This document shows positions 1 to 64,000 of a stretch of DNA of 64,000 nucleotides, piece by piece. How positions within the stretch are numbered: position 1 is the stretch's first letter; every line of letters starts with the position of its first letter. The stretch comes from Acidiphilium sp. (GTDB lineage Bacteria; Pseudomonadota; Alphaproteobacteria; Acetobacterales; Acetobacteraceae). A model generated the notes under the pieces. It had not been told where the DNA came from and made no database searches. It worked only from the letters and a program-made list of their open reading frames with translations. The translations under genes and the position numbers were made by a program. Location: positions 186,001 through 250,000 of the forward strand of contig JAQTXH010000001.1 of NCBI GenBank assembly GCA_028688905.1, read 5' to 3'.

Positions 1-15
1 ACGGATCTGAGACAT
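1..15 (-). CDS. Start of a gene cut by the window edge
   Basis: Reading leftward on the minus strand, an ATG at 15-13 opens the frame M-S-Q-I-R and runs off the window. It overlaps the stop of the MarR gene as TGATG, the usual sign of translational coupling. Only five codons are visible, so no function can be given. Genes in this position behind a MarR repressor are often efflux or detoxification genes, which is inference from context only. Confidence 0.35.
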
Positions 16-530
16 CAAACGATCTCCTGTTCGGCCTTGTCGGCACTGGTCATGGAGGTGTCGGCCGCGCGATCGGCGGCGAGTAGAATTGTTTTCATGC
101 GCAACAGTCCGGCAATGGTGGCGTCGATCATGGCGGGGGTCAGGTCGGCGGAAACGAAAGCGGCGACGGCTTCGCGCTGGGCTTCGATGTCCCGCAGCAA
201 CGGGTCGGCGCGGGGTGTCAGGTGCAACCGCCAGATCCGGCGGTCACGCGGGTCGGCACGGCGCTCGACCAGGCCGCGCGCTTCCAGCCGGTCGGTGAGG
301 CGGGCGACGGTCATCGGCTCGACCTCGAGGATTTCCGAAAGGTCTTTTTGGGACAAGCCCGGATTGCGCGCGAGCTTGATCATCATCACCCATTGCGCGC
401 GGTTCATGTCGTGCATCCGGGCGCGACGATTGATTTCGCGGCGCAGCAGACGGGCGACATCGTGCAACAAATACAGGATGTCCGGCTCGGAATTGCCGCC
501 TTGCGGCGCGCAAGATGATGTCTGATCCAT
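15..530 (-). CDS. MarR-family transcriptional regulator
   Basis: A 171-residue winged-helix regulator. The central region carries the MarR fold signature: the helix-turn-helix around LSQKDLSEILEVEPMTVARL, then the wing RLEARGLVERRADPRDRR, with the DPRDRR turn typical of the family. Such proteins bind as dimers to palindromes in their own promoter and are released by small phenolic or drug-like ligands. The gene overlaps the next one downstream (TGATG), so it probably controls that operon. The ligand cannot be told from sequence. Length is normal for the family. Confidence 0.9.
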   Translation of the reverse strand: MDQTSSCAPQGGNSEPDILYLLHDVARLLRREINRRARMHDMNRAQWVMMIKLARNPGLSQKDLSEILEVEPMTVARLTDRLEARGLVERRADPRDRRIWRLHLTPRADPLLRDIEAQREAVAAFVSADLTPAMIDATIAGLLRMKTILLAADRAADTSMTSADKAEQEIV

Positions 531-637
531 TCCGAGTCAAATCATAGACAATGATACGAGTAAGCGCTACTGCCCCAGTTCTGCGTTTTTCGCCGGGGCG
601 CTACGCGGTGCGTCCCCCTTGTGTTCGCCGTGCGTCG

Positions 638-1345
638 TTATCCGTGCAACGCCTGATGCAATACCGGGATCGCGCCGGACAGCATGATCTGCACGCCGAT
701 CCCCAGCAGAATGAACGCGGCGAGCCGGGCCACCACCCGCCGCCCGGTTTCGCCCAGCAGGGTGCCCAAGCGGTCGGCGGTGGCGTAGGTCAGCCAGATG
801 ATCAGCGCCATCGCGATCGCCGCGAGCGACAGGCCGGCAAAAAACAAACCGAGCGAGACCCCATAGGCCGGGCGCTGGGTGCCGAGCGCCACCGCGACGG
901 CGATGGTGCCGGGTCCGGTCGTGAAGGGGAGGGTAAGCGGGAAAAAGGCAATGCCGGCAATATCCTCGCGGCGGGCATCGGTCTCGTCGCCCGCGGAAAA
1001 GTCTGACGAGGCTCGTGCCGCCTCGGCCTGCTTGCGCTCCTCATGCACCTCGGGGGCGATGAGCATCTGATAGGCCCGCGCCGCCACCACGAGGCCGCCG
1101 GCCAAGCGCAGCGCGTTCAGCGAGATCCCGAAAAAACTCAGGATGTAACTGCCGCCCCACAGCGAGATCAGCATCACGACGGCACTGTTCACACCCACCC
1201 GGCGTGCCAGGGCCACACGGTCCTGGTGGTTGCGCCCCGCGGTGACCTCGTTGAAAATGATCGCGCCGGCCAGCGGGTTCACGATCGAGAGCAGGGCTGG
1301 GAAGGCGAGCAAAAACGCATCGACGGCGGAGTCGATCAGGTTCAA
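638..1345 (-). CDS. MarC-family integral membrane protein
   Basis: A 235-residue hydrophobic protein with about six membrane segments. The family pattern is clear: an N-terminal segment with ALLSIVNPLAGAIIFNEV, and a second half with GIAFFPLTLPFTTGPGTIAVAVAL. A charged loop of about 40 residues (EERKQAEAARASS...) separates the halves. MarC proteins were once linked to multiple antibiotic resistance, but their substrate is unknown. The start is TTG; a GGAG about ten bases upstream supports it. The gene is transcribed towards the MarR gene, but a gap of about 100 bases makes a shared operon uncertain. Confidence 0.88.
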   Translation of the reverse strand: MNLIDSAVDAFLLAFPALLSIVNPLAGAIIFNEVTAGRNHQDRVALARRVGVNSAVVMLISLWGGSYILSFFGISLNALRLAGGLVVAARAYQMLIAPEVHEERKQAEAARASSDFSAGDETDARREDIAGIAFFPLTLPFTTGPGTIAVAVALGTQRPAYGVSLGLFFAGLSLAAIAMALIIWLTYATADRLGTLLGETGRRVVARLAAFILLGIGVQIMLSGAIPVLHQALHG

Positions 1346-1505
1346 GCGGGCCAGTCTCCGGCGGTTCGCGCGCTGGGTTTGGGGGCGATGGTCATGGCGG
1401 GACGATAGAGCAGTATTATTTTTTATGAAATCGTCAAGCGATCGCCACGCGCGACCAAACCCAGCATTTTTTTATTTCTGGCGATCTGGCGCCGGTTTGG
1501 GAGGG

Positions 1506-3140
1506 CTACGCGGCGGAGCGGATCGCGGCGTTGCGGATGTCGTCGTCCACACCATCGGCGAAACCGGCGAAATTTGCCTCGAAACGGGCGATCAGATCGG
1601 CGGCCTGGCGATCGTAGGCGGCTTTGTCGGGCCATGCTTCGCGCGGGTCGAGCACCTCGGTGGGAACGCCCTCGACCGCCTGCGGGATCATCAGCCCGAA
1701 GGCGGAATCGGGATGGAATTCGGCATGGTCGAGCGCGCCGGACAGCGCGGCGTCGAGCAACGCCCGGGTGTGACGGATCGCCATGCGCTGGCCGGTGCCG
1801 TAAGCGCCGCCGCTCCAGCCGGTGTTGACCAGCCAGCACGATACATTGTGCTCGGCGATCAATTTCGCGAGCAATTCGCCGTAAACCTTGGGCGCGCGCG
1901 GCAGGAACGGCGCGCCGAAACAGGTCGAAAACGTCGCTTGCGGCTCCTTGCCCAGACCTTTTTCGGTGCCGGCGACCTTGGCGGTGTAGCCGGACAGGAA
2001 ATGATACATCGCCTGCGGTGCCGTGAGCCTGGCGATCGGCGGCAGCACCCCGAACGCATCGGCGGTGAGCATGACCACGTGCTTCGGCTGGCCGCCGCGC
2101 CCCGATAATTCGACATTGGGAATAAATTCGATCGGGTAGCAGGCGCGGGTGTTTTCGGTGAGGGTGCGATCGGCGAGATCGACCACGCCGCACGGATCGG
2201 CCACCACGTTTTCCAGCACCGTGCCGAACCGGTGGCTGGCGGCGTAAATCGCCGGCTCCGCCTCGGCCGATAGATCGATCACCTTGGCGTAGCAGCCGCC
2301 CTCGATATTGAACACGCCGTCGGGTCCCCAGCCATGCTCGTCATCGCCGATCAGGCGACGCGACGGGTCGGACGACAGGGTGGTCTTGCCGGTGCCTGAC
2401 AGGCCGAAAAACAAGGCGACGTCTTCATCCTTGCCGATGTTGGCGCTGCAATGCATCGGCAGCACGCCGCGTTCCGGCAAAATCCAGTTCATCACCGTAA
2501 AAATCGATTTCTTGACCTCGCCGGCGTATTGGGTGCCCGCGATGACGATTTTTTTCTGGGCAAACGAAAGGGCGATGGCGGTGCCGGAATTGACCCCGTC
2601 GATCGCCGGATCGGCCTCGAACTCCGGGACGTGCAGAATGATGTATTCGGGTTCGAAACCGGCGCGTTCGCTGGGTTTCGGGCGGATGAACATGTTGCGG
2701 GCGAACAGCGAGACCCAGGCGTGGGTGGTGACTATCCGCACCCGCACGCGGTTTTTCGGATCGGCCCCGGCGAATACATCCTGGGTGAAAACGTCGCGAT
2801 TTTGCAGATAGGCCTGAACCCTGCCCTCCAGCGTCGCGAAATGTGCGGGCGAGAGCTTCTGGTTGATCTTGCCCCACCAGATATTACTGGTGGTGGAGGG
2901 TTCGTCGACCAGAAATTTGTCGGCGACCGAGCGCCCGGTATGTACGCCGGTTTGCACCATCAGTGATCCGTCCGCCGAAAGCTTGCCTTCGCCCCGGCGG
3001 ATCGCGTGGGCGACCAGCGTGGGTGCCGTCAGGTTGGCGTGCAGCCCTGCCACCCGGCCAACCCCGGTGCATGCCAGAAACGCTGCATTTTGCGGGATGG
3101 CATCGAGGGTGGTGTGGTCGCTCAGGCTGGCAAGTTTCAT
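1506..3140 (-). CDS. pckA: Phosphoenolpyruvate carboxykinase (ATP)
   Basis: Converts oxaloacetate and ATP to phosphoenolpyruvate, CO2 and ADP, the first committed step of gluconeogenesis, in the cytosol. The ATP-type enzyme is shown by the P-loop GLSGTGKTTL, the following IGDDEHGW metal-site motif, the substrate segment HTGRSVADKF and NTGWSGGAYGTG near the C terminus. I start at the ATG at 3140 (544 residues) because AAAGG lies just upstream; an upstream ATG at 3161 adds seven residues but has no ribosome site and falls inside a direct repeat. Its position beside chvI/chvG fits known ChvI control of pckA in Agrobacterium. Confidence 0.96.
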   Translation of the reverse strand: MKLASLSDHTTLDAIPQNAAFLACTGVGRVAGLHANLTAPTLVAHAIRRGEGKLSADGSLMVQTGVHTGRSVADKFLVDEPSTTSNIWWGKINQKLSPAHFATLEGRVQAYLQNRDVFTQDVFAGADPKNRVRVRIVTTHAWVSLFARNMFIRPKPSERAGFEPEYIILHVPEFEADPAIDGVNSGTAIALSFAQKKIVIAGTQYAGEVKKSIFTVMNWILPERGVLPMHCSANIGKDEDVALFFGLSGTGKTTLSSDPSRRLIGDDEHGWGPDGVFNIEGGCYAKVIDLSAEAEPAIYAASHRFGTVLENVVADPCGVVDLADRTLTENTRACYPIEFIPNVELSGRGGQPKHVVMLTADAFGVLPPIARLTAPQAMYHFLSGYTAKVAGTEKGLGKEPQATFSTCFGAPFLPRAPKVYGELLAKLIAEHNVSCWLVNTGWSGGAYGTGQRMAIRHTRALLDAALSGALDHAEFHPDSAFGLMIPQAVEGVPTEVLDPREAWPDKAAYDRQAADLIARFEANFAGFADGVDDDIRNAAIRSAA

Positions 3141-3150
3141 GTCGATGACC

Positions 3151-3182
3151 TTTCGTTTCATGGCTCAGATTTTCGTTTCATG
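3151..3182 (-). promoter_or_regulatory. Direct repeat upstream of pckA, possible regulator site
   Basis: The 12-mer CATGAAACGAAA occurs twice on the minus strand at 3162-3151 and 3182-3171, exactly 20 bases apart, just ahead of the preferred pckA start. A related ATATGAAACG lies on the opposite strand at 3208-3217. Two-turn spacing is typical of tandem response-regulator sites. ChvI, encoded nearby, is the obvious candidate but this is inference. Confidence 0.4.
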
Positions 3183-3282
3183 TCTCTGGTATCGTAGACT
3201 TCCTTAATATGAAACGCCTGTTGGAATTTTCCAAACGGGAAAATTGAAATATCGCATGCGCGGCACGAAATGCTTCCGTGAT

Positions 3283-3996
3283 TTATGCGCCATCAGTCGT
3301 AATTTCCACGATAAAATCAGTGTAAATACGCAACATTCGGCGAAACGCGATGCGGATCACCTGGTGCCCGCGGGCAAGATCGTATCCATCCGGGTCGAGG
3401 CTGACCACCTGCCAGCCGGTGCCGGCCCCGCCATGACGGTGCGCGAGGGCGTCGAGCCTTGGGGCGTGGTCGCGGTTGACGATGGCGATGGCGGCCTCAC
3501 TCGCCCCGGCATCGCGCAGGGCTGCGGTGACGGGGCCAAGCCTCGCGGTGTCGAGCGTCGCGGCGCGGGCAAAACCGCCGACATAGCGGGCGGCAATGCT
3601 TTGCAGCCGAAAGATGCCGAAATCGGTGAAATCCGCGTAGGACGCGGCGTAGGGGTGGATCGCGAGATAGCGCGCACGGTCTTCCGGCGCATCGGATCGC
3701 GCGGCGTCGCACACCAGCGACAGGCGCGGGCTGGTCTGCGGGTTGCGCTCGGTCGGGGGGGCGCTGACCATCAGGGCGCAGCGAGGGTCGCGGTCGAGCG
3801 CGCGGGTGTGCGCGGATAGTTGCGATAGCAGCACGATCACCGCCCCGTCGCGCGCCACCGCCGGCGTCACCAGCGCCAGGGCGGGGTAGCCCCCATCGAT
3901 CACCGCGAGGCTGGCGGCTCGCGCTGCGCGCAGCAGAAGCCGCGCCTCGCGGTGGATATCGTGGTTCGGTTCCCGCAGGTCTTGCATTGTTCTCAT
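3283..3996 (-). CDS. HugZ-like FMN-binding split-barrel protein
   Basis: A 237-residue protein. The N-terminal two thirds resemble the pyridoxamine-phosphate-oxidase-like split barrel ([50 protein letters not shown]), and the C-terminal third resembles the DUF2470 domain with [12 protein letters not shown] and [10 protein letters not shown]. This two-part arrangement is typical of HugZ-type heme-utilisation proteins and of general stress flavin or heme binders. Whether this one degrades heme is not shown. It lies between pckA and the divergently read chvI, with a start at 3996 or 3987. Confidence 0.8.
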
Positions 3997-4053
3997 ATTC
4001 CCGTCACGTCACTGGCACATCGGTGCCGCTACATCCTCTGCGAAGCAAAGAAC

Positions 4054-4755
4054 ATGAAACATACAATTGCCCTGGTCGACGACGACCGCAATATCCTCGA
4101 ATCGGTGCAAATGACCCTGGAGCAGGAAGGATTCCAGGTCCGCACCTACACCGACGGTGAATCCGCCCTGCAAGGAATGATGGCACGGCCGGTCGATCTG
4201 GCGGTGCTCGACATCAAGATGCCGCGAATGGACGGAATGGAATTGCTGCAACGCCTGCGCGCCCGCTCGGCGATGCCGGTCATTTTCCTCACCAGCAAGG
4301 ACGATGAACTCGATGAGCTGATGGGTCTGCGGCTGGGGGCCGACGACTATATCACCAAGCCATTCAGCCAGCGGCTCCTGCTGGAGCGCATCCGCACCCT
4401 GCTGCGCCGCAACGAAGCCAGCCGGGCGGAAGGATCGGGGGCGGTACCGACCGGTGTCATCGCGCGCGGGCATCTCACGCTGGATGAAACCAAGCACCAA
4501 TGCTTGTGGAAAAGCCTGGACATCCAGCTCACCGTGACCGAATTTCTACTGGTCAAGGCGCTCGCCGCGCGCCCCGGCATGGTGAAGTCGCGCGACCAGC
4601 TGATCGACGCCGCCTACGGCGAGAGCGTGTATGTCGATGACCGCACGATCGACAGCCACATCAAGCGGCTGCGCCGGAAATTCCGGGCGTTGGACGAGGA
4701 ATTTGACCAGATCGAGACGCTGTACGGGATCGGCTATCGCTACAAGGAAGCATGA
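4054..4755 (+). CDS. chvI: ChvI-type response regulator
   Basis: A 233-residue OmpR-class regulator. The receiver domain begins [15 protein letters not shown], with the phospho-acceptor Asp53 in [11 protein letters not shown], the conserved Thr in FLTSKDD and Lys in ADDYITKPF. The C-terminal winged helix has [13 protein letters not shown] and [17 protein letters not shown]. The ATG at 4054 fits the family N terminus; an upstream in-frame extension is ignored. The gene overlaps chvG by ATGA. In alphaproteobacteria ChvI responds to acid and envelope stress and controls genes including pckA, which lies close by here. Confidence 0.93.
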
Positions 4756-6383
4756 CCGTTCCGGCGCGACGCCGGTGGCGGATTTCGCCGCTGATGCGAC
4801 GGATTCTGCTGGTCAACGCACTGCCGCTGGCGCTGATCGTCGCCGCACTGCTCTATCTCGACCAGTATCAGCACGGGCTGCTGACCGCCGAGGTGACGGC
4901 GCTGCGTGAGCAGGCGCGCATTTACGCCGGCGCGCTGGCCGAGTCGGCGGTGCAGAGCAACGCCGCCAATCAACCGGCGATCAACCCCGATCTGGCGCGG
5001 CCGCTGTTGTACCGGCTGATCGAGCCCACCCCGAATGCGCAGGCGCTGATTTATGGCGCGGATGGCGAGGTGATCGCCAATTCGCGCATCCGTCAGGGGC
5101 CGGGTGGCGCGATCATCACCGAGCCGCTGCCTTCGGTGCAGCCACGCGGCGATTTCGCCCGCGCGGTGAGCTTTCTGTATGACCAGTTTCTCGCATTCCT
5201 GCCCAACCCGGATATCACCCCGCCCGGATCGGGCGGCGAGGCGGAAGGGCTTGGCTGGCAACCCAGCGTGCGCGAGGCGCTGCGCCTGACATCCGCGCAG
5301 CACAACCACCAGGCCGCACCCTACATCCGGCGCGCTCCGGATGGGCGGCTGTTGATCACCGTCGCAGAGCCGATCGTCCGCTCGAAACAATCGGTCGGCG
5401 TCGTGCTGCTCACCCGTGAGGCGACCGAGGTGGACCGGGCGGTATTCGCCATCCGCGTCTCGATTTTGGGGTTGTTCGTGCTCGCCCTCGCGCTCACCGT
5501 GCTGCTCTCGGCCTATCTGGCACGCACCATCGCAACCCCGCTGCTGCGCCTCGCGGTGTCCGCCGGGCGGCTGCGTGAGGGCAGGGGGGCAATGGCGGAA
5601 CCGGTACCGCCCGCGATCGCGGCGCGCAGCGACGAGATCGGCGTGCTCGCCCGCGCGCTGGAGGATTCCGCCCATGCGCTCTGGGCGCGGATGGACGCGA
5701 TCGAGCGCTTCGCCGCCGATGTCGCCCATGAAATCAAGAATCCGCTGTCGTCTATACGATCCGCTATCGAAACAATAAGACGGATGGACGACAAGGTGCG
5801 CGCGGCAAGGCTGTTCGACATCATCGCCCAGGACGTGCAGCGACTCGATCGGCTGATCTCCGACATCAGCGATTCCTCGCGTCTCGATTCCGAAATGTCG
5901 CGCACCGCGCTCGAACCCGTCGATCTGGCCCCGATCCTCGCGGCCCTGGCCGAAATTCACGACGCGACCCGCAACGATAGCGACCCGATCGTCGAACTCG
6001 ACGCCCCCAAATCCGGCCTGGTGGTGCATGGTGCCGAAGGCAGGCTGGTCCAGGTGCTGCGCAACCTGCTCGGCAACGCGGTCTCGTTCAGCCCAGCCAA
6101 CGGTAAAATCTGGCTGCGCGGCCGGGAAACCGGCAGCACGATCGAAATCGCGGTCGAAGACGAAGGCCCCGGCATTCCAGATGGCAAACTCGATGACGTG
6201 TTCGACCGGTTTTATTCGGAACGGCCGCAATCGGAAAGTTTCGGCAGTCACTCGGGGCTTGGATTGTCGATTTCGCGGCAGATCGTCGAAGCCCACCAAG
6301 GCCGCATCATGGCCGAAAACCGGCGGAATGCGTCGGGGTCGATCATCGGTGCGCGGTTTGTGATCCGGTTGCCGAAGGGATAG
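4752..6383 (+). CDS. chvG: ChvG-type sensor histidine kinase
   Basis: A 543-residue inner-membrane kinase partner of ChvI. Membrane segments lie near residues 18-36 and 235-257 and bracket a periplasmic sensor region of about 200 residues. A HAMP linker follows, then the H-box [19 protein letters not shown] with the predicted phospho-His at residue 326. The ATPase part shows the N-box [28 protein letters not shown] and [14 protein letters not shown]. In many relatives hprK follows this gene; here no hprK is present and a dispersed repeat begins a few bases past the stop. Confidence 0.93.
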
Positions 6384-6386
6384 GGC

Positions 6387-6487
6387 CATATGCTTGAGGT
6401 TGACGCACCCGCGGCAACCGAAGGCGATGAAATTGCTCGCAAAATCAGCGATAGGGCTGGTTCGTCCTTAAACGATCACGCTCTTCA
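6387..6487 (+). repeat. Dispersed ~100-bp intergenic repeat, copy B
   Basis: Starts four bases after chvG. It contains the shared core TTGAGGTTGACGC, GCGGCAACCGAAGGCGATGA and AATTGCTCGC, then the imperfect hairpin end GGTTCGTCCTTAAACGATCA. The same element occurs at 14.6, 29.7 and 62.9 kb, with a shortened copy at 37.7 kb. It may serve as a terminator or mRNA-stability element. Confidence 0.85.
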
Positions 6488-6550
6488 GATTTTTGTTGAC
6501 TTCGTGAACCCGTTTCGTGTCTGAATCGGGGGCGCAACGGAGGCCCGCTG

Positions 6551-6781
6551 ATGGCGACGCTCGATGAGGTTCTCGAAAAGCTCGATGAGATCAAGAAATT
6601 GATTGAGGACATCAAGGGGAAGGGTGGCGCAGGATCGAGCGGGCAGACGATCGATCCTGCGGGTACATATTTTCGCCAGCCCGGTACGTTTGTCATGGTA
6701 GACCCGCACGATCTCAAGGACCTCGATGGGGGGGACAAGGTGATCTGCCTGCGGCTACGCCAACCCCGCACCCGCGACTGA
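6551..6781 (+). CDS. Small hypothetical protein, coiled-coil N terminus
   Basis: A 76-residue unrecognised protein with a strong ribosome site, GGAGG, ending ten bases before the ATG. Residues 1-24 (ATLDEVLEKLDEIKKLIEDIKGK) form an amphipathic heptad-like helix. A flexible Gly/Ser stretch and a compact C-terminal part with FVMVDPHDLKDLDGGDKVICLRLR follow. There is no signal peptide or membrane segment. It is seven bases upstream of a membrane-protein gene on the same strand, so the two are probably co-transcribed. Function unknown. Confidence 0.7.
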   Translation: MATLDEVLEKLDEIKKLIEDIKGKGGAGSSGQTIDPAGTYFRQPGTFVMVDPHDLKDLDGGDKVICLRLRQPRTRD

Positions 6782-6788
6782 CGGGTGG

Positions 6789-7256
6789 GTGACGCGGATG
6801 GCGGGGCCGGATCGGCAAAAATTAATCGACGACCACTTCACCGATGCGCGGATGTTCGCCGGTCGGCTCTCCGATGCCGCCAAATATGTCTGGCTTGGCA
6901 CGTTCGGGCTGCTATACACCGCGATGATGGCGGACAAAGGAAGTCTGCATCTATTCTACGAAACATATAAGGCCGCGCTGTTTGGTTCCGCTCTGCTCGG
7001 CGCGATCGCGTTTATGACCGATCTGACAAAAAACTTCATCGGATTCCAACTCGCCCTAGACGCACGCAGATTTCTGAACACACGTGAAGCCATAAACGCG
7101 ACAGACCAGACTTTGAATATTGACGCCTATAATGGATTCCTGCGGACAAGCCACGCACCAAGCCTCAGCTTTATTCTTCTTATCGTATCTGTCACCGCTG
7201 CCATGCTGGCTGCTGGCGCGGTCGCGGTGATTTTTTTTGTTGCAGTCATCCGCTAG
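6789..7256 (+). CDS. Hypothetical membrane protein, three predicted helices
   Basis: A 155-residue protein of unknown function. Two hydrophobic segments near residues 33-48 and 62-78 form a hairpin, and a third near 128-152 ends the protein almost at the stop. Between them lies a soluble stretch of about 45 residues with IGFQLALDARRFLNTREAINATDQTLN. The start may be GTG at 6789 or ATG at 6798; the latter has GGGTGGG just upstream. It follows the small gene at 6551 and overlaps a 15-bp tandem repeat at its 3' end. The helix layout recalls small membrane effectors, but no known family was recognised. Confidence 0.65.
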   Translation: MTRMAGPDRQKLIDDHFTDARMFAGRLSDAAKYVWLGTFGLLYTAMMADKGSLHLFYETYKAALFGSALLGAIAFMTDLTKNFIGFQLALDARRFLNTREAINATDQTLNIDAYNGFLRTSHAPSLSFILLIVSVTAAMLAAGAVAVIFFVAVIR

Positions 7257-7287
7257 GCGGTCATCCGCTTAGGCGGTCATCCGCTAG
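7243..7287. repeat. Three tandem ~15-bp units across a stop codon
   Basis: Units at 7243-7256, 7257-7272 and 7273-7287 share GTCATCCGCT. The first unit encodes the last codons of the membrane protein and includes its stop; the others are in the 3' untranslated region. The units look like a slippage duplication of the gene end. Confidence 0.75.
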
Positions 7288-7415
7288 AGTGTGATCGCCG
7301 GAGCCGTGACTCACACGTGAAACCAAAGAGCTGGAATCTGTCAGGCGCTTCTATCAGCGGCCGACAGACTAGAGGCGGAGAGTCTCCCGCCCGGCCGTAT
7401 GCGGATCGGTGCCGG

Positions 7416-8198
7416 TTACCCCTGCCGCTCGACCATCAACTGTTTGATCTTGCCGATCGCCTTGGCCGGGTTCAGGCCTTTGGGGCAGGTCTGGGTGCAG
7501 TTCATGATGGTGTGGCAGCGGTAAAGCTTGAACGGGTCTTCCAGCGCATCGAGGCGTTTGCCCATGTTTTCATCGCGGCTGTCGGCGATCCAGCGGTAGG
7601 CGGCGAGCAGCACGGCGGGGCCAAGGTAGCGGTCGCCGTTCCACCAGTAGGACGGGCACGACGTGGTGCAACAGAAGCACAGGATGCACTCCCACATGCC
7701 ATCGAGTTCGGCGCGTTCCTCGATGCTTTGCAGGCGTTCGGCGTCGGGCGGGGCGGGGCTGTCGGCCTGGAGCCAGGGTTCGATCGAGGCATACTGCGCG
7801 TAGGCCTGGGTGAGGTCGGGGACCAGATCCTTGACCACCGCCATGTGCGGCAACGGGTTGATTTTCACCGTGTCGTCGATGGTGTCGATCGGTTTGAGGC
7901 AGGCGAGTGTGTTGGTGCCGTCGATATTCATCGCGCACGAACCGCAGATGCCTTCGCGGCAGGAGCGGCGGAAGGTGAGGCTGGGGTCGATCTCGTTCTT
8001 GATCTTGATCAGCGCATCCAGCACCATCGGGCCGCATTTATCGAGGTCGATCTCATAGGTGTCGATATGAGGGTTGCCGGCATCGTCGGGGTTCCAGCGA
8101 TAGATCTGGAACGATTTGATGTTGGTGCCGCCTGGTGCCGCCTTATGGGTGGTACCGGCAACGACGCGGCTGTTTTTCGGGAGGGAAAGTTCGGCCAT
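7416..8198 (-). CDS. sdhB: Succinate dehydrogenase iron-sulfur subunit
   Basis: A 260-residue subunit of respiratory complex II that passes electrons from the flavin of SdhA to quinone. The cluster ligands are visible in order: [16 protein letters not shown] with a later Cys for the 2Fe-2S centre, [12 protein letters not shown] for the 4Fe-4S centre, and [17 protein letters not shown] shared with the 3Fe-4S centre. It is the last gene of the sdhCDAB operon, 16 bases behind sdhA. Length is normal. Confidence 0.97.
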
Positions 8199-8214
8199 GG
8201 TTCGGAACCCCTGA

Positions 8215-10026
8215 TCAGTAAACGCGTTTCTTGGGCGGAAACACCGAGACGTCGTTGGTCATTGTCTGCATCCGCACCGGGCGATAATCGAGCGATACCG
8301 CTCCCTCCGGCGTGCAGGTCGCCAGCGTGTGTTTCAACCAATCATGGTCGTCGCGCTCGGGGAATTCGTCATGGGCGTGGGCACCGCGGCTTTCGTGGCG
8401 GCCCTCAGCCGAGACCATGGTGGTTAGCGCGTTGCCCATCAGATTGTGCAGTTCCAGCGCTTCCATCAGGTCGGAGTTCCAGATCATGCCGTGATCGGCG
8501 ACGCTGACATCGCTCAGCCCGTGCCAGATTGCCGATATTTTATCGACGCCCTCCTTGAGGGACTTGGAATTGCGAAACACCGAAGCGTGGTTCTGCATGG
8601 TGCGCTGCATCGAATCGCGCAACGCCGCGACGCTGGTGCCGCCTTTGGCATAGCGGGTGGCGTCCAACCGGTCGAGCGACGCTTCGCCGGCGCGGGGGGG
8701 CAGATTGGGCTGCGATGCGCCGGGGGTGACGATTTTGGCAGCCTGTTGTGCCGCCGCCCGCCCGAACACCACGAGGTCGAGCAGGGAATTGGTCCCCAAC
8801 CGGTTGGCACCATGCACCGAGACGCAGGCGCATTCGCCCACCGCCATCAGGCCGGGGACCGTTGCGTCCGGATTGTCCTTGGTGGGGCGCAGCACTTCGG
8901 CGCGGAAATTGGTCGGGATGCCGCCCATGTTGTAATGCGCGGTCGGCAGCACCGGGATCGGGGCCTTGGTGACATCGACGCCGGCGAACACCCGCGCGGT
9001 ATCCGAAATGCCGGGCAGGCGCTGATGCAGCCGTTCGGGATCGAGCCCTTCCAGATGCAGCATGAGATGGTCCTTTTTTGGACCACAGCCACGGCCTTCC
9101 GCGATCTCGATGATCATCGAGCGGGAAACCACGTCGCGCGAGGCAAGGTCTTTGGCGCTCGGCGCATAGCGCTCCATGAAACGCTCGCCCTCGGCATTGG
9201 TCAGGTAGCCGCCTTCGCCGCGCGCGCCCTCGGTGATCAGGCAGCCGGCGGGGAAAATGCCGGTGGGGTGGAACTGGACGAATTCCATGTCCTGCAACGG
9301 CAGACCGGCGCGCAGCGCCATGCCGTTGCCATCGCCCGTGCAGGTATGCGCCGAGGTGCAGGAGAGAAAGATGCGGCCATAGCCGCCGGTCGCCAGTACG
9401 ACCATTTGCGCGCGGAACCGGTGGATCGTGCCGTCTTCCAGGCACCAGGCCATGACGCCGACACACCGCCCGGCATCGTCCATGATCAGGTCGGTCGCGA
9501 AATATTCGACAAAAAACTCGACGTCGTGCTTCAGGCTCTGCTGATACAGCGTGTGCAGGATCGCGTGGCCGGTGCGATCGGCGGCGGCACAGGCGCGCGG
9601 CACCGGCGATTGGCCGAAGTCTTTCATGTGGCCGCCGAACGGCCGCTGATAGATTTTGCCATCCTCGGTGCGGCTGAACGGCACGCCGAAATGCTCAAGC
9701 TCATAAATCGCCGGGACCGCTTCGCGGACCATGTACTCGATCGCATCCTGATCGCCGAGCCAGTCCGAGCCTTTGACGGTGTCGTACATATGCCAGCGCC
9801 AGTCATCCGGCTCCATGTTGCCGAGGGACGCGCCGATGCCGCCCTGCGCGGCCACGGTATGGCTGCGGGTGGGAAACACCTTGGTGATGCAGGCGGTTTT
9901 CAGCCCGGCCTGTCCCATGCCGAGGGTGGCGCGCAGACCGGACCCGCCGGCACCGACCACCAGCACGTCATAGGTGTGATCGATGATCGTGTAGGCCGCG
10001 AGCGATGGCTTCGACATTGCGTTCAT
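8215..10026 (-). CDS. sdhA: Succinate dehydrogenase flavoprotein subunit
   Basis: A 603-residue subunit that oxidises succinate to fumarate in the TCA cycle. Visible features are the FAD fold [16 protein letters not shown], the covalent-flavin His in [13 protein letters not shown], the substrate loop QFHPTGI, the catalytic Arg region of the capping domain, and [17 protein letters not shown]. The start at 10026 has AGGA about ten bases upstream. It sits 19 bases behind sdhD. Confidence 0.97.
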
Positions 10027-10045
10027 GAAGATTTGTCCTGAAAAT

Positions 10046-10450
10046 TCAGAAAGTCAGTTTCAGAACCGAGAGCAAGCCCAGCAGCCCGAACAGAGCCACG
10101 CCGGCCCGCATCGCGAACAGGCTGGCAAGACGCTTGCCCTCGGAATGGATGTAGTCCTCGATCACCACCTGCAAACCCAGTTGCAGGTGGTAGAACAACG
10201 CGAGGATAAGGGCGATGAACAGCACGCCGTTCCACGGTTCGGCCATGTAGCGCAGCATCGCGGCCTGATCGGCCCCTTCAAGCAGGAATACCGACAGCAC
10301 GAAATACAGCGACAGCGGCAACAGCGCCATGGCGGTGAGGCGTTGCGCCCGCCAATGCCCAAGTCCCGATTTCGCCGACCCCATGCCACGGGCCTGCCCC
10401 AGCGAGGAGCGCATGATTTTCACCGCCTGATCGCCACGCGGCGCGCTCAT
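10046..10450 (-). CDS. sdhD: Succinate dehydrogenase membrane anchor subunit
   Basis: A 134-residue membrane anchor of complex II with three hydrophobic helices. The segment [23 protein letters not shown] is the typical heme/quinone-side helix and loop. The ATG at 10450 overlaps the sdhC stop as ATGA and fits the family length; the longer open frame upstream lies inside sdhC and is rejected. Confidence 0.93.
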
Positions 10451-10878
10451 AGCACCACCAGCCCGATGATCCAGACCACAATCGTCAGGCCGGCGCTGGC
10501 CGCCAGCACGATGGCACCGGTACGGTGCATGGTCGGCAGGTCGAACCCGTAGCCGACATCCCACAGCAAGTGCCTGATACCATTACAGAAATGATAGAAC
10601 AGCGCGAGGGTGAAGCCAATCAGGACGAGCATGCCGACGATGGAATCGACCAGAGATTGTGCGAGTGCGAAGGCATGCGGCGAGGTGGCGGCGGCGGTCA
10701 GCCAGAGCGAGAGCAACACCGCGCCGCCGGCGAGTGCCACGCCGCTGATACGGTGGAAAATCGACAGCGTCGACGATATTTGTGGCTTATAAACTTGCAA
10801 ATGCGGCGAAAGCGGGCGCTGGACCAGCTTTCCGGTGGAGTTGCGCCCCTGCATCAGGGCTTCGCGCACATCCTGCAT
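10447..10878 (-). CDS. sdhC: Succinate dehydrogenase cytochrome b556 subunit
   Basis: First gene of sdhCDAB; about 143 residues from the ATG at 10878. The family motif RPLSPHLQVYKPQISSTLSIFHRISG is followed by three membrane helices, and ALFYHFCNGIRHLLWD carries the heme-ligand His. The ATG at 10878 has AAAGGCGGTGAG upstream. Longer starts (ATG 10905, TTG 10911) are open and cannot be excluded. Confidence 0.93.
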   Translation of the reverse strand: MQDVREALMQGRNSTGKLVQRPLSPHLQVYKPQISSTLSIFHRISGVALAGGAVLLSLWLTAAATSPHAFALAQSLVDSIVGMLVLIGFTLALFYHFCNGIRHLLWDVGYGFDLPTMHRTGAIVLAASAGLTIVVWIIGLVVL

Positions 10879-10957
10879 AATGCTCACCGCCTTTCCGTCA
10901 ACCATTGTCAAACTTAATCGAAATGCTGCACTTGCTTACTTCCGGGGGGCGTAAGGG

Positions 10958-11602
10958 TCAACCAGACATGACGCGGTACAGCACGGTGTCACGCGATGCC
11001 CGGCTTTCGAGTTCGGCGGTGGTCGGTACCAAAAACCGGGCGAACGCCTCAAGCCCGTCGCGCGGCACATAGGCGCGGCCCGGATCGGCGATCCAGACCT
11101 CCGCGCGCGCCGCGCATGCGCGCAGCCAAGGCCAGATATGCCGGGTCATAGGGGCTTCGTAACAAATGTCGCCGCAGACGATCAGGTCGGCGTCGAGAGG
11201 AGCACTGGTCGCGTCGCGGATGTCGATGGCGATACGGGCATGGTTCGCGCCCGCGTTGAGGGCGATGGCGGCACCCGCCATCGGATCGATCTCGATGGCG
11301 GTGACCTGGGCGGCCCCGGCCTGAAAGGCGGCAATCCCGGCGAGGCCGGAGCCGGCGGCGAAATCGACGACATGCTTGCCGCGCACCAGTGCGGGATGAT
11401 CGAGCAGATGGCGGGCGAGCGCGATCGACCCCGGCCATGCAAACGCCCAGTAGGGCGGGGCAATGCCGGATTCCGCCAGAAACGCCTCGGTCGCCTGCCA
11501 GATCGGGGTGATTTCGCTGGCGAGGTGGAGGCGGATTTCCGGAACCAGGGCTGCGGCGGTCAGCGTCGTGGCGTGGCGGATGAACGCCTGCCGATCGTTC
11601 AT
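10958..11602 (-). CDS. Class I SAM-dependent methyltransferase (ETFB-lysine type)
   Basis: A 214-residue methyltransferase. The SAM site is VVDFAAGSGLAGIAAFQAGA followed by VTAIEIDPMAGAAIALNA; VCGDICYEAPM stands in the place of the catalytic loop. PPYWAFAWPGSIALARHLLDHP upstream is typical of the nicotinamide N-methyltransferase and ETF-beta lysine methyltransferase group. The true substrate is not visible. The start at 11602 overlaps the ubiA stop (ATGA), so it is co-translated with ubiA. Confidence 0.82.
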   Translation of the reverse strand: MNDRQAFIRHATTLTAAALVPEIRLHLASEITPIWQATEAFLAESGIAPPYWAFAWPGSIALARHLLDHPALVRGKHVVDFAAGSGLAGIAAFQAGAAQVTAIEIDPMAGAAIALNAGANHARIAIDIRDATSAPLDADLIVCGDICYEAPMTRHIWPWLRACAARAEVWIADPGRAYVPRDGLEAFARFLVPTTAELESRASRDTVLYRVMSG

Positions 11603-12528
11603 CGCCCGAGCAGGATGGCGAGGGCGACCAGCAACCCGACGTCGCGGTTGAGCTTGAACAGAGCGAGGCAGCGGGACGGATTGTCGATATCGAGGCGAAG
11701 GATCTGCCAGACCAGCAGGCCAGCCGGGGCGATCAAAGCAATGACGCCGAGTGGTTTGAGGCCGGCGATAATGAAGGCGAGGAGCAGGAGCAGAATGGTG
11801 CCGCCGTAGCAAAGGGTCAGGAATTTGCCGGTGCCGGTCCCGAATTTGAGGGCGGTCGATTTGATCCCGGCCATTGCGTCGTCCTCGCGGTCCTGATGCG
11901 CGTAGATCGTGTCGTAGCCGAGGATCCATAGGATGGTCGCGGCGTACAGCGGCAGCACCGGCCAGTCTAGACTTCCGTGGGCGGCGGCGTAGCCCATCGG
12001 CGCGCCCCAGCCGAAGGTGAAGCCGAGCATCATCTGCGGCCAGAAGGTGACCCGTTTCGCCGCCGGGTACAGGGCGACCATGATGAGTGAGGCAACGCCC
12101 AGAATTTGCGCGGCACGGTCGAGCAGCAGCAGGATGATCAGGCCCGTGAGCAGCAGCGCCGCCAGGAACCCGAACGCCAGCGGCAGTGAAATCTCACCCG
12201 AGGCGAGCGGCCGGCCAGCGGTGCGGGCGACCAGACGGTCGAGCTTGCGGTCCCATAAATCGTTCACCACGCAACCGGCGGCGCGCATCACGACCGCGCC
12301 GATCGCGAACAAGGCGATCAAGTACAGACTGAACCAAAACCCAGGTTCGGCGAGCAGAATGCTCCATAATCCGGGCAGAAACAGCAGCCACACCCCAATG
12401 GGGCGGTCGAGCCGGGCGAGCAGGGCGAAGGGGCGCACCCGCGCCGGCAGCCGGGCAATCCAGCCGGTGGCGTCGATATCGGTGAAATGCCGATCTGCTG
12501 GTAAACCGTCGTTCATGGCTTCGATCAT
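11599..12528 (-). CDS. ubiA: 4-hydroxybenzoate polyprenyltransferase
   Basis: Attaches the polyprenyl tail to 4-hydroxybenzoate in ubiquinone synthesis, in the inner membrane. About eight hydrophobic helices surround the two Mg-pyrophosphate motifs: NDLWDRKLD and DTIYAHQDREDD. The start may be 12528 (309 residues) or 12516. The second ATG overlaps the rsmE start codon on the other strand, so the two divergent genes have no separating spacer. It is followed by the methyltransferase gene with an ATGA overlap. Confidence 0.94.
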   Translation of the reverse strand: MIEAMNDGLPADRHFTDIDATGWIARLPARVRPFALLARLDRPIGVWLLFLPGLWSILLAEPGFWFSLYLIALFAIGAVVMRAAGCVVNDLWDRKLDRLVARTAGRPLASGEISLPLAFGFLAALLLTGLIILLLLDRAAQILGVASLIMVALYPAAKRVTFWPQMMLGFTFGWGAPMGYAAAHGSLDWPVLPLYAATILWILGYDTIYAHQDREDDAMAGIKSTALKFGTGTGKFLTLCYGGTILLLLLAFIIAGLKPLGVIALIAPAGLLVWQILRLDIDNPSRCLALFKLNRDVGLLVALAILLGR

Positions 12529-13231
12529 CCGCCTTCATGTTCCGCTGAAACTGGCATCCGGTGCGGTGATTGCCACAACAATGCCCCAGGCGCACTACTT
12601 GGGCGCGGTGATGCGGCGGCGGGTGGGCGACGGGGTGCGGGTGTTCAACGCGGCCGACGGCGAGTTCGACGCGGTGATCGAACGGATCGGGCGGAACGTG
12701 GCGGATTTGGCGGTGGGGATGCTCACCCGAGCGCCGGTGCCCGAGCCGGATTGCTGGCTGGCGTTCGCGCCGGTCAAGCGGGATGCGACCGATCTGATCG
12801 TTGAAAAAGCCACCGAGCTTGGGGTTTCGGCGATCTTTCCGGTGTTCACCGCACACAGCCAGACCGGACGGGTGAATATTGCGCGACTAACGGCCATCGC
12901 GATCGAGGCGGCGGAGCAATCCGAGCGGCTTTCGGTGCCGGCACTCCATGAGCCGGTCGATCTGGCCCGGTTTCTCGCCGATTTCCCCGCCGGGAGGCAC
13001 CTGTTCGTTGCGGCTGAACGGCGCGATTGCCCCCCTTTGGCAAATGTTTCGACTTTGCAACCCCACGCGCTGCTGATCGGCCCCGAAGGCGGGTTTGCAC
13101 CGGCGGAACTTGACGGCATGGGGCAGCATGGGTTTGTTACGCCAGTTTCGCTCGGGCCGCGCATTCTGCGCGCCGAGACCGCCGCCATCGCCGGGCTTGC
13201 GCGCATGCTTGCGGCACCGGATCAGACTTGA
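12515..13231 (+). CDS. rsmE: 16S rRNA m3U1498 methyltransferase
   Basis: A 238-residue SPOUT-class enzyme that methylates U1498 of 16S rRNA. The N-terminal PUA-like part has MPQAHYLGAVMRRRVGD; the SPOUT knot has HALLIGPEGGFAPAEL and PVSLGPRILRAETAAIAGLA. ATG at 12515 begins within the divergent ubiA start region, with no clear ribosome site; an ATG at 12584 is a less likely alternative. gshA follows 15 bases later. Confidence 0.92.
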   Translation: MASIIRLHVPLKLASGAVIATTMPQAHYLGAVMRRRVGDGVRVFNAADGEFDAVIERIGRNVADLAVGMLTRAPVPEPDCWLAFAPVKRDATDLIVEKATELGVSAIFPVFTAHSQTGRVNIARLTAIAIEAAEQSERLSVPALHEPVDLARFLADFPAGRHLFVAAERRDCPPLANVSTLQPHALLIGPEGGFAPAELDGMGQHGFVTPVSLGPRILRAETAAIAGLARMLAAPDQT

Positions 13232-13246
13232 GATCAGGAGACACGC

Positions 13247-14608
13247 TTGTCGAACCCCGGGGAAGCCGACGCCACGCCGATCACCTCCGCGCGCCAGTTG
13301 GTCGCGTGGTTCGAGGCCGGTTGCAAACCGGCGGACGCGTTTCGGATTGGCACCGAGCATGAGAGTTTCGGCTTTCAGGTGAGCGACCACGCGCCGCCGC
13401 GCTATGAAGGCGGCATCCACGAGTTGCTGGAGACGATCGCGGCGGACGAGGGGCTGACGCCGATCCTGGATCGCGGCAAGCCGATCGGGCTGACCGGCGA
13501 TAATTTTTCGATCTCGCTGGAACCTGGCGGCCAGTTCGAGCTATCCGGCGGGATTTTCGCCTCGCTGCACGAGACCAAGGCCGAGATCGATGCGCACATT
13601 GCGCGGGTGCATCGGGTCGGACCGCGCCTTGGGCTGGGATTTGCGCCGCTCGGCTTTCATCCCACCGCCCGGCTTGAGGATTTCGACTGGATGCCGAAGG
13701 GCCGCTACGCGATCATGCGCGCCTACATGCCCAAAGTCGGCACCCGCGGGTTCGACATGATGCTGCGCACCTGCACGGTGCAGGCCAACCTCGATTTTTC
13801 CTCCGAAGCCGACATGGTTCGCAAATTGCGGGTCGGCTACGCGCTGCAACCGCTGGCGACCGCGTTGTTCGCTAACAGCCCGTTCCGCGAGGGCAAGCCG
13901 GATGGGTTGCTGTCGAACCGGGCCTATACGTGGCTCGATACCGACAACGCGCGCTCGGGGATTCCGCGCATGGTGTTCGAGGATGGGTTCGGTTTCGAAC
14001 GCTATGCCGATTACCTGCTCGATGTGCCGATGTATTTTGTCTATCGCGACGGGCGCTATATCGACGTTTCAGGCCATTCGTTCCGCGATTTCATGGCGGG
14101 CAAACTGGCAGGATTCGAGGGTCAGATACCGACGATCGGCGATTTCGCCGACCATTCGACCACGGCGTTTCCCGATGTGCGGCTCAAGCGGTTCATTGAG
14201 ACGCGCGGGGCGGATGCCGGCAATCCGGCGATGCTGATGGCGCAACCGGCGTTGTGGACCGGGTTGTATTACGACGATGCCGCGCTTGAGGCGGCTTATG
14301 CGCTGATCCGCGATATTTCCCATGATGATTTGATTGCATTTCGCAATGAAGTGCCGCGTTCCGGCCTGGACATCAAGTTCGGCAAGGGGACGTTGCGTGA
14401 TCTCGGACGCGATGTGGTGGCGATTGCGGCGGACGGGTTGCGCGCCCGCGCGAAGCTGAATGTGGCGGGCGAGGACGAGCGGGTTTATCTCGCGCCGTTG
14501 CAGGCCATCGCGGATGGCGCGCCGACTCAGGCGGAATACTGGTTCGGGCGGTATCATGGGGAGTGGCATGGCGATGTCAGCCGGATTTTCGGAGAGGCGG
14601 CGCTTTAG
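13247..14608 (+). CDS. gshA: Glutamate-cysteine ligase
   Basis: Joins glutamate and cysteine in the first step of glutathione synthesis. The 453-residue protein is of the alphaproteobacterial/plant type, with FRIGTEHESFGF near the N terminus, GDNFSISLEPGGQFELSG, and MLRTCTVQANLDFSSEADM in the active-site region. The start is TTG, with AGGAG seven bases upstream. It lies 15 bases behind rsmE. gshB, the second glutathione gene, is at 57.3 kb, not here. A dispersed repeat begins at its stop. Confidence 0.94.
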   Translation: MSNPGEADATPITSARQLVAWFEAGCKPADAFRIGTEHESFGFQVSDHAPPRYEGGIHELLETIAADEGLTPILDRGKPIGLTGDNFSISLEPGGQFELSGGIFASLHETKAEIDAHIARVHRVGPRLGLGFAPLGFHPTARLEDFDWMPKGRYAIMRAYMPKVGTRGFDMMLRTCTVQANLDFSSEADMVRKLRVGYALQPLATALFANSPFREGKPDGLLSNRAYTWLDTDNARSGIPRMVFEDGFGFERYADYLLDVPMYFVYRDGRYIDVSGHSFRDFMAGKLAGFEGQIPTIGDFADHSTTAFPDVRLKRFIETRGADAGNPAMLMAQPALWTGLYYDDAALEAAYALIRDISHDDLIAFRNEVPRSGLDIKFGKGTLRDLGRDVVAIAADGLRARAKLNVAGEDERVYLAPLQAIADGAPTQAEYWFGRYHGEWHGDVSRIFGEAAL

Positions 14609-14706
14609 CGCCTGATCGTTTAAGGACGAACAGGCTCTATCTTCTTTTTGCAAGCAATTTCATTGCCTTCGGTTGCCGCAGGGGCGTCAACCTCAAGCAA
14701 TATTGT
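14609..14706 (-). repeat. Dispersed ~100-bp intergenic repeat, copy C
   Basis: Lies between the convergent ends of gshA and bioA, in the opposite orientation to copy B. A hairpin of GCCTGATCGT and ACGAACAGGC (14610-14635) precedes the core, read on the minus strand as GCAATGAAATTGCTTGC, TGCGGCAACCGAAGG and TTGAGGTTGACGCC. It could terminate transcription from both sides. Confidence 0.88.
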
Positions 14707-14726
14707 ACTAAGTATCAAGAGTTTTT

Positions 14727-16010
14727 TTAGTCCTTTTTTGCAAAAAAGAACTGCTCACTTAATACTTCAAAAACAATACGGCAAAGGGTTTGAAGCTCAT
14801 CGTCGCTGATCGTCAGTGCCGGTGTCAGATAGACGATATTGCGAAACGGCCGCACCCAGACGCCATGCTTGATGAATTCACTGCGCAACGCGGCCGGGTC
14901 GCCGATCACGGCGAGTTGCACCACGCCGATGGCCCCCATAACCCGCACGTCGACCACACCGGGGAGGGATCGGCAGGGTTGCAGACCCACGCGCAGGGCG
15001 GTTTCGATCGTGCGGGCCTGGGTCAGGCGATCTTCGGTTTCGAACAGGTCGAGCGAGGCGTTGGCGGCGGCGCAGCCGAGCGGGTTGGCCATGAAGGTCG
15101 GGCCGTGCATCAGGGCTTTTGCCGGATCGGGAGATAGAAACGCCTTGAACCAATCGTTGGAGACGATGGTGGCAGCGAGCGGCGAGGTGCCGCCTGTCAG
15201 GGCTTTGGACAATGTTACGATATCCGGCGCGATGGCGGCTTGCTGATAGGCGAACATGGTGCCAGTGCGGCCGAAGCCAGTAAAGATTTCATCGAAAATC
15301 AAGGTCAGGCCGAAATGGTCGGCGGCGGCGCGCAGATGGCGCAGCGTGTCCGTATCGTTGAACACCATCCCGCCGGCACCCTGGACCAGAGGCTCGACGA
15401 TGATGCCGGCGAGTTCGTGCGCGTGGCGTTCGACTAACAGATCGAACGCGGCCCTTGTGGCACCATCGCGCGGCAACGGTGCCATGACATGCGGCGGCAA
15501 CATACCGCCGAACAGCGCGTGCATCCCTTCCTCGGGGTCGCAGATTGCCATGGTGGCGAAGGTGTCGCCGTGATAGCCGCCGTGAAAGGCGAGGAATTTG
15601 GTGCGACCCTTTTCGCCATGGTTAAGCCGCGCCTGCACCGCGATTTTCATCGCGACCTCGACCGCGACCGAACCGGAGTCGGTAAAAAACACCCGGTCCA
15701 GCCCCGCCGGCATCAGCGCCGCGAGGCGCGTGGCGAGGCGATAGGCCGGTTCGTGCGCAAGGCCGCCGAACATGATGTGGGGCATGGCTTCAAGCTGTTT
15801 CGCCACCGCCTCACGAATATGCGGATGGTTATAGCCGTGGCACGCCGTCCACCACGACGCGATGCCGTCGATCAATACCCGCCCGTCGGCCAGGACGATC
15901 CGGCTGCCCTCGGTCCGCACCACCGGCATCGGCAGCGGGGCGGTCTGCATTTGCGCGTACGGCAGCCAGATGTGATTCCAGCCTTGCGTCAGCCAGCCAG
16001 GATCGCTCAC
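14727..16010 (-). CDS. bioA: Adenosylmethionine-8-amino-7-oxononanoate aminotransferase
   Basis: Transfers the amino group of SAM to KAPA to give DAPA in biotin synthesis. The 427-residue PLP enzyme shows HIWLPYAQM at the N terminus, [27 protein letters not shown] for cofactor stacking and the Schiff-base Lys in [10 protein letters not shown]. It overlaps the bioB stop as ATGA. The C-terminal end FFFAKKD is an ordinary tail. Confidence 0.96.
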
Positions 16011-16981
16011 GACTGGCGGTTCAGACCCAGTTTTTCAAACAGAGCGTTATCGCGCGCGACCGCGGGGTTGCTGGTCGTCAGCAGCGTATCGCCGTAGAAG
16101 ATCGAGTTGGCACCTGCAAGAAAGCATAGCGCTTGCGCCTCGTCCGACAAGGCTTCGCGTCCCGCCGAGAGCCGCACATAGGATGTCGGCATCGCGATGC
16201 GCGCGGCGGCGATGGTGCGGACGAAGTCGATCGGATCGATCGCTGCCATGTCGCCCAGTTTGGTGCCTGTGACCGCGACCAGCGCGTTGATCGGCACCGA
16301 TTCCGGGTAGGGATCGAGATCGGCGAGGGCCGCGAGCAATCCGGCGCGATCGGCCAAATCCTCGCCCATGCCGATAATGCCGCCGCAGCACACATTGATC
16401 CCGGCCCCGCGCACCGCGGCCAGCGTATCCAGACGGTCCTGATAGACCCGTGTGGTGATGACATTGCCGTAGAATTCGGGCGAGGTATCGAGGTTGTGGT
16501 TGTAGTAATCGAGTCCGGCCGATTTCAGCCGCGTGGCCTGATCGGGCCGCAGCATCCCCAGCGTGACGCAGGTTTCCATCCCCAGCGCCTTCACCCCCGC
16601 CACCATCGCGGCGACGCGGTCGAGATCGTGGTCCTTCGGCGCGCGCCAGGCGGCTCCCATGCAGAAGCGTTGCGCCCCGGCATCCCGCGCGCGCTGTGCC
16701 GCATCAAGCACGGGTGCGATATCCATCAGTTTCGAGGCGGGGACCCCGGCATCGAAACTGGCCGATTGCGGGCAATAGCCGCAATCTTCCGGGCAACCAC
16801 CGGTCTTGATCGAGAGCAGGGTCGAGATTTGCACCTCGGTCGGGTTGAAATGCTGACGATGCACGGTCTGCGCCTGGAAGATCAACTCGGGCAGCGGCAA
16901 AGCGAGCAGGGCCGCGATCCGCGCGCGAGTGGTTGGCGGTGCCATGGTCGCGATGGGCGATGGGTGTAGTGTCACTGACAT
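16007..16981 (-). CDS. bioB: Biotin synthase
   Basis: Radical-SAM enzyme that inserts sulfur into dethiobiotin. The CxxxCxxC cluster site is [16 protein letters not shown], followed by family blocks [26 protein letters not shown] and [11 protein letters not shown]. The ATG at 16981 (324 residues) has GGAGAGG just upstream; the longer open frame upstream is rejected. It is first in the bioBA pair and is read divergently from bioFD across a spacer holding two palindromes. Confidence 0.97.
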
Positions 16982-17003
16982 GAACCTCTCCGATTTGCCT
17001 CCA

Positions 17004-17055
17004 GGGCAGTTTGCCCCCCAAAGCAGGATGCCATCGGGGCAGATTGCCCCGATGG
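17004..17055. promoter_or_regulatory. Twin palindromes between bioB and bioF
   Basis: Two inverted repeats share one core. GGGCA-GTT-TGCCC lies at 17004-17016, and the larger CCATCGGGGCA-GAT-TGCCCCGATGG at 17031-17055 has perfect 11-base arms. Their centres are 33 bases apart, about three helix turns, in the bioBA/bioFD control region. They look like a pair of operators. The motif is unlike the BioR box TTATmTATAA. Confidence 0.6.
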
Positions 17056-17142
17056 CGGGAATTGGTGATAAACCGCCACGCCATCGACGGGAAGGGTTTT
17101 GGTGACACGCGCCAGATGAACGCACCAGATGAACACAGTCAT

Positions 17143-18285
17143 ATGACCTCATTGGATCACTTCGCCGCCGCAAAACTGGCGTCCCTCGATGCCGCGTCGT
17201 TGCGGCGGCAGCTGCGACCGGTTTTGCGCCGTCAGAATGCCGTGGTCGAACGGAACGGTCAGCGGCTGATTTCGTTTTCCTGCAATGACTACCTCAACCT
17301 TTCGACCCATCCGGGCGTGATCGCGGCCTCGATGGCGGCAACCCGGCAATACGGTGCCGGTGCCGGCGCGTCACGCCTGGTGACCGGCGATCATCCGTTG
17401 TACCGCGATCTGGAATTACGGCTTGCCGCCCTGAAATCGACCGGGGATGCCGTGGTATTCGGCTCGGGCTATCTCGCCAATACCGGGATCATTCCCGTGC
17501 TGGCGGGCGAGGGCGACGCGATCTTCATCGATGAACTGGCGCACGCCTGCATCTGGGCAGGGGCGAAACTCTCGGGTGCCGCGGTGGTCATGTTTCGCCA
17601 CAACGATCTCGATCATCTGGCATCGCGACTGACGGCCCAGCGGTGGCGTCATGCGCTGATCGCGACCGACGGCGTGTTCTCGATGGACGGCGACCTCGCC
17701 CCGATCCCGGCGCTGGCCGCGCTGGCGGCGGAACATGGGGCGTGGCTGATGACCGACGATGCCCACGGTGTCGGCGTGCTGAACGCCGGGCGCGGCTCGG
17801 CGCATGGTGCCTCGGTGCCGTTGCAAATGGGTACGCTTTCCAAGGCGATCGGGTCGTACGGCGGGTATTTGTGCGCCTCGAAAGCGGTGTGCGACCTCAT
17901 CCGCAACCGCGCCCGCAGCTTCATCTACACCACCGGCCTGCCGCCCGGCGTTGTTGCGGCGTCGATCGCATCCCTCGACATCATCGCGGCCGATGCCGCG
18001 TTCTGCGCGCTGCCGGTGCGCAAGGCGCGGCGGTTTACCACGGCACTGGGTCTGCCCGATGCCCAAAGCCCGATCGTGCCGTTGATCCTGGGATCGGCCG
18101 AGGCGGCCCTGGCGGCGCAAACGCGGCTTGAGGCGGAAGGGTTTCTGGTCGCGGCGATCCGCCCGCCAACGGTGCCGGAAGGGACGTCGCGGCTCCGCTT
18201 CGCTTTCGCGGCGGCACATGAGGATGCCGAGATTCAGCGCCTGGCCGCATTGGTCCGCGACCTCGTGCCGGTTGTTGCCGCGTGA
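17143..18285 (+). CDS. bioF: 8-amino-7-oxononanoate synthase
   Basis: Condenses pimeloyl thioester with alanine to give KAPA, using PLP. The 380-residue form from ATG 17143 fits the family length; ATG 17116 would add nine residues and cannot be excluded. Markers are [54 protein letters not shown] and the Schiff-base Lys in [14 protein letters not shown]. It overlaps bioD as GTGA. Confidence 0.95.
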
Positions 18286-18944
18286 GCGCCTGGTTCATTA
18301 CCGGCACCGGCACCGAGATCGGTAAAACCCATGTCGCCGGTGCGATGATCCGGCGCTGGCGCGCGGGCGGGATGGCGGCGCGCGCGCTCAAGCCGGTCGC
18401 CACCGGCTATCAGCCCGCGCGCTCGGCCACCAGCGATGCCGGGGTCTTGCTCGCGGCGATGGGCCAGATGACCGGCGATGCGGCGGTGGCACGGATTTGT
18501 CCCTGGCGGTTCGCCGATCCGCTATCGCCTGACATGGCGGCGGCGCGGGCGGGGAAAGCGATTCCGTTCGATGACGTGCTGGGGTTCTGCCGTACCGAAA
18601 TCGCGCGCGCGACCGCGCCCTTGCTGATCGAAGGGGTGGGCGGCGCGATGGTGCCGCTCGATCAATGCCATACCGTGCGGGATTGGATGGCGGCGCTGAA
18701 CATTCCGGCCATTGTGGTCTGCGGCGGCTACCTCGGCGCGATCAGCCACACGCTTTGTACGGTCGAGGCGATGCGGGCGCGCGACATCCCGATCGCGATG
18801 GTGGCGATCAACCCGATCGGCGATCTGCCGGTACCGGCCACTGTAACCCAGGCCAGCCTGATCCGGCACGGTGCCGGCCCCGTTCTGGTGTTCGGCACAC
18901 CGGAATGGCAGGACTGGGTCGATCAGGCACCCGGCAAGCGGTAA
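18282..18944 (+). CDS. bioD: Dethiobiotin synthetase
   Basis: Closes the ureido ring of dethiobiotin from DAPA, CO2 and ATP. The 220-residue protein has the variant P-loop FITGTGTEIGKTHVAG, KPVATGYQP and LIEGVGGAMVPL. The GTG start overlaps the bioF stop. With bioA, bioB and bioF the late pathway is complete here; no gene for making the pimeloyl moiety was seen in the window. Confidence 0.95.
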   Translation: MSAWFITGTGTEIGKTHVAGAMIRRWRAGGMAARALKPVATGYQPARSATSDAGVLLAAMGQMTGDAAVARICPWRFADPLSPDMAAARAGKAIPFDDVLGFCRTEIARATAPLLIEGVGGAMVPLDQCHTVRDWMAALNIPAIVVCGGYLGAISHTLCTVEAMRARDIPIAMVAINPIGDLPVPATVTQASLIRHGAGPVLVFGTPEWQDWVDQAPGKR

Positions 18945-18987
18945 CGACCGAGGCGATCGGCCGAACTTCTCGCCGGGCAGATGGGCC

Positions 18988-19010
18988 GCCGGGTGAAACC
19001 TCAACCCGGC
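18988..19010. terminator. Hairpin between convergent bioD and hldE
   Basis: GCCGGGT at 18988-18994 pairs with ACCCGGC at 19004-19010 around a nine-base loop in the 84-base convergent gap. No T-run follows, so it would be a weak or factor-dependent terminator. Confidence 0.35.
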
Positions 19011-19028
19011 TGGCGTCAGACGCACGCG

Positions 19029-20528
19029 TTACGGTGCCGCCTGCGCCCGTGCCGCGCTGCCTGTGGTCAATCCCGTGAGGCGTTTCACCGTCGCGGTGGT
19101 CGAGTGGCCGGGCATGAGTGCCGCCAGCATCACCCGTCCACCCCAGGATTCGACCTCGCGCGCTCCAACCACGGTATCATGGGTGTAATCGGCCCCTTTG
19201 ATCAACACATCCGGGCGGATCGCCTCCAGCACATCGAGCGGGGTGTCCTCCTCGTAGATCACCACCAGATCGACGCTGGCGAGCGAGGCCAGCACCGCCG
19301 CCCGCGCTGCTTCCGGCTGCACCGGGCGTGTCGCCCCCTTCAGCCGCCGCACCGAACTATCGGCATTGATCCCCACGATCAGCCGGTCGCACGCGGCGCG
19401 GGATTGTTCGAGCAGGTGGATATGCCCGGGGTGCAGCAGGTCGAAACATCCGTTGGTGAACCCCACCCGCCAGCCGCGCTGGTGCCACCGCTCGGCGGCC
19501 TCGGCGGCGATCTGGCGTGTCACCACTTTGCGCAGTGCCCCGGTCGCGGGTTTCACGGCGTCGATCAAATCGTGCGGCCGTGCCACTGCCGTGCCGACCT
19601 TGCCGACCACCAGCCCACCGGCGATGTTGGAAAGCCGCGCCGCCACTTCCAGCGTCAGCCCGGCTGCCAGCCCGGCCGCCAGCACGGCCACCACCGTATC
19701 GCCAGCGCCGGACACATCGTAAACTTCGGGCGCTTCGGCGGGATAATGCCGCTCGGTATCGGCGGTGATCAGGCTCATGCCGTCCTCGGCACGGGTACAC
19801 AGCACCGCGCTGAACCCGAACCGCCCGATCAGTTCGCGCGCCGCCGCCACGATCGCCGGTTCATCGTCCAGATCGCGCCCGGTCACGAGCGCCAATTCGC
19901 GCCGGTTCGGTGTGATGACGTCGGCCCCGGCGTAGTGCGACCAGTCGGCTCCCTTGGGGTCGACCACCACCAGCCGCCCAATCGATTTCGCGCTGGCAAT
20001 CAACGCCCGCGCAATTCCCGGGGTCAGCACGCCCTTGCGATAGTCCGACAGCACGGTGACCGAGGTTGCCGCCATCGCGTCGGCGGCGATTTTCAGCAGC
20101 CGCTCGCCAAGTTTTTCCGGCAGCGGGGCAATAAACTCCCGATCGGCGCGGATCAGATGTTGCCCGGACGCGATGTACCGGGTTTTAACGGTTGTCGCCC
20201 GGCCATTCTCCACCAGCAGCCACGGTTCGACATTGGGCTGCCCGCCGATCAGCGCGGTGAGGTCGGACCCCTCCTGGTCATCGCCCACCACCGACACAAA
20301 CGCGGTCGCCGCGTCCAGCGCGGTCAGATTGCGGACGACATTGCCGGCACCGCCCGGCATCGCGATCTCGCGCGTCACCGACAAAATCGGCACCGGTGCC
20401 TCCGGGCTGACCCGTTCCACCCGCCCATAAACATACCGGTCGAGCATCAAATCGCCCACAACCAATACGCTCGCGCGCGCCAGGGACTGGATCGCCGCGA
20501 TCAGATCGCCATCGTCATGCTCCGCCAT
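19029..20528 (-). CDS. hldE: Bifunctional heptose-7-phosphate kinase / heptose-1-phosphate adenylyltransferase
   Basis: Makes ADP-heptose for the lipopolysaccharide inner core. The 499-residue protein is a natural two-domain enzyme. The N-terminal PfkB kinase has VLVVGDLMLDRYVYG, MPGGAGNVVRNL and YDVSGAGDTVVAVLA. The C-terminal nucleotidyltransferase has VGFTNGCFDLLHPGHIHLL and LIKGADY. It is convergent with bioD and divergent from hslO. Confidence 0.96.
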   Translation of the reverse strand: MAEHDDGDLIAAIQSLARASVLVVGDLMLDRYVYGRVERVSPEAPVPILSVTREIAMPGGAGNVVRNLTALDAATAFVSVVGDDQEGSDLTALIGGQPNVEPWLLVENGRATTVKTRYIASGQHLIRADREFIAPLPEKLGERLLKIAADAMAATSVTVLSDYRKGVLTPGIARALIASAKSIGRLVVVDPKGADWSHYAGADVITPNRRELALVTGRDLDDEPAIVAAARELIGRFGFSAVLCTRAEDGMSLITADTERHYPAEAPEVYDVSGAGDTVVAVLAAGLAAGLTLEVAARLSNIAGGLVVGKVGTAVARPHDLIDAVKPATGALRKVVTRQIAAEAAERWHQRGWRVGFTNGCFDLLHPGHIHLLEQSRAACDRLIVGINADSSVRRLKGATRPVQPEAARAAVLASLASVDLVVIYEEDTPLDVLEAIRPDVLIKGADYTHDTVVGAREVESWGGRVMLAALMPGHSTTATVKRLTGLTTGSAARAQAAP

Positions 20529-20658
20529 GTCGCATCGCTACCGTGCAGCGCGTTGTCGGGCAAGCAATTTCACCGCTCGACGATCACCATGCTGAAACAT
20601 TTCCGGGCGGTGTTGCGCAACGATGGCAAAACGCCGCGCCTGCCTCTATCTATGGGCG

Positions 20659-21621
20659 ATGACCACTCTGCCACCCTTTCTCGACCGCACCCGCCCCGAC
20701 GTGCCCGATCTTTCGGTCCAGCGTGGGGTTACGCCGTTTTTTCTGCCCAAGCAGCCCGTGCGCGGCCGGCTGGTGCGGCTGGGACCGCTGGCCGACGCGC
20801 TGCTGACCCGCCACGAACACCCGGAACCGCTGCGTGCCTTGCTCGGTCAGGCGCTGGCCCTGGTGGCCAGCCTCGCGACCGCGTTGAAATTTTCCGGCAC
20901 GTTTTCGCTCCAGGCCAAGGGCGACGGCATTGTGCCGATGCTGCTCGCCGACTGTACCGATAGCGGCGCGCTGCGGGGCTACGCCCGCCTCGCCGAGGGT
21001 GCCATCATTCCACCGGTCCCGACCGCCCGCGCGCTGATGGGCGACGGCTACCTCGCCTTCACCGTCGATCAAGGGCCGGACACCGAGCGTCACCAGGGCA
21101 TCGTCAGCCTGGAAGGTGACACGCTGGCCGAGATGGCGCTGCATTATTTTTCGACCAGCGAGCAGCTTCCCTGCGCCATCCACCTCGCCTGCGCCGCAAC
21201 CCCTGCCGGCTGGCGGGCCTCCGCCCTGATCATCGAGCGCATCGCGGGGGCGGGCGGCATCGACCCCGATCTGTCGGAAGAGGCGCAGGAGGAAGCCTGG
21301 CGCACCGCCAAAATTCTCGCGGCCACCATCACCGAGGGGGAGTTGCTCGACGATACTCTGCCGCCCGACCGCTTGCTGTATCGCCTGTTCCACGGCGAGG
21401 GCGTCGCGGTCGACCGGCCCCGGCCGCTCGCCTATGGCTGCCGCTGCTCGCGCGCCCGCCTGGCCGATGTGCTGGGCGGTTTTTCCGAAGACGATCTCGA
21501 CCACATGACAATCGAGGGTGACATCACCATGACGTGCGAGTTCTGCAACGTCGATTTCCGGTTCCCGCGTGCCGATATCGTGCCCGCCGAACCAGCCGAA
21601 CGCCGGGAGGACCACCGATGA
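20659..21621 (+). CDS. hslO: Redox-regulated chaperone Hsp33
   Basis: A holdase activated by oxidation. The 320-residue protein has the zinc/redox switch near its C terminus as CRCS and CEFC (the CxC...CxxC pattern). The N-terminal body includes SGTFSLQAKGDGIVPMLLADC and YFSTSEQLPCAIHLA. Start chosen at ATG 20659; an upstream in-frame ATG at 20623 adds twelve residues. The stop overlaps the following lipoprotein gene by ATGA. Confidence 0.94.
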   Translation: MTTLPPFLDRTRPDVPDLSVQRGVTPFFLPKQPVRGRLVRLGPLADALLTRHEHPEPLRALLGQALALVASLATALKFSGTFSLQAKGDGIVPMLLADCTDSGALRGYARLAEGAIIPPVPTARALMGDGYLAFTVDQGPDTERHQGIVSLEGDTLAEMALHYFSTSEQLPCAIHLACAATPAGWRASALIIERIAGAGGIDPDLSEEAQEEAWRTAKILAATITEGELLDDTLPPDRLLYRLFHGEGVAVDRPRPLAYGCRCSRARLADVLGGFSEDDLDHMTIEGDITMTCEFCNVDFRFPRADIVPAEPAERREDHR

Positions 21622-22352
21622 AGCACACCAAATTGCTGGCCATGCTGACGCTTGCCGCCCCGCTCGGCCTCGCCGCCTGCTCCAGCGGCCCGCCGGTGCA
21701 AACCAGCTTTCCCGAACTGCAATATACCTATCTGCCGCAAATCACCCTGAAGGTCGCGAATGTCGAAGTGCGCGACGAGTATCAGCCCGGTCCTGAGACC
21801 GCCCAATTGATCGACGATGCGCCGGAAGCTCCCGCCGCCGTGCTGGAACGAATGGCGCATGAACGCCTGATCGGCGACGGCAGCCCCGGCTCGGCGGTGT
21901 TCGTGATCAAGCGCGCCGCACTCGACCAGGTGGGGGACAATCTGGACGGCACCATGTCGGTGGAACTCAGCGTCAGTACCAGCAACGGCGAGCGGGTCGG
22001 CTACGCCGATGCCACGGTATCGCGCAGTGTTACCGCGCCATCGAACGAGACGCCGGACCGGATCAGGGCAGCGCTATACGATCTGACCAAGGAAATGATG
22101 GCCGACATGAATGTCGAGCTGCAATACCAAATTCAGAAAAGCCTGCCGGAATGGCTGGCTTATGGTCCAGGGGCCGGCATGGCACCTGCCTCGATGACGC
22201 CGCCGCCCTACACGGGGAATAACGGCATCGAGGCGCAGCCGCTGACCACGCAGCCGCCGGACACCGGCACCTCGCCGGACACTGGTACTCCGGTGGTGCC
22301 GGGCCAGACGCTACCGAACGCACCGCCGTTGCCCAGCCCGCAGGTGCCGTAA
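21618..22352 (+). CDS. Outer-membrane-type lipoprotein of unknown function
   Basis: A 244-residue protein with a lipoprotein signal: KHTKLLAMLTLAAPLGLAAC, Cys at residue 21. The body (residues 25-185) has no motif I can name. The last 55 residues are rich in Pro and Thr and include the imperfect repeats PDTGTSPDTGTP, suggesting a flexible tail. GGGAGG precedes the ATG, which overlaps the hslO stop. It ends base to base against the convergent pheT stop. Confidence 0.8.
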   Translation: MKHTKLLAMLTLAAPLGLAACSSGPPVQTSFPELQYTYLPQITLKVANVEVRDEYQPGPETAQLIDDAPEAPAAVLERMAHERLIGDGSPGSAVFVIKRAALDQVGDNLDGTMSVELSVSTSNGERVGYADATVSRSVTAPSNETPDRIRAALYDLTKEMMADMNVELQYQIQKSLPEWLAYGPGAGMAPASMTPPPYTGNNGIEAQPLTTQPPDTGTSPDTGTPVVPGQTLPNAPPLPSPQVP

Positions 22353-24833
22353 TCAGCCGCGCAAAGTCGCGCCGGTCGCTTTTGCCACTGCCGCGATAAT
22401 CCTGGCCGACACGGCTTCGATGTCGGTGTCGGTCAGACTTTTATCCTTCGGCTGCAACATCACCGCCACCGCGAGCGAAACCTTGCCCGCCGGCAATTTG
22501 TCGCCGGCATAACGGTCGAACAATTCAACGCCGGCGATCAAGGCACGATCCGCCCCCTTGGCCGCGCGCAGCAGGGTTTCCGCCGCGACGGTGGCATCGG
22601 CGATGAACGCAAAATCCCGTCGCACCGGCTGGAACGCGGAAAACAAAGGTGAAGCGCGCTTGCGCTTTTTCGGATCGGCGATCGCCGCGAGGTTGATTTC
22701 GAACGCAACGCTGCCCACCGGCAGGTCCATCACCGCGCACACCGAAGGATGCAGGGTACCGAACACGCCCAACACATGTTTCGGTCCCTGCCGCAACACG
22801 CCGGACTGGCCAGGATGATAATGCGCCGGCGCATCGGCGGCGATTGAAATCGCCTCCACCGGCACGCCGAGGGCGGCGAGAACCGCCAGCGCATCGGCCT
22901 TGGCATCCCATACATCGACCCGGCGCGACGGGCTGACCCAGGATAGCGGCGTTGCCCCCGCGCGCAGCCCGGCGGCGATCAGATCCTGACCGTCCGGGGT
23001 TTCCGCCCGAAACCCCGGGCCGATCTCGAACAGAGCAACGTCGTTGAACCCGCGCGCGATGTTGCGCGCAACCGCCAGAGCCAGGGTTGGCAGCGGCGAG
23101 GGCCGCATCTGGTCCAGATCCGCCGCGATCGGGTTTTGCACCGCCAGCGCCTCGGGGGCCGCACCGAACCGCGCCGCCGTCGCCCGATCGAGAAAGCTGA
23201 AGGTGACGCACTCCGCCATGCCGCGCGCCGCCAATACCCGCCGCGCCCGCACCGTGCGCGCCTGGCGTGGCGTCAGCGACGGGCGCGGCACGGCGTCCAT
23301 CACCGGCAGCGAAACCGGCACAATCCGGTCGAGTCCGTCGATCCGCAAAACTTCCTCGATCAAATCGACTTCCGGTTCGATGGCGAGCGCGCCCTCGCGC
23401 GCCGGCGTCGCGGCCCCCGGTGCCAGGTCGCCATGCTGATCCAGCGTGCTACCGCCCGGAATGCCCATCGCCGCGATGTCGTTGCGCCATGCGGGCACAT
23501 CGAGCGTCACCGTTTCAGCGTCACGCATCGCGACATGAAACCCCAAAGCCTCCAGAATTTCCACGGCGCGGTCCGGCGTCACATCCGACCGGCCCAACCC
23601 CATCAGCCGCTCGAACCGTAAATCCGCCCGCCGCCGCCATGCCGGTTCCGCTCCGGCCTCGGTCACCGCACTCGGGGTACCGCCGCAAATCTCGATGACC
23701 ATCGCGGTCGCCGCATCCAGCGCCGCCGGCAGCAAAGCGGGGTCGATCCCGCGCTCGAACCGTTGCCGCGCGTCGGAAAAAATCCCGGTCCGTTGCCCGC
23801 TCAGCGCAATCGTCACCCGGTCGAACAGCGCGCATTCGATGAAGACGTCGGTGGTGGCGGCATCGCACCCGGTCGCCTCGCCGCCGACGATCCCGGCGAG
23901 CGACTGCACACCCGCCGCATCGGCGATCACGCAGTCATCGCCTGTCACCGTCACATCCTTGCCGTGCAGGCCGCGAAACACCTCGCCCGCACCGCGCCGC
24001 AGCACCAGTTCGCCGCCGGATATTTTGTTGACATCGAACACGTGCAGGGGCCGGCCGAGATCGATCGTGAAAAAATTGGTGATGTCGGCCAGCGCATTGA
24101 TCGGTCGCAACCCGGCCTGTTCCAGCCGCTGTTTCAACCAGTCCGGACTTTCGCCGTTGCGCACCCCGCGCACCGTCCGTCCCAGTACCCAGGGGCAGGC
24201 TGCGGGAACCTCGTCACGCCAGACGATCGCGCTCGGCCCGTCACCTTTGATCGATGGCGCGGTCCATGGCTTGAGCGTGCCCAACCCCGCCGCCGCCAGA
24301 TCCCGCGCCACGCCCCGCACCGCGAACGCATCGCCCCGGTTCGGCGTGACGCCGATTTCGATCACCGGATCATCCAATCCGGCCCACAGCGCGTAGGGCG
24401 TGCCGACCGGAGCGTCGTCCGGGAGGTCCATGATCCCGTCGTGATCCTCGCCCAGCCCCATTTCGCGCGCCGAGAGCAGCATCCCCGCCGAAGCGACACC
24501 GCGGATTTCGCCCACTTTGAGCGCGATCCCGGTACCCGGCACGAAGGCACCGGGCGGCGCGAACACCGCCGTCATGCCGCTGCGCGCATTCGGCGCGCCG
24601 CACACCACCGAAACCTCGCCTGCCCCGGTTTCGACCCGGCATACCCGCAACCGATCCGCATTGGGATGGGGCACCGCCTCGATCACCCGCGCGATCACGA
24701 ACGGGGCCAGCGTCGCCGCCCGATCCTCGATCGCCTCGACCTCCAGCCCGATCGCCGACAAGGTTTCGGCGATCCGCGCCACCGACGCTTCGGTATCCAA
24801 ATGGGTCTTCAGCCATGAGAGCGAGAATTTCAT
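22353..24833 (-). CDS. pheT: Phenylalanyl-tRNA synthetase beta subunit
   Basis: The 826-residue beta chain of the alpha2-beta2 enzyme. An N-terminal tRNA-binding/EMAP-like domain (VIARVIEAVPHPNADRLRVCRVETG) is followed by the B3/B4 editing region, B5, the inactive synthetase core and a C-terminal anticodon-binding ferredoxin fold (PLFSAFQPVRRDFAFIAD). It overlaps pheS by ATGA. Length is usual for alphaproteobacteria. Confidence 0.97.
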   Translation of the reverse strand: MKFSLSWLKTHLDTEASVARIAETLSAIGLEVEAIEDRAATLAPFVIARVIEAVPHPNADRLRVCRVETGAGEVSVVCGAPNARSGMTAVFAPPGAFVPGTGIALKVGEIRGVASAGMLLSAREMGLGEDHDGIMDLPDDAPVGTPYALWAGLDDPVIEIGVTPNRGDAFAVRGVARDLAAAGLGTLKPWTAPSIKGDGPSAIVWRDEVPAACPWVLGRTVRGVRNGESPDWLKQRLEQAGLRPINALADITNFFTIDLGRPLHVFDVNKISGGELVLRRGAGEVFRGLHGKDVTVTGDDCVIADAAGVQSLAGIVGGEATGCDAATTDVFIECALFDRVTIALSGQRTGIFSDARQRFERGIDPALLPAALDAATAMVIEICGGTPSAVTEAGAEPAWRRRADLRFERLMGLGRSDVTPDRAVEILEALGFHVAMRDAETVTLDVPAWRNDIAAMGIPGGSTLDQHGDLAPGAATPAREGALAIEPEVDLIEEVLRIDGLDRIVPVSLPVMDAVPRPSLTPRQARTVRARRVLAARGMAECVTFSFLDRATAARFGAAPEALAVQNPIAADLDQMRPSPLPTLALAVARNIARGFNDVALFEIGPGFRAETPDGQDLIAAGLRAGATPLSWVSPSRRVDVWDAKADALAVLAALGVPVEAISIAADAPAHYHPGQSGVLRQGPKHVLGVFGTLHPSVCAVMDLPVGSVAFEINLAAIADPKKRKRASPLFSAFQPVRRDFAFIADATVAAETLLRAAKGADRALIAGVELFDRYAGDKLPAGKVSLAVAVMLQPKDKSLTDTDIEAVSARIIAAVAKATGATLRG

Positions 24834-25903
24834 GCCGGATCTCCCTCATGGAGCGTGACCGGCGCGAGCGGCGAGGTGCCGTAATGCGCCAGCCAGCGCA
24901 GATCGCTCTCGTAAAAATTCCGCAAATCCGCGATCCCGTGCTTGAGCATGGTGATCCGCTCGATTCCCATGCCGAAGGCGAAGCCCTGAAACTCGCGCGG
25001 GTCGAGGCCGCAATTGGCCAGCACGTTCGGGTGAACCATGCCGGCCCCCAGGATTTCCAGCCAATCGTTGCCGCCGCCGATCGCGCCGGTCTTGCGGTCC
25101 CACGCGATGTCGATTTCCATCGAAGGCTCGGTGAACGGGAAATAGCTTGCCCGGAACCGCGCCTTCAGATCGGGGATTTCGAAATAGGCGCGCAGGAAAT
25201 CGACCAGGCAGCCCTTCAGATGTGCCAGCGTGATGTCGCGGTCGATCACCAGCCCCTCGCACTGGTGAAACATCGGGCTGTGGGTGGCGTCATGATCGGA
25301 GCGGTAGGTCCGCCCCGGCACGATCACGCGGATCGGTGGCTTCTGTTCCAGCATGGTGCGGATTTGCAGCGGCGAGGTGTGGGTGCGCAGCACCATCGGT
25401 TTGTTGCGGCCGGCGGCCTTGAGATAGAACGTATCCATCATCGCCCGTGCCGGATGATGCGCCGGAATGTTCAGCGCGCCGAAATTATACCAGTCCTCCT
25501 CGATATCCGGCCCGTCCTTCACCCCGAATCCCATCGCGCCGAACAGGGCGGTGAGTTCCTCGATCGTGCGTGAAATCGGGTGGATCGAGCCACGCGCCTC
25601 CACCCGGCCGGGCAAGGATACATCGACGAACTCCGCAGCCAGGCGCGTCTCGAGGGCTGAAGCCTCCAGTACCGCGCGCCGTTGCTCGAGGGCCTCGGTC
25701 AAACTCGATTTCAGCGCGTTCACCGCGGCGCCAAAACTCTTGCGGGCTTCGGAATCCATCCCGCCCAGGGTTTTCAACAGCGCGGTTACCTCGCCGGATT
25801 TGCCCAGAAGAGCCACCCGCGCGGCGTCCAGGGCGGCTAGGTCGGCGGCGGCACCGATGACGGCACGGGCCTCGGTTTCGATCAAGGAGATTGGGTTTGA
25901 CAT
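24830..25903 (-). CDS. pheS: Phenylalanyl-tRNA synthetase alpha subunit
   Basis: The 357-residue catalytic chain that charges tRNA-Phe. An N-terminal coiled coil is followed by class II motifs: LRTHTSPLQIRTM, FHQCEGLVIDRDITLAHLKG, and motif 3 with GFAFGMGIERITMLKHGI. ATG 25903 is the family start. A strong minus-strand terminator about 70 bases upstream of the ATG, with no minus-strand gene before it, suggests leader attenuation. Confidence 0.96.
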   Translation of the reverse strand: MSNPISLIETEARAVIGAAADLAALDAARVALLGKSGEVTALLKTLGGMDSEARKSFGAAVNALKSSLTEALEQRRAVLEASALETRLAAEFVDVSLPGRVEARGSIHPISRTIEELTALFGAMGFGVKDGPDIEEDWYNFGALNIPAHHPARAMMDTFYLKAAGRNKPMVLRTHTSPLQIRTMLEQKPPIRVIVPGRTYRSDHDATHSPMFHQCEGLVIDRDITLAHLKGCLVDFLRAYFEIPDLKARFRASYFPFTEPSMEIDIAWDRKTGAIGGGNDWLEILGAGMVHPNVLANCGLDPREFQGFAFGMGIERITMLKHGIADLRNFYESDLRWLAHYGTSPLAPVTLHEGDPA

Positions 25904-25971
25904 GGCCGGGCAGGGAGCGTGCCGGGCGTGAAATGTCAAGCCGCGGCACAAAGGGCGCTAATGGGTCTCAC

Positions 25972-26005
25972 AAAAATAAACCCCCGGAACCGAAGTCCCG
26001 GGGGT
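25972..26005 (-). terminator. Intrinsic terminator in the pheS leader
   Basis: On the minus strand ACCCCCGG pairs with CCGGGGGT across a short loop with CTTCGG, followed by TTTATTTTTG. It stands just ahead of pheS in its reading direction, where only the leader could be terminated. An upstream 22-codon open frame starting on the minus strand near 26120 has two Phe codons but is not Phe-rich. Confidence 0.7.
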
Positions 26006-26403
26006 CTGAACCGTTCAAACCCTCAATCGCCACAAGCCAAAATCGCAGCGTTACAATTCCACCCCGACAAAATTTAGTCTGTCTAAAAAATAAACTAAAG
26101 CGACACGTTTTAACGACATTAAATCTACTTCGTCTCTCAGGTTGTATCTACAAATTAGAGGTAGAGTTGCTACCATAATACCGCGAATTTTTGCGGGTTC
26201 AGAAATTTGTAATAAAGTTCGGTATGGGGCCGAAAAATTCGAATGAATGGCAACTCACGATCGCCTGCAGAAGCCTTCCGTTACGCAACCAGGGGTATCG
26301 ACCGCATTCGTGGCCTGCGAGGCGATTGAGATCCGAGACGAAACTCCTTGCCTTGCGGCAAAAATCCATTACCCAGAACCCGTTGATTCAAAAGGGGCTT
26401 CGA
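26006..26403. other. Non-coding spacer between pheS and the oligopeptidase gene
   Basis: About 400 A+T-rich bases, unlike the flanks. It holds the pheST leader region on the minus strand, a small hairpin CCGC-GAATTTTT-GCGG near 26181-26196, and the ribosome site AAGGGG ahead of 26404. I see no convincing gene or RNA. Confidence 0.5.
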
Positions 26404-28644
26404 ATGATCAGATCGGCCACCGGTATTTTAGCGCGTCTGCCCGCGCTCATGCTTGCCAGTTTTGTCGTGGCCAGTTCTGTCGTGGCCAGTCCTGCCTTGG
26501 CCAGTCCTGGGGCACCTGCCTCGATTCCTAGGCCGGCACCCGCCCCGGTCGTGCGTCATGTCAGCCATGATTTCGGGACGCCCGTGATCGATGATTATCG
26601 CTGGATGGAAAAGCCCGGCAGCAAGCGCCTCGCAAACTACATGCGCGATCAGAACGCCTACACCCGCAAGGTGCTGGCCGCGATTCCCGGCAAGCGAGCG
26701 CTTTATGAGCAGATCAAAAAGGATGCCAACGTCGGCACGGTGGTGTTCTGGGTCACCCGCGCCGATGGCCGGATTTTTTATATGGGCATCGCCCCCGGCC
26801 AGAATACCGCGCATTTGTTCGTGCTCGATAAAATCGGCGGCAAGCCGCATTTGCTGATCGACCCGATGCAGTTCAGCAAAAACCATGTCCCGCAGGCACT
26901 GAACTACTATTTCGTCTCGCCAAATGGCAAATACGTCGCTTTCGGCGTCTCCGGCGGCGGTTCGGAACAGGCAAAACTGCGGGTGCTCGATGTCGCGACC
27001 CAAAAATTGCTCGACATCGGCATCACCCGAATCGACGGCGACAACACCGATTTCCCGCCGATCGCCTGGCTGCCGGATTCCAAGGGTTTCATCTATTACC
27101 GGCTGCATAAATTCGGCACCCAGGCACCGGTCACCGATTTCTATCAGAAGAGCCGCGATTACCTGCATCTGCTGGCGTCGACCGATCCCACCGGTGCCAC
27201 CGACAAGCCGGTGTTCGGCTGGAAAATTGCCGCATCCGCGCCAATGAGCATCGCGCAGGATGCCCTGGTGGTCACCGCCCCCGATTCGCACTATGCGCTC
27301 GGCCTGTTCACCGAAAACGAAGAGCTTCAGTCGATCGACGATGTCTATGCGACGAAACTGAGCGATCTCGAGGACGGTACGCCGGTCTGGCACAAAATCG
27401 CCGGTCGCGGCGTGCAGATGGCAGGTATCGCTTTGCATGGCGACCAGCTCGACGTGATCACCCCGAACGGCGCGCCACGCTACAAGGTGGTTGGTTACGA
27501 TCTCGCCGGTTCAGCCGCGCCCAAAACCGTGGTCAAACCGGGCGACGACGTGATCACCAGCCTCGCCGCCGGCAGCCACGCCCTGTACGTCGGCGCGATG
27601 CACGACGGCATGGGCCGCATCATGCGCGTGGCTTATGGCACCGATGCGACAACCATGGTCGACATGCCGTTCCAGGGCGGTCTGGGTCAGATCCTCGCCG
27701 ACCCGAACGGTTCGGGCATCTGGTTCCGCTTGTCCGGCTGGACCACGCCCTCCGGCTGGTACGATTTCGACCCGGCGACCGGCGCGGTGACCAATACCAA
27801 TCTGCAAAAACCGCCGAAAGTCAGCTTCGCCGGCATCGAATCGAAAGAGGTCAAGGCGGTGTCGTGGGACGGTACGATGATCCCGGTGTCGATCATCATG
27901 AAAAAAGACACGAAGCTGGACGGCAAAAACCCGACCCTGCTGATCGGCTATGGCAGCTACGGCATTACCCTGACGCCGTTTTTTGCACCGACATTCCTGC
28001 CCTGGCTAGACCATGGCGGCATCATCGCGATCGCTCACGTGCGCGGCGGCGGCTGGTATGGCGATGCCTGGCACAAGGCCGGGATGAAACAGTGGAAAAT
28101 CAACACCGTGTTCGATTTTATCGCCGCCGGGCAATATCTGGTCGATCGGCACTACACCTCACCGGCACATCTCGCCGGCGAGGGCGGCAGCGCCGGCGGT
28201 ATCACGATCGGCGGCGCGGTGGCGTGGCGACCGCATCTGTTTGCGGCGGCCATCGACAGCCATGGCGATACCAATTCGCTGCGGATGCAGTTCAGCCCGA
28301 ACGGCCCGCCCAATGAAATCGAATTTGGCAACGTGTTGAAAGAGCGCGATTTTCACTGGATTTATGCGATGGACGCGATGGCGCATATCCGCAACGGGGT
28401 GAAATACCCCGCCATTCTCGCGGTTACCGGTGCCAATGATCCGCGGGTCGAACCCTGGGAAGTCGCAAAGTTCGCCGCGCGCCTGCAAGCGGCCAGCACC
28501 TCCGGCCGGCCGGTGTTGCTGCGGGTGAGCTATCAGTCGGGCCACGGCATCGGCTCGACCAAGGACCAGGAGGTCCGATCGCTGGCGGATCAGGACGCGT
28601 TCCTGTTCTGGCAGCTTGGGGTGCCAGGCTTCCAGCCGCAATAA
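26404..28644 (+). CDS. Secreted prolyl oligopeptidase (S9A)
   Basis: A 746-residue serine peptidase with a signal peptide of about 35 residues, so probably periplasmic. An N-terminal beta-propeller region starts with DFGTPVIDDYRWME, typical of S9A. The alpha/beta-hydrolase domain shows the nucleophile Ser in GEGGSAGGITIGG, the Asp in GANDPRVEPWEV and the His in YQSGHG. Note GGSAGG where GGSNGG is common. It would cleave proline-containing peptides. Three 15-bp tandem units encode part of the signal peptide. Confidence 0.9.
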   Translation: MIRSATGILARLPALMLASFVVASSVVASPALASPGAPASIPRPAPAPVVRHVSHDFGTPVIDDYRWMEKPGSKRLANYMRDQNAYTRKVLAAIPGKRALYEQIKKDANVGTVVFWVTRADGRIFYMGIAPGQNTAHLFVLDKIGGKPHLLIDPMQFSKNHVPQALNYYFVSPNGKYVAFGVSGGGSEQAKLRVLDVATQKLLDIGITRIDGDNTDFPPIAWLPDSKGFIYYRLHKFGTQAPVTDFYQKSRDYLHLLASTDPTGATDKPVFGWKIAASAPMSIAQDALVVTAPDSHYALGLFTENEELQSIDDVYATKLSDLEDGTPVWHKIAGRGVQMAGIALHGDQLDVITPNGAPRYKVVGYDLAGSAAPKTVVKPGDDVITSLAAGSHALYVGAMHDGMGRIMRVAYGTDATTMVDMPFQGGLGQILADPNGSGIWFRLSGWTTPSGWYDFDPATGAVTNTNLQKPPKVSFAGIESKEVKAVSWDGTMIPVSIIMKKDTKLDGKNPTLLIGYGSYGITLTPFFAPTFLPWLDHGGIIAIAHVRGGGWYGDAWHKAGMKQWKINTVFDFIAAGQYLVDRHYTSPAHLAGEGGSAGGITIGGAVAWRPHLFAAAIDSHGDTNSLRMQFSPNGPPNEIEFGNVLKERDFHWIYAMDAMAHIRNGVKYPAILAVTGANDPRVEPWEVAKFAARLQAASTSGRPVLLRVSYQSGHGIGSTKDQEVRSLADQDAFLFWQLGVPGFQPQ

Positions 28645-29129
28645 TTCCGGATGAGACCATAGGGGGGAACCGTGACATCATCGCCATGGTCGGCGGGGAC
28701 GAAACCGGGACCGGGTGCCTCGATTTCCATTATGCCGAATGAATGTTAACGTTGCGTTACCAAATGCCGCTGTTAGCTGGCCAAATCAGCCATCATTTGC
28801 GGTAAATCGGCATGCAACCGTGTTAAAAAAGTCGCGTGTCGATGAAATTATCAAAAAGACGTGGGGGTGGTGACCGAACTTGCGTGAACTGGCTTGAACC
28901 GTCGTCGTAAGGGGAATAGATGCTGCCAATGCGAAATGGTTGACGGGTAATGTCATGTCAGCCGTTCGCGCGAAATTTCGGTTCGCTTATCGATTGTGTG
29001 GTTGACGATCGCTCGGCCATGCAAGGGGTGAACGAGCCGGAAAGACTTCTTGAGGTAACCGACTCCACCAGCCGATACTGTGTCGGCGGATCACTTAAAC
29101 TTTTGGCACCAAACACCGGGACGGTACAT
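28645..29129. other. Long spacer upstream of pal
   Basis: About 485 bases without a supported gene. Open frames here extend pal upstream but lack ribosome sites and lie before the lipoprotein signal. TTGACG occurs at 28939 and 29002 as possible -35 boxes, without clear -10 boxes. It probably holds the promoter of the pal operon. Confidence 0.4.
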
Positions 29130-29633
29130 ATGAAAATCAAAGCTCTGGGCGCACTTGCGGCTGTTGCCCTGCTTGCGGCGTGCTCCAACGCCCCCAAAAC
29201 CAACACGGCTTCGACCGGGTCTGGCGCGAATGTGGCGACCACCGGCCCGGCACCCGGCAGCGAGCAGCAGCTGGTGGCCGATGTCGGCGATCGCGCCTTT
29301 TTCGGCTTCAACAAGTCGAACCTGACCAGTGCCGATCAGTCGACGCTCGACCGTCAGGCGGCATGGCTCGCGAAGTACCCGAACGTCGATGTTCTGGTCG
29401 CCGGCAATGCCGATCCGCGTGGCACCGAGACCTACAATCTGGCACTCAGCAAACGCCGCGCCAATACCGCCCGCGACTATCTGGTCGCCAAGGGTGTCAC
29501 CCCGTCGCGTGTGCAGACCGTCGGCTACGGCAAGTCCTGCTTGGTTTCGCCGGGCAACACGTCACAGGATTACGCTCAGGATCGCGTCGCGATCACCTCG
29601 GTTCAGGGTTTCAACCCACAGAACTGCCACTAA
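29130..29633 (+). CDS. pal: Peptidoglycan-associated lipoprotein
   Basis: The 167-residue outer-membrane lipoprotein of the Tol-Pal system, anchoring the outer membrane to the wall. The signal peptide ends LAAVALLAAC at the lipidated Cys. The OmpA-like domain has VLVAGNADPRGTETYNLALS, KRRANTARDYL and RVQTVGYGKSCL. It is followed by cpoB, but a dispersed repeat splits the two. tolB, usually next to pal, is absent here. Confidence 0.96.
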   Translation: MKIKALGALAAVALLAACSNAPKTNTASTGSGANVATTGPAPGSEQQLVADVGDRAFFGFNKSNLTSADQSTLDRQAAWLAKYPNVDVLVAGNADPRGTETYNLALSKRRANTARDYLVAKGVTPSRVQTVGYGKSCLVSPGNTSQDYAQDRVAITSVQGFNPQNCH

Positions 29634-29691
29634 CCATCGCGTTTGCGGGTGTCGGTCGCCCGATCCTGCTGATTTACCACAACCGATACTT

Positions 29692-29790
29692 TAGAGCATG
29701 TTCGTTTCAGGACGAACATGCTCTCTCTTTTTGTTGCGAGCAGTTTCATCGCCTTCGGTTGCCACAAAGGTGTCAACCTCATGCAATGTT
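29692..29790 (-). repeat. Dispersed ~100-bp intergenic repeat, copy D
   Basis: The best hairpin of the family: AGAGCATGTTCGT and ACGAACATGCTCT form a perfect 13-bp stem (29693-29724), followed on the plus strand by CTCTTTTTG. The core follows on the minus strand as GCGATGAAACTGCTCGC, GTGGCAACCGAAGG and TGAGGTTGACACC. It lies between pal and cpoB, inside an otherwise conserved operon. Confidence 0.9.
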
Positions 29791-29903
29791 CCTCCAGGCA
29801 TCGGCGACCCGCGCAGGCAGGTTGCCGATTCCATCAAATGCCATATTGCCCTATATATGACAGACGCGCGGTTCCTGCGCGCCCACTGCCCCGAGGATGT
29901 TTC

Positions 29904-30782
29904 ATGCGCCGTTTCATGCTTGCCGCCCTGCCGATCGTCAGTATCGCCCTTGCCGGGTTGACCCCGCTCGATACGGCGCGCGCTCAAATGATTTCCAGCC
30001 GCGAGGGCATCGCGCTGGAAGACCAGATCCTGGAACTCAAGCAACAAATTCAGGCCATGCAGCCGAACGGCAATGGCGGATCGGTGCTCGCCGCCCCCGC
30101 GCCAAGCGATAACGGTGCCACTGCCGGCAGCGCCAGCAGCGCCCTGTTGCCCAATATGTTGCAGCAGATTCAGACCTTGAATGATCAGGTGCAGGATTTA
30201 CGCGGCCGGGTCGATACGCTGGAGCACGAGGTTGCGACCCAGCACGGCCAAATCAACCAGGAAATTGGCAACCTGAAGTTTCAGTTGAGCCAGAACGGCT
30301 CCACCGCAACCCCGGCACCGGAAGCAGCGGGTGGAACTTTGGGCGCGGCACCACAGGCTCCGGCCCGCGCCCCGGCCCCTGCGGCGGCGCGGCCCGCGCA
30401 CGTCGAAGCCTCGATCACCGCGGCCCGCCGCGCCCTCGCGGCCGGCGATTACCCGTCTGCGGCGGCGGATTCGCGCGCCGTCATCGCCAAGCAGGGCAAG
30501 GGGGCCGGTAACGGGGCCGCTGAAATGATCCTGGCGGAAGCGCTGGGGCATCAGGGTAATCATCAATCCGCCGCCATCGCGTATGACGACGCCTATAACG
30601 CCAGCCGCACCGGCCCCTACGCGCCGGATGCATTGTTGGGCCTGGCCAATTCGCTCACCGCGATCCATCAGGATCAGGAAGCCTGCGACACGCTGGATTC
30701 GCTGGCCAGCCAGTTTTCCTCACCCTCGGCCAGCCTCGCGACCAAGCTGCGCCTTGCGCGGGCTCGCGCCCACTGCGGGTGA
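29904..30782 (+). CDS. cpoB: Cell division coordinator CpoB (YbgF-type)
   Basis: A 292-residue periplasmic protein linking Tol-Pal to wall synthesis at division. The signal peptide ends near TARAQ (residues 24-28). Residues 35-135 contain coiled-coil heptads (QIQTLNDQVQDLRGRVDTLEHEV). An Ala/Pro linker at 140-170 leads to a C-terminal TPR region (AALAGDYPSAAADSRAVI..., YAPDALLGLANSLTAI). ATG at 29904 has CGAGGA upstream. It overlaps tilS by GTGA. Confidence 0.88.
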   Translation: MRRFMLAALPIVSIALAGLTPLDTARAQMISSREGIALEDQILELKQQIQAMQPNGNGGSVLAAPAPSDNGATAGSASSALLPNMLQQIQTLNDQVQDLRGRVDTLEHEVATQHGQINQEIGNLKFQLSQNGSTATPAPEAAGGTLGAAPQAPARAPAPAAARPAHVEASITAARRALAAGDYPSAAADSRAVIAKQGKGAGNGAAEMILAEALGHQGNHQSAAIAYDDAYNASRTGPYAPDALLGLANSLTAIHQDQEACDTLDSLASQFSSPSASLATKLRLARARAHCG

Positions 30783-32032
30783 GCCTGCCGCCGCTCGCGT
30801 TCCGGTTCGATGAAGCGATGGGCGCGTTGGGTTCCTTTGGGCCGCGCCCGCTCCTCGCGGTCGCGGTGTCGGGCGGGGCGGACAGTACGGCGCTGGTTTT
30901 GCTGGCACATGATTGGGCGCGCGCAAGGGGCGGATCGGTCCTCGCCCTGATCGCCGACCATGGATTGCGCCGCGAATCGGCCACCGAAGCGGCGACCACC
31001 GCCTCCCGCCTCGCGGGTGCCGGCATCGCCTCACGTATCGTAACCCTCGCCATTCCGCCGGGTTCGGCCTTGCAGGAGCGGGCGCGGATCGCTCGCCACG
31101 CCGCATTGGCGGCGGCTGCCCGCGAGGCCGGCGCGATACATCTGTTGTTCGGCCACCATGCGGCGGATCAGGCCGAGGTACTGGCGATGCGCGCCGCCCG
31201 CGGCAGCGGCGGCGCGGCGGGTATGGCCGCATTTGCCGCCCGGCACGACGTCGTGCTGCTACGCCCTCTGCTCGGCGTGGCCCCGGTTGAATTGCGGGCA
31301 GAATTGCAGCGCCGCCGGATCGACTGGATCGAGGATCCCTCGAACGCCGACCCTCGGTTCGAGCGCGTCCGCGTTCGTGTCAGCGGCATCGGGGCCACGC
31401 TGAACGGGGGCGATGCGGCTGATACCCTGGCGGCGGCGCAGCGCGAAGCTGCTGGGTTTCTCGCGCGCAATGCCAGCATCCATCCCGCGGGGTTCGCGAT
31501 TTTGCGCGCCGAATCCGCCCCGCATGAGGCACTGGCCGCGCTGATCCGCACCCTCGGCGGGGCCACCCATCCGGCGCGGCGCGACGCCATCGCGCGCCTG
31601 GCCGGTTCCCTGCACGCTGCAACGCTGGGGGGCGTTCGCATCATGCGTGCGGGCCGGTTCGGCGACGGTTGGCTGCTATGCCGGGAGCCTGTGGCTTGCG
31701 CGCCACCCATTGCCGCTATACCCGGAGCCACATGGGACCGGCGATTTCGTATCCGCACCGTGCCGTCGCAGGCCAACCAGCTCGGCAAACTCGGGATGTT
31801 CGCCCCGGCGTTTCGCGCCTGTTCTTCCTTGCCGTCGGTGGTTTTGCGCGGTCTGCCTGCGTTTTTCCGCGATGGTGTGGTGGTCGCCGTGCCACATTGC
31901 GGTACCGATGCCATAGCGACCCTGACCAACGCGCCGCCCCTGCCGGTTGCGGCGTTACCGTTCACGCGTTTGCCGCGCGCTGTCCGCCTCTGCGCATCCA
32001 GCTCCGCGCAAAATGACGAGGCATGGGCGTAA
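30779..32032 (+). CDS. tilS: tRNA(Ile)-lysidine synthetase
   Basis: Modifies the wobble cytidine of tRNA-Ile(CAU) to lysidine. The 417-residue protein has the PP-loop LLAVAVSGGADSTALVLLAHDW, LIADHGLRRES, LFGHHAADQAEVLAMR and WIEDPSNADPRFERVRVR. The GTG start overlaps the cpoB stop. The C-terminal part is less conserved, as is usual. pal-cpoB-tilS-ftsH is the normal order in this group. Confidence 0.94.
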   Translation: MSLPPLAFRFDEAMGALGSFGPRPLLAVAVSGGADSTALVLLAHDWARARGGSVLALIADHGLRRESATEAATTASRLAGAGIASRIVTLAIPPGSALQERARIARHAALAAAAREAGAIHLLFGHHAADQAEVLAMRAARGSGGAAGMAAFAARHDVVLLRPLLGVAPVELRAELQRRRIDWIEDPSNADPRFERVRVRVSGIGATLNGGDAADTLAAAQREAAGFLARNASIHPAGFAILRAESAPHEALAALIRTLGGATHPARRDAIARLAGSLHAATLGGVRIMRAGRFGDGWLLCREPVACAPPIAAIPGATWDRRFRIRTVPSQANQLGKLGMFAPAFRACSSLPSVVLRGLPAFFRDGVVVAVPHCGTDAIATLTNAPPLPVAALPFTRLPRAVRLCASSSAQNDEAWA

Positions 32033-32212
32033 TGACGGGACATGGGATAGAAAAATCCGCTTTGATGCCCATTTCAAACTTTGGGTGGCGGACGGTGGCG
32101 CGGCATGCCATGATGTCCCCAAGTTTGTTTTGGTAGGACTTTGTCGTATTAGGCCGACGTTTCGGCGACCCCGGCCTTCAATCCGGGTGACAACAGAACT
32201 GGATTAAGGTTG

Positions 32213-34138
32213 ATGAATAATCTAGGGCGTAATCTGCTGGTATGGGTGATCGTGGCACTGTTTTTCGTGCTGTTGTTCAACATGTTCCAGCCAGCCACGA
32301 CGCAGACCGATCATGGTACCCAGGTCGCCTACTCGACATTCATGTCTGAAGTGAGCGCCGACAAGGTCGATCACGTCACCATTCGCGGTCACGATATCGC
32401 AGGAGCGTTGAAATCCGGCTCGACCTTCGAGACCTATGCGCCGAGTGATCCCGAACTGGTCAATACCCTGATCACCAACAAGGTCCGGGTTGTCGCCAAG
32501 CCACTCAACCCGCCGGAAAACCCGCTGATCCACTACCTGATTTCGTGGGCACCGATGATTCTGCTGCTCGGGGTGTGGATTTACTTCATGCGCCAGATGC
32601 AGGGCGGCGGTGGCCGCGCCATGGGGTTCGGCAAATCGCGCGCCCGGTTGCTCACCGAAAAGCAGGGCAGGGTGACGTTCGAGGACGTCGCCGGCATCGA
32701 GGAAGCCAAGGGCGAGTTGCAGGAAATTGTCGAATTTCTGCGCGACCCGCAAAAATTCCAGCGCCTCGGCGGCAAGATCCCCAAGGGCGTGCTGCTGATC
32801 GGCCCGCCCGGCACCGGTAAGACCTTGCTGGCGCGTGCGATCGCGGGTGAAGCCAACGTGCCGTTCTTTACGATCTCGGGTTCCGATTTCGTTGAAATGT
32901 TTGTCGGCGTCGGCGCATCCCGTGTACGTGACATGTTCGAACAGGGCAAAAAGAACGCCCCCTGCATCATCTTCATCGATGAAATCGACGCCGTCGGCCG
33001 CCATCGCGGTGCCGGTCTCGGTGGCGGCAACGACGAACGCGAACAGACCCTCAACCAGATGCTGGTCGAGATGGATGGGTTCGAGAGTAACGAAGGGGTC
33101 ATTCTGATCGCCGCGACCAACCGCCCTGACGTGCTCGACCCCGCGTTGCTGCGGCCGGGCCGGTTCGATCGTCAGGTGATGGTGCCGAACCCCGACGTGA
33201 ACGGGCGTGAGCGGATTCTCAAGGTCCATATGCGCAAGGTACCGCTCGCCGCCGATGTTGACCCCAAGGTGATCGCGCGCGGCACGCCGGGCTTCTCCGG
33301 TGCCGATCTCGCCAATCTCGTGAACGAGGCGGCGCTGATGGCGGCACGGATCGGCAAGCGCGTCGTTGCCATGGCGGAGTTCGAATTCGCCAAGGACAAG
33401 GTCATGATGGGGGCCGAACGCCGCTCGCTGGTGATGAGCGACGAAGAAAAGAAAATGACCGCCTATCATGAAGGTGGCCACGCCCTTTGCTCAATCTCCC
33501 AACCGCAGTGCGACCCGGTGCATAAGGCCACAATTATCCCGCGCGGTCGCGCTCTCGGCATGGTGATGAGCCTGCCGGAGGGCGATCGCTACTCGATGAG
33601 CAAAGCCAAGCTGCTGGCCGAACTGGTCAAAGCGATGGGGGGGCGTGCCGCCGAGGAAATTATTTTCGGGCCGGAAAACGTCTCGAATGGCGCTTCGGGC
33701 GATATCAAACAGGCGACCGACATCACCCGGCGGATGATCACCGAATGGGGCATGAGCGACAAGCTGGGCATGATCGCTTATGGCGGCAACGATCAGGAAT
33801 TGTTCCTCGGCCATTCGGTCACCCAGCACAAAAACGTGTCGGAAGCGACGGCTCAGGAAATTGACAGCGAAATCAAGGCGGTAATCGATCACGCCTACGC
33901 TGAGGCCAAGCGCATTCTGACCGAGCGGATCGACGAACTCAATCGTCTCGCCAACGGTTTGCTCGAATACGAGACGCTGTCCGGCGATGAAATCACCACC
34001 GTGCTGCGCGGCGATCCGGTGATCCGCAAAGTGGTCGATGAACCCGCGCCGGATAATCGCCGGTCCTCGGTGCCGACCTCGCAGAAGCCGGACATGCCGA
34101 AATCCGGTGGCCTGGGTCCGGTGCCGGCACCCGGCTGA
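32213..34138 (+). CDS. ftsH: ATP-dependent zinc metalloprotease FtsH
   Basis: The 641-residue membrane AAA+ protease. Two membrane helices (residues 8-26 and about 105-123) bracket a periplasmic domain. Walker A is [14 protein letters not shown], Walker [13 protein letters not shown], the second region of homology [18 protein letters not shown], and the zinc site [14 protein letters not shown] 32213 is preferred to the preceding TTG. A clear intrinsic terminator follows at 34177. Confidence 0.98.
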
Positions 34139-34176
34139 ACCCTGCCTTTACCGCAGACCTGTCTGCGCGATGACGA

Positions 34177-34206
34177 AAGCCGTAGGTTCGAACCTTCGGC
34201 TTTTTT
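34177..34206 (+). terminator. Intrinsic terminator after ftsH
   Basis: AAGCCG-T-AGGT-TCGA-ACCT-T-CGGCTT forms a long stem with one mismatch and a TCGA loop, followed by TTTTTTCG. It closes the pal-ftsH run. Confidence 0.85.
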
Positions 34207-34257
34207 CGTCCCCGGTGTGCAACCATATCGAACCTGGACATCAACAGGAGTGGATCG

Positions 34258-35136
34258 ATGGGCTTGCGAATTGGCGTGGTCGGGCTGGGGCGGATGGGGG
34301 CAGCCATCGCGGCCCGGTTGATCGAGCGGGGGCACGACGTGTGCGGCTGGAACCGTACCGTCGCCCGGTCCGAGGCGATCGAGGGCCTCATTGTCCGCGC
34401 CAGCCCCGCTGAAACGGTCGCCAGCACGGACACCGTGATCGTGATGCTGCTCGACGAGGAAGCGGCGCGTCCGGTCTATCATGGTGAGGCCGGCCTGCTG
34501 TCCAGCGATCTTGGATCGACCCTTATACTCGACATGAGCACACTGAAACCGGCGGATATGCTCGCGAACGCGGAGGCGGTGCGTGCCGCGGGTGGGATTT
34601 TCGTCGGCTGTCCGGTGGGCGGCACCGTGGGGCCGGCGCGTGCAGGCAAGTTGCTGGGCCTCGCGGGTGGCGACAGTGCCGCGATCGACCGGGCAATGCC
34701 GGTGCTAAATGAACTCTGCGACCAGATCGAACGGTTCGCCACGCCGGAGGCAGCGTCCGCCATGAAGCTCGCGATCAATCTGCCGTTGCTCGTTGCGTTC
34801 CAGGCGCTCGGCGAGGCGGCGTTGATGACGCGTCCTTACGGCATCACTCAGGATCGACTGGTGTCGATCATCAGCGGCAGCCCCGGCGGTGCGCCGGCGA
34901 TCGGGCTGCGTCGCGAGGCGGTACTGGCGGAAATGGCTGGCCGGCCGGCCCATACGGTCGGATTTTCGCTCGAAGCCGTGGAGAAAGACCTGCGTTTGAT
35001 CGACGAGGTTGGTCGCGCCGAAGGGTTCGACCTGCCGGTGACCGAAGCGGTCCGCCGCTTCGCGCACGATGCGGTGCGGGAAGGGTGGGGCGAGCGCGAT
35101 CTGGCTGCCCTGGCGGCGTTCAACCTGCGAGCCTGA
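34258..35136 (+). CDS. NAD(P)-dependent beta-hydroxyacid dehydrogenase
   Basis: A 292-residue member of the 3-hydroxyisobutyrate dehydrogenase family. The Rossmann motif is VVGLGRMGAAIAARLIERGH with CGWNRT after the second strand. GCPVGGTVGPARAGKL holds the place of the substrate loop, and the catalytic Lys lies in SAMKLAINLP. The substrate (hydroxyisobutyrate, tartronate semialdehyde or succinic semialdehyde type) cannot be told. AGGAG precedes the ATG. It stands alone between ftsH and pnp. Confidence 0.87.
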   Translation: MGLRIGVVGLGRMGAAIAARLIERGHDVCGWNRTVARSEAIEGLIVRASPAETVASTDTVIVMLLDEEAARPVYHGEAGLLSSDLGSTLILDMSTLKPADMLANAEAVRAAGGIFVGCPVGGTVGPARAGKLLGLAGGDSAAIDRAMPVLNELCDQIERFATPEAASAMKLAINLPLLVAFQALGEAALMTRPYGITQDRLVSIISGSPGGAPAIGLRREAVLAEMAGRPAHTVGFSLEAVEKDLRLIDEVGRAEGFDLPVTEAVRRFAHDAVREGWGERDLAALAAFNLRA

Positions 35137-35550
35137 CCATTCTATGTGTCAAAAAAACAAATGCTTAGAGCGCTTTCCGAAGAATGAAAACGCCCTAAGA
35201 ATTGTTTTGCGCGCCATTTCATTCGCCGAAGATCGCTTCGCGTTGCCAGCCGGATTGTTCCAGATTGTTATTGCTCTAGCTTCCTGTAGCCGGCAGGCCG
35301 ATTTTCGGTTATATGAAAATCGCGCGCCCCTGCGGCGCGGATGAAACGGGGGAATTGTCCCCTGGGCGATCGGAACGGCTACGGTCATTCGGTTGCGTGC
35401 AAAGCCGGGTATTCTCCGGCGTTTCCGGCCACATGGCCCGTGGCTGTGACGAGTTTGTTCTCCCACAGCCCTGCCCATGCCGCCCGAGACGCTGGCCCCG
35501 CGTGGCACGGCCGATGTCCGCCGCTCCGGTCCTGTTGTTGTAAGGACTGA
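35137..35550. other. Leader region upstream of pnp with a possible diverged repeat
   Basis: About 410 bases with no gene. 35166-35280 loosely matches the dispersed repeat (hairpin-like AGAGCGCTTTCC/GAAAACGCCCT, then GCGCGCCATTTCATTCGCC, ending TTGCTCTA). Farther on GGGG-AATTGT-CCCC at 35350-35363 and other short inverted repeats may form a structured pnp leader. rpsO, which often precedes pnp, is absent. Confidence 0.45.
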
Positions 35551-37707
35551 ATGATGTTCGATAAGTATTTTCGCAAGGAACTCGACTGGGGTGGGCGCAA
35601 GCTCATTCTGGAAACCGGCAAAGTCGCCCGCCAGGCCGATGGCGCGATCGTCGCCTCCTATGGCGACACCGTGGTGCTCGCCACCGCCGTGGGCGCGCGT
35701 TCGGTCAAGCCGGGGCAGGATTTCTTTCCGCTCACGGTGAACTACCAGGAAAAATTCTTTGCGGCCGGGCGCATCCCCGGCGGTTTCTTCAAGCGTGAAG
35801 GCCGCCCGACCGACCGTGAAACCCTGATCTGCCGCCTGATCGACCGGCCGATCCGCCCGCTGTTTCCGCATGGCTTCAAGAACGAAGTGCAGATCATCGT
35901 CACGGTTCTCAGCCACGATCTGGAAAACGAACCCGATGTTCTGTCGCTGATCGCCGCCTCGGCGGCACTCACCCTGTCCGGCATGCCCTTCTTCGGCCCG
36001 GTCGGGGCGGCACGGGTCGGTTACATCGATGGCGAGTACATTCTCAATCCAACCTCGGCGCAGATCAAGGACAGCAAGCTCGATCTCGTGCTCGCCGGCA
36101 CCGCTGAAGGCGTGTTGATGGTCGAGTCCGAAGCGCATGAGCTTTCCGAGGACATCATGCTCGGCGCGGTCGATTTCGGGCATAAGGCGTTCCAGCCGGT
36201 GATCCAGGCGATCGTCGAACTCGCTGAGCACGCCGCCAAGGAGCCCTGGGCGCTGACCGAGACAAGCGATGAGGAGATCAACCTCGCCGCCCGCATCGAC
36301 ACGTTGGCCCGCGAGGGTATCCGCATCGCCTATGACGAGCGGGAAAAAGCCGCCCGCCATGACAAGCTGAACGCGGTCAAAACCGAAACCCTCGCCAAAC
36401 TGACCGAGGAAGGCCTGTCGGCCGAGAAAGCCAAGGGCATGTTCAAGGCGCTTGAGGCCGACATCGTCCGCAACGCGATCCTCGACAACGGCATCCGGAT
36501 CGACGGCCGCGATACCAAAACGGTCCGCCCGATTCTCGCCGAGGTCGGCGTGCTGCCGCGCACCCATGGCAGTGCCCTGTTCACCCGCGGCGAAACCCAG
36601 GCGCTGGTGGTGGCGACGCTCGGCACCGCGCAGGATGAGCAGTTGATCGACGCGATCGAGGGCGAATATCGCGAGCATTTCATGCTGCACTATAATTTCC
36701 CTCCCTACTCGGTCGGCGAAACCGGCCGCGTCGGCAGTCCCGGCCGGCGTGAAGTCGGTCATGGCAAGCTCGCCTGGCGGGCGATCCATCCGCTGCTGCC
36801 CGGCAAAGACAAATTCCCGTACACGCTGCGGGTGGTCTCGGAAATCACCGAGAGCAATGGCTCCTCCTCGATGGCCACGGTCTGCGGCACCTCGCTCGCG
36901 CTGATGGACGCCGGCGTACCCCTGGCCCGCCCGGTCGCCGGCATCGCGATGGGGCTGATCAAGGAAGACCACGCCTTCGCCGTGCTGTCCGACATCCTGG
37001 GTGACGAAGATCATCTCGGCGACATGGACTTCAAGGTCGCCGGCACCGAATCCGGCATCACCTCGCTGCAGATGGACATCAAGATCACCTCGATCACCTT
37101 CGAGATCATGAAGATCGCGCTGGATCAGGCAAAGCATGGCCGGATGCACATCCTCGGCGAAATGGCCAAGGCGCTGCAAGGCTCGCGGGACGATGTTTCC
37201 CAAAATGCACCGCGGATAACCGTCATCACCGTGCCGAAAGACAAGATCAGGGACGTGATCGGCACCGGCGGCAAGGTGATCCGCGAGATCGTCGAGCAGA
37301 CCGGCTGCAAGATCGACATCGAAGACGATGGAACGATCAAGATCGCCGCAACCTCCGACGAACAGGCGCAGAAAGCGATCGACAAAATCCGTGGCCTCAC
37401 CACCGAGCCGGAAGTCGGCCAGATCTATACCGGCAAGGTCGTGAAAGTCGCCGATTTCGGTGCCTTTGTGAACTTCTTCGGTGCCCGCGACGGGTTGGTT
37501 CATATCAGCGAACTCGCCCAGGGCCGGGTTGCCCGCACTGGTGACGTGGTGAAGGCCGGCGATGTCGTAAAGGTCAAAATGGTCGGCCTCGACGATCGCG
37601 GCAAGGTGAAATTGTCGATGCGCGTGGTCGATCAGGAGACCGGAGCGGATATTTCCGATCAGGTCGGCGGCAAAGGGGCGCGGCGCGAGGACGCTGCCGC
37701 CGAATAG
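35551..37707 (+). CDS. pnp: Polyribonucleotide nucleotidyltransferase
   Basis: The 718-residue 3'-5' phosphorolytic exoribonuclease and degradosome component. Two RNase PH domains ([42 protein letters not shown]) flank an alpha-helical linker. A KH domain ([20 protein letters not shown]) and an S1 domain ([17 protein letters not shown]) follow. ATGs at 35551 and 35554 are both possible; TAAGGAC precedes them. Confidence 0.97.
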
Positions 37708-37769
37708 AGCCTGACCGTTTGAGGACGCACAGGCTCTATCGCTATCTTTGCGAGCAATATTGCTCTAAC
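37707..37769 (-). repeat. Short deletion form of the dispersed repeat, copy E
   Basis: Begins at the last base of the pnp stop codon. AGCCTG-ACCGTTTGAGGACGCA-CAGGCT forms the hairpin, then GCGAGCAATATTGCTC. Compared with copy A, the 43 bases between two ATTGCT direct repeats are missing, as expected for recombination or slippage between them. Confidence 0.8.
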
Positions 37770-37787
37770 GCGGCGCGATTGTTCCGA

Positions 37788-37824
37788 AACGGGGCCGGTG
37801 GGAAACCGCCGGCCCCGTTGCTTT
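37788..37824 (+). terminator. Intrinsic terminator after pnp
   Basis: AACGGGGCCGG at 37788-37798 pairs with CCGGCCCCGTT at 37809-37819, followed by GCTTTG. Strong stem, weak T-run. Confidence 0.75.
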
Positions 37825-37891
37825 GCGCGCAACACGGCGTATCGGTACACGCCATCCAAGACCCGATTTACCGGGGCCTGGACCTACCGGA

Positions 37892-38587
37892 TCACGATCG
37901 CAGCACGGCGGCCCGGGTGTTGAGCAAAATGCGCCCGAGCCGCACGCCAAGGAGCGCCGTCGCGGCCAGCCCGGTCAGAAAAAGCGCCGCGTGGAGCGAG
38001 GCGTCGCCCCGGGTGGCTGCCAAACCGGTCGCCCCCAAAGCGCCAAGACTGACATACAGAAGCAACGCGGGCAGGGCGGCGAGGGTGCCGAGCGCGTAGT
38101 CGCGTATCCCGATCGCCGACAGGCCGAGCGCATAGGAGGTGAGTGAAAACGGCATCACCGGCGAGATCCGCAACAGCAGCACCAGCCGCCAGCCGTCGCG
38201 GCCCAGGGCAGCGTCGAACCGGTCCAGGGTGGCGCTGCGGGCAAGCAGGCCGATAATCGCCGGGCGCAAAGTGGAGCGGGCCAGACCGAAGGCGATGCCC
38301 GCACCCAGCAGCACGCCGGCGCTCGCCAAACCAAAGCCGAGTGCCACCCCAAAGACCGCGCCGGCGGCGATGCCGAGCAGCGACGCCGGCAACAATCCCA
38401 CCAGGGCCGCGAGCATTTGCAGTACAATGAATACGAGCCAGCCGCTCAGCCCAAGATCGCGCAACCGGTCGCGTGCTGCGAGGATATACCCGGCCACCTG
38501 CGACCCGGCATACAGGCTAGCGACCGCCGCCAGGGTCAGGGCGGCCAGCACCACGCCCGCCGCGATCAGCCGGCGGTCCAACCTCAT
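37892..38587 (-). CDS. TVP38/TMEM64-family membrane protein
   Basis: A 231-residue integral membrane protein with about six hydrophobic helices and the SNARE-associated/DedA-like domain: LPASLLGIAAGAVFGVALGFG followed by VLLLRISPVMPFSLTSYALGLSAIGIRDY. These proteins are linked to lipid scrambling or carrier-lipid recycling. ATG 38587 overlaps the GT2 stop by ATGA, so it ends a three-gene operon with GT2 and the 2OG oxygenase, suggesting an envelope role. Confidence 0.87.
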   Translation of the reverse strand: MRLDRRLIAAGVVLAALTLAAVASLYAGSQVAGYILAARDRLRDLGLSGWLVFIVLQMLAALVGLLPASLLGIAAGAVFGVALGFGLASAGVLLGAGIAFGLARSTLRPAIIGLLARSATLDRFDAALGRDGWRLVLLLRISPVMPFSLTSYALGLSAIGIRDYALGTLAALPALLLYVSLGALGATGLAATRGDASLHAALFLTGLAATALLGVRLGRILLNTRAAVLRS

Positions 38588-39333
38588 GGCGACCCGGCAC
38601 CGAGCAACGGCCACGCCCGCAGCCCCGATCGCGCCAGGCGGTAGCGCACCGCCGTATCCAGAACACCGAACCCGTAAGCGACCGAGCGGGAAAAATCGAT
38701 CGAGGACGCCTCCTTGAAATACCGCGCCGGGCACGAAATTTCGCCGAAGGTGAACCCGGCATAGAGCGCCTGTGCGATCATCTGGTTGTCAAACACGAAG
38801 TCGTTCGAGCAGCGATCGAGCGGCAATTGTTCCAGCACCCGGCGCGACCACGCCCGGTAGCCTGAATGGTATTCCGAGAAGGTCTGGCCAAGCAGGATGT
38901 TTTCCACCGCGGTCAGCCCGCGATTCGCCGCGTATTTCCACCACGGCATGCCGCCCGCCCTCGCCCGGCCGCCCAAAATGCGCGAGGCCAGAACCGCGTC
39001 ATAATGGCCCGATACGATCATCGACGCCATCGCCGGGATCAGGCGAGGCGAGTATTGATAATCCGGGTGCAGCATCACCACGATGTCGGCACCACGCGCC
39101 AGTGCGGCGGCGTAACAGGTTTTCTGATTGGCCCCGTAACCCCGGTTTTCCCGGTGGACGATGGTGTGCAGTCCCAAGGCTTGCGACAGTGGCACTGTGG
39201 CGTCACCGCTCGCATCGTCGGTCAGAATCAGGTCGTCCACAATCTCGCGGTCGATTTCACGCACGGTGCGAACAAGGGTGAGCGCCGCATTATAGGCCGG
39301 CAGCACCACCGCAATCCGCTGCCCGGCGAGCAC
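38584..39333 (-). CDS. Glycosyltransferase family 2
   Basis: A 249-residue GT-A enzyme. AVVLPAYNAALTLVRTVREID begins the nucleotide-binding fold; LTDDASGDAT and VVMLHPDYQYSP give the acidic metal motifs; EYHSGYRAWSRRVLE and NDFVFDNQMIAQALYAG follow, as in dolichol/undecaprenyl-phosphate-sugar synthases. The start is GTG, two bases after the previous stop. The acceptor is not visible, though TVP38 downstream fits a lipid-linked product. Confidence 0.88.
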   Translation of the reverse strand: MLAGQRIAVVLPAYNAALTLVRTVREIDREIVDDLILTDDASGDATVPLSQALGLHTIVHRENRGYGANQKTCYAAALARGADIVVMLHPDYQYSPRLIPAMASMIVSGHYDAVLASRILGGRARAGGMPWWKYAANRGLTAVENILLGQTFSEYHSGYRAWSRRVLEQLPLDRCSNDFVFDNQMIAQALYAGFTFGEISCPARYFKEASSIDFSRSVAYGFGVLDTAVRYRLARSGLRAWPLLGAGSP

Positions 39334-39335
39334 AA

Positions 39336-39977
39336 TCAGGCGGCGGCTAGTAGGCGCTTGACCAGGGCGGAAACCCGGTGCCGGCGCATCTCGTAGCGCG
39401 CCTTGGCACCGGTGGTCATGTAATTGAGCTGCACCGTGAAGCGTTTTCCCACGAAGCTGCGGTGGCCGTGCCAGGTCGTTGGCCCGTTGGGAAACGCCAG
39501 CAGCGTGCCATCGACCGGCGGGATTTCCGCGGCATAGTCCTCAAGATCGTCCGGCCCACGCAGCAGGCGCAAACAACCGTCCTGGCGCGCCCATGCTTCA
39601 CTCGCCGGGTTGAGATAGAGCAGCACCGTCACCAGCTTGGCACGCGAGTCGCAATGGATTTGCCCGTCCCCCGCGCCGGTCTGGCCGCGCAACGTCACCA
39701 TCACCGGCGCGCCGGTCAGATCGAGGCCGAATTTAGCCGCGATCGCGGTGCGAAACGCCTCACTCTTCAATTCGCGCGTCACCTGTGCCGCAGCGGGACC
39801 CAGCCGCACCGATTCGATCGGATAACTGCCCCGACTGCCCAGCGACGGCAGTGCCGCCACCACCTCGTTCAGCCGCTCCGGCCGGACAAATCCGCGCATC
39901 ACCAGATGCGGAAACGGATCGCCCGCAACCGGCGTCGCGCGCAGTCCTGGAATATCGAGAACAGACAAAGTGCTCAT
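39336..39977 (-). CDS. 2-oxoglutarate/Fe(II)-dependent oxygenase-like protein
   Basis: A 213-residue protein. The iron-binding HxD appears in QIHCDSRAKLVTVLLYLNP, and the distal His with the 2-oxoglutarate Arg is in TTWHGHRSFVGKRFTVQLNYM. Such enzymes hydroxylate proteins, sugars or small molecules. It opens the operon with the GT2 and TVP38 genes, so a glycan or lipid target is possible. ATG 39977 preferred over a TTG at 39998. Two CGTTTGACAATTGCC copies lie just upstream. Confidence 0.8.
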   Translation of the reverse strand: MSTLSVLDIPGLRATPVAGDPFPHLVMRGFVRPERLNEVVAALPSLGSRGSYPIESVRLGPAAAQVTRELKSEAFRTAIAAKFGLDLTGAPVMVTLRGQTGAGDGQIHCDSRAKLVTVLLYLNPASEAWARQDGCLRLLRGPDDLEDYAAEIPPVDGTLLAFPNGPTTWHGHRSFVGKRFTVQLNYMTTGAKARYEMRRHRVSALVKRLLAAA

Positions 39978-39988
39978 GATCGGGCGTC

Positions 39989-40019
39989 CGTTTGACAATT
40001 GCCCCGTTTGACAATTGCC
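39989..40019. promoter_or_regulatory. Two tandem CGTTTGACAATTGCC units
   Basis: Identical 15-mers at 39989-40003 and 40005-40019 (16-base period) in the 93-base gap between the divergent 2OG-oxygenase and doxX genes. Each contains palindromic CAATTG. The first overlaps the upstream alternative TTG of the oxygenase. Possible tandem operator. Confidence 0.5.
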
Positions 40020-40070
40020 GTGGGGTGATGCGGCTTAGGGAGACATCATCATACAGGAACAGGGGGTTGG

Positions 40071-40481
40071 ATGAAAACCATGCGGCGGGGTGCTTCGGAC
40101 GTCGGCTTGCTGATCGGGCGCATCGCGCTGGCGACGGTATTCGTGCAGGCTGGATGGAGCAAGCTGATGTCCTGGCCGGGCATCGTGCATCTGCTGATCC
40201 ATTTGCACGCGCCCTACCCAACGCTCGGCGGTGGCATCGCGATTGGCAGTGAACTGGTGGGCGGTGCCATGGTCGTCCTCGGGTTGCGCGCGCGACTCGG
40301 TGCGCTGGTGCTGATTGTCTTCACCATAGGGGCAAACTGGTTAACGCATCGTTTCTGGCTGATGCATGGCGCGACCGCGTTTGCAGCGGAGATCCAGTTT
40401 CTGCTCGATTTGTCGATCTGCGGAGGCCTGCTCATTCTGGCCTCGGTCGGGCCTGGTCGAGTCTCGGTTGATCGCGGGTAA
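40071..40481 (+). CDS. DoxX-family membrane protein
   Basis: A 136-residue membrane protein with four hydrophobic helices and the family start LIGRIALATVFVQAGWSKLMSWPG, then GGGIAIGSELVGGAMVVLGLRARLGALVL. DoxX-like proteins are linked to thiol or quinone redox reactions in the membrane; the function is not known here. GGGGGTT precedes the ATG. Confidence 0.87.
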   Translation: MKTMRRGASDVGLLIGRIALATVFVQAGWSKLMSWPGIVHLLIHLHAPYPTLGGGIAIGSELVGGAMVVLGLRARLGALVLIVFTIGANWLTHRFWLMHGATAFAAEIQFLLDLSICGGLLILASVGPGRVSVDRG

Positions 40482-40527
40482 CCGCGTTAAGGTGATCACG
40501 GCAAAGTCAATCCTGGCTGGCCACGAC

Positions 40528-40556
40528 AAAAAGCGCGGTCTCGCCCCCGCGCTTTA
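40528..40556 (-). terminator. Intrinsic terminator after rpsU
   Basis: On the minus strand AAAGCGCGG pairs with CCGCGCTTT around GGGCGAGA, followed by TTG. It ends rpsU, 24 bases past the stop. Confidence 0.85.
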
Positions 40557-40579
40557 TCAGGCCCTACAATGTGGAAACC

Positions 40580-40783
40580 TCAGAACCCTTCGCGTTCGAT
40601 CCGCTTGCGCTCCATTTTGCGGGCGCGGCGCACGGCCTCGGCGGCTTCACGGGCACGGCGCTCGGAGGGTTTTTCGTAATGGCGGCGCAATTTCATTTCG
40701 CGGAACACGCCTTCACGCTGAAGCTTCTTTTTCAGCGCCTTCAGCGCCTGGTCGACATTGTTGTCACGAACGAGAACTTGCAC
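40580..40783 (-). CDS. rpsU: Ribosomal protein bS21
   Basis: A 67-residue basic ribosomal protein: [20 protein letters not shown] then [20 protein letters not shown] and an Arg/Lys-rich tail. The GTG start at 40783 matches the bS21 N terminus exactly; a long open frame upstream is out of family and rejected. It is monocistronic with its own terminator and is divergent from def. Confidence 0.97.
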
Positions 40784-41014
40784 TTGGCCTGACACTCCGT
40801 TGCTGGTGAAGCAAATTTTGTTGATAAGTCGTTGATAAAAACAAGAAAAAGCCGCACCAATTCTGGCGCAGCCGCCGAACGGGCCGATTTGGATTCGGCT
40901 CACGCGCAGCGGTATAGCAAAAACCGCCGGTTTGCCAACCACTGTGATACGAAAATCCGTGCGCCCGGCGCGCGGCGGCTTTGCGAAACCCGCGAACTGC
41001 GCCATTTGTACAGC

Positions 41015-41575
41015 ATGGCGATCCTGAAACTGGCCCGGATGGGTCATCCCGTGCTGTTGGCGCGCGCCGCCCCGGTCGATGATCCGACCGCGCCGGAAAT
41101 CCTGCGGCTGCTCGCCGACATGGCCGAAACCCTCGATGATTCCGGTGGCGTTGGGCTGGCTGCCCCGCAGGTGCATGTGCTGCTGCGCCTGTTCATCTAT
41201 AAGGTACCGGAGCGCCGCACCACGGGTGCCGACGATGACTCGCCGCAAGGCCTGACGGCAGTGATCAATCCGGACCTGATCCTGCACGAAGGCGATCCGG
41301 TCGAGGATTGGGAGGGTTGCCTGTCGATCCCCGGTCTGACCGGGCTGGTCCCGCGCGCGACACGGGTCAGCCTGCGCGGTGTCAACGCGTCCGGTGCGTC
41401 GTTCACCCGGACGGCGACCGGGTTTCACGCCCGCGTCATTCAGCATGAGACCGATCATCTCGACGGCATTCTGTATCCCGCGCGGCTGCGCGATGCGCGG
41501 ATGATCGGGTTCAGCGACGAAATTATCCGCTTCCGCGACGATATTATGGCGATCCATCATGATCCGACGATCTGA
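41015..41575 (+). CDS. def: Peptide deformylase
   Basis: Removes the formyl group from new proteins. The 186-residue enzyme has all three motifs: [23 protein letters not shown] with the metal Cys, and [13 protein letters not shown] with the two metal His and catalytic Glu. ATG 41015 gives [14 protein letters not shown], a normal N terminus. It is followed 30 bases later by the COQ9 gene. No fmt gene is adjacent, though def-fmt is common elsewhere. Confidence 0.95.
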
Positions 41576-41605
41576 CCCCCTCATGACTCCAAGGAGACCA
41601 CAGCG

Positions 41606-42271
41606 ATGAGCCCCTGCGAGATGGTGCCCGCGAGGGACGCGGCGGTGATTCGCGCCCTGCTGGCCGAAGTGCCGTTCGACGGCTGGACCCGGACCGCGCT
41701 GCGCCGCGCGCTCGCGGCATGCGGCCGCGATCCCGACGATGCGGCATTCCTGTTTCCCGGCGGTGCCACCGACATGATCGAGGCTTGGAGTTGTCTTGCC
41801 GATCGCGACATGACAGAGGCGGCACATGCCGCCGATCTGGCGGCGTATCGCATTCCGGGCCGGGTGCGCGCGATTATTTCATTGCGGTTCGAGCAGAACC
41901 GCCCTCATCGCGCCGCGATCGGCCGGGCCATCGCGATTTTGGCGCTGCCGCAAAACGTCAAACTGGCGGCCACGATCACCGCGCGCACGGTCGATGCGAT
42001 CTGGCACGCGGCGGGCGACCGTTCGGCGGATTTCGCCTGGTACACCAAGCGCGCGATCCTTGCCGGGGTCTATTCCAGCACGCTGCTGTTCTGGCTGCGC
42101 GACATGTCGGACAACGATGCTGACACCATTGCGTTTCTCGACCGCCGGCTCGGCAATGTTGCCAGTATCACCAAGGCGCGCAAACAGGTTGAGGCGTGTG
42201 TGCCGCAATTAAGACGTCCCCATTTCAAGCGGCCCGGTTTTATTCGGAAAGCCCCATCGCCGTCCGCATGA
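41606..42271 (+). CDS. COQ9-family ubiquinone biosynthesis protein
   Basis: A 221-residue protein with the COQ9 layout: N-terminal helices resembling a TetR head ([19 protein letters not shown]), then [12 protein letters not shown] and a C-terminal lipid-binding bundle with [32 protein letters not shown]9 binds ubiquinone precursors and supports the hydroxylase. AAGGAG precedes the ATG. Its 3' end overlaps the convergent UbiH-type gene by 32 bases, which suits a shared pathway. Confidence 0.9.
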
Positions 42272-43430
42272 AGGCTCGTTTGAGGCGCGGCATCCGGTTC
42301 ACCGCCGCCAGCCCGAGGTCGCGCGCGAGGCGGATCGGCGGGAGGTCGGTCGAGAACAGCCGGTCGAGGGCATCGGTCGCCGCGAGCATCAGCAGATTGT
42401 CCGGGCGTCTGGCCCGCTGGTACCGGGCGAGCAGGGCCATTGTGCCGGGGTCGTCGGCGGCTTCGATCAGCTGCGCCAGCACCAGACCATCGCGCAGGCC
42501 AAGGTTCAGCCCCTGACCCGCGATCGGGTGGACGCCATGCGCCGAATCGCCCACCAAAGCGAGGCGCGGGGCATAGTAACGGTGCGCGTGCAGCGCCGAC
42601 AGCGGATAGGTCCACCGTTTGCCGATCAGGCGTACCGCACCGAGGTGATCGCCGAGGCGTCGTGCAACTTCGGTCGTGAACCCTGCATCGTCCATCGCGC
42701 TCAGCCGCCGGGCGATATCGTGCGATTCGGTGAAGACGATGGCGGAGATGTGCTCACCGTTGCTATCGCTCATCGGCAATTGTGCGAACGGTCCACCGGG
42801 CAGGAAGTGCTCCAGCGCCACGTGATGGTGCGGTTGCTCATGCGCGATGGCACAGACCACCGCACTCTGGCGATAGGCGAAGCGCGTCACCGGAATCCCG
42901 GCTTCGTTGCGCAGCGCGCTCGCCCGCCCATCGGCGGCGACGACCAGGCGGGCGCGATAGCTGTCCTGGCCAGTGACCTCGACGACCGCATGATCGGCGT
43001 GGCGCGTCACCCGCGCTTGCGCCGGTGCGCGCAGGACGACTTTGGAAGCGGCAAGCTGGCGGTTGATCGCCATCCGCAGCGACCGCGCTTCGACGATCCA
43101 ACCGAACGGATCGTCACCGATGTCGCGATGGTCGAAATGCAGAAACATCGGTGAGGCCGGGCGGCCAACTTTGCCGTCCGACACCCGGATGCGTTCGATC
43201 GGGCAGGGGGGGAAGGGCAGCACGTCCCAGACGCCGGCGCTATCGAGCAAGGCACGCGAACCGAGCGCGATGGCATAGGCGCGGCCATCGAAATCCGGGT
43301 GCTCCATCGGTGGTAGGGCCGCGCGATCGACCAGCAGAACCGATCGCCCGGCGTTTGAAAGGGTGAGCGCCAGCGAAGCACCGACCGGGCCGGCACCGAT
43401 GATGGCGATATCGATCGGATGTTGCGTCAT
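42240..43430 (-). CDS. UbiH/UbiF-type FAD-dependent hydroxylase
   Basis: A 396-residue flavoprotein monooxygenase that adds a hydroxyl to the ubiquinone ring precursor. The FAD fold is IDIAIIGAGPVGASLALTLS with LLVDRAAL; VVAADGRASALRNEAGIPV is the DG motif; ALVGDSAHGVHPIAGQGLNL binds the ribityl part. Which ring position it acts on cannot be told. ATG 43430 fits the family. It converges on the COQ9 gene with a 32-base overlap. Confidence 0.92.
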   Translation of the reverse strand: MTQHPIDIAIIGAGPVGASLALTLSNAGRSVLLVDRAALPPMEHPDFDGRAYAIALGSRALLDSAGVWDVLPFPPCPIERIRVSDGKVGRPASPMFLHFDHRDIGDDPFGWIVEARSLRMAINRQLAASKVVLRAPAQARVTRHADHAVVEVTGQDSYRARLVVAADGRASALRNEAGIPVTRFAYRQSAVVCAIAHEQPHHHVALEHFLPGGPFAQLPMSDSNGEHISAIVFTESHDIARRLSAMDDAGFTTEVARRLGDHLGAVRLIGKRWTYPLSALHAHRYYAPRLALVGDSAHGVHPIAGQGLNLGLRDGLVLAQLIEAADDPGTMALLARYQRARRPDNLLMLAATDALDRLFSTDLPPIRLARDLGLAAVNRMPRLKRAFMRTAMGLSE

Positions 43431-43619
43431 CTCGCGGTTGTCGCACGTCCTGCTGATCGTGCAAGCCACGCCAGTTCGCTCGCAGCCGCGTGATCGTAGG
43501 GGCAATGTCGCCTGATTGCCGGTGGATTGATCAATTGCCTGCCTAATTTGTGACCAATTTCGTGTTGGACACTAAAATTGGATGAAGCTTTCGTAAGCGC
43601 AGGGGGCGATTGAAATCTC

Positions 43620-43635
43620 TGGCATGAAATCTGCA
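43620..43635 (+). promoter_or_regulatory. Sigma-54-type promoter upstream of amtB
   Basis: TGGCATGAAATCTGCA matches TGGCAC-N5-TTGCA closely and has the required GG-N10-GC spacing. It stands about 95 bases before the amtB ATG. Ammonium transporter genes are standard targets of NtrC and sigma-54. No clear NtrC palindrome was found upstream. Confidence 0.65.
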
Positions 43636-43728
43636 TTGATCGGGGCGAACGGCGCCTGCGCGCCGTTAGGACGGTCGCGCGAGCGGCTGGGCAACACGGA
43701 AGCTGGGAAGCATGGAGACGAAAACACA

Positions 43729-45075
43729 ATGGCACTGATACCCTCAGCCGCATGGCTCGATCCGGGCGATAACGCGTGGCAGATGACGGCGGCGACCTTC
43801 GTCGGCCTGCAAAGCGTGCCGGGCCTGGTTCTGCTTTATGGCGGCATCGTCAAGAAAAAATGGGCGATCAACTCGGCATTCATGGCGTTGTATGCGTTCG
43901 CCGCCGTGCTGATCGTCTGGGTGCTGTGGGCCTACAACATGGCGTTCGGCAAGCAATGGTTTCCCTTCATTGGGCATCCGGGTCAGATTATTTCGGCCTA
44001 TAATGAACTCAAGGAAGCCGTGATTCCGGCCGCTGCCGCCGGCATGCCGCCGATCGCCTTCCCGATGTCGACCATGGTGTTCTTCCAGTTCGTGTTTGCC
44101 GCGATCACCGTGATCATTCTGGCAGGCTCCGTGCTGGGCCGGATGAATTTCAAGGCATGGATGATCTTCGTGCCACTCTGGATGACCTTTATTTATACCG
44201 TCGGTGCGTTCTCGCTCTGGGGCGGCGGCTGGCTCGGCCAGATGGGTGTGGTCGATTATTCGGGCGGCTACGTCATTCACTTGACCGCGGCGGCTTCAGG
44301 CTTCACGGCGGCGGCGGTGATCGGGCCGCGTCTATTGCGCGATCGTGAGAGTTTCCAGCCCAATTCGCTGCTGATCACCCTGGCGGGGGCCGGCATCCTC
44401 TGGCTCGGCTGGAACGGCTTCAACGGCGGCGATCCGTACTTCGCCAACGCCGATGCCGGGGCCGCGGTGCTCAACACCAATATCGCGACCGCGATGGCGC
44501 TGCTGACCTGGACCGTGCTCGACGTGTTCGCTTTCGGTCTGCCCTCGGTTCTGGGCGCGGTGAACGGCATGATCGCCGGACTCGTCGCGATTACCCCGGC
44601 GGCTGGTTATGTCAACGGCGTCGGTGCCATCGTACTGGGTCTTACCGCGGGCATCATACCCTGGCTGACCTGGAACAAACTTGGCAAAACCTGGCTGTTC
44701 CGCAAGGTCGATGACACGCTCGGCGTATTCCACACCCACGGTGTGGCGGCGCTGATCGGCGGCATCGGCACCGGCGTGCTCGCCGATCCGGGCATGATCG
44801 AATATCTCGCGACCGGCAAGGACAGCGCGGTGAGCGTGACCGGCATGTGGTATTCGGGCAGCATGCATCAGGTGGTTTTGCAACTCTATGGTGCAGCGTT
44901 CATCATCGCGATCAACGTGGTGGGAACCTTTGTCCTGCTCAACATCATCCGCTTGTTCGTGCCGCTCCGCATGGACGATGAAATGCTGATGATGGGCGAC
45001 GCGGCGGCACATGGCGAGGAGGCCTACGCGATCTATGCGGATGGTCAACGCGGCGTGCCCGTTCTCGGTGATTGA
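43729..45075 (+). CDS. amtB: Ammonium transporter
   Basis: A 448-residue channel with eleven predicted helices. Family marks are GLVLLYGGIVKKKWAINS, the first pore His in GGYVIHLTAAASGFTAA and the second in VFHTHGVAALIGGIGTGVLA. ATG 43729 has GGAG upstream; there is no cleaved signal peptide, and the N terminus enters the first helix directly. The usual glnK neighbour is absent, so the PII partner must be elsewhere. A terminator follows at 45171. Confidence 0.95.
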   Translation: MALIPSAAWLDPGDNAWQMTAATFVGLQSVPGLVLLYGGIVKKKWAINSAFMALYAFAAVLIVWVLWAYNMAFGKQWFPFIGHPGQIISAYNELKEAVIPAAAAGMPPIAFPMSTMVFFQFVFAAITVIILAGSVLGRMNFKAWMIFVPLWMTFIYTVGAFSLWGGGWLGQMGVVDYSGGYVIHLTAAASGFTAAAVIGPRLLRDRESFQPNSLLITLAGAGILWLGWNGFNGGDPYFANADAGAAVLNTNIATAMALLTWTVLDVFAFGLPSVLGAVNGMIAGLVAITPAAGYVNGVGAIVLGLTAGIIPWLTWNKLGKTWLFRKVDDTLGVFHTHGVAALIGGIGTGVLADPGMIEYLATGKDSAVSVTGMWYSGSMHQVVLQLYGAAFIIAINVVGTFVLLNIIRLFVPLRMDDEMLMMGDAAAHGEEAYAIYADGQRGVPVLGD

Positions 45076-45170
45076 TGCTGGGAGATAAATGTTGGGTGAC
45101 TGATGCTGAGTGACTGAGCGGTTGGTTAAAATTTGACCAGATTAGTCACTTCCCAACAAAGCTGACGGCA

Positions 45171-45212
45171 ACGGCCGGGTCCCTTCGTGGTCCCGGCCGT
45201 TTTGTTTTGTCG
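45171..45212 (+). terminator. Intrinsic terminator after amtB
   Basis: ACGGCCGGG at 45171-45179 pairs with CCCGGCCGT at 45192-45200 around a 12-base loop, followed by TTTGTTTTGT. Confidence 0.88.
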
Positions 45213-45272
45213 AATCAGAGGACTTTGAGTTATAGTTCAGTTCGAATTGAACTGCCGGAGCCTGATTGCCTG

Positions 45273-47654
45273 ATGTCCGCGACCACCGACACACGACGTT
45301 TCCTGTCTCCAGCCCTGAAAGCCCGGTTTGCCCGCCACCTCGCGGAAATCGCCGCCCTGTTCGCCGTTCTGGCCGGGCTAACGGTGCTGGTGGCGCTGGT
45401 TTCGTATCACCCGGGCGATCCGTCGTTCGACACGGCGTCGAGCCTGCCGGCGCACAATTTGGCGGGCCGTTTTGGTGCGAGCCTTGCCGATTTTCTGCTG
45501 CAAGGCTTCGGCGTGGCTGGCGGGTTGCCGGCGCTGGTGCTGCTTGCCTGGGCGTTTCTGCTGGTTAATCACGGGCGGATCACCCATTGGCGGTTACGCG
45601 GTTTTGCAACCCTGGTGGCGATGCCGGCACTGGCCGCCGCTTTCGGTGCGGCACAAGCGGTCGATACCGCCGCCAACGCGCATTGGCCGGTGCTGTCGGG
45701 CCTGGGTGGAGTCGCGGGCGCGCTACTGGGCGGGTTTGGGGCCTCGGTGGGTCATTCGGCGCTTGGGGTGATCGGGCGCGGCCTTGCGCTGGCGTTGGCC
45801 ACAATCATCGGGCTGAGCTGCGCGCTTTACGGGTTTGGTCTCAGCCCCGGCGAATGGCGGGCGGCGGGGCGGCGGGCGGCGGACGCAGCGCGGGTTTCGG
45901 CGCATCACAGTGGCCGGGCGGTGCGCGGCGTGCGCGGCGGTGCCGGCGCGGTTTCGGCCTGGTTGGCCCCGGTGCTCAGCACGCCGCCGATGATCGATCC
46001 GTTCAATCCCGATGACCAGGCGGCGCTGCGGGTGCCCCGGTCCCAACAACAACCGGCGATCTCCGAAGCGGCGGCACCCGCGCGATTGACCAGGGCGGCG
46101 GTGGTGAAAAAAGTCCCCCCGAAACAAGAACGCCTGCCGCTGCCCGAAACCGGCTGGCGGTTTCCGCCGCTCGAACTGCTGGCGGTCGCCCCGCCGCGCG
46201 CGACCACCGGACCCTCGGCGGAGGCCCTGCAATCCAACGCGCGCCTGCTGGAAACCGTGTTGGGCGATTACGGCGTGCAAGGGCGCATCGTGGAAATCCG
46301 GCCCGGGCCGGTGGTGACGCTGTATGAACTGGAACCCGCGCCTGGCATTCGCTCGGCGCGGGTGATCGGGCTTGCCGATGACATTGCGCGCAGCCTGTCG
46401 GTGCTGGCGGTGCGGATCGCGACGGTGTCGGGCCGCAACGTGATCGGCATCGAGGTGCCGAACGCCAAGCGCGAGACGGTGTATTTGTCCGAACTGATGG
46501 ATGTCGCCGACTGGGGCACCGGGAGCGGTAAATTATTCATCGCGCTCGGCAAGGATATCGGCGGCAAGCCGGTGATCGCCGATCTGGCGCGGATGCCGCA
46601 TTTGCTGATCGCGGGGACCACCGGATCGGGCAAGTCAGTGGGCATCAATGCGATGATTCTGTCTCTGCTGTACCGACTGTCGCCAGAGCAGTGCCGGATC
46701 ATCATGATCGATCCGAAAATGCTGGAACTTTCTGTTTACGAGGGCATCCCGCATCTGCTCGCGCCGGTGGTCACCGAACCGGCCAAGGCGGTTGCCGCCT
46801 TGAAATGGGTGGTGCGCGAGATGGAGCGGCGCTATCGTGGAATGAGCGGCCTCTCGGTGCGCAATATCGGCGGTTACAACGACCGGGTGAACGAGGCGCT
46901 GGCCAAGGGCGAGGTGGTCACACGGCGGGTGCAGACCGGGTTCGACAGCGAGACCGGGCGACCGACCTTCGAGGATCAACCGCTGGCGTTGGAGCCGTTG
47001 CCGCTGATTGTCGTGGTGATCGACGAGATGGCCGATCTGATGATGGTGGCCGGCAAGGAGATCGAGGCGGCGGTGCAGCGACTCGCACAGATGGCGCGGG
47101 CGGCGGGGATTCATGTGATCATGGCGACGCAGCGGCCATCGGTGGATGTGATTACGGGAACGATCAAGGCGAATTTCCCGACCCGGATTTCGTTTCAGGT
47201 GATTTCGAAATTCGACAGCCGGACCATCCTGGGTGAGCAGGGGTCCGAGCAATTGTTGGGGATGGGCGACATGCTCTACATGGCGGGCGGCGGGCGGATC
47301 ACCAGGGTGCATGGGCCGTTCGTTTCGGATCGGGAGGTCGAGGATGTGGTTGCCTATCTGCGCGAGCAGGGGGAGCCGGATTATCTCGATGCGGTGACCG
47401 AACCGACCGAGGATGATGCGCCGAATATGCCGGGGCTGGCGGCGGCGGAATCGGGTGAGGGCGGGTTGTACCAGCAGGCGGTGGCCGTGGTGGCGCGTGA
47501 GGGAAAGGCTTCGACCTCGTTCATTCAGCGGCATTTGCAGATCGGGTATAATCGCGCGGCCAAACTGATCGAGCAGATGGAAAAAGAGGGTGTGGTCGGG
47601 CCGGCCAACCATGTCGGCAAGCGGGAAGTGCTGATCGAAAGTACCCGCGATTGA
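45273..47654 (+). CDS. ftsK: DNA translocase FtsK
   Basis: A 793-residue division protein that pumps DNA at the septum. Four N-terminal membrane helices lie within residues 25-185, then a Pro/Ala linker. The motor has Walker A LLIAGTTGSGKSVGINAM, Walker B LIVVVIDEMADLMM and MATQRPSVDVITGTIKANFP. The C-terminal gamma winged helix is FIQRHLQIGYNRAAKLIEQME. ATG 45273 is chosen because a longer frame would start inside the amtB terminator. Confidence 0.95.
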   Translation: MSATTDTRRFLSPALKARFARHLAEIAALFAVLAGLTVLVALVSYHPGDPSFDTASSLPAHNLAGRFGASLADFLLQGFGVAGGLPALVLLAWAFLLVNHGRITHWRLRGFATLVAMPALAAAFGAAQAVDTAANAHWPVLSGLGGVAGALLGGFGASVGHSALGVIGRGLALALATIIGLSCALYGFGLSPGEWRAAGRRAADAARVSAHHSGRAVRGVRGGAGAVSAWLAPVLSTPPMIDPFNPDDQAALRVPRSQQQPAISEAAAPARLTRAAVVKKVPPKQERLPLPETGWRFPPLELLAVAPPRATTGPSAEALQSNARLLETVLGDYGVQGRIVEIRPGPVVTLYELEPAPGIRSARVIGLADDIARSLSVLAVRIATVSGRNVIGIEVPNAKRETVYLSELMDVADWGTGSGKLFIALGKDIGGKPVIADLARMPHLLIAGTTGSGKSVGINAMILSLLYRLSPEQCRIIMIDPKMLELSVYEGIPHLLAPVVTEPAKAVAALKWVVREMERRYRGMSGLSVRNIGGYNDRVNEALAKGEVVTRRVQTGFDSETGRPTFEDQPLALEPLPLIVVVIDEMADLMMVAGKEIEAAVQRLAQMARAAGIHVIMATQRPSVDVITGTIKANFPTRISFQVISKFDSRTILGEQGSEQLLGMGDMLYMAGGGRITRVHGPFVSDREVEDVVAYLREQGEPDYLDAVTEPTEDDAPNMPGLAAAESGEGGLYQQAVAVVAREGKASTSFIQRHLQIGYNRAAKLIEQMEKEGVVGPANHVGKREVLIESTRD

Positions 47655-48070
47655 GTTTGGCTCCGGCGGTGGTTGTGTATGATCGGGCGCAGATTGCCTC
47701 GGTTGTTGAATTTCATCGTCCGGTGACTTTGCTTTCGCCGCCGGGGTTTGCCGCCTATGGCGGGTGTTTGTGGTGGCAGGCGATAGTCGCGGGGTTTGAC
47801 GGGGTTTCGCTGCTCGATTGCGGCGATGCGGCGGGGCGGGCGGTGGAAGCGATGCGACTGGGGCTGCGGGGGGTTGTGCTTGCGGGCGATGTGGCGAATT
47901 TTGCGCAAGTCGGGTTGATCGCGGCTGCGTGTGGGGTAGTGCTGCTTGATACCGCGCCGCCGGCGCTCGATTTAGCGGTGCGGGGTGCCGATCGGCACCT
48001 ATTGGCGTGGCTTGGACAAACAAAGGGAGAGCATGATGCGCGTAACGCAACGGGTTCGGAAGATTCTTGA
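47651..48070 (+). CDS. Hypothetical protein between ftsK and fba
   Basis: A 139-residue protein with a TTG start overlapping the ftsK stop (TTGA). It reads as a small alpha/beta protein: PVTLLSPPGFAAYGGCLWWQAIVAG, VSLLDCGDAAGRAVEAMRLG, GVVLAGDVANFAQVGLIAAACG and DLAVRGADRHLLAWL. Its last 38 bases overlap the aldolase start in another frame. I recognise no family. Tight packing on both sides supports it as a real gene. Confidence 0.6.
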   Translation: MSLAPAVVVYDRAQIASVVEFHRPVTLLSPPGFAAYGGCLWWQAIVAGFDGVSLLDCGDAAGRAVEAMRLGLRGVVLAGDVANFAQVGLIAAACGVVLLDTAPPALDLAVRGADRHLLAWLGQTKGEHDARNATGSEDS

Positions 48071-48950
48071 CTGGTACGAGAGCGACAACCCAGGGACCAA
48101 GGGGAATCTGGCGCGGATGCTGATGCAGGGGAAACTCGGCGGCACCGGCAAAATGGTGATTTTGCCGGTCGATCAGGGGTTCGAGCATGGGCCGGCGCGG
48201 AGTTTTTCTTCCAATCCGCCGGCGTATGATCCGCATTATCATTTCCAGTTGGCGCTCGATGCCGGGCTGTCGGCCTATGCGGCACCGCTGGGGATGCTGG
48301 AGGCGGCCGCGGGGAGCTATGCGGGGTCGATTCCGACGATTTTGAAACTGAATTCGTCGAATTCTCTGGCGACCGAGAAGGACCAGGCAGTGACGGGGTC
48401 GGTTTCGGATGCGCTCAGGCTTGGGTGTGCTGCGATCGGGTTTACGATTTATCCGGGTAGTGAATATCAGTTCGAGATGATGGAGGAATTCCGGGAATTG
48501 GCCGAGGAGGCCAAATCGGCGGGGCTGGCGGTGGTGTTGTGGTCGTATCCGCGCGGGCCGGAATTGGACAAGGCCGCGGAAACGGCAGTCGATATTTGTG
48601 CCTATGCCGCGCATATGGCGGCATTGCTGGGGGCGCATGTGATCAAGGTGAAGCCGCCGACCGATCATATCGGGCTGGAGGCGGCGCGGAAGGCCTATGA
48701 GAGGGTCGATACGTCCACGCTGGAAAAACGGATTGCGCATGTGGTGCAGTGCTGTTTTGCCGGGCGGCGGCTGGTGGTGTTTTCGGGTGGGGAGGCTTCG
48801 GATTCGGCGATTTTGCTGGAGACCATCCGGGAGGTTCATGCGGGTGGGGGGTCTGGCTCGATCGTGGGGCGAAACTCGTTCACGCGGCCACGGGATGAGG
48901 CTTTGGTGCTGCTTTCGCAGATCATTGCGATTTATCAGGGCAAGGATTGA
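48033..48950 (+). CDS. Class I fructose-bisphosphate aldolase (DhnA type)
   Basis: A 305-residue Schiff-base aldolase of the archaeal/DhnA kind, splitting fructose-1,6-bisphosphate. [13 protein letters not shown] opens the barrel, [18 protein letters not shown] and [12 protein letters not shown] follow, the Schiff-base Lys is expected in [15 protein letters not shown], and [14 protein letters not shown] and [13 protein letters not shown] bind phosphate. ATG 48033 or 48036; AAAGGGAGAG precedes them. It overlaps thiE by TTGA. Confidence 0.9.
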
Positions 48951-49564
48951 GCCAGCTTTATCTGATTTCGCCGCCGCGGATCGGGGGGGATTTTCCTGAT
49001 CTGCTGGCGGCGGCGCTGGATGCGGGTGAGGTTGCGGCGTTTCAGTTGCGGTTGAAGGATGTGGATGATGACGGGCTGTGCCGGGCGGTGGAGCGATTGT
49101 TGCCGGTGACGCAGGCGCGGGATGTGGCGTTCATTCTGAATGACCGGGCCGATCTGGCGGTGCGGCTGGGGTGCGATGGGGTTCATTTAGGGCAGGAGGA
49201 TTTGCCGAAGGGTGGGGTGAAGGCGGCGCGGGGGCTGGTTCGGGGGTTGAGTCTGGGGGTGACGTGTCATGCTTCGCGCCATCTGGCGATGGAGGCGGCG
49301 GAGTTCGGGGCGGATTATGTCGCGTTCGGTGCATTTTTTCCGACGGCGACCAAGGTGGTCGAGGCGATGGCGGAAGTTGAGATTATTGCGTGGTGGAGTG
49401 AGGTGATGGAGGTGCCTTGTGTGGCGATTGGGGGGATCGATGCAGGGAATTGCGGGGGGCTGGTGGCGGCGGGGGCGGATTTTCTCGCGGTGAGTGGGGC
49501 GGTATGGAATTGTGCGGCGGGTCCGGCGGCGGGGGTTGCGGCGATGCTGGCGGCGATGGGGTGA
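48947..49564 (+). CDS. thiE: Thiamine-phosphate synthase
   Basis: Joins the pyrimidine and thiazole halves of thiamine. The 205-residue barrel has [36 protein letters not shown] then [39 protein letters not shown] and VAIGGI. The TTG start overlaps the aldolase stop. No other thi gene and no TPP switch are nearby. Codons here are unusually G-rich on the coding strand. Confidence 0.9.
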
Positions 49565-49634
49565 GGGTTTGGGGGTGAGGGTTTGCCTTAATTGTTGCTA
49601 TATCGTAACTATTTGGGCGTGCGAAGGTAAGGGG

Positions 49635-50246
49635 TCAGGGGGTGTTTTTGAGGATGGCGGGGTTGGTGATGAAGTGGTGGTTGCCCGGACCGAGCGGCGG
49701 GGGGGTTGAGGTGATGGGGGGAAAATTGGGGAGCGGGCGTTCGGCGCGTTTGGCTGGTCCGGGGCGGGGTGGGCTGGGTTTGCGGGGGCGTTCGGGCCGT
49801 TGCAGTGCCGGGGGGTGGCGGATGCCGAGCAGGGTGCAGAGCGGGCGGAGGATGCGACCGATGGCGGGATTGGTGGCGATGAGGTCGAGCATTTCAGGTT
49901 CGGCCAGCATATCGCGCAGCAGGTTGGCGGGCATGGCGGAGGGTGCGGGCCTGGTTTCGGTGTTGGGGAACATGAGGCGGAACCAGTTGAAGCCGCGCGG
50001 CAGGACGTATTCGGGTTTGGGTTTTGCGGGCCGGCTGGTTCGGACGGGGCGGGGTTTGCGCGCGGGGATGGGGCCGCGGGCCATGCATTTCATGAAGCGT
50101 TTGGAAAGAGTGTCGATGCGCGCCCAGGCGAGGGTGACGAGCGGGCCGGCGAGATGCGGGGTGGGGCCGTAGGTTGTGATGCCCTTGCGGATCAGCGCCA
50201 TGAGCCATGCGAAACGTTCGGAGAGGGTTTCAGGGGTGTTTCGCAT
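49635..50246 (-). CDS. Hypothetical Pro/Arg-rich protein
   Basis: About 203 residues from ATG 50246 (or 215 from 50282). Residues 1-60 have RNTPETLSERFAWLMALIRKG and WARIDTLSKRFMKCMARGP; a middle part has LRDMLAEPEMLDLIATNPAIG then RILRPLCTLLGI; the C terminus is low-complexity Pro/Arg. No function is recognised. A degenerate fragment related to its two ends lies just upstream at 50.4 kb, which argues that the coding frame is real. Confidence 0.55.
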   Translation of the reverse strand: MRNTPETLSERFAWLMALIRKGITTYGPTPHLAGPLVTLAWARIDTLSKRFMKCMARGPIPARKPRPVRTSRPAKPKPEYVLPRGFNWFRLMFPNTETRPAPSAMPANLLRDMLAEPEMLDLIATNPAIGRILRPLCTLLGIRHPPALQRPERPRKPSPPRPGPAKRAERPLPNFPPITSTPPPLGPGNHHFITNPAILKNTP

Positions 50247-50344
50247 GAGGCCATAGGACCACAGGCCTAGGGGGGTGGGCAAGGGGTTTGTTTGGGGTGG
50301 TGGGATAAAGGTGACGCGGCGGGTGCGCGCGTTTCATCAGGCAG

Positions 50345-50516
50345 GCGGCACCAGGGAGTCGGACGCTGAGGGCGTGGCAGAGCGGCGGTGTATGCGACCG
50401 AGGGAGGGGTTGGTCGCGATGGCGGAGCGGAGCTGAAATCCGAACCAGGCAAAATCGTTCGGTAATGGTTTCGGCGGTGCTTTGCATGCCGGTATTGGGC
50501 CATAGACAAAGGGGCT
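50345..50516 (-). pseudogene. Degenerate paralogue fragment of the 49.6-kb gene
   Basis: On the minus strand LCLWPNTGMQSTAETITERF matches LGLWSYGLMRNTPETLSERF of the neighbour, and after a frame change IATNPSLGRIHRR matches IATNPAIGRILRP. The middle of the gene is missing. This is a relic of a tandem duplication with an internal deletion and a frameshift. Confidence 0.55.
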
Positions 50517-50708
50517 GAGAAAGGTGATTTTTAGGACGATGAATTTTTCGTGGTAGGCACGCATTGTGCAAAAATCTCTCTTGTTCGGCACGCTTTTGTT
50601 GTAAGGAAAACGCTCCGAGACTCGGAAGCAAAATTCCTCGATCTGGCCCGCCGCCTAACACATTTTGCATTACGAATGACACGACGCACCTCCGGAGATG
50701 TTTTCTTT

Positions 50709-51863
50709 ATGTCTGTTGATAATCTGACGTCCGTATTCGAATCGAACCAATGCAAGTTACCGTATTTCCTTAAGAAATACGGACGGCCCGAAAGCGACGC
50801 TTTAGAGAAATATCTTGGTAATAGCGATTTTGAATCCCTTATGAAGTTTGCAATTGACCTTAGATCCGAGCAAAATTTTATTGCCGCGTCGGAAGTCTTT
50901 GGAACAGCCTATATTATCAATCGAGACTCTGCCGACGCGCTTATGGCGCGCCTTTCCTGTCTTGCTACGGCTAATCTGCCTGCCGACGAGCAAGAAATTG
51001 AAACCTTAAAGCGCCTTAATGAAAATTATCACGCATTGTTTCTTGCAAAAAGACATCATTTAGCGAATCCGGGAAACTCCGAAATTATACTTCAGACATT
51101 ACGAAACAGTTTTGAGGGCTTTCACACTGGCGCGGAAGCGGACTGGCTCTTTATAGAGCATGCAATGAAACTCCATCATTCTTTTAGTGGAGTAAATTCG
51201 TATCTAGTTTCACCAATTCCACGAAATTTGTTCATGTACTGGGACACAAATCCCCCAAGCGAGATAGCTGAAAATGTTTCTTATCATAAAGATCTAAAAT
51301 ACTTTAATGTTTTATTTTTTAACAAAGAATCGGCGGGAGAGTTTTTGGCATCGTACTATGGGTTTGAATGTCGGCGTATGTTTTTTGAATTAAGCCACCC
51401 GTCAGAGGAAAGTGATTTTTTCCGATTTCACGCTATAAATACATTTGGCGGGTATTACCTGGATCTAGATGAGCAAATTATTTCAGTTGATCACTTTAAA
51501 AATTCACTTTCCGATGCTAGCGATTCAGTATTTATCGTTTCGCGAAATCCGGATGGGTCAATGGGGCCTGTCCACTCCGCGTTTTTCGGAAGCTCAGCAA
51601 ATAATCCAATCATTACAAATGCTATATTAAATTTGTATCAAAATATTCACTTCTTTAAAGATCTTTCGCTTTGGCTGAAATCTGGACCGGGACCAATCAC
51701 GAGGGCTATTTCGAGAGCCTACTACAACGCGTATTTTAATGGAATTCAGCTTCCACATTTCCATGTGTTTCCGTATACAGTTTTTGGATCGTTTATTAGA
51801 GCCTTGGATGTTTCTTACCGGGGCGATCTACGGGACTGGCGTGTACACGAAGCAAGTCGCTAA
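50709..51863 (+). CDS. GT32-like glycosyltransferase
   Basis: A 384-residue protein from an A+T-rich island. The C-terminal half matches the Och1/GT32 pattern: IPRNLFMYWDTNPPSEIAEN, then SDFFRFHAINTFGGYYLDLD, where the last Asp pair forms the DxD metal motif. The N-terminal 150 residues are helical with TPR-like spacing. It probably adds a sugar to a surface glycan or lipid. GGAG lies upstream of the ATG. Base composition unlike the neighbours suggests transfer. An FkbM-type gene follows. Confidence 0.75.
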   Translation: MSVDNLTSVFESNQCKLPYFLKKYGRPESDALEKYLGNSDFESLMKFAIDLRSEQNFIAASEVFGTAYIINRDSADALMARLSCLATANLPADEQEIETLKRLNENYHALFLAKRHHLANPGNSEIILQTLRNSFEGFHTGAEADWLFIEHAMKLHHSFSGVNSYLVSPIPRNLFMYWDTNPPSEIAENVSYHKDLKYFNVLFFNKESAGEFLASYYGFECRRMFFELSHPSEESDFFRFHAINTFGGYYLDLDEQIISVDHFKNSLSDASDSVFIVSRNPDGSMGPVHSAFFGSSANNPIITNAILNLYQNIHFFKDLSLWLKSGPGPITRAISRAYYNAYFNGIQLPHFHVFPYTVFGSFIRALDVSYRGDLRDWRVHEASR

Positions 51864-51947
51864 TAGAATCTCATTTCCAACTCTTTTAGTGTATTGTCTA
51901 ATAATCTGCGTACGCCTGTTTCCATTCTAAAACAATATGAACGAAAT

Positions 51948-52688
51948 ATGTTGAATATGGTAAAGCATAATTTTGTTGTAACCAAATGTTATGTTGGCGA
52001 CAAACCTGTTAATATTGTTCATCGTCATGGTGATTCCGATATAGGAATCGTCAAACAGACTTTTGAGCATAGGCAATACGTACCAAATGAAGAACGATTT
52101 AAAGATATATGTGACGAATATCAGAAAATACTGGATCATGGGAGTATTCAGCTGATAGTAGATGCTGGAGCTAATATAGGTTCCAGTACCGCGTGGTTTG
52201 GAGAAAATTTTCCTCTGAGCCACATTGTTTCAATTGAGCCAAGTGCGGAAAATTTTACTTTTCTTGTCGTTAACGGATCAAAATATTGGGTTGACTTTCG
52301 CTGTCGACTTTCGCTTGGGTGCCATATCATCCCATGATGGTGTCGGATCGCTTCACGATCCTGGTCGAGGTCCCTTAGGCTTTCAAGCAAGCGCCGCGGT
52401 GGGAGAGAATAACGTGTTATTAATTGGATGCGATAATCTAATAAACTCCAAAATCGCAATCGGAATGACGCCATTTATTTTCAAGTGTGATATAGAAGGT
52501 GGAGAAGAGCGGCTATTTAGCGATGATGTTGATTGGTTCGATAAATTTTTTTTGTAGTTGCAGAACCGCATGATTGGCTTTTGAAAGGGCAAGCTACATC
52601 GAAAAATATGCTTCGCGTAATTAGTGCGGCAGAGTCCCGTGATTTCATATTTTATGGGGAAAATATATTTTTGTTTAAGAACATGTAA
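51948..52688 (+). pseudogene. FkbM-family methyltransferase, two frameshifts
   Basis: SAM motif I is LIVDAGANIGSSTAWFGENF followed by HIVSIEPSAENF. The frame is lost at 52293-52315, where GACTTTCGCT occurs twice 13 bases apart; removing one copy restores VDFRLGAISSHDGVGSLHDP. It continues through FIFKCDIEGGEERLF and breaks again in a run of eight T at 52546-52553. One extra T would restore VVAEPHDWLLKGQATSKNM to the stop at 52688. The gene is otherwise intact, so decay is recent or the T-run is variable. Confidence 0.85.
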
Positions 52689-52733
52689 ATAAGATAAGAA
52701 TTGCATTCCTTTGCTTTCTGTGGGTTTTCCTAG

Positions 52734-52764
52734 CTGGATTGCTGCGCTTCGCTTGCAATGACGT
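52734..52764 (+). repeat. 31-bp dispersed repeat, left copy
   Basis: CTGGATTGCTGCGCTTCGCT then TGCAATGACGT. It matches 27 of 31 bases of 54868-54898. The reverse strand reads as the widespread intergenic repeat of the CATTGCAAGCGAAGCGCAGC kind. Confidence 0.7.
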
Positions 52765-52913
52765 GAAGGGGGGTGGGGGTTGGGGTTGGTGGTGTTGGGG
52801 TGGGGGGAGTGCTTTGCTTGTGGTTGATCGGTGGGGGTGCCCGGGTTTTCGTTCTCATCATCGGTCGGGGTTTTGCGGGAGGTGTTGATGGGCAGGTCGG
52901 GAAGACGCGTCGG

Positions 52914-53746
52914 TTAGATTGCGATGGCGGCGGGGTGGCCTCTGTGCTGCGGGGGACGGCGGGGATTGGCGGGGGGCAGCGGTGACGGAGTCGCCTCATT
53001 GAGGTTTTTTCCGAAGCGGTCCTGCAATGTGAGCGCGAGACGATGGATTTTTTCTGCCTGCGTTCTCTCAAGTTCGTTCAACTTCTCTTGCGCGCTCTCG
53101 TTTAGGCTATTGTCGTTCGGTGCTCTGCCGCGCTCCATCAGAAATTGATCAAAGATGCGTGGTGCAGGAATGCTGGGTAGATCGGAATTTTGTATGAAAT
53201 CCTGCATTTCTGTCCATATTAATGGTATTCCTGCCGAAATAATCGCTTTATAGAAATTCGGCATTCTAGCTTGGGGGTTTGCTTGTGGTATGCCGAGACC
53301 GTTGGCAGCAAATCTATCAAAGACTGTCCAGTTATCAGGTTTCAAAAACCACATGAATTTTGTTGTTGCCGACATTTGGTGATTTCTAAACAGCCTTTGT
53401 CTAAGCGCTTCTGTTGCTAGCTCGGCGCAATATGCTGCGCGGTTATCTATCGAGGCTGGCCATTTTTTATCATTTTCATTGAAAAATTGGCCAATCTAAA
53501 AATTTGGTGCTTGCATAGGGAAATATTAGGATTGGCAGCGGTAATCCATCTATTCACGTTATAGTATGTTGCTATTTTTCTTAAAATGTCTGAGTTCATT
53601 TTATTGTCATTTTCATGAATTAAATTCAAATAGATTTGATCAAATGATGTTCATTGAAAATAATAACGAATTGTAGCCCAATATAGCTCGTTGTCCGGTG
53701 TGGGAAAGTTAATGCTGTGGCGATTTAGTGGCGGTTGCGCGGTCAT
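52914..53746 (-). pseudogene. Decayed unknown gene with one stop and one frameshift
   Basis: The frame opens at ATG 53746 (TAQPPLNRHSINFPTPDNEL), meets an in-frame TGA at 53653-53651, and continues with SFDQIYLNLIHENDNKMNSD and NVNRWITAANPNISL. A 1-base loss in the A-run at 53482-53486 shifts it into FNENDKKWPASIDNRAAYCA, ELATEALRQRLFRNHQ and TKFMWFLKPDNWTVFDRFAA, ending in a Pro-rich tail at 52914. About 275 residues if repaired. No family recognised. Confidence 0.7.
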
Positions 53747-53983
53747 TCGCTGTTTTCCCTCGGTCGCATTTTCCCGGTTTTCCAAATATTAGTTATGTTC
53801 TTTTTTCGCAAGGTGCCATTCGCTTTTTTTGTAGGTTCATGGACAACCATGTTTGAGTGGGTTCTTCGACCGGGGCGCTCTTGAGTTTTGAGAGTTTTTT
53901 GTTGGTGTGGACGGCTCTCCGGCATCGAGTGTGCCATGATTGGGGCTGTGTAACCGACCAATGAAAGGACCGTCCGGAGGAAT

Positions 53984-54606
53984 ATAAGCGCATAGCGATT
54001 GATACGTCCAAGCATGTTTTCACGATCCATGGGGTCGATGTCGAGGAGCGGGTGGTTTTGCGCCGTGAGGTGCGGCGGTCGCAGCTGGTGGGGTTTTTTG
54101 CCAGAATGGCACCAACCGAGGTGGAGATCGAGGCGTGTGGCGGCTCGCATCATTGGGCGCGGGTGCTGGGTGCGCTGGGCCATCGGGTGCGGTTGATCCC
54201 GGCACAATACGTCAAGCCCTTCGTCAAACGCGCGAAGAATGATCGCAACGATGCCGAGGCGATCTGCGAGGCGGCGGCGCGGCCCACGATGCGCAGCGTG
54301 CCGGTCAAATCCGCTGAGCAACAGGCGGACACCATGATCCTGAAACATCGCGACATGCTGGTGAGCCAACGCACCCAGACGAACAACGCCCTGCGCGGCC
54401 ATGCCGCGACGCCCTGCGCGGCCACGCCGCGACGCCCTGCGCGGCCATGCCGCGACGCCCTGCGCGGCCATGCCGCGGAATTCGGTCTCATCGCGCCCAA
54501 GGGGGCCAACAACGTCGCGGGCCTGCTCGCACAGATCGCGCAGGATGAGGCGATCCCGGCCACCGCCGCTCACCGCCTGATCCGCGCGTTGGCACCAGGG
54601 GTTTAA
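53984..54606 (+). mobile_element. Defective IS110-type transposase
   Basis: N-terminal DEDD half of an IS110-family transposase: RIAIDTSKHVFTIHGVDVEE, APTEVEIEACGGSHHWARVL, VKPFVKRAKNDRNDAEAICE. The expected start after GGAGG reads ATAAGCGC where ATGAAGCGC is expected, so the start codon seems lost by one base. A 23-bp repeat inserts 23 residues near the middle. The frame stops after HRLIRALAPGV, so the C-terminal domain with the catalytic Ser is missing. Expected to be inactive. Confidence 0.8.
54386..54477 (+). repeat. 23-bp tandem repeat inside the transposase gene
   Basis: Units at 54391-54413, 54414-54436 and 54437-54459, each beginning CTGCGCGGCC, plus a partial unit to 54477. Three added units equal 69 bases, so the frame is kept, and each unit is translated in a different phase. 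One C/T difference separates unit 2 from the rest. Confidence 0.92.
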
Positions 54607-54867
54607 GGGCAAGCAGGAGATGATGATCGGTCGAACCGACGAACGACGCAGTCCGAAAGAACCCTGGCACACGATGCCGCTATTTTGTTCGGAAGCCGTT
54701 CGCGGATGCCATCTAGGCCATGCGGTCATGCCACCGCACCAACAGGCCGGACACATGAACGCACTCAACCAGATCAAAAAATCCCGCACAACAACCTTGA
54801 ACCCAAGGGGCCGTCCACACATGGTTCTTTTTTGCAAAAAAACCTTTCATTCTAACATGTTTCCCGA
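54607..54867. other. Remnant sequence after the IS110 fragment
   Basis: No supported gene. An open frame containing HMNALNQIKKSRTTTLNPRG looks like insertion-sequence 3' flank rather than a protein. GGTTCTTTTTTGC and GCAAAAAAACC near 54824-54845 form a T/A-rich hairpin. Confidence 0.4.
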
Positions 54868-54898
54868 CTGGATTGCCGCGCTGCGCTCGCCATGACGT
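54868..54898 (+). repeat. 31-bp dispersed repeat, right copy
   Basis: CTGGATTGCCGCGCTGCGCT then CGCCATGACGT, same orientation as 52734-52764. The pair brackets the decayed gene and the IS110 fragment. Confidence 0.7.
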
Positions 54899-54923
54899 TC
54901 GTCGGGCCGGGAATATGGTCAGG

Positions 54924-55904
54924 TCAGGGGTGGGCGATCGCGGCGAGGGTGGCGGCGTCGGGGCGGGCACCGATCTGGCTGATGGCGGCGGCGGCGGCGG
55001 TGCTGGCGAGGGCGGCGCAGGCGGGCAGCGAATCGCCGCGGGCGAGGGCGGTGAGGAAGCCAGCGGCGTAGGCGTCGCCGGCACCGGTGGTGTCGAGCAC
55101 GATGGTAGGCACTGCTTTGGCGTGGTGGCGGGTTGGGCCGGTGATGATGACGCTGCCGACTTCGCTGCGGGTGAGGACCGCGAGCGGCACTGTCTGGGCG
55201 GCGACATTGGCGGCGCTTTCGAAATTATCCTGCTCGAACAGGGCGCACACTTCGGTTTCGTTGGCGAACAGGATATCGACGGTTGCGAGTAGGTCGAGGA
55301 AGCCGGCGCGGTGGCGATCGACGCAGAATGCATCGGACAGTGACAAGGCCACCTTGCGGCCGGCGGCGCGGGCGAGGCGGGCGGCGGCGCGGAACGCGGC
55401 CTGGGCGTGGGGTGGGTCGAACAGGTAGCCTTCGAGGTAGAGAATTGCGGACGCGCTTATGGCGTCGGCGTCGAGATCGGCTGCCGAGAAATCGACGCAG
55501 GCACCGAGATAGGTGTTCATGGTGCGCTGGCCGTCCGGCGTGACCAGGATCAGGCAGCGGGCGGTGGGCGCGCCGGTTACAGCGAAATCGGTGGGGAAAT
55601 CGACCCCGATATCCCGCAGATCGGCGGCGAAGGCGGCACCCAGGGTATCGTCGGCGACCTTGCCGAGGAAGGCGACGCGCGCGCCAAGCCCGGCGGCGAC
55701 GGCGCACGTATTGGCGACCGAACCGCCCGAGGCGATTTTGCCCGCCGGCATAGTGGCGGAGAGGTGCTCGGCGGCGGCGGCGTCGATCAGGGCCATGCTG
55801 CCTTTGCGCATGTCATGCCGGTCGAGAAAATCGTTGTCGGTCAGGGCAAGAACATCGACGATGGCGTTGCCGATGCCGATGATGTCGTAACGGAGCGCGG
55901 TCAT
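54924..55904 (-). CDS. PfkB-family carbohydrate/adenosine kinase
   Basis: A 326-residue ribokinase-fold kinase of the adenosine kinase-like group common in alphaproteobacteria. DIIGIGNAIVDVLALTDNDF opens the fold, ASGGSVANTCAVAAGLGARV is the first PfkB motif, and VLDTTGAGDAYAAGFLTALA holds the catalytic Asp and anion hole. Adenosine is the likely substrate, not proven. ATG 55904 is the family start. It is divergent from the bactofilin gene across 14-bp tandem repeats. Confidence 0.87.
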   Translation of the reverse strand: MTALRYDIIGIGNAIVDVLALTDNDFLDRHDMRKGSMALIDAAAAEHLSATMPAGKIASGGSVANTCAVAAGLGARVAFLGKVADDTLGAAFAADLRDIGVDFPTDFAVTGAPTARCLILVTPDGQRTMNTYLGACVDFSAADLDADAISASAILYLEGYLFDPPHAQAAFRAAARLARAAGRKVALSLSDAFCVDRHRAGFLDLLATVDILFANETEVCALFEQDNFESAANVAAQTVPLAVLTRSEVGSVIITGPTRHHAKAVPTIVLDTTGAGDAYAAGFLTALARGDSLPACAALASTAAAAAISQIGARPDAATLAAIAHP

Positions 55905-55977
55905 GCTGTGGTCCTGACGAAAGTGATGTGGGTGGCCTGAGCGTATCATCAGGGACGACCATGCCAAATCCGGCACT

Positions 55978-56047
55978 CAGATACCAGCGCTCAGATGCCA
56001 GCGTTCAGATGCCAGCACTCAGATGCCAGCACTTAGATGCCAGCACT
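55978..56047. repeat. Five tandem 14-bp units
   Basis: Units starting at 55978, 55992, 56006, 56020 and 56034 follow CAGATGCCAGCACT with few changes; partial units flank both ends. They lie in the divergent spacer between the PfkB kinase and bactofilin genes. There are no spacers, so this is not CRISPR. Confidence 0.9.
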
Positions 56048-56189
56048 CAGATGAAGGAAAGATTGCCGATTGGCAAACTGATCGGGTTGCGGAACCTTAC
56101 GGCTAAACATAGGTTTTTTGGCACCAACCGATTGTCGGTAGCGCGCGGGGCGTGCTAGCTCCGCACAGCGCGAAGCGAGTGGAGGTTTT

Positions 56190-56819
56190 GTGATCAGTTT
56201 CAGAAAACGCGACGAGCAGCCGACCGAACCGAAGCCGACCGTGGGGCCAGGCGCGGCCCCGGCCGCGAAAGACGATGGGTTGAGTATGCCGCCGTTCCGT
56301 CCGGCCGCCGCGGCCGCCGCAACCCCCTTTTCCACCGAACCGCCGACCGAACAGGAGACGCCCATGGCAAGATCCCCCTTTGCACCCAACCCCCCCACCC
56401 CGACGCCGGCGGCGCCACCGGCATCGCCTTTGGCCGGTGCCGGGTTTCGCCCGACGATGAACCGTGGTGCCGACACCGCCGAGCGCCGCACTTTGGTGGT
56501 GGGTCGTGGCATCAGCGTGCAGGGCGTGGTGCAGGACGCCGAGCGCCTAGTGGTTGAGGGCACGGTCGAAGCGACCATGATCAACGCCACCGAGCTGTCG
56601 ATCACCCAGGGCGGCGTGTTCAAGGGTGAGGCTGAGGTCGAGGAGGCGGAGATTGCCGGCACGATCGATGGCACCCTCACCGCGCGTCACGCGCTGATCG
56701 TGCGGGCGACCGGCCGGGTGCTCGGCACCGCGCGCTGCCGGCGGTTGCAGGTGGAAGATGGCGGTCAGATCACCGGCCGGATCGAAATGATCACCGAAGG
56801 CGCGCCCAAGGCCGAGTGA
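56190..56819 (+). CDS. Bactofilin
   Basis: A 209-residue polymer-forming cytoskeletal protein. The first 95 residues are Pro/Ala-rich and disordered. The core (about 98-200) is a right-handed beta-helix of short turns: LVVGRGISVQGVVQDAERLV, VEGTVEATMINATELSITQG, GVFKGEAEVEEAEIAGTIDG, LIVRATGRVLGTARCRRLQV. The GTG start has GGAGG five bases upstream. Bactofilins organise local wall synthesis. The next gene overlaps by TGATG. Confidence 0.92.
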   Translation: MISFRKRDEQPTEPKPTVGPGAAPAAKDDGLSMPPFRPAAAAAATPFSTEPPTEQETPMARSPFAPNPPTPTPAAPPASPLAGAGFRPTMNRGADTAERRTLVVGRGISVQGVVQDAERLVVEGTVEATMINATELSITQGGVFKGEAEVEEAEIAGTIDGTLTARHALIVRATGRVLGTARCRRLQVEDGGQITGRIEMITEGAPKAE

Positions 56820-57160
56820 TGCGGGGCGATTGCGCCGTTGTGCTGCTGCTGGCCGTGGCTCTGGCCGGTTGCAGCGCGGCGCAACCCCCTGCGGTGACAA
56901 GCGCTTCCACGGCACCGGTGCCGGTGATGCTGGTCGGAACCTCGGTCAGCGACCTGCGGGCGGATTTGGGGGTGCCGGCATTGCAGCGGGTCGATGGGTC
57001 GGCCCAGGTATGGCTTTATGACTCACCGGTGTGCCGGCTCAACATCGTTCTATACCCCGGACCAAGCGGCACGCCGCAGGTGAGCGCGGCGATGCCGATG
57101 CCGCGCGGCGTGTCGCAATCCGCCTGTGTGGCCAGCCTGGAACAGAACCGCGGCTCCTGA
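56819..57160 (+). CDS. Small putative lipoprotein
   Basis: A 113-residue protein with a lipoprotein-type signal, CAVVLLLAVALAGC, Cys at residue 18. The mature part has TSVSDLRADLGVPALQRVDG and AQVWLYDSPVCRLNIVLYPG, a small beta-rich domain with two further Cys. Function unknown. The ATG overlaps the bactofilin stop, so the two are coupled, hinting at an envelope role near bactofilin. Confidence 0.75.
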   Translation: MRGDCAVVLLLAVALAGCSAAQPPAVTSASTAPVPVMLVGTSVSDLRADLGVPALQRVDGSAQVWLYDSPVCRLNIVLYPGPSGTPQVSAAMPMPRGVSQSACVASLEQNRGS

Positions 57161-57259
57161 TACTGAACCCTCAGACGCCGGGCGCACGCATTCGCGGCGG
57201 CAGGCAAACGAGCGATCGCTCCGTTGGCCTGTTCGGACGGTGGGAAACGTGGAGGGCGC

Positions 57260-58201
57260 ATGAGCGGTTTGCGGGTCGCGGTCCAGATGGACCCGATGGA
57301 GAGCATCGAGATCGATGGCGATTCCAGCTTTGCCCTGATGCTGGAGGCGCAGAAACGCGGGCATCGGCTTTGGCATTATCATGTGCAGGATTTGTGGCTG
57401 GAAGCCGGGGTGCTACGCGCGCGGGTGCGGCCGGTCACGGTGCGGCGGGAGCCGGGTACCCATTACAGCGCGGGTGCCTGCGAGGTGGTCGATCTTGGCA
57501 CCATGGATGTGGTGCTGATGCGCCAGGACCCGCCGTTCGACATGGCGTATATCACCGCGACGCACCTGCTCGACCACATTCATCCGAAAACGCTGGTGGT
57601 GAACGACCCGGCTTCGGTGCGGAATGCGCCGGAAAAACTGCTGGTGATGGAATTCGCCGATTTGATGCCGCCGACCTTGATCGCGTGGGATCGGGCGGCG
57701 ATCCGGGATTTTCGGGCACGTTACAAGGATATCATCGTCAAGCCGTTGTTCGGCAACGGCGGGGCGGGGGTGTTCCGTATCAAACCCGATGACGAAAACC
57801 TCGGGGCGCTGATGGATATGTATTTCGGTGTCTCCCGCGAGCCGCTGATGATCCAGCGCTACGAACCGGCGGTGCGGGCGGGCGACAAACGCATCATCCT
57901 GATCGACGGCGAGGCGATGGGGGCGATCAACCGGGTGCCGGTCGAGGGCGATGCCCGCTCGAACATGCACGCTGGCGGCGTCGCCCAACCGACCACGATG
58001 ACCACACGGGATATCGAGATTTGCGAGCGAATCGGACCCATCCTGAAAGAACGCGGGCTGCTGTTCACCGGAATCGACGTGATCGGGGATTACCTGACTG
58101 AAATCAACGTGACCTCGCCCACCGGCCTCCAACAGGTGGCCCGCTTCACCGGGGTGCATCTGGAGGCCGCCATCTGGGACCGGATCGAGGCGAAGCGGTG
58201 A
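57260..58201 (+). CDS. gshB: Glutathione synthetase
   Basis: Adds glycine to gamma-glutamylcysteine. The 313-residue ATP-grasp enzyme has VAVQMDPMESIEIDGDSSFA, VLMRQDPPFDMAYITATHLL, VKPLFGNGGAGVFRI and the C-terminal GLLFTGIDVIGDYLTEINVT with TGLQQ. ATG 57260 has GGAGGG upstream. gshA is 43 kb away at 13.2 kb, so the two steps are not in one operon. Confidence 0.96.
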   Translation: MSGLRVAVQMDPMESIEIDGDSSFALMLEAQKRGHRLWHYHVQDLWLEAGVLRARVRPVTVRREPGTHYSAGACEVVDLGTMDVVLMRQDPPFDMAYITATHLLDHIHPKTLVVNDPASVRNAPEKLLVMEFADLMPPTLIAWDRAAIRDFRARYKDIIVKPLFGNGGAGVFRIKPDDENLGALMDMYFGVSREPLMIQRYEPAVRAGDKRIILIDGEAMGAINRVPVEGDARSNMHAGGVAQPTTMTTRDIEICERIGPILKERGLLFTGIDVIGDYLTEINVTSPTGLQQVARFTGVHLEAAIWDRIEAKR

Positions 58202-58247
58202 CGGCTGGCGGCGTGGTGGGGTTCGAAGGGGCGCGGCCCGCCAACAG

Positions 58248-58505
58248 TCATCGGGCCGCGTAGAAGTCGCAGTGGCCGGAGGGGCCGACCGGGCCGGTGA
58301 TGAGTTGGCAATGGCCGGGTTGGGCTGGGGCGGCGTGGTTGGGGAAATAGAACTGGCAGGTGGCGCAGGTGATGCCGCCGGGGCCGGGGTGATTGACGTA
58401 GTGGGCATCTTGCGGTGACGCGGGGTTATTGGCACGCAGCATTCGGGTGGAGGCGAGCCAGACAAAGCCGCCGAGGCTGAGGGTGACGCGGCGGCGCTTG
58501 ATCAC
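58248..58505 (-). CDS. High-potential iron-sulfur protein
   Basis: An 85-residue secreted electron carrier. A Tat-like signal starts IKRRRVTLSLGGFVWLA. The 4Fe-4S ligands are Cys47, Cys50, Cys66 and Cys79 (C-x2-C-x15-C-x12-C), with the family-typical GHC before the last two. It carries electrons in the periplasm, for example to an oxidase or reaction centre. The start is GTG, nine bases after the amidase stop, so the two are co-transcribed. Confidence 0.85.
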   Translation of the reverse strand: MIKRRRVTLSLGGFVWLASTRMLRANNPASPQDAHYVNHPGPGGITCATCQFYFPNHAAPAQPGHCQLITGPVGPSGHCDFYAAR

Positions 58506-58514
58506 GGCACGGGT

Positions 58515-59357
58515 TCACAGATTGGCGACGGCGTGTTGCCGGGCGAGGAACCAAGCATCGACGGCGGCTTTCATCGAGGCGGCGATGCGTTGGCGGAAGG
58601 CGTTGGTGCGCAGGGCGGCTTCATCCTGCGGGTTGGACAGGAAAGCGGTTTCGACCAGCACGCTGGGGATGGCGGAGGATTGCAGCACGGCAAAGGTGGC
58701 GTGACGGGCGGGGTTTTGCAGCATATCGACCTCGCGCGCGAGGGAGCCGACCATTTTTTGCTGCAACAGGAGGGATTCGATTTTGGTGCTGTGGGCCATC
58801 AGGCTGAACAGGATTTTGCCGACCTGGGGTGAGACGCCGCGGAAGGTGGGGTTGGAGATGCGTTCGACGCTGTTTTCGGAACTGGCGATGGTGGCCGCCA
58901 GCGGGTCCGACGCCTGATTGGAGAAGGTGTAGACGCTGGCACCGCGCACGGTGGTGTCGGGGGCGACGGAGTTGGCGTGCATCGAGAGGAATAGCGCGGC
59001 TTTGTGTTTTTCCGCGATGTCCACCCTGGTTTGCAGGGGGATGAAGATATCGTGCGCCCGGGTCATCACCACGTGATAACCGCCACGCTGCAAAGCATGG
59101 CGCAAATCCCACGCGGCGGAGAGGGCAATGTCTTTTTCATATAGGTTGCCGTTGCCGATGCAGCCGGGGTCGCGGCCGCCATGGCCAGGATCGATCACGA
59201 CGAGGCGGTTACCGGTCGCTTCACGATACGTGGCCGGGGTGAGCAAGGTCGCGCGGTCACGCCCTGCGGCACGGGCCAAGGAGGACTGCATCCATAGCGG
59301 CAGGGTGATCGTCGCTTTGACCCCAGCATCGAGCAGAAATCGTCGTGAGAACGCCAT
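58515..59357 (-). CDS. N-acetylmuramoyl-L-alanine amidase (Amidase_3)
   Basis: A 280-residue secreted zinc amidase that cuts the sugar-peptide bond of peptidoglycan. The N terminus MAFSRRFLLDAG has a twin-arginine-type motif. The zinc and catalytic residues are in LVVIDPGHGGRDPGCIGNG with E in NLYEKDIALSAA, H in ALFLSMHANS, and E in VLVETAFLSNPQDE. There is no AMIN domain. It precedes the HiPIP gene. Confidence 0.93.
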   Translation of the reverse strand: MAFSRRFLLDAGVKATITLPLWMQSSLARAAGRDRATLLTPATYREATGNRLVVIDPGHGGRDPGCIGNGNLYEKDIALSAAWDLRHALQRGGYHVVMTRAHDIFIPLQTRVDIAEKHKAALFLSMHANSVAPDTTVRGASVYTFSNQASDPLAATIASSENSVERISNPTFRGVSPQVGKILFSLMAHSTKIESLLLQQKMVGSLAREVDMLQNPARHATFAVLQSSAIPSVLVETAFLSNPQDEAALRTNAFRQRIAASMKAAVDAWFLARQHAVANL

Positions 59358-59604
59358 CGGGAGCCTCCGTCCGCCTTGCGGATTGGATTGAGTGTTTGAA
59401 GGTGGAGTGCCACCTATTTATCAGGAACGCACGTTAAAACATTGAGATTAACAGGGAGTTGATCGAACCAGCCGGCACGGTGGTGTGATGGTTCGTCAAG
59501 GGGCCGGAGCCAGCGTTTTGGCGCGATGGCGCGTGGTGCTTTGATATTGCTTGCGATCCTGGCGCTGTAGTGCATATCCATGAGCAACAGAACATGGATG
59601 TGCA

Positions 59605-60024
59605 ATGCGCGGACAGTTTGGTCTCTATTTCGCGACGCTGGTCGCCTATATTTTGATCGACGCGGTGTGGCTTTCATCGACCGCCAACGCGGTCTATCGC
59701 GCCACTTTGGGTGATATTCTGCTGACCGGGTTCAAGCCGTTACCGGCAATCGGCATGTATTTGCTGGAGGTCCTCGGGCTGATGGTGTTCGTGATGCCCC
59801 ATGCGCGCGCAAGCGGGCGCGTGACTGTGGCGCTGGGCTACGGCGCAGCCTTCGGGGTGTTTACTTACGGTTTGTACGATATGACTAATTTGGCGACGCT
59901 AAAGCATTGGACGCCCGGGCTGACGCTGATCGACAGCCTCTGGGGCGGCGTGGTCTGCGGCCTCGCCTCGGCGATCGGATGGAGCATTGCCGGCCGATTT
60001 ACCCGCCAGCGGATTTTTACCTGA
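59605..60024 (+). CDS. DUF2177-family membrane protein
   Basis: A 139-residue membrane protein with four hydrophobic helices and the family pattern YFATLVAYILIDAVWLSSTA, AIGMYLLEVLGLMVFVM, FGVFTYGLYDMTNLATLKHW and SLWGGVVCGLASAIGW. Function unknown. It stands alone, read towards icd on the other strand. The start has no strong ribosome site. Confidence 0.85.
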   Translation: MRGQFGLYFATLVAYILIDAVWLSSTANAVYRATLGDILLTGFKPLPAIGMYLLEVLGLMVFVMPHARASGRVTVALGYGAAFGVFTYGLYDMTNLATLKHWTPGLTLIDSLWGGVVCGLASAIGWSIAGRFTRQRIFT

Positions 60025-60138
60025 AAAAGCCGCCCCCCACCTGGTGAAGACCGTTCCAGGCAACCGCAAACCCAAGCTGGCCGAAGATCAGGTATTTATC
60101 CTATCAGCATTGCCTGGGTTGCATTTGCGGGATCGCGA

Positions 60139-61602
60139 TTACCCCTCGCCTTGCGGCCGTTCGAACGCATCCTTGCCATCGAAGCGCTGGAGCTTTTCGA
60201 CGTGCATCCAGGAGTGGACCTGACCGATTTTACCGACCAGATCGGCGATACCCTGCGGAACATTGCCCTGAGCGGGTTCCAGCAGCATGAACCGACAGTC
60301 GAAATGATCGACCAGGAAGGTCTGCCCGCCGGTCGATGGCCAGACCTGAACCCCGCGATTGGCAATGGAATCGAGCTTGAGCGTGCTGCCCTCGGCGATG
60401 GCGGTGAGGGATCTGCCGAGTTCGGCGGCTGACAGGTCGCTTTCGAGGAAAATATCGACGCCGAGCAGTTCGCGGGTTTTCGGCTCGGTGTGGGCCGTGA
60501 GATCGGGCCAGGGGGTCAGGACGATCGGGCGGTATGCGCGCGATGGCTGGTTGCTGCTGCGGCCCAGATTGTCGATCACCTGGCCGACGAATTTGTCGGT
60601 GCCGACGCCGTGGCCGCGCGGCGACAGATCGCCGGTGAGGTTGATCCCCTCGGCCAGGGTGATGAACAGCGCCTGCTCGATCGTTTCGGCGGTTTCGAAC
60701 GCGCCGATGTGGCGCAGCATCATGATCGCGGCGGAGAGCAGGGCGGTGGGATTGGCGAGGCCTTTGCCGGCGATCTGCGGTGCCGAACCATGAACCGCCT
60801 CGAAAATCGCCGCGCGGTCGCCGAGATTGGCCGAGGGTGCGATGCCGAGGCCGCCGACCAGGCCGGCCGCGAGGTCGGAAATGATGTCGCCATTCATGTT
60901 CGAGGTCACGATGACGTCGAATTGTTCGGGCGCGATCACCAATTGGTGAGCGCAATTGTCGATGATGATGTGATCCTGCTTGACGGTGGGGTAGTCAGGG
61001 CCGACGTGCTCGAACACCCGTTTCATCATGCCCTCGGTGAGTTTCATGATGTTGGCCTTCGTCGCACAGGTGACTTTCTGGCGGTCCTCGGCCATCGCGA
61101 GACCGAAGGCGGCGCGGATGATGCGTTCGCAACCCGGGCGGGTCATCAGTTTCAGGCCCTGCGCGACATCGGGGGTCTGCATGTACTCGATGCCGGCATA
61201 GACGTCTTCGACGTTCTCGCGCACGATCACCATGTCGATCCCGCGCCCGGTGAACGGGGTTTTGACCCCGGGGAGTTCGCGGACCGGGCGGATATTGGCG
61301 TAGAGTTCAAAATGCTTGCGAAGGGTGACGTTGGCGGATTTGGCACCATAGCCGACTGGGGTTTCGAGCGGGCCTTTCAGGGCGAGGCGGTTTTTCGCGA
61401 TGCTGTCGAGGGTTTCGCGCGGGGCACCGGCAGGGATACCTTTTTTGAACACTTCGGCCCCGGCTTCGGCCAGTTCCCACTCGATCGGGGCGTTGGCGGC
61501 CTCGAAGATCCGACGCGTCGCTTCGAACACTTCAGGCCCGATACCGTCGCCGGCCATGGCGGTGACGCGGGTTTTACTGACTGTCGGATGGGTAACGTTC
61601 AT
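60139..61602 (-). CDS. icd: Isocitrate dehydrogenase, Thermus-like type
   Basis: Oxidises isocitrate to 2-oxoglutarate in the TCA cycle. The 487-residue protein is longer than the E. coli enzyme and has an extra C-terminal domain of about 140 residues (residues 345-487), as in the Thermus-type enzymes. Core motifs are [20 protein letters not shown], the substrate segment [39 protein letters not shown] and [23 protein letters not shown] use is likely but not proven. Confidence 0.9.
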
Positions 61603-61636
61603 CGATGATCCCCTGATGATGTCCTGTGCGTCGTTT

Positions 61637-61659
61637 ATACCCCTCCTCCTGGGGGAAGG
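61637..61659. promoter_or_regulatory. C/G-tract inverted repeat upstream of the Ni/Co permease
   Basis: ATACCCCTCCTCCTGGGGGA has C4 and G5 tracts facing each other, similar in style to operators of RcnR/DmeR/InrS-type metal sensors. CCGCA-G-TGCGG follows at 61663-61673. It lies in the icd/permease divergent spacer. The regulator gene is not in the window. Confidence 0.35.
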
Positions 61660-61768
61660 CTACCGCAGTGCGGCATAACACGCCATCATCGGGCGGTCAG
61701 CGTTGTTGCGGCGACGGACGATAGTGGTTATCGTAACTGGCCGATGGTTCCACCCGAGGAGACACTCC

Positions 61769-62827
61769 ATGTTCATGACGCTTCGGCGGGTGTTCCGTGA
61801 TGAGGATGCCGATGTCCGGGGCAAGATACTGGGGATTTACGGATTTCTGGTCGCGTTCAATCTGGCTGCCGCCGCCTACGCGCTGATCGCGTTTTATAAT
61901 CATCCGGTGCTGCTCGGCACGGCACTGCTGGCCTATGGATTCGGTCTGCGCCACGCGGTGGACGCCGATCATATCGCGGCAATCGACAATGTCACCCGCA
62001 AGCTGATGCAAGAGGGCAAGCGGCCGGTCGCGGTCGGGTTTTACTTCTCGATCGGACACTCGCTGGTCTTATTCATCGGCACCATCGTCATCGCGGTGAC
62101 GGTGATGCAGATTTCGGATGGGTTCAACAATTTCAACCATCTTGCCGGGATCATCGGCACTTTGGTGTCGGGGGTGTTTCTACTCGTGATGGCGCTCATG
62201 AACCTGATGATCGCGCGATCGACCTACCGCACGTTCCGACATGTTCGTAACGGCGGCGCGTATAATGACGATGATTTCAATATTCTGCTGAACAACCGGG
62301 GTCTGATCGCACGCATTCTGCGACCGTTGTTTCGGCTGGTCGAGCATAGCTGGCAGATGCTGCCGGTGGGTTTTCTGTTCGGCCTGGGGTTCGACACCGC
62401 GACCGAGGTCAGTCTGCTGACCGTGGCGGCGGTCGAGGCGGGCAAGGGCATGCCAATGTGGTCGATCCTGGCGTTTCCGGCGCTGTTTTCGGCGGGAATG
62501 TCGCTGATCGACACGACCGATGGTGTGTTGATGCTGGGTGCGTATAGCTGGGCCTTCGTCAAGCCGATACGCAAACTCTATTACAATCTGACGATCACGC
62601 TGGTGTCGGTCGCAATCGCCCTGCTGATCGGCGGGGTCGAGACGCTGGGGTTGATTGGCGGCGAGATGAAATTTCAGGGCTGGTTCTGGGGCCGGATCTC
62701 AGACCTCAACAATAATTTTGGGTTCCTCGGCTTTGGGATTATCGCGATCTTCGTTGTCGCCTGGGTTGTTTCGGTTGTCGTCTATCGCGTCAAACGGCTG
62801 GACGAGATCGAGGTTGAGAGCATCTGA
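61769..62827 (+). CDS. NiCoT-family nickel/cobalt permease
   Basis: A 352-residue transporter with eight predicted helices. The family signature in helix II is GLRHAVDADHIAAIDNVTRK, and LFGLGFDTATEVSLL and FPALFSAGMSLIDTTDG complete the metal path. ATG 61769 has GAGGAGAC upstream. Nickel versus cobalt preference is not decidable. A full dispersed repeat follows it. Confidence 0.94.
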   Translation: MFMTLRRVFRDEDADVRGKILGIYGFLVAFNLAAAAYALIAFYNHPVLLGTALLAYGFGLRHAVDADHIAAIDNVTRKLMQEGKRPVAVGFYFSIGHSLVLFIGTIVIAVTVMQISDGFNNFNHLAGIIGTLVSGVFLLVMALMNLMIARSTYRTFRHVRNGGAYNDDDFNILLNNRGLIARILRPLFRLVEHSWQMLPVGFLFGLGFDTATEVSLLTVAAVEAGKGMPMWSILAFPALFSAGMSLIDTTDGVLMLGAYSWAFVKPIRKLYYNLTITLVSVAIALLIGGVETLGLIGGEMKFQGWFWGRISDLNNNFGFLGFGIIAIFVVAWVVSVVVYRVKRLDEIEVESI

Positions 62828-62859
62828 ACCAGGGAACTCAAAACCTTGCCGTTGTTCAC

Positions 62860-62964
62860 GAGAGCAATATTGCTTGAGGTTGACGCCCTTGCGGCAACCG
62901 AAAGCGATGAAATTGCTCGCGAAAAGAAGATAGAGTATGTTCGTCCTGAAACGATCATGCTCTA
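62860..62964 (+). repeat. Dispersed ~100-bp intergenic repeat, copy A
   Basis: The fullest copy. It starts with the palindrome AGCAATATTGCT, then TTGAGGTTGACGCCCTTGCG, CAACCGAAAGCGATGAAATT and GCTCGCGAAAAGAAGATAGA, and ends in the hairpin GAGTATGTTCGT / ACGATCATGCTC. It follows the Ni/Co permease gene. Confidence 0.9.
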
Positions 62965-63224
62965 GCACAAAATCAAAAGTTCCAATAAAAAACAAGGAAA
63001 TTTTCAGCAGTCCGCTAGAAGAGCTAAGAAGGATTTCATGATTCATGGTAATATTCAATCTAATCCCCCGTGATCGTTTCAAGCAATAATTTCATGCTGC
63101 GGAGACTGCCCGGCTTTCTCCAGTCCTGTTGCGGGAACGATTGCTGTTTCCTGGCAACTCATCTAAAGTTATACCGTTCCAAACTATGTTGTCTTGAGTT
63201 TGATCGTCGAGGAGGCAGTGAATT
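62965..63224. other. Spacer before the GT4 gene
   Basis: About 260 A+T-rich bases. I see no gene. It should hold the GT4 promoter; GGAGG at 63211-63215 is the ribosome site of that gene. Confidence 0.4.
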
Positions 63225-64000
63225 TTGACGCGGATCATGCATTTAGTGAATCACTGCGGCAAGGCGAACGGGCATGTGAATGTTTCCGTCGACATGGCAT
63301 GCACGCAGGCCAGAAGCGGGCATGTCGTCGGGTATACCTGTTCAAAAGGCGACTATATTCCACTGCTCGTTGAGACGGGCGTAAAAGTATACGAAGTTCC
63401 AGAACCGCATCGCAGCGTCGGGCAATTTTTTGCGGCAAATTATCATTTGTGGAAAGCCATCAGGGCATTCCGTCCGGATATTTTGCATGTACATATGGCG
63501 GCGCAGAGTGTGCTGGTGCAGCCCTACCGGCTTTTTGGTTACAAAACCGTCACAACCGTGCATAATGAATTCGACCGCTCCGTCTGGCTCATGGGCCTTT
63601 CCACCAGGGTCGTGACCGTCAGCGAAGCCGGGTATAGGGCCATGGTGAAGCGTGGCTTCAGCCGCAAAAGAGTGCGGTTTGTTCTCAATGGGTCGGTCGG
63701 CTCGCCGCGGCTCGCACAAAAATTCACCTCGGCAAAGCTCGAACATCCGGCCGTCATCACGGTGTGCGGCCTACATCCCCGCAAGGGGATTGGCGATCTT
63801 CTGCACGCCTTCCGCATGGTCAAATCGGATTTCCCCGCTGCCCACCTGTATATTCTTGGTGAAGGTCCTTCGGAATCGGAATATCGGGAACTCGCTACGT
63901 CGATTGGCCTTTCCGGCAGTGCGCATTTTCTCGGCTATCAAAACGATCCGCGGGAATATCTTTCCTCGGCCGATATTTTTGTCCTCGCATCGCATTCCGA
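63225..64000 (+). CDS. Glycosyltransferase family 4, cut by the window end
   Basis: At least 258 residues, open to the end. The TTG start at 63225 is nine bases after GGAGG; the in-frame ATG at 63237 is too far from it. The GT-B N domain begins RIMHLVNHCGKANGHVNVSV, with PDILHVHMAAQSV and VTTVHNEFD, VVTVSEAGY. The C domain starts ITVCGLHPRKGIGDLLHAF, then HLYILGEGPSESEYRELATS and HFLGYQNDPREYLSSADIFV; the EX7E motif lies beyond the edge. It probably builds a surface polysaccharide. Confidence 0.88.
   Translation, partial: MTRIMHLVNHCGKANGHVNVSVDMACTQARSGHVVGYTCSKGDYIPLLVETGVKVYEVPEPHRSVGQFFAANYHLWKAIRAFRPDILHVHMAAQSVLVQPYRLFGYKTVTTVHNEFDRSVWLMGLSTRVVTVSEAGYRAMVKRGFSRKRVRFVLNGSVGSPRLAQKFTSAKLEHPAVITVCGLHPRKGIGDLLHAFRMVKSDFPAAHLYILGEGPSESEYRELATSIGLSGSAHFLGYQNDPREYLSSADIFVLASHS

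Follow-up and report, generated by a model that had tools for sequence, protein, structure and literature searches.

In a stretch of 64,000 nucleotides from an Acidiphilium sp. genome (hereafter the window, meaning the whole of this stretch), a repeat of about one hundred base pairs recurs beside the ends of genes. The question raised by this locus is why the repeat is found there: it could be a terminator, it could protect the 3′ ends of mRNA, or it could be a miniature mobile element, and all three roles had been proposed in an earlier, sequence-only reading of the window.

Copies of the Repeat in the Window

The earlier reading had reported four full copies, and all four exist, with slightly wider limits (Table 1); a short fifth copy and a probable, diverged sixth copy had been overlooked. 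With up to three mismatches, the core pattern of the repeat matches four times in the window against a mean of 0.01 in shuffled sequences, and a scan of the window with Rfam at the gathering score gave no match to any family. It is also true that a stop codon lies within about 60 bases of each copy; copies A and B as well as the fifth copy open with the very TAG that serves as the stop. As for copy A, the frame upstream of this TAG is open across the 500 codons examined, and the ORF matches the ChvG model at 396.7 bits, under the model cut-off of 740. Beside copy B, gshA (TIGR01436) and bioA both score over their model cut-offs, and other species of the genus have their native gshA stop at this very codon, as TAG in G011 and G012. 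The probable sixth copy is upstream of ORF 35551-37707, the stop codon of which sits in the fifth copy.

Table 1. Copies of the repeat and adjoining features in the window; bit scores are those of the covariance model R2, for which E-values are rough.
Feature	Position	Strand	Remarks
Copy A, full length	6381-6485	+	67.8 bits; ends degenerate
First TAG of copy A	6381-6383	+	stop codon of ChvG-like histidine kinase ORF 4752-6383
Copy B, full length	14606-14710	-	79.6 bits
TAG of copy B	14606-14608		stop codon of gshA (glutamate-cysteine ligase, 13247-14608)
bioA	14727-16010	-	next gene after copy B
Copy C, full length	29692-29796	-	74.2 bits; H2 is a perfect hairpin
Setting of copy C			between pal-like lipoprotein gene (stop 29633) and ybgF-like gene
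Probable sixth copy, diverged	35166-35278	-	26.8 bits, E 0.0016; other subtype (TAGAGCAATA ... GCGCTCTA)
Fifth copy, short form of 63 bp	37705-37767	-	47.0 bits, E 1.7e-7; inside of H1 absent
TAG of fifth copy	37705-37707		stop codon of ORF 35551-37707 (own gene call)
Copy D, full length	62860-62964	+	95.7 bits
Setting of copy D			32 bp past TGA of HoxN/NicT-type nickel/cobalt transporter gene 61703-62827 (TIGR00802 over cut-off)
H1 of copy D	62862-62918	+	imperfect stem, 3-nt bulge on 3′ side; from folds of four other copies and model structure on copy D
H2 of copy D	62931-62964	+	from folds of other copies and model structure on copy D

Architecture of the Unit

The unit is about 105 bp long. 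It opens with a TA and the long, imperfect hairpin H1 (TA-GAGCAAT...ATTGCTC), in which three unpaired nucleotides bulge out on the 3′ side; a linker of about 13 nt, rich in A, then leads to the second hairpin H2 between two further TAs (TA-GAGC...GCTC-TA). Four copies other than copy D were folded and are stable, with z from -3.3 to -6.1 on the sense strand and from -2.8 to -4.7 on the antisense strand. TA is present at both ends in 71 of the 104 distinct copies of alignment A4; among 54 representatives, for which the fetched copy with the highest score was taken from each genome, it is present at both model ends in 34 and at the H1 end in 48. Moreover, the first four bases are identical at both element ends in 20 of 34 and different in 14. 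The H1 end matches its own hairpin arm at 7.0 of 8 bases (best of about 40 positions) and the opposite end of the element at 5.4 of 8 (best of 40), for which shuffled sequences give 4.75.

Thirteen weaker matches of the genome were also fetched. Ten of them are short forms of 63-66 bp in which the inside of H1 is absent, L376 consists of H1 only, and L382 and L383 are a degenerate and a partial copy. The short forms (L371-L375, L377-L381 and the fifth copy of the window) show two junction types, AATATT and AATGAAATT, and they may have arisen either by precise loss of the palindrome or as short forms that are themselves mobile.

Copy Number and Distribution

In the source genome (G000; 3.4 Mb in 26 contigs), BLASTN with copy D as the query gave at least 40 full or near-full copies, with 40 of 97 candidates scored, and the covariance model R1, built from 29 copies of this genome, placed at least 54 matches at or above 70 bits when 150 of its 1930 candidates were scored. 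The covariance-model search that had been put forward as a check on the repeat family thus found further copies in the genome, and in relatives as well. With a single window copy as the BLASTN query, 7 of 60 genomes match; with the covariance model, matches are found in 44 of 150 genomes and 36 of 102 genera of a family sample, in 8 of 13 genomes of the genus (R2, the broader model) and in 23 of 385 genomes of a class sample, the source genome being included in every count. A pattern scan gave 52 stretches, borne for the most part by Acidocella facilis, A. aquatica and MAGs of Acetobacteraceae and Rhodospirillales; two of the 52, from Ruminococcus and a 'Rickettsia typhi' MAG, resemble chance matches. 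In addition, lineages hold homogeneous versions of their own, with seven equal scores in G098 and six in G079.

Covariation in the Stems

The earlier reading had also taken the differing but still paired hairpin arms as compensatory change. Across species this is strongly supported: in the strict alignment A3, of 39 matches, 30 of 34 pairs are changed on both sides, and 267 double-changed cells are counted, compared with 70.6 in shuffles and 18-47 in slid controls. The looser alignment A2, which includes some antisense or chance matches, gives 401 double-changed cells against 100.7. Alignments A2-A4 were fitted to the model structure, and their pair counts lean toward it; single-sequence folds of copies from other genera keep the hairpin layout without any such fit, with much of both stems differing in sequence. 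That is to say, the stems have been rewritten between lineages while staying paired.

Within the genome the signal is weak, and the four window copies had been over-read in this respect. Five pairs show double changes, compared with 4.1 in shuffles (192 of 500 shuffles reach five), and 14 cells are double-changed, compared with 6.7 (1 of 500 reaches 14). The covariation score is above all 500 shuffles, a score which relatedness alone can produce, and the signal amounts to about one base pair, C-G in 15 and A-U in 9 of 29 copies. In G000 the stems diverge by 7.9% and the unpaired positions by 12.0%, the stem changes being 149 one-sided and 19 double compensated.

Target Site and Stop Codons

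Distinct copies whose TA ends are intact number 71; in 67 of them a C or T stands before the TA and in 61 an A or G after it, the corresponding shares for all TAs of the window being 39% and 37%; the insertion target is YTAR. The terminal TAG of the element closes, in frame, an adjoining open frame of at least 150 codons in 14 of 36 copies of the source genome and in 39 of 68 copies elsewhere. Counted by element ends, the same test gives 15 of 53 and 42 of 107, against 5 of 106 and 12 of 214 in control frames. The far TA is followed by the base with which the codon ended prior to insertion; this base is a purine (A or G) in 39 of 43, so that the codons entered were mostly native TAA or TAG. 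Since a TAA or TAG after C or T is itself a YTAR site, the element lands in native stops and returns a TAG to the gene, and insertion into stop codons largely explains the placement of the repeat at gene ends.

The density of YTAR sites alone was rejected as the cause of this use of stops. According to our own gene calls, for which codon-usage models trained on window genes were used in place of a standard gene finder, 12 of 36 elements are at stops in G000 and 20 of 37 in G001 and G009 taken together, compared with 8 of 206 and 100 of 1406 YTAR sites. When elements are set against YTAR sites by class in G001 and G009, the values are 20/100 for stops, 9/54 for convergent gaps, 5/165 for tandem gaps and 3/119 for divergent gaps. 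Stops are thus used about as often per site as convergent gaps, and avoidance of 5′ regions seems to be enough as an explanation in these two genomes, the far lower use of tandem and divergent gaps being what a loss of insertions close to gene starts would produce. For G000 the values are 12/8, 2/5, 18/69 and 2/10 for the same classes (small numbers, from 3-kb loci); the excess at stops is larger than in G001 and G009, again on small numbers, and half of the copies (18/36) are in tandem gaps, away from stops. By these calls, none of the 73 elements lies within a called gene, which agrees with the earlier statement that the repeat lies outside genes and is partly so by construction, because an inserted element would split the gene call.

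In G186 (Acidocella aquatica), copies also stand head to tail in tandem, at C73:176713-176815 and 176814-176916, C33:64-169 and 170-272, and C67:159722-159824 and 159825-159927. One of these pairs has a TA in common, as is expected if the end of a copy is itself a YTAR target.

Empty Sites

G001 and G009 are two species of the genus, and most of their aligned blocks are 80-89% identical. For 11 of the 19 elements of G009, both flanks were located within 1.42 Mb of G001 sequence; among the other eight, the flank was too short in one case and no joint match was obtained in seven. The element is borne by G001 at none of these 11 sites, where the gap is too short or otherwise filled and the model has no match. 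At five of the 11 the empty site is clean, with 2-8 bp between the two flanks. At L248 and L250 the empty site has one TA and the element is flanked by TA on both sides, which is an exact TA duplication; at L245 one of the two TAs is altered, and L251 and L254 are degenerate. In the opposite direction, two of the 20 elements of G001 could be placed in 0.24 Mb of G009, both sites being unoccupied there, and among the 13 comparable sites of the two species there is none with the element in common. Likewise, at the site of copy C the element is absent in all eight relatives aligned there.

At three of the 11 sites of G009, a different two-hairpin repeat with TAGTGTC ends is borne by G001, in two cases on the very same TA, as judged by eye. 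This reuse of sites complicates the simple picture of insertion.

Alternative Explanations

It is improbable that the repeat is a functional RNA element, that is, a terminator or a protector of mRNA 3′ ends selected at the ends of genes. The location of the copies at gene 3′ ends, the stable folds on both strands and the lower divergence of stems than of unpaired positions all fit such a role. When copy C is read antisense, H2 together with the linker scores as terminator-like (in a scan of 14400-30000, where copy B was unlisted), but the genome has a terminator-like hairpin of its own just downstream of this copy, as seen by eye. The element stands at stops in both orientations equally, with 7 on the H1 side and 8 on the H2 side in the source genome and 21:21 elsewhere, and its sites turn over between related species. 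Selection at the RNA level, as judged from G-U over A-C in the stems, was rejected: over all pairs there are 100 G-U and 69 A-C (p 0.02), but the excess comes from a single pair (18 G-U, 0 A-C), without which the counts are 82 and 69 (p 0.33). Among the three roles proposed at the outset, the miniature mobile element is supported by the empty sites, by YTAR with its TA duplication and by the lineage expansions, whereas terminator and 3′ protector are unsupported as the reason for spread, given the equal orientation and the absence of a clear strand preference. Side effects on transcripts are possible, and the low divergence of the G000 stems leaves room for some constraint after insertion. There is hardly any chance that old repeats were kept in place and the whole family was rewritten in each species by gene conversion. 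Species do tend toward a homogeneous version of their own, and a copy lies close to the end of gshA in the source genome as well as in A. facilis, but it is in the stop codon in the former and 15 bp past a TGA in the latter, and none of the 13 placed sites is common to G001 and G009. Orthologous retention at gshA, suggested by a BLAST overlap with A. facilis, was ruled out by these different positions.

Two further explanations concern the enzymes around the repeat. If it were a CcrM-linked regulatory repeat, the GANTC in the loop of H1 would be the point of the element; 30 of the 54 representatives indeed have GANTC toward the inside of H1, against 8.3 expected from shuffles, with only 7 in the H2 half, and a gene with a RAMA domain is present in 12 of the 13 genus genomes, that of the source genome being full length to the CcrM model at 596 bits, below the cut-off of 830. 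However, GANTC occurs in none of the 36 copies examined in the source genome and in 1 of 22 in Acidocella facilis, though both are rich in copies, and G005, G008, G011 and G012 have the RAMA-domain gene without a match to the repeat model. Lineages without the methylation site are still copy-rich, so this site is not what drives the spread, and the explanation is very improbable. A REP/REPIN-type element moved by a RAYT transposase (Y1, HUH), with TAG at the foot of each hairpin, would account for the TAG-footed modules, the internal bulge, the dimer layout and the high copy number, but it is likewise very improbable and was rejected after a search of the 13 genus genomes with PF01797. At E 0.001 this profile has no match in the element-rich G000, G001, G004, G007, G009 (88% complete) and G010, nor in G003, G011 and G012, and it is found in G002, G005 and G008, which have no R2 match, and in G006, which has five. 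In addition, the sections of PMC3733652 drawn on here contain no mention of a TA duplication.

An IS5-type transposase is a lead as the candidate mobiliser. IS5-family genes (PF13340) are found in 12 of the 13 genus genomes, yet G004, which is rich in copies, has no PF13340 match. As judged by eye, the TIRs of the IS5-family insertion sequences L283, L300 and L302 (G006, G007, G010) start with GAGCC(T/G/C)GA, the ends of L282/L292/L301 (G011) start with GTGTCC, and L280 has a YTAR target with TA. The GAGC and GTGTCC ends resemble those of the GATCAA-type repeat studied here and of the TAGTGTC repeat, over 4-8 terminal bases only, and the apparent duplication of the insertion sequences of both types is TNA, whereas that of the repeat is TA. 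A scripted search for TIRs around the PF13340 genes gave mostly chance pairs and was set aside, and only ends obtained by comparison of copies were used.

Relation to Known Repeats

The Caulobacter CcrM-associated intergenic repeats (CIR) were reportedly described by Chen and Shapiro in 2003. In the sections of PMC2229807 drawn on here, CIR are repeats of about 110 bp in alphaproteobacteria, with two inverted repeats and a linker, terminal TA and GANTC in one loop; their target site duplication is given as '?' and their mobility is treated as unsettled. They are called strictly intergenic in the part used of a 2024 review (PMC10969869). By this description (PMC2229807, in part), the present repeat resembles CIR in its alphaproteobacterial hosts, its length, its intergenic position, the two long inverted repeats with a linker and the terminal TA, and also in the GANTC in the inner part of one arm in many lineages. 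It is unlike CIR in that the examined copies of the source genome and nearly all those of Acidocella facilis are without GANTC, and the TA duplication at YTAR, the empty sites and the insertion into stop codons seen here go beyond the description of CIR. The repeat is filed as CIR-like, a variant that lacks the methylation site by which CIR are defined, and not as CIR proper, the match to CIR being one of description.

The RIME elements of Rhizobium and Sinorhizobium, reportedly described by Osteras in 1995, are a second point of comparison. As described in the part used of PMC2573895, they are intergenic mosaic repeats of alphaproteobacteria, and a swap of modules is found here in G001 (L239:8060-8179). 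The Bru-RS1 and Bru-RS2 repeats of Brucella, as far as described in the sections used of PMC2267715 and PMC3163539, are palindromic and 103-105 bp long, and IS711 enters Bru-RS1 at YTAR with TA duplication; by description the present repeat is like them in size, in palindromic structure and in being intergenic and alphaproteobacterial. ERIC, Correia/NEMIS and RUP are also small, non-autonomous elements with TA ends and stable stem-loops, but according to the same sections of PMC2229807 the ends of the whole element pair together in them, whereas here, as in CIR, there are two separate hairpins. The palindromic and often paired modules are shared with the GTAG and CGTC REPs/REPINs (PMC3733652, in the sections used, where CGTC repeats are given as missing in Acetobacteraceae); unlike these, the carriers tested here have no Y1/RAYT match, and the TA is duplicated.

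Proposed Mechanism

The repeat is very probably a non-autonomous, MITE-like mobile DNA element of the CIR kind, built of two palindromic modules and an A-rich linker. The element inserts at YTAR, with duplication of the TA in the two empty/full pairs in which both ends are intact, and related species hold it at different sites. TAA and TAG stops preceded by C or T are landing sites for it, the gene getting TAG back, and stops together with convergent gene ends are the places where an insertion should harm least. Source copies may need intact hairpins, or intact hairpin ends, for their mobilisation, in which case pairing would be kept while landed copies decay. As the weakest part of the proposal, an IS5-family transposase may act in trans, the TIRs of such elements starting with GAGC or GTGTC and their targets being short and TA-containing. 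Several points are counted against the mobile element: no transposase was identified, Y1 having no match in the six element-rich genomes and PF13340 none in G004; an undamaged TA on both sides is seen at just two of the five clean sites; three of the 11 sites of G009 hold a different two-hairpin repeat in G001; half of the G000 copies are in tandem gaps; the G000 stems diverge less than the unpaired positions; and G-U exceeds A-C when all pairs are counted.

A wider and rather unlikely extension is that CIR-type repeats are class-wide alphaproteobacterial transposons defined by their hairpins. The enzyme would read folded hairpins, as single-stranded DNA or as a cruciform, and not a fixed end sequence, and insertion at YTAR would make stops safe landing sites. 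Several observations point in this direction: stem sequence is largely free while pairing is kept; the H1 end is more like its own arm than like the opposite end; there are forms reduced to H1, forms with a swapped H2 and shortened forms; and the two ends can differ in their first four bases.

CIR were tied to the cell-cycle methylase CcrM, and the sections used of PMC2229807 leave their way of moving open. The YTAR target of the mobile element offers a simple reason for the pile-up in stop codons, in that TAG is restored and the protein stays intact. Moreover, the family is a large natural set of hairpins with one structural constraint and nearly free sequence, and provides material for asking what a transposase reads.

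Exchange of Hairpin Modules

The second repeat family of G001 has hairpins of the form TAGTGTC...GACACTA and a AATTCAATGATT-like linker, and it is seen at L239 about 12600-12720, L315 about 11091-11209, L314 about 8450-8654 and L237 about 8060-8200; in two cases it occupies the very TA at which G009 has the GATCAA-type element. The stretch L239:8060-8179 of G001 is a chimera of a GATCAA-type H1 and a TAGTGTC-type H2, from which it follows that hairpin modules are exchanged between the families. In Acidocella facilis, the H2 of L116, L127 and L128 matches that of L106, L131 and L139 from another species (MAG ZJ1.bin8), with H1 being different, and this likeness suggests a possible transfer or recombination of hairpin modules. 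In L138 of Acidocella facilis (3702-3807), the inner part of H2 is inverted relative to the sister copies, as a flip of the hairpin during replication would give.
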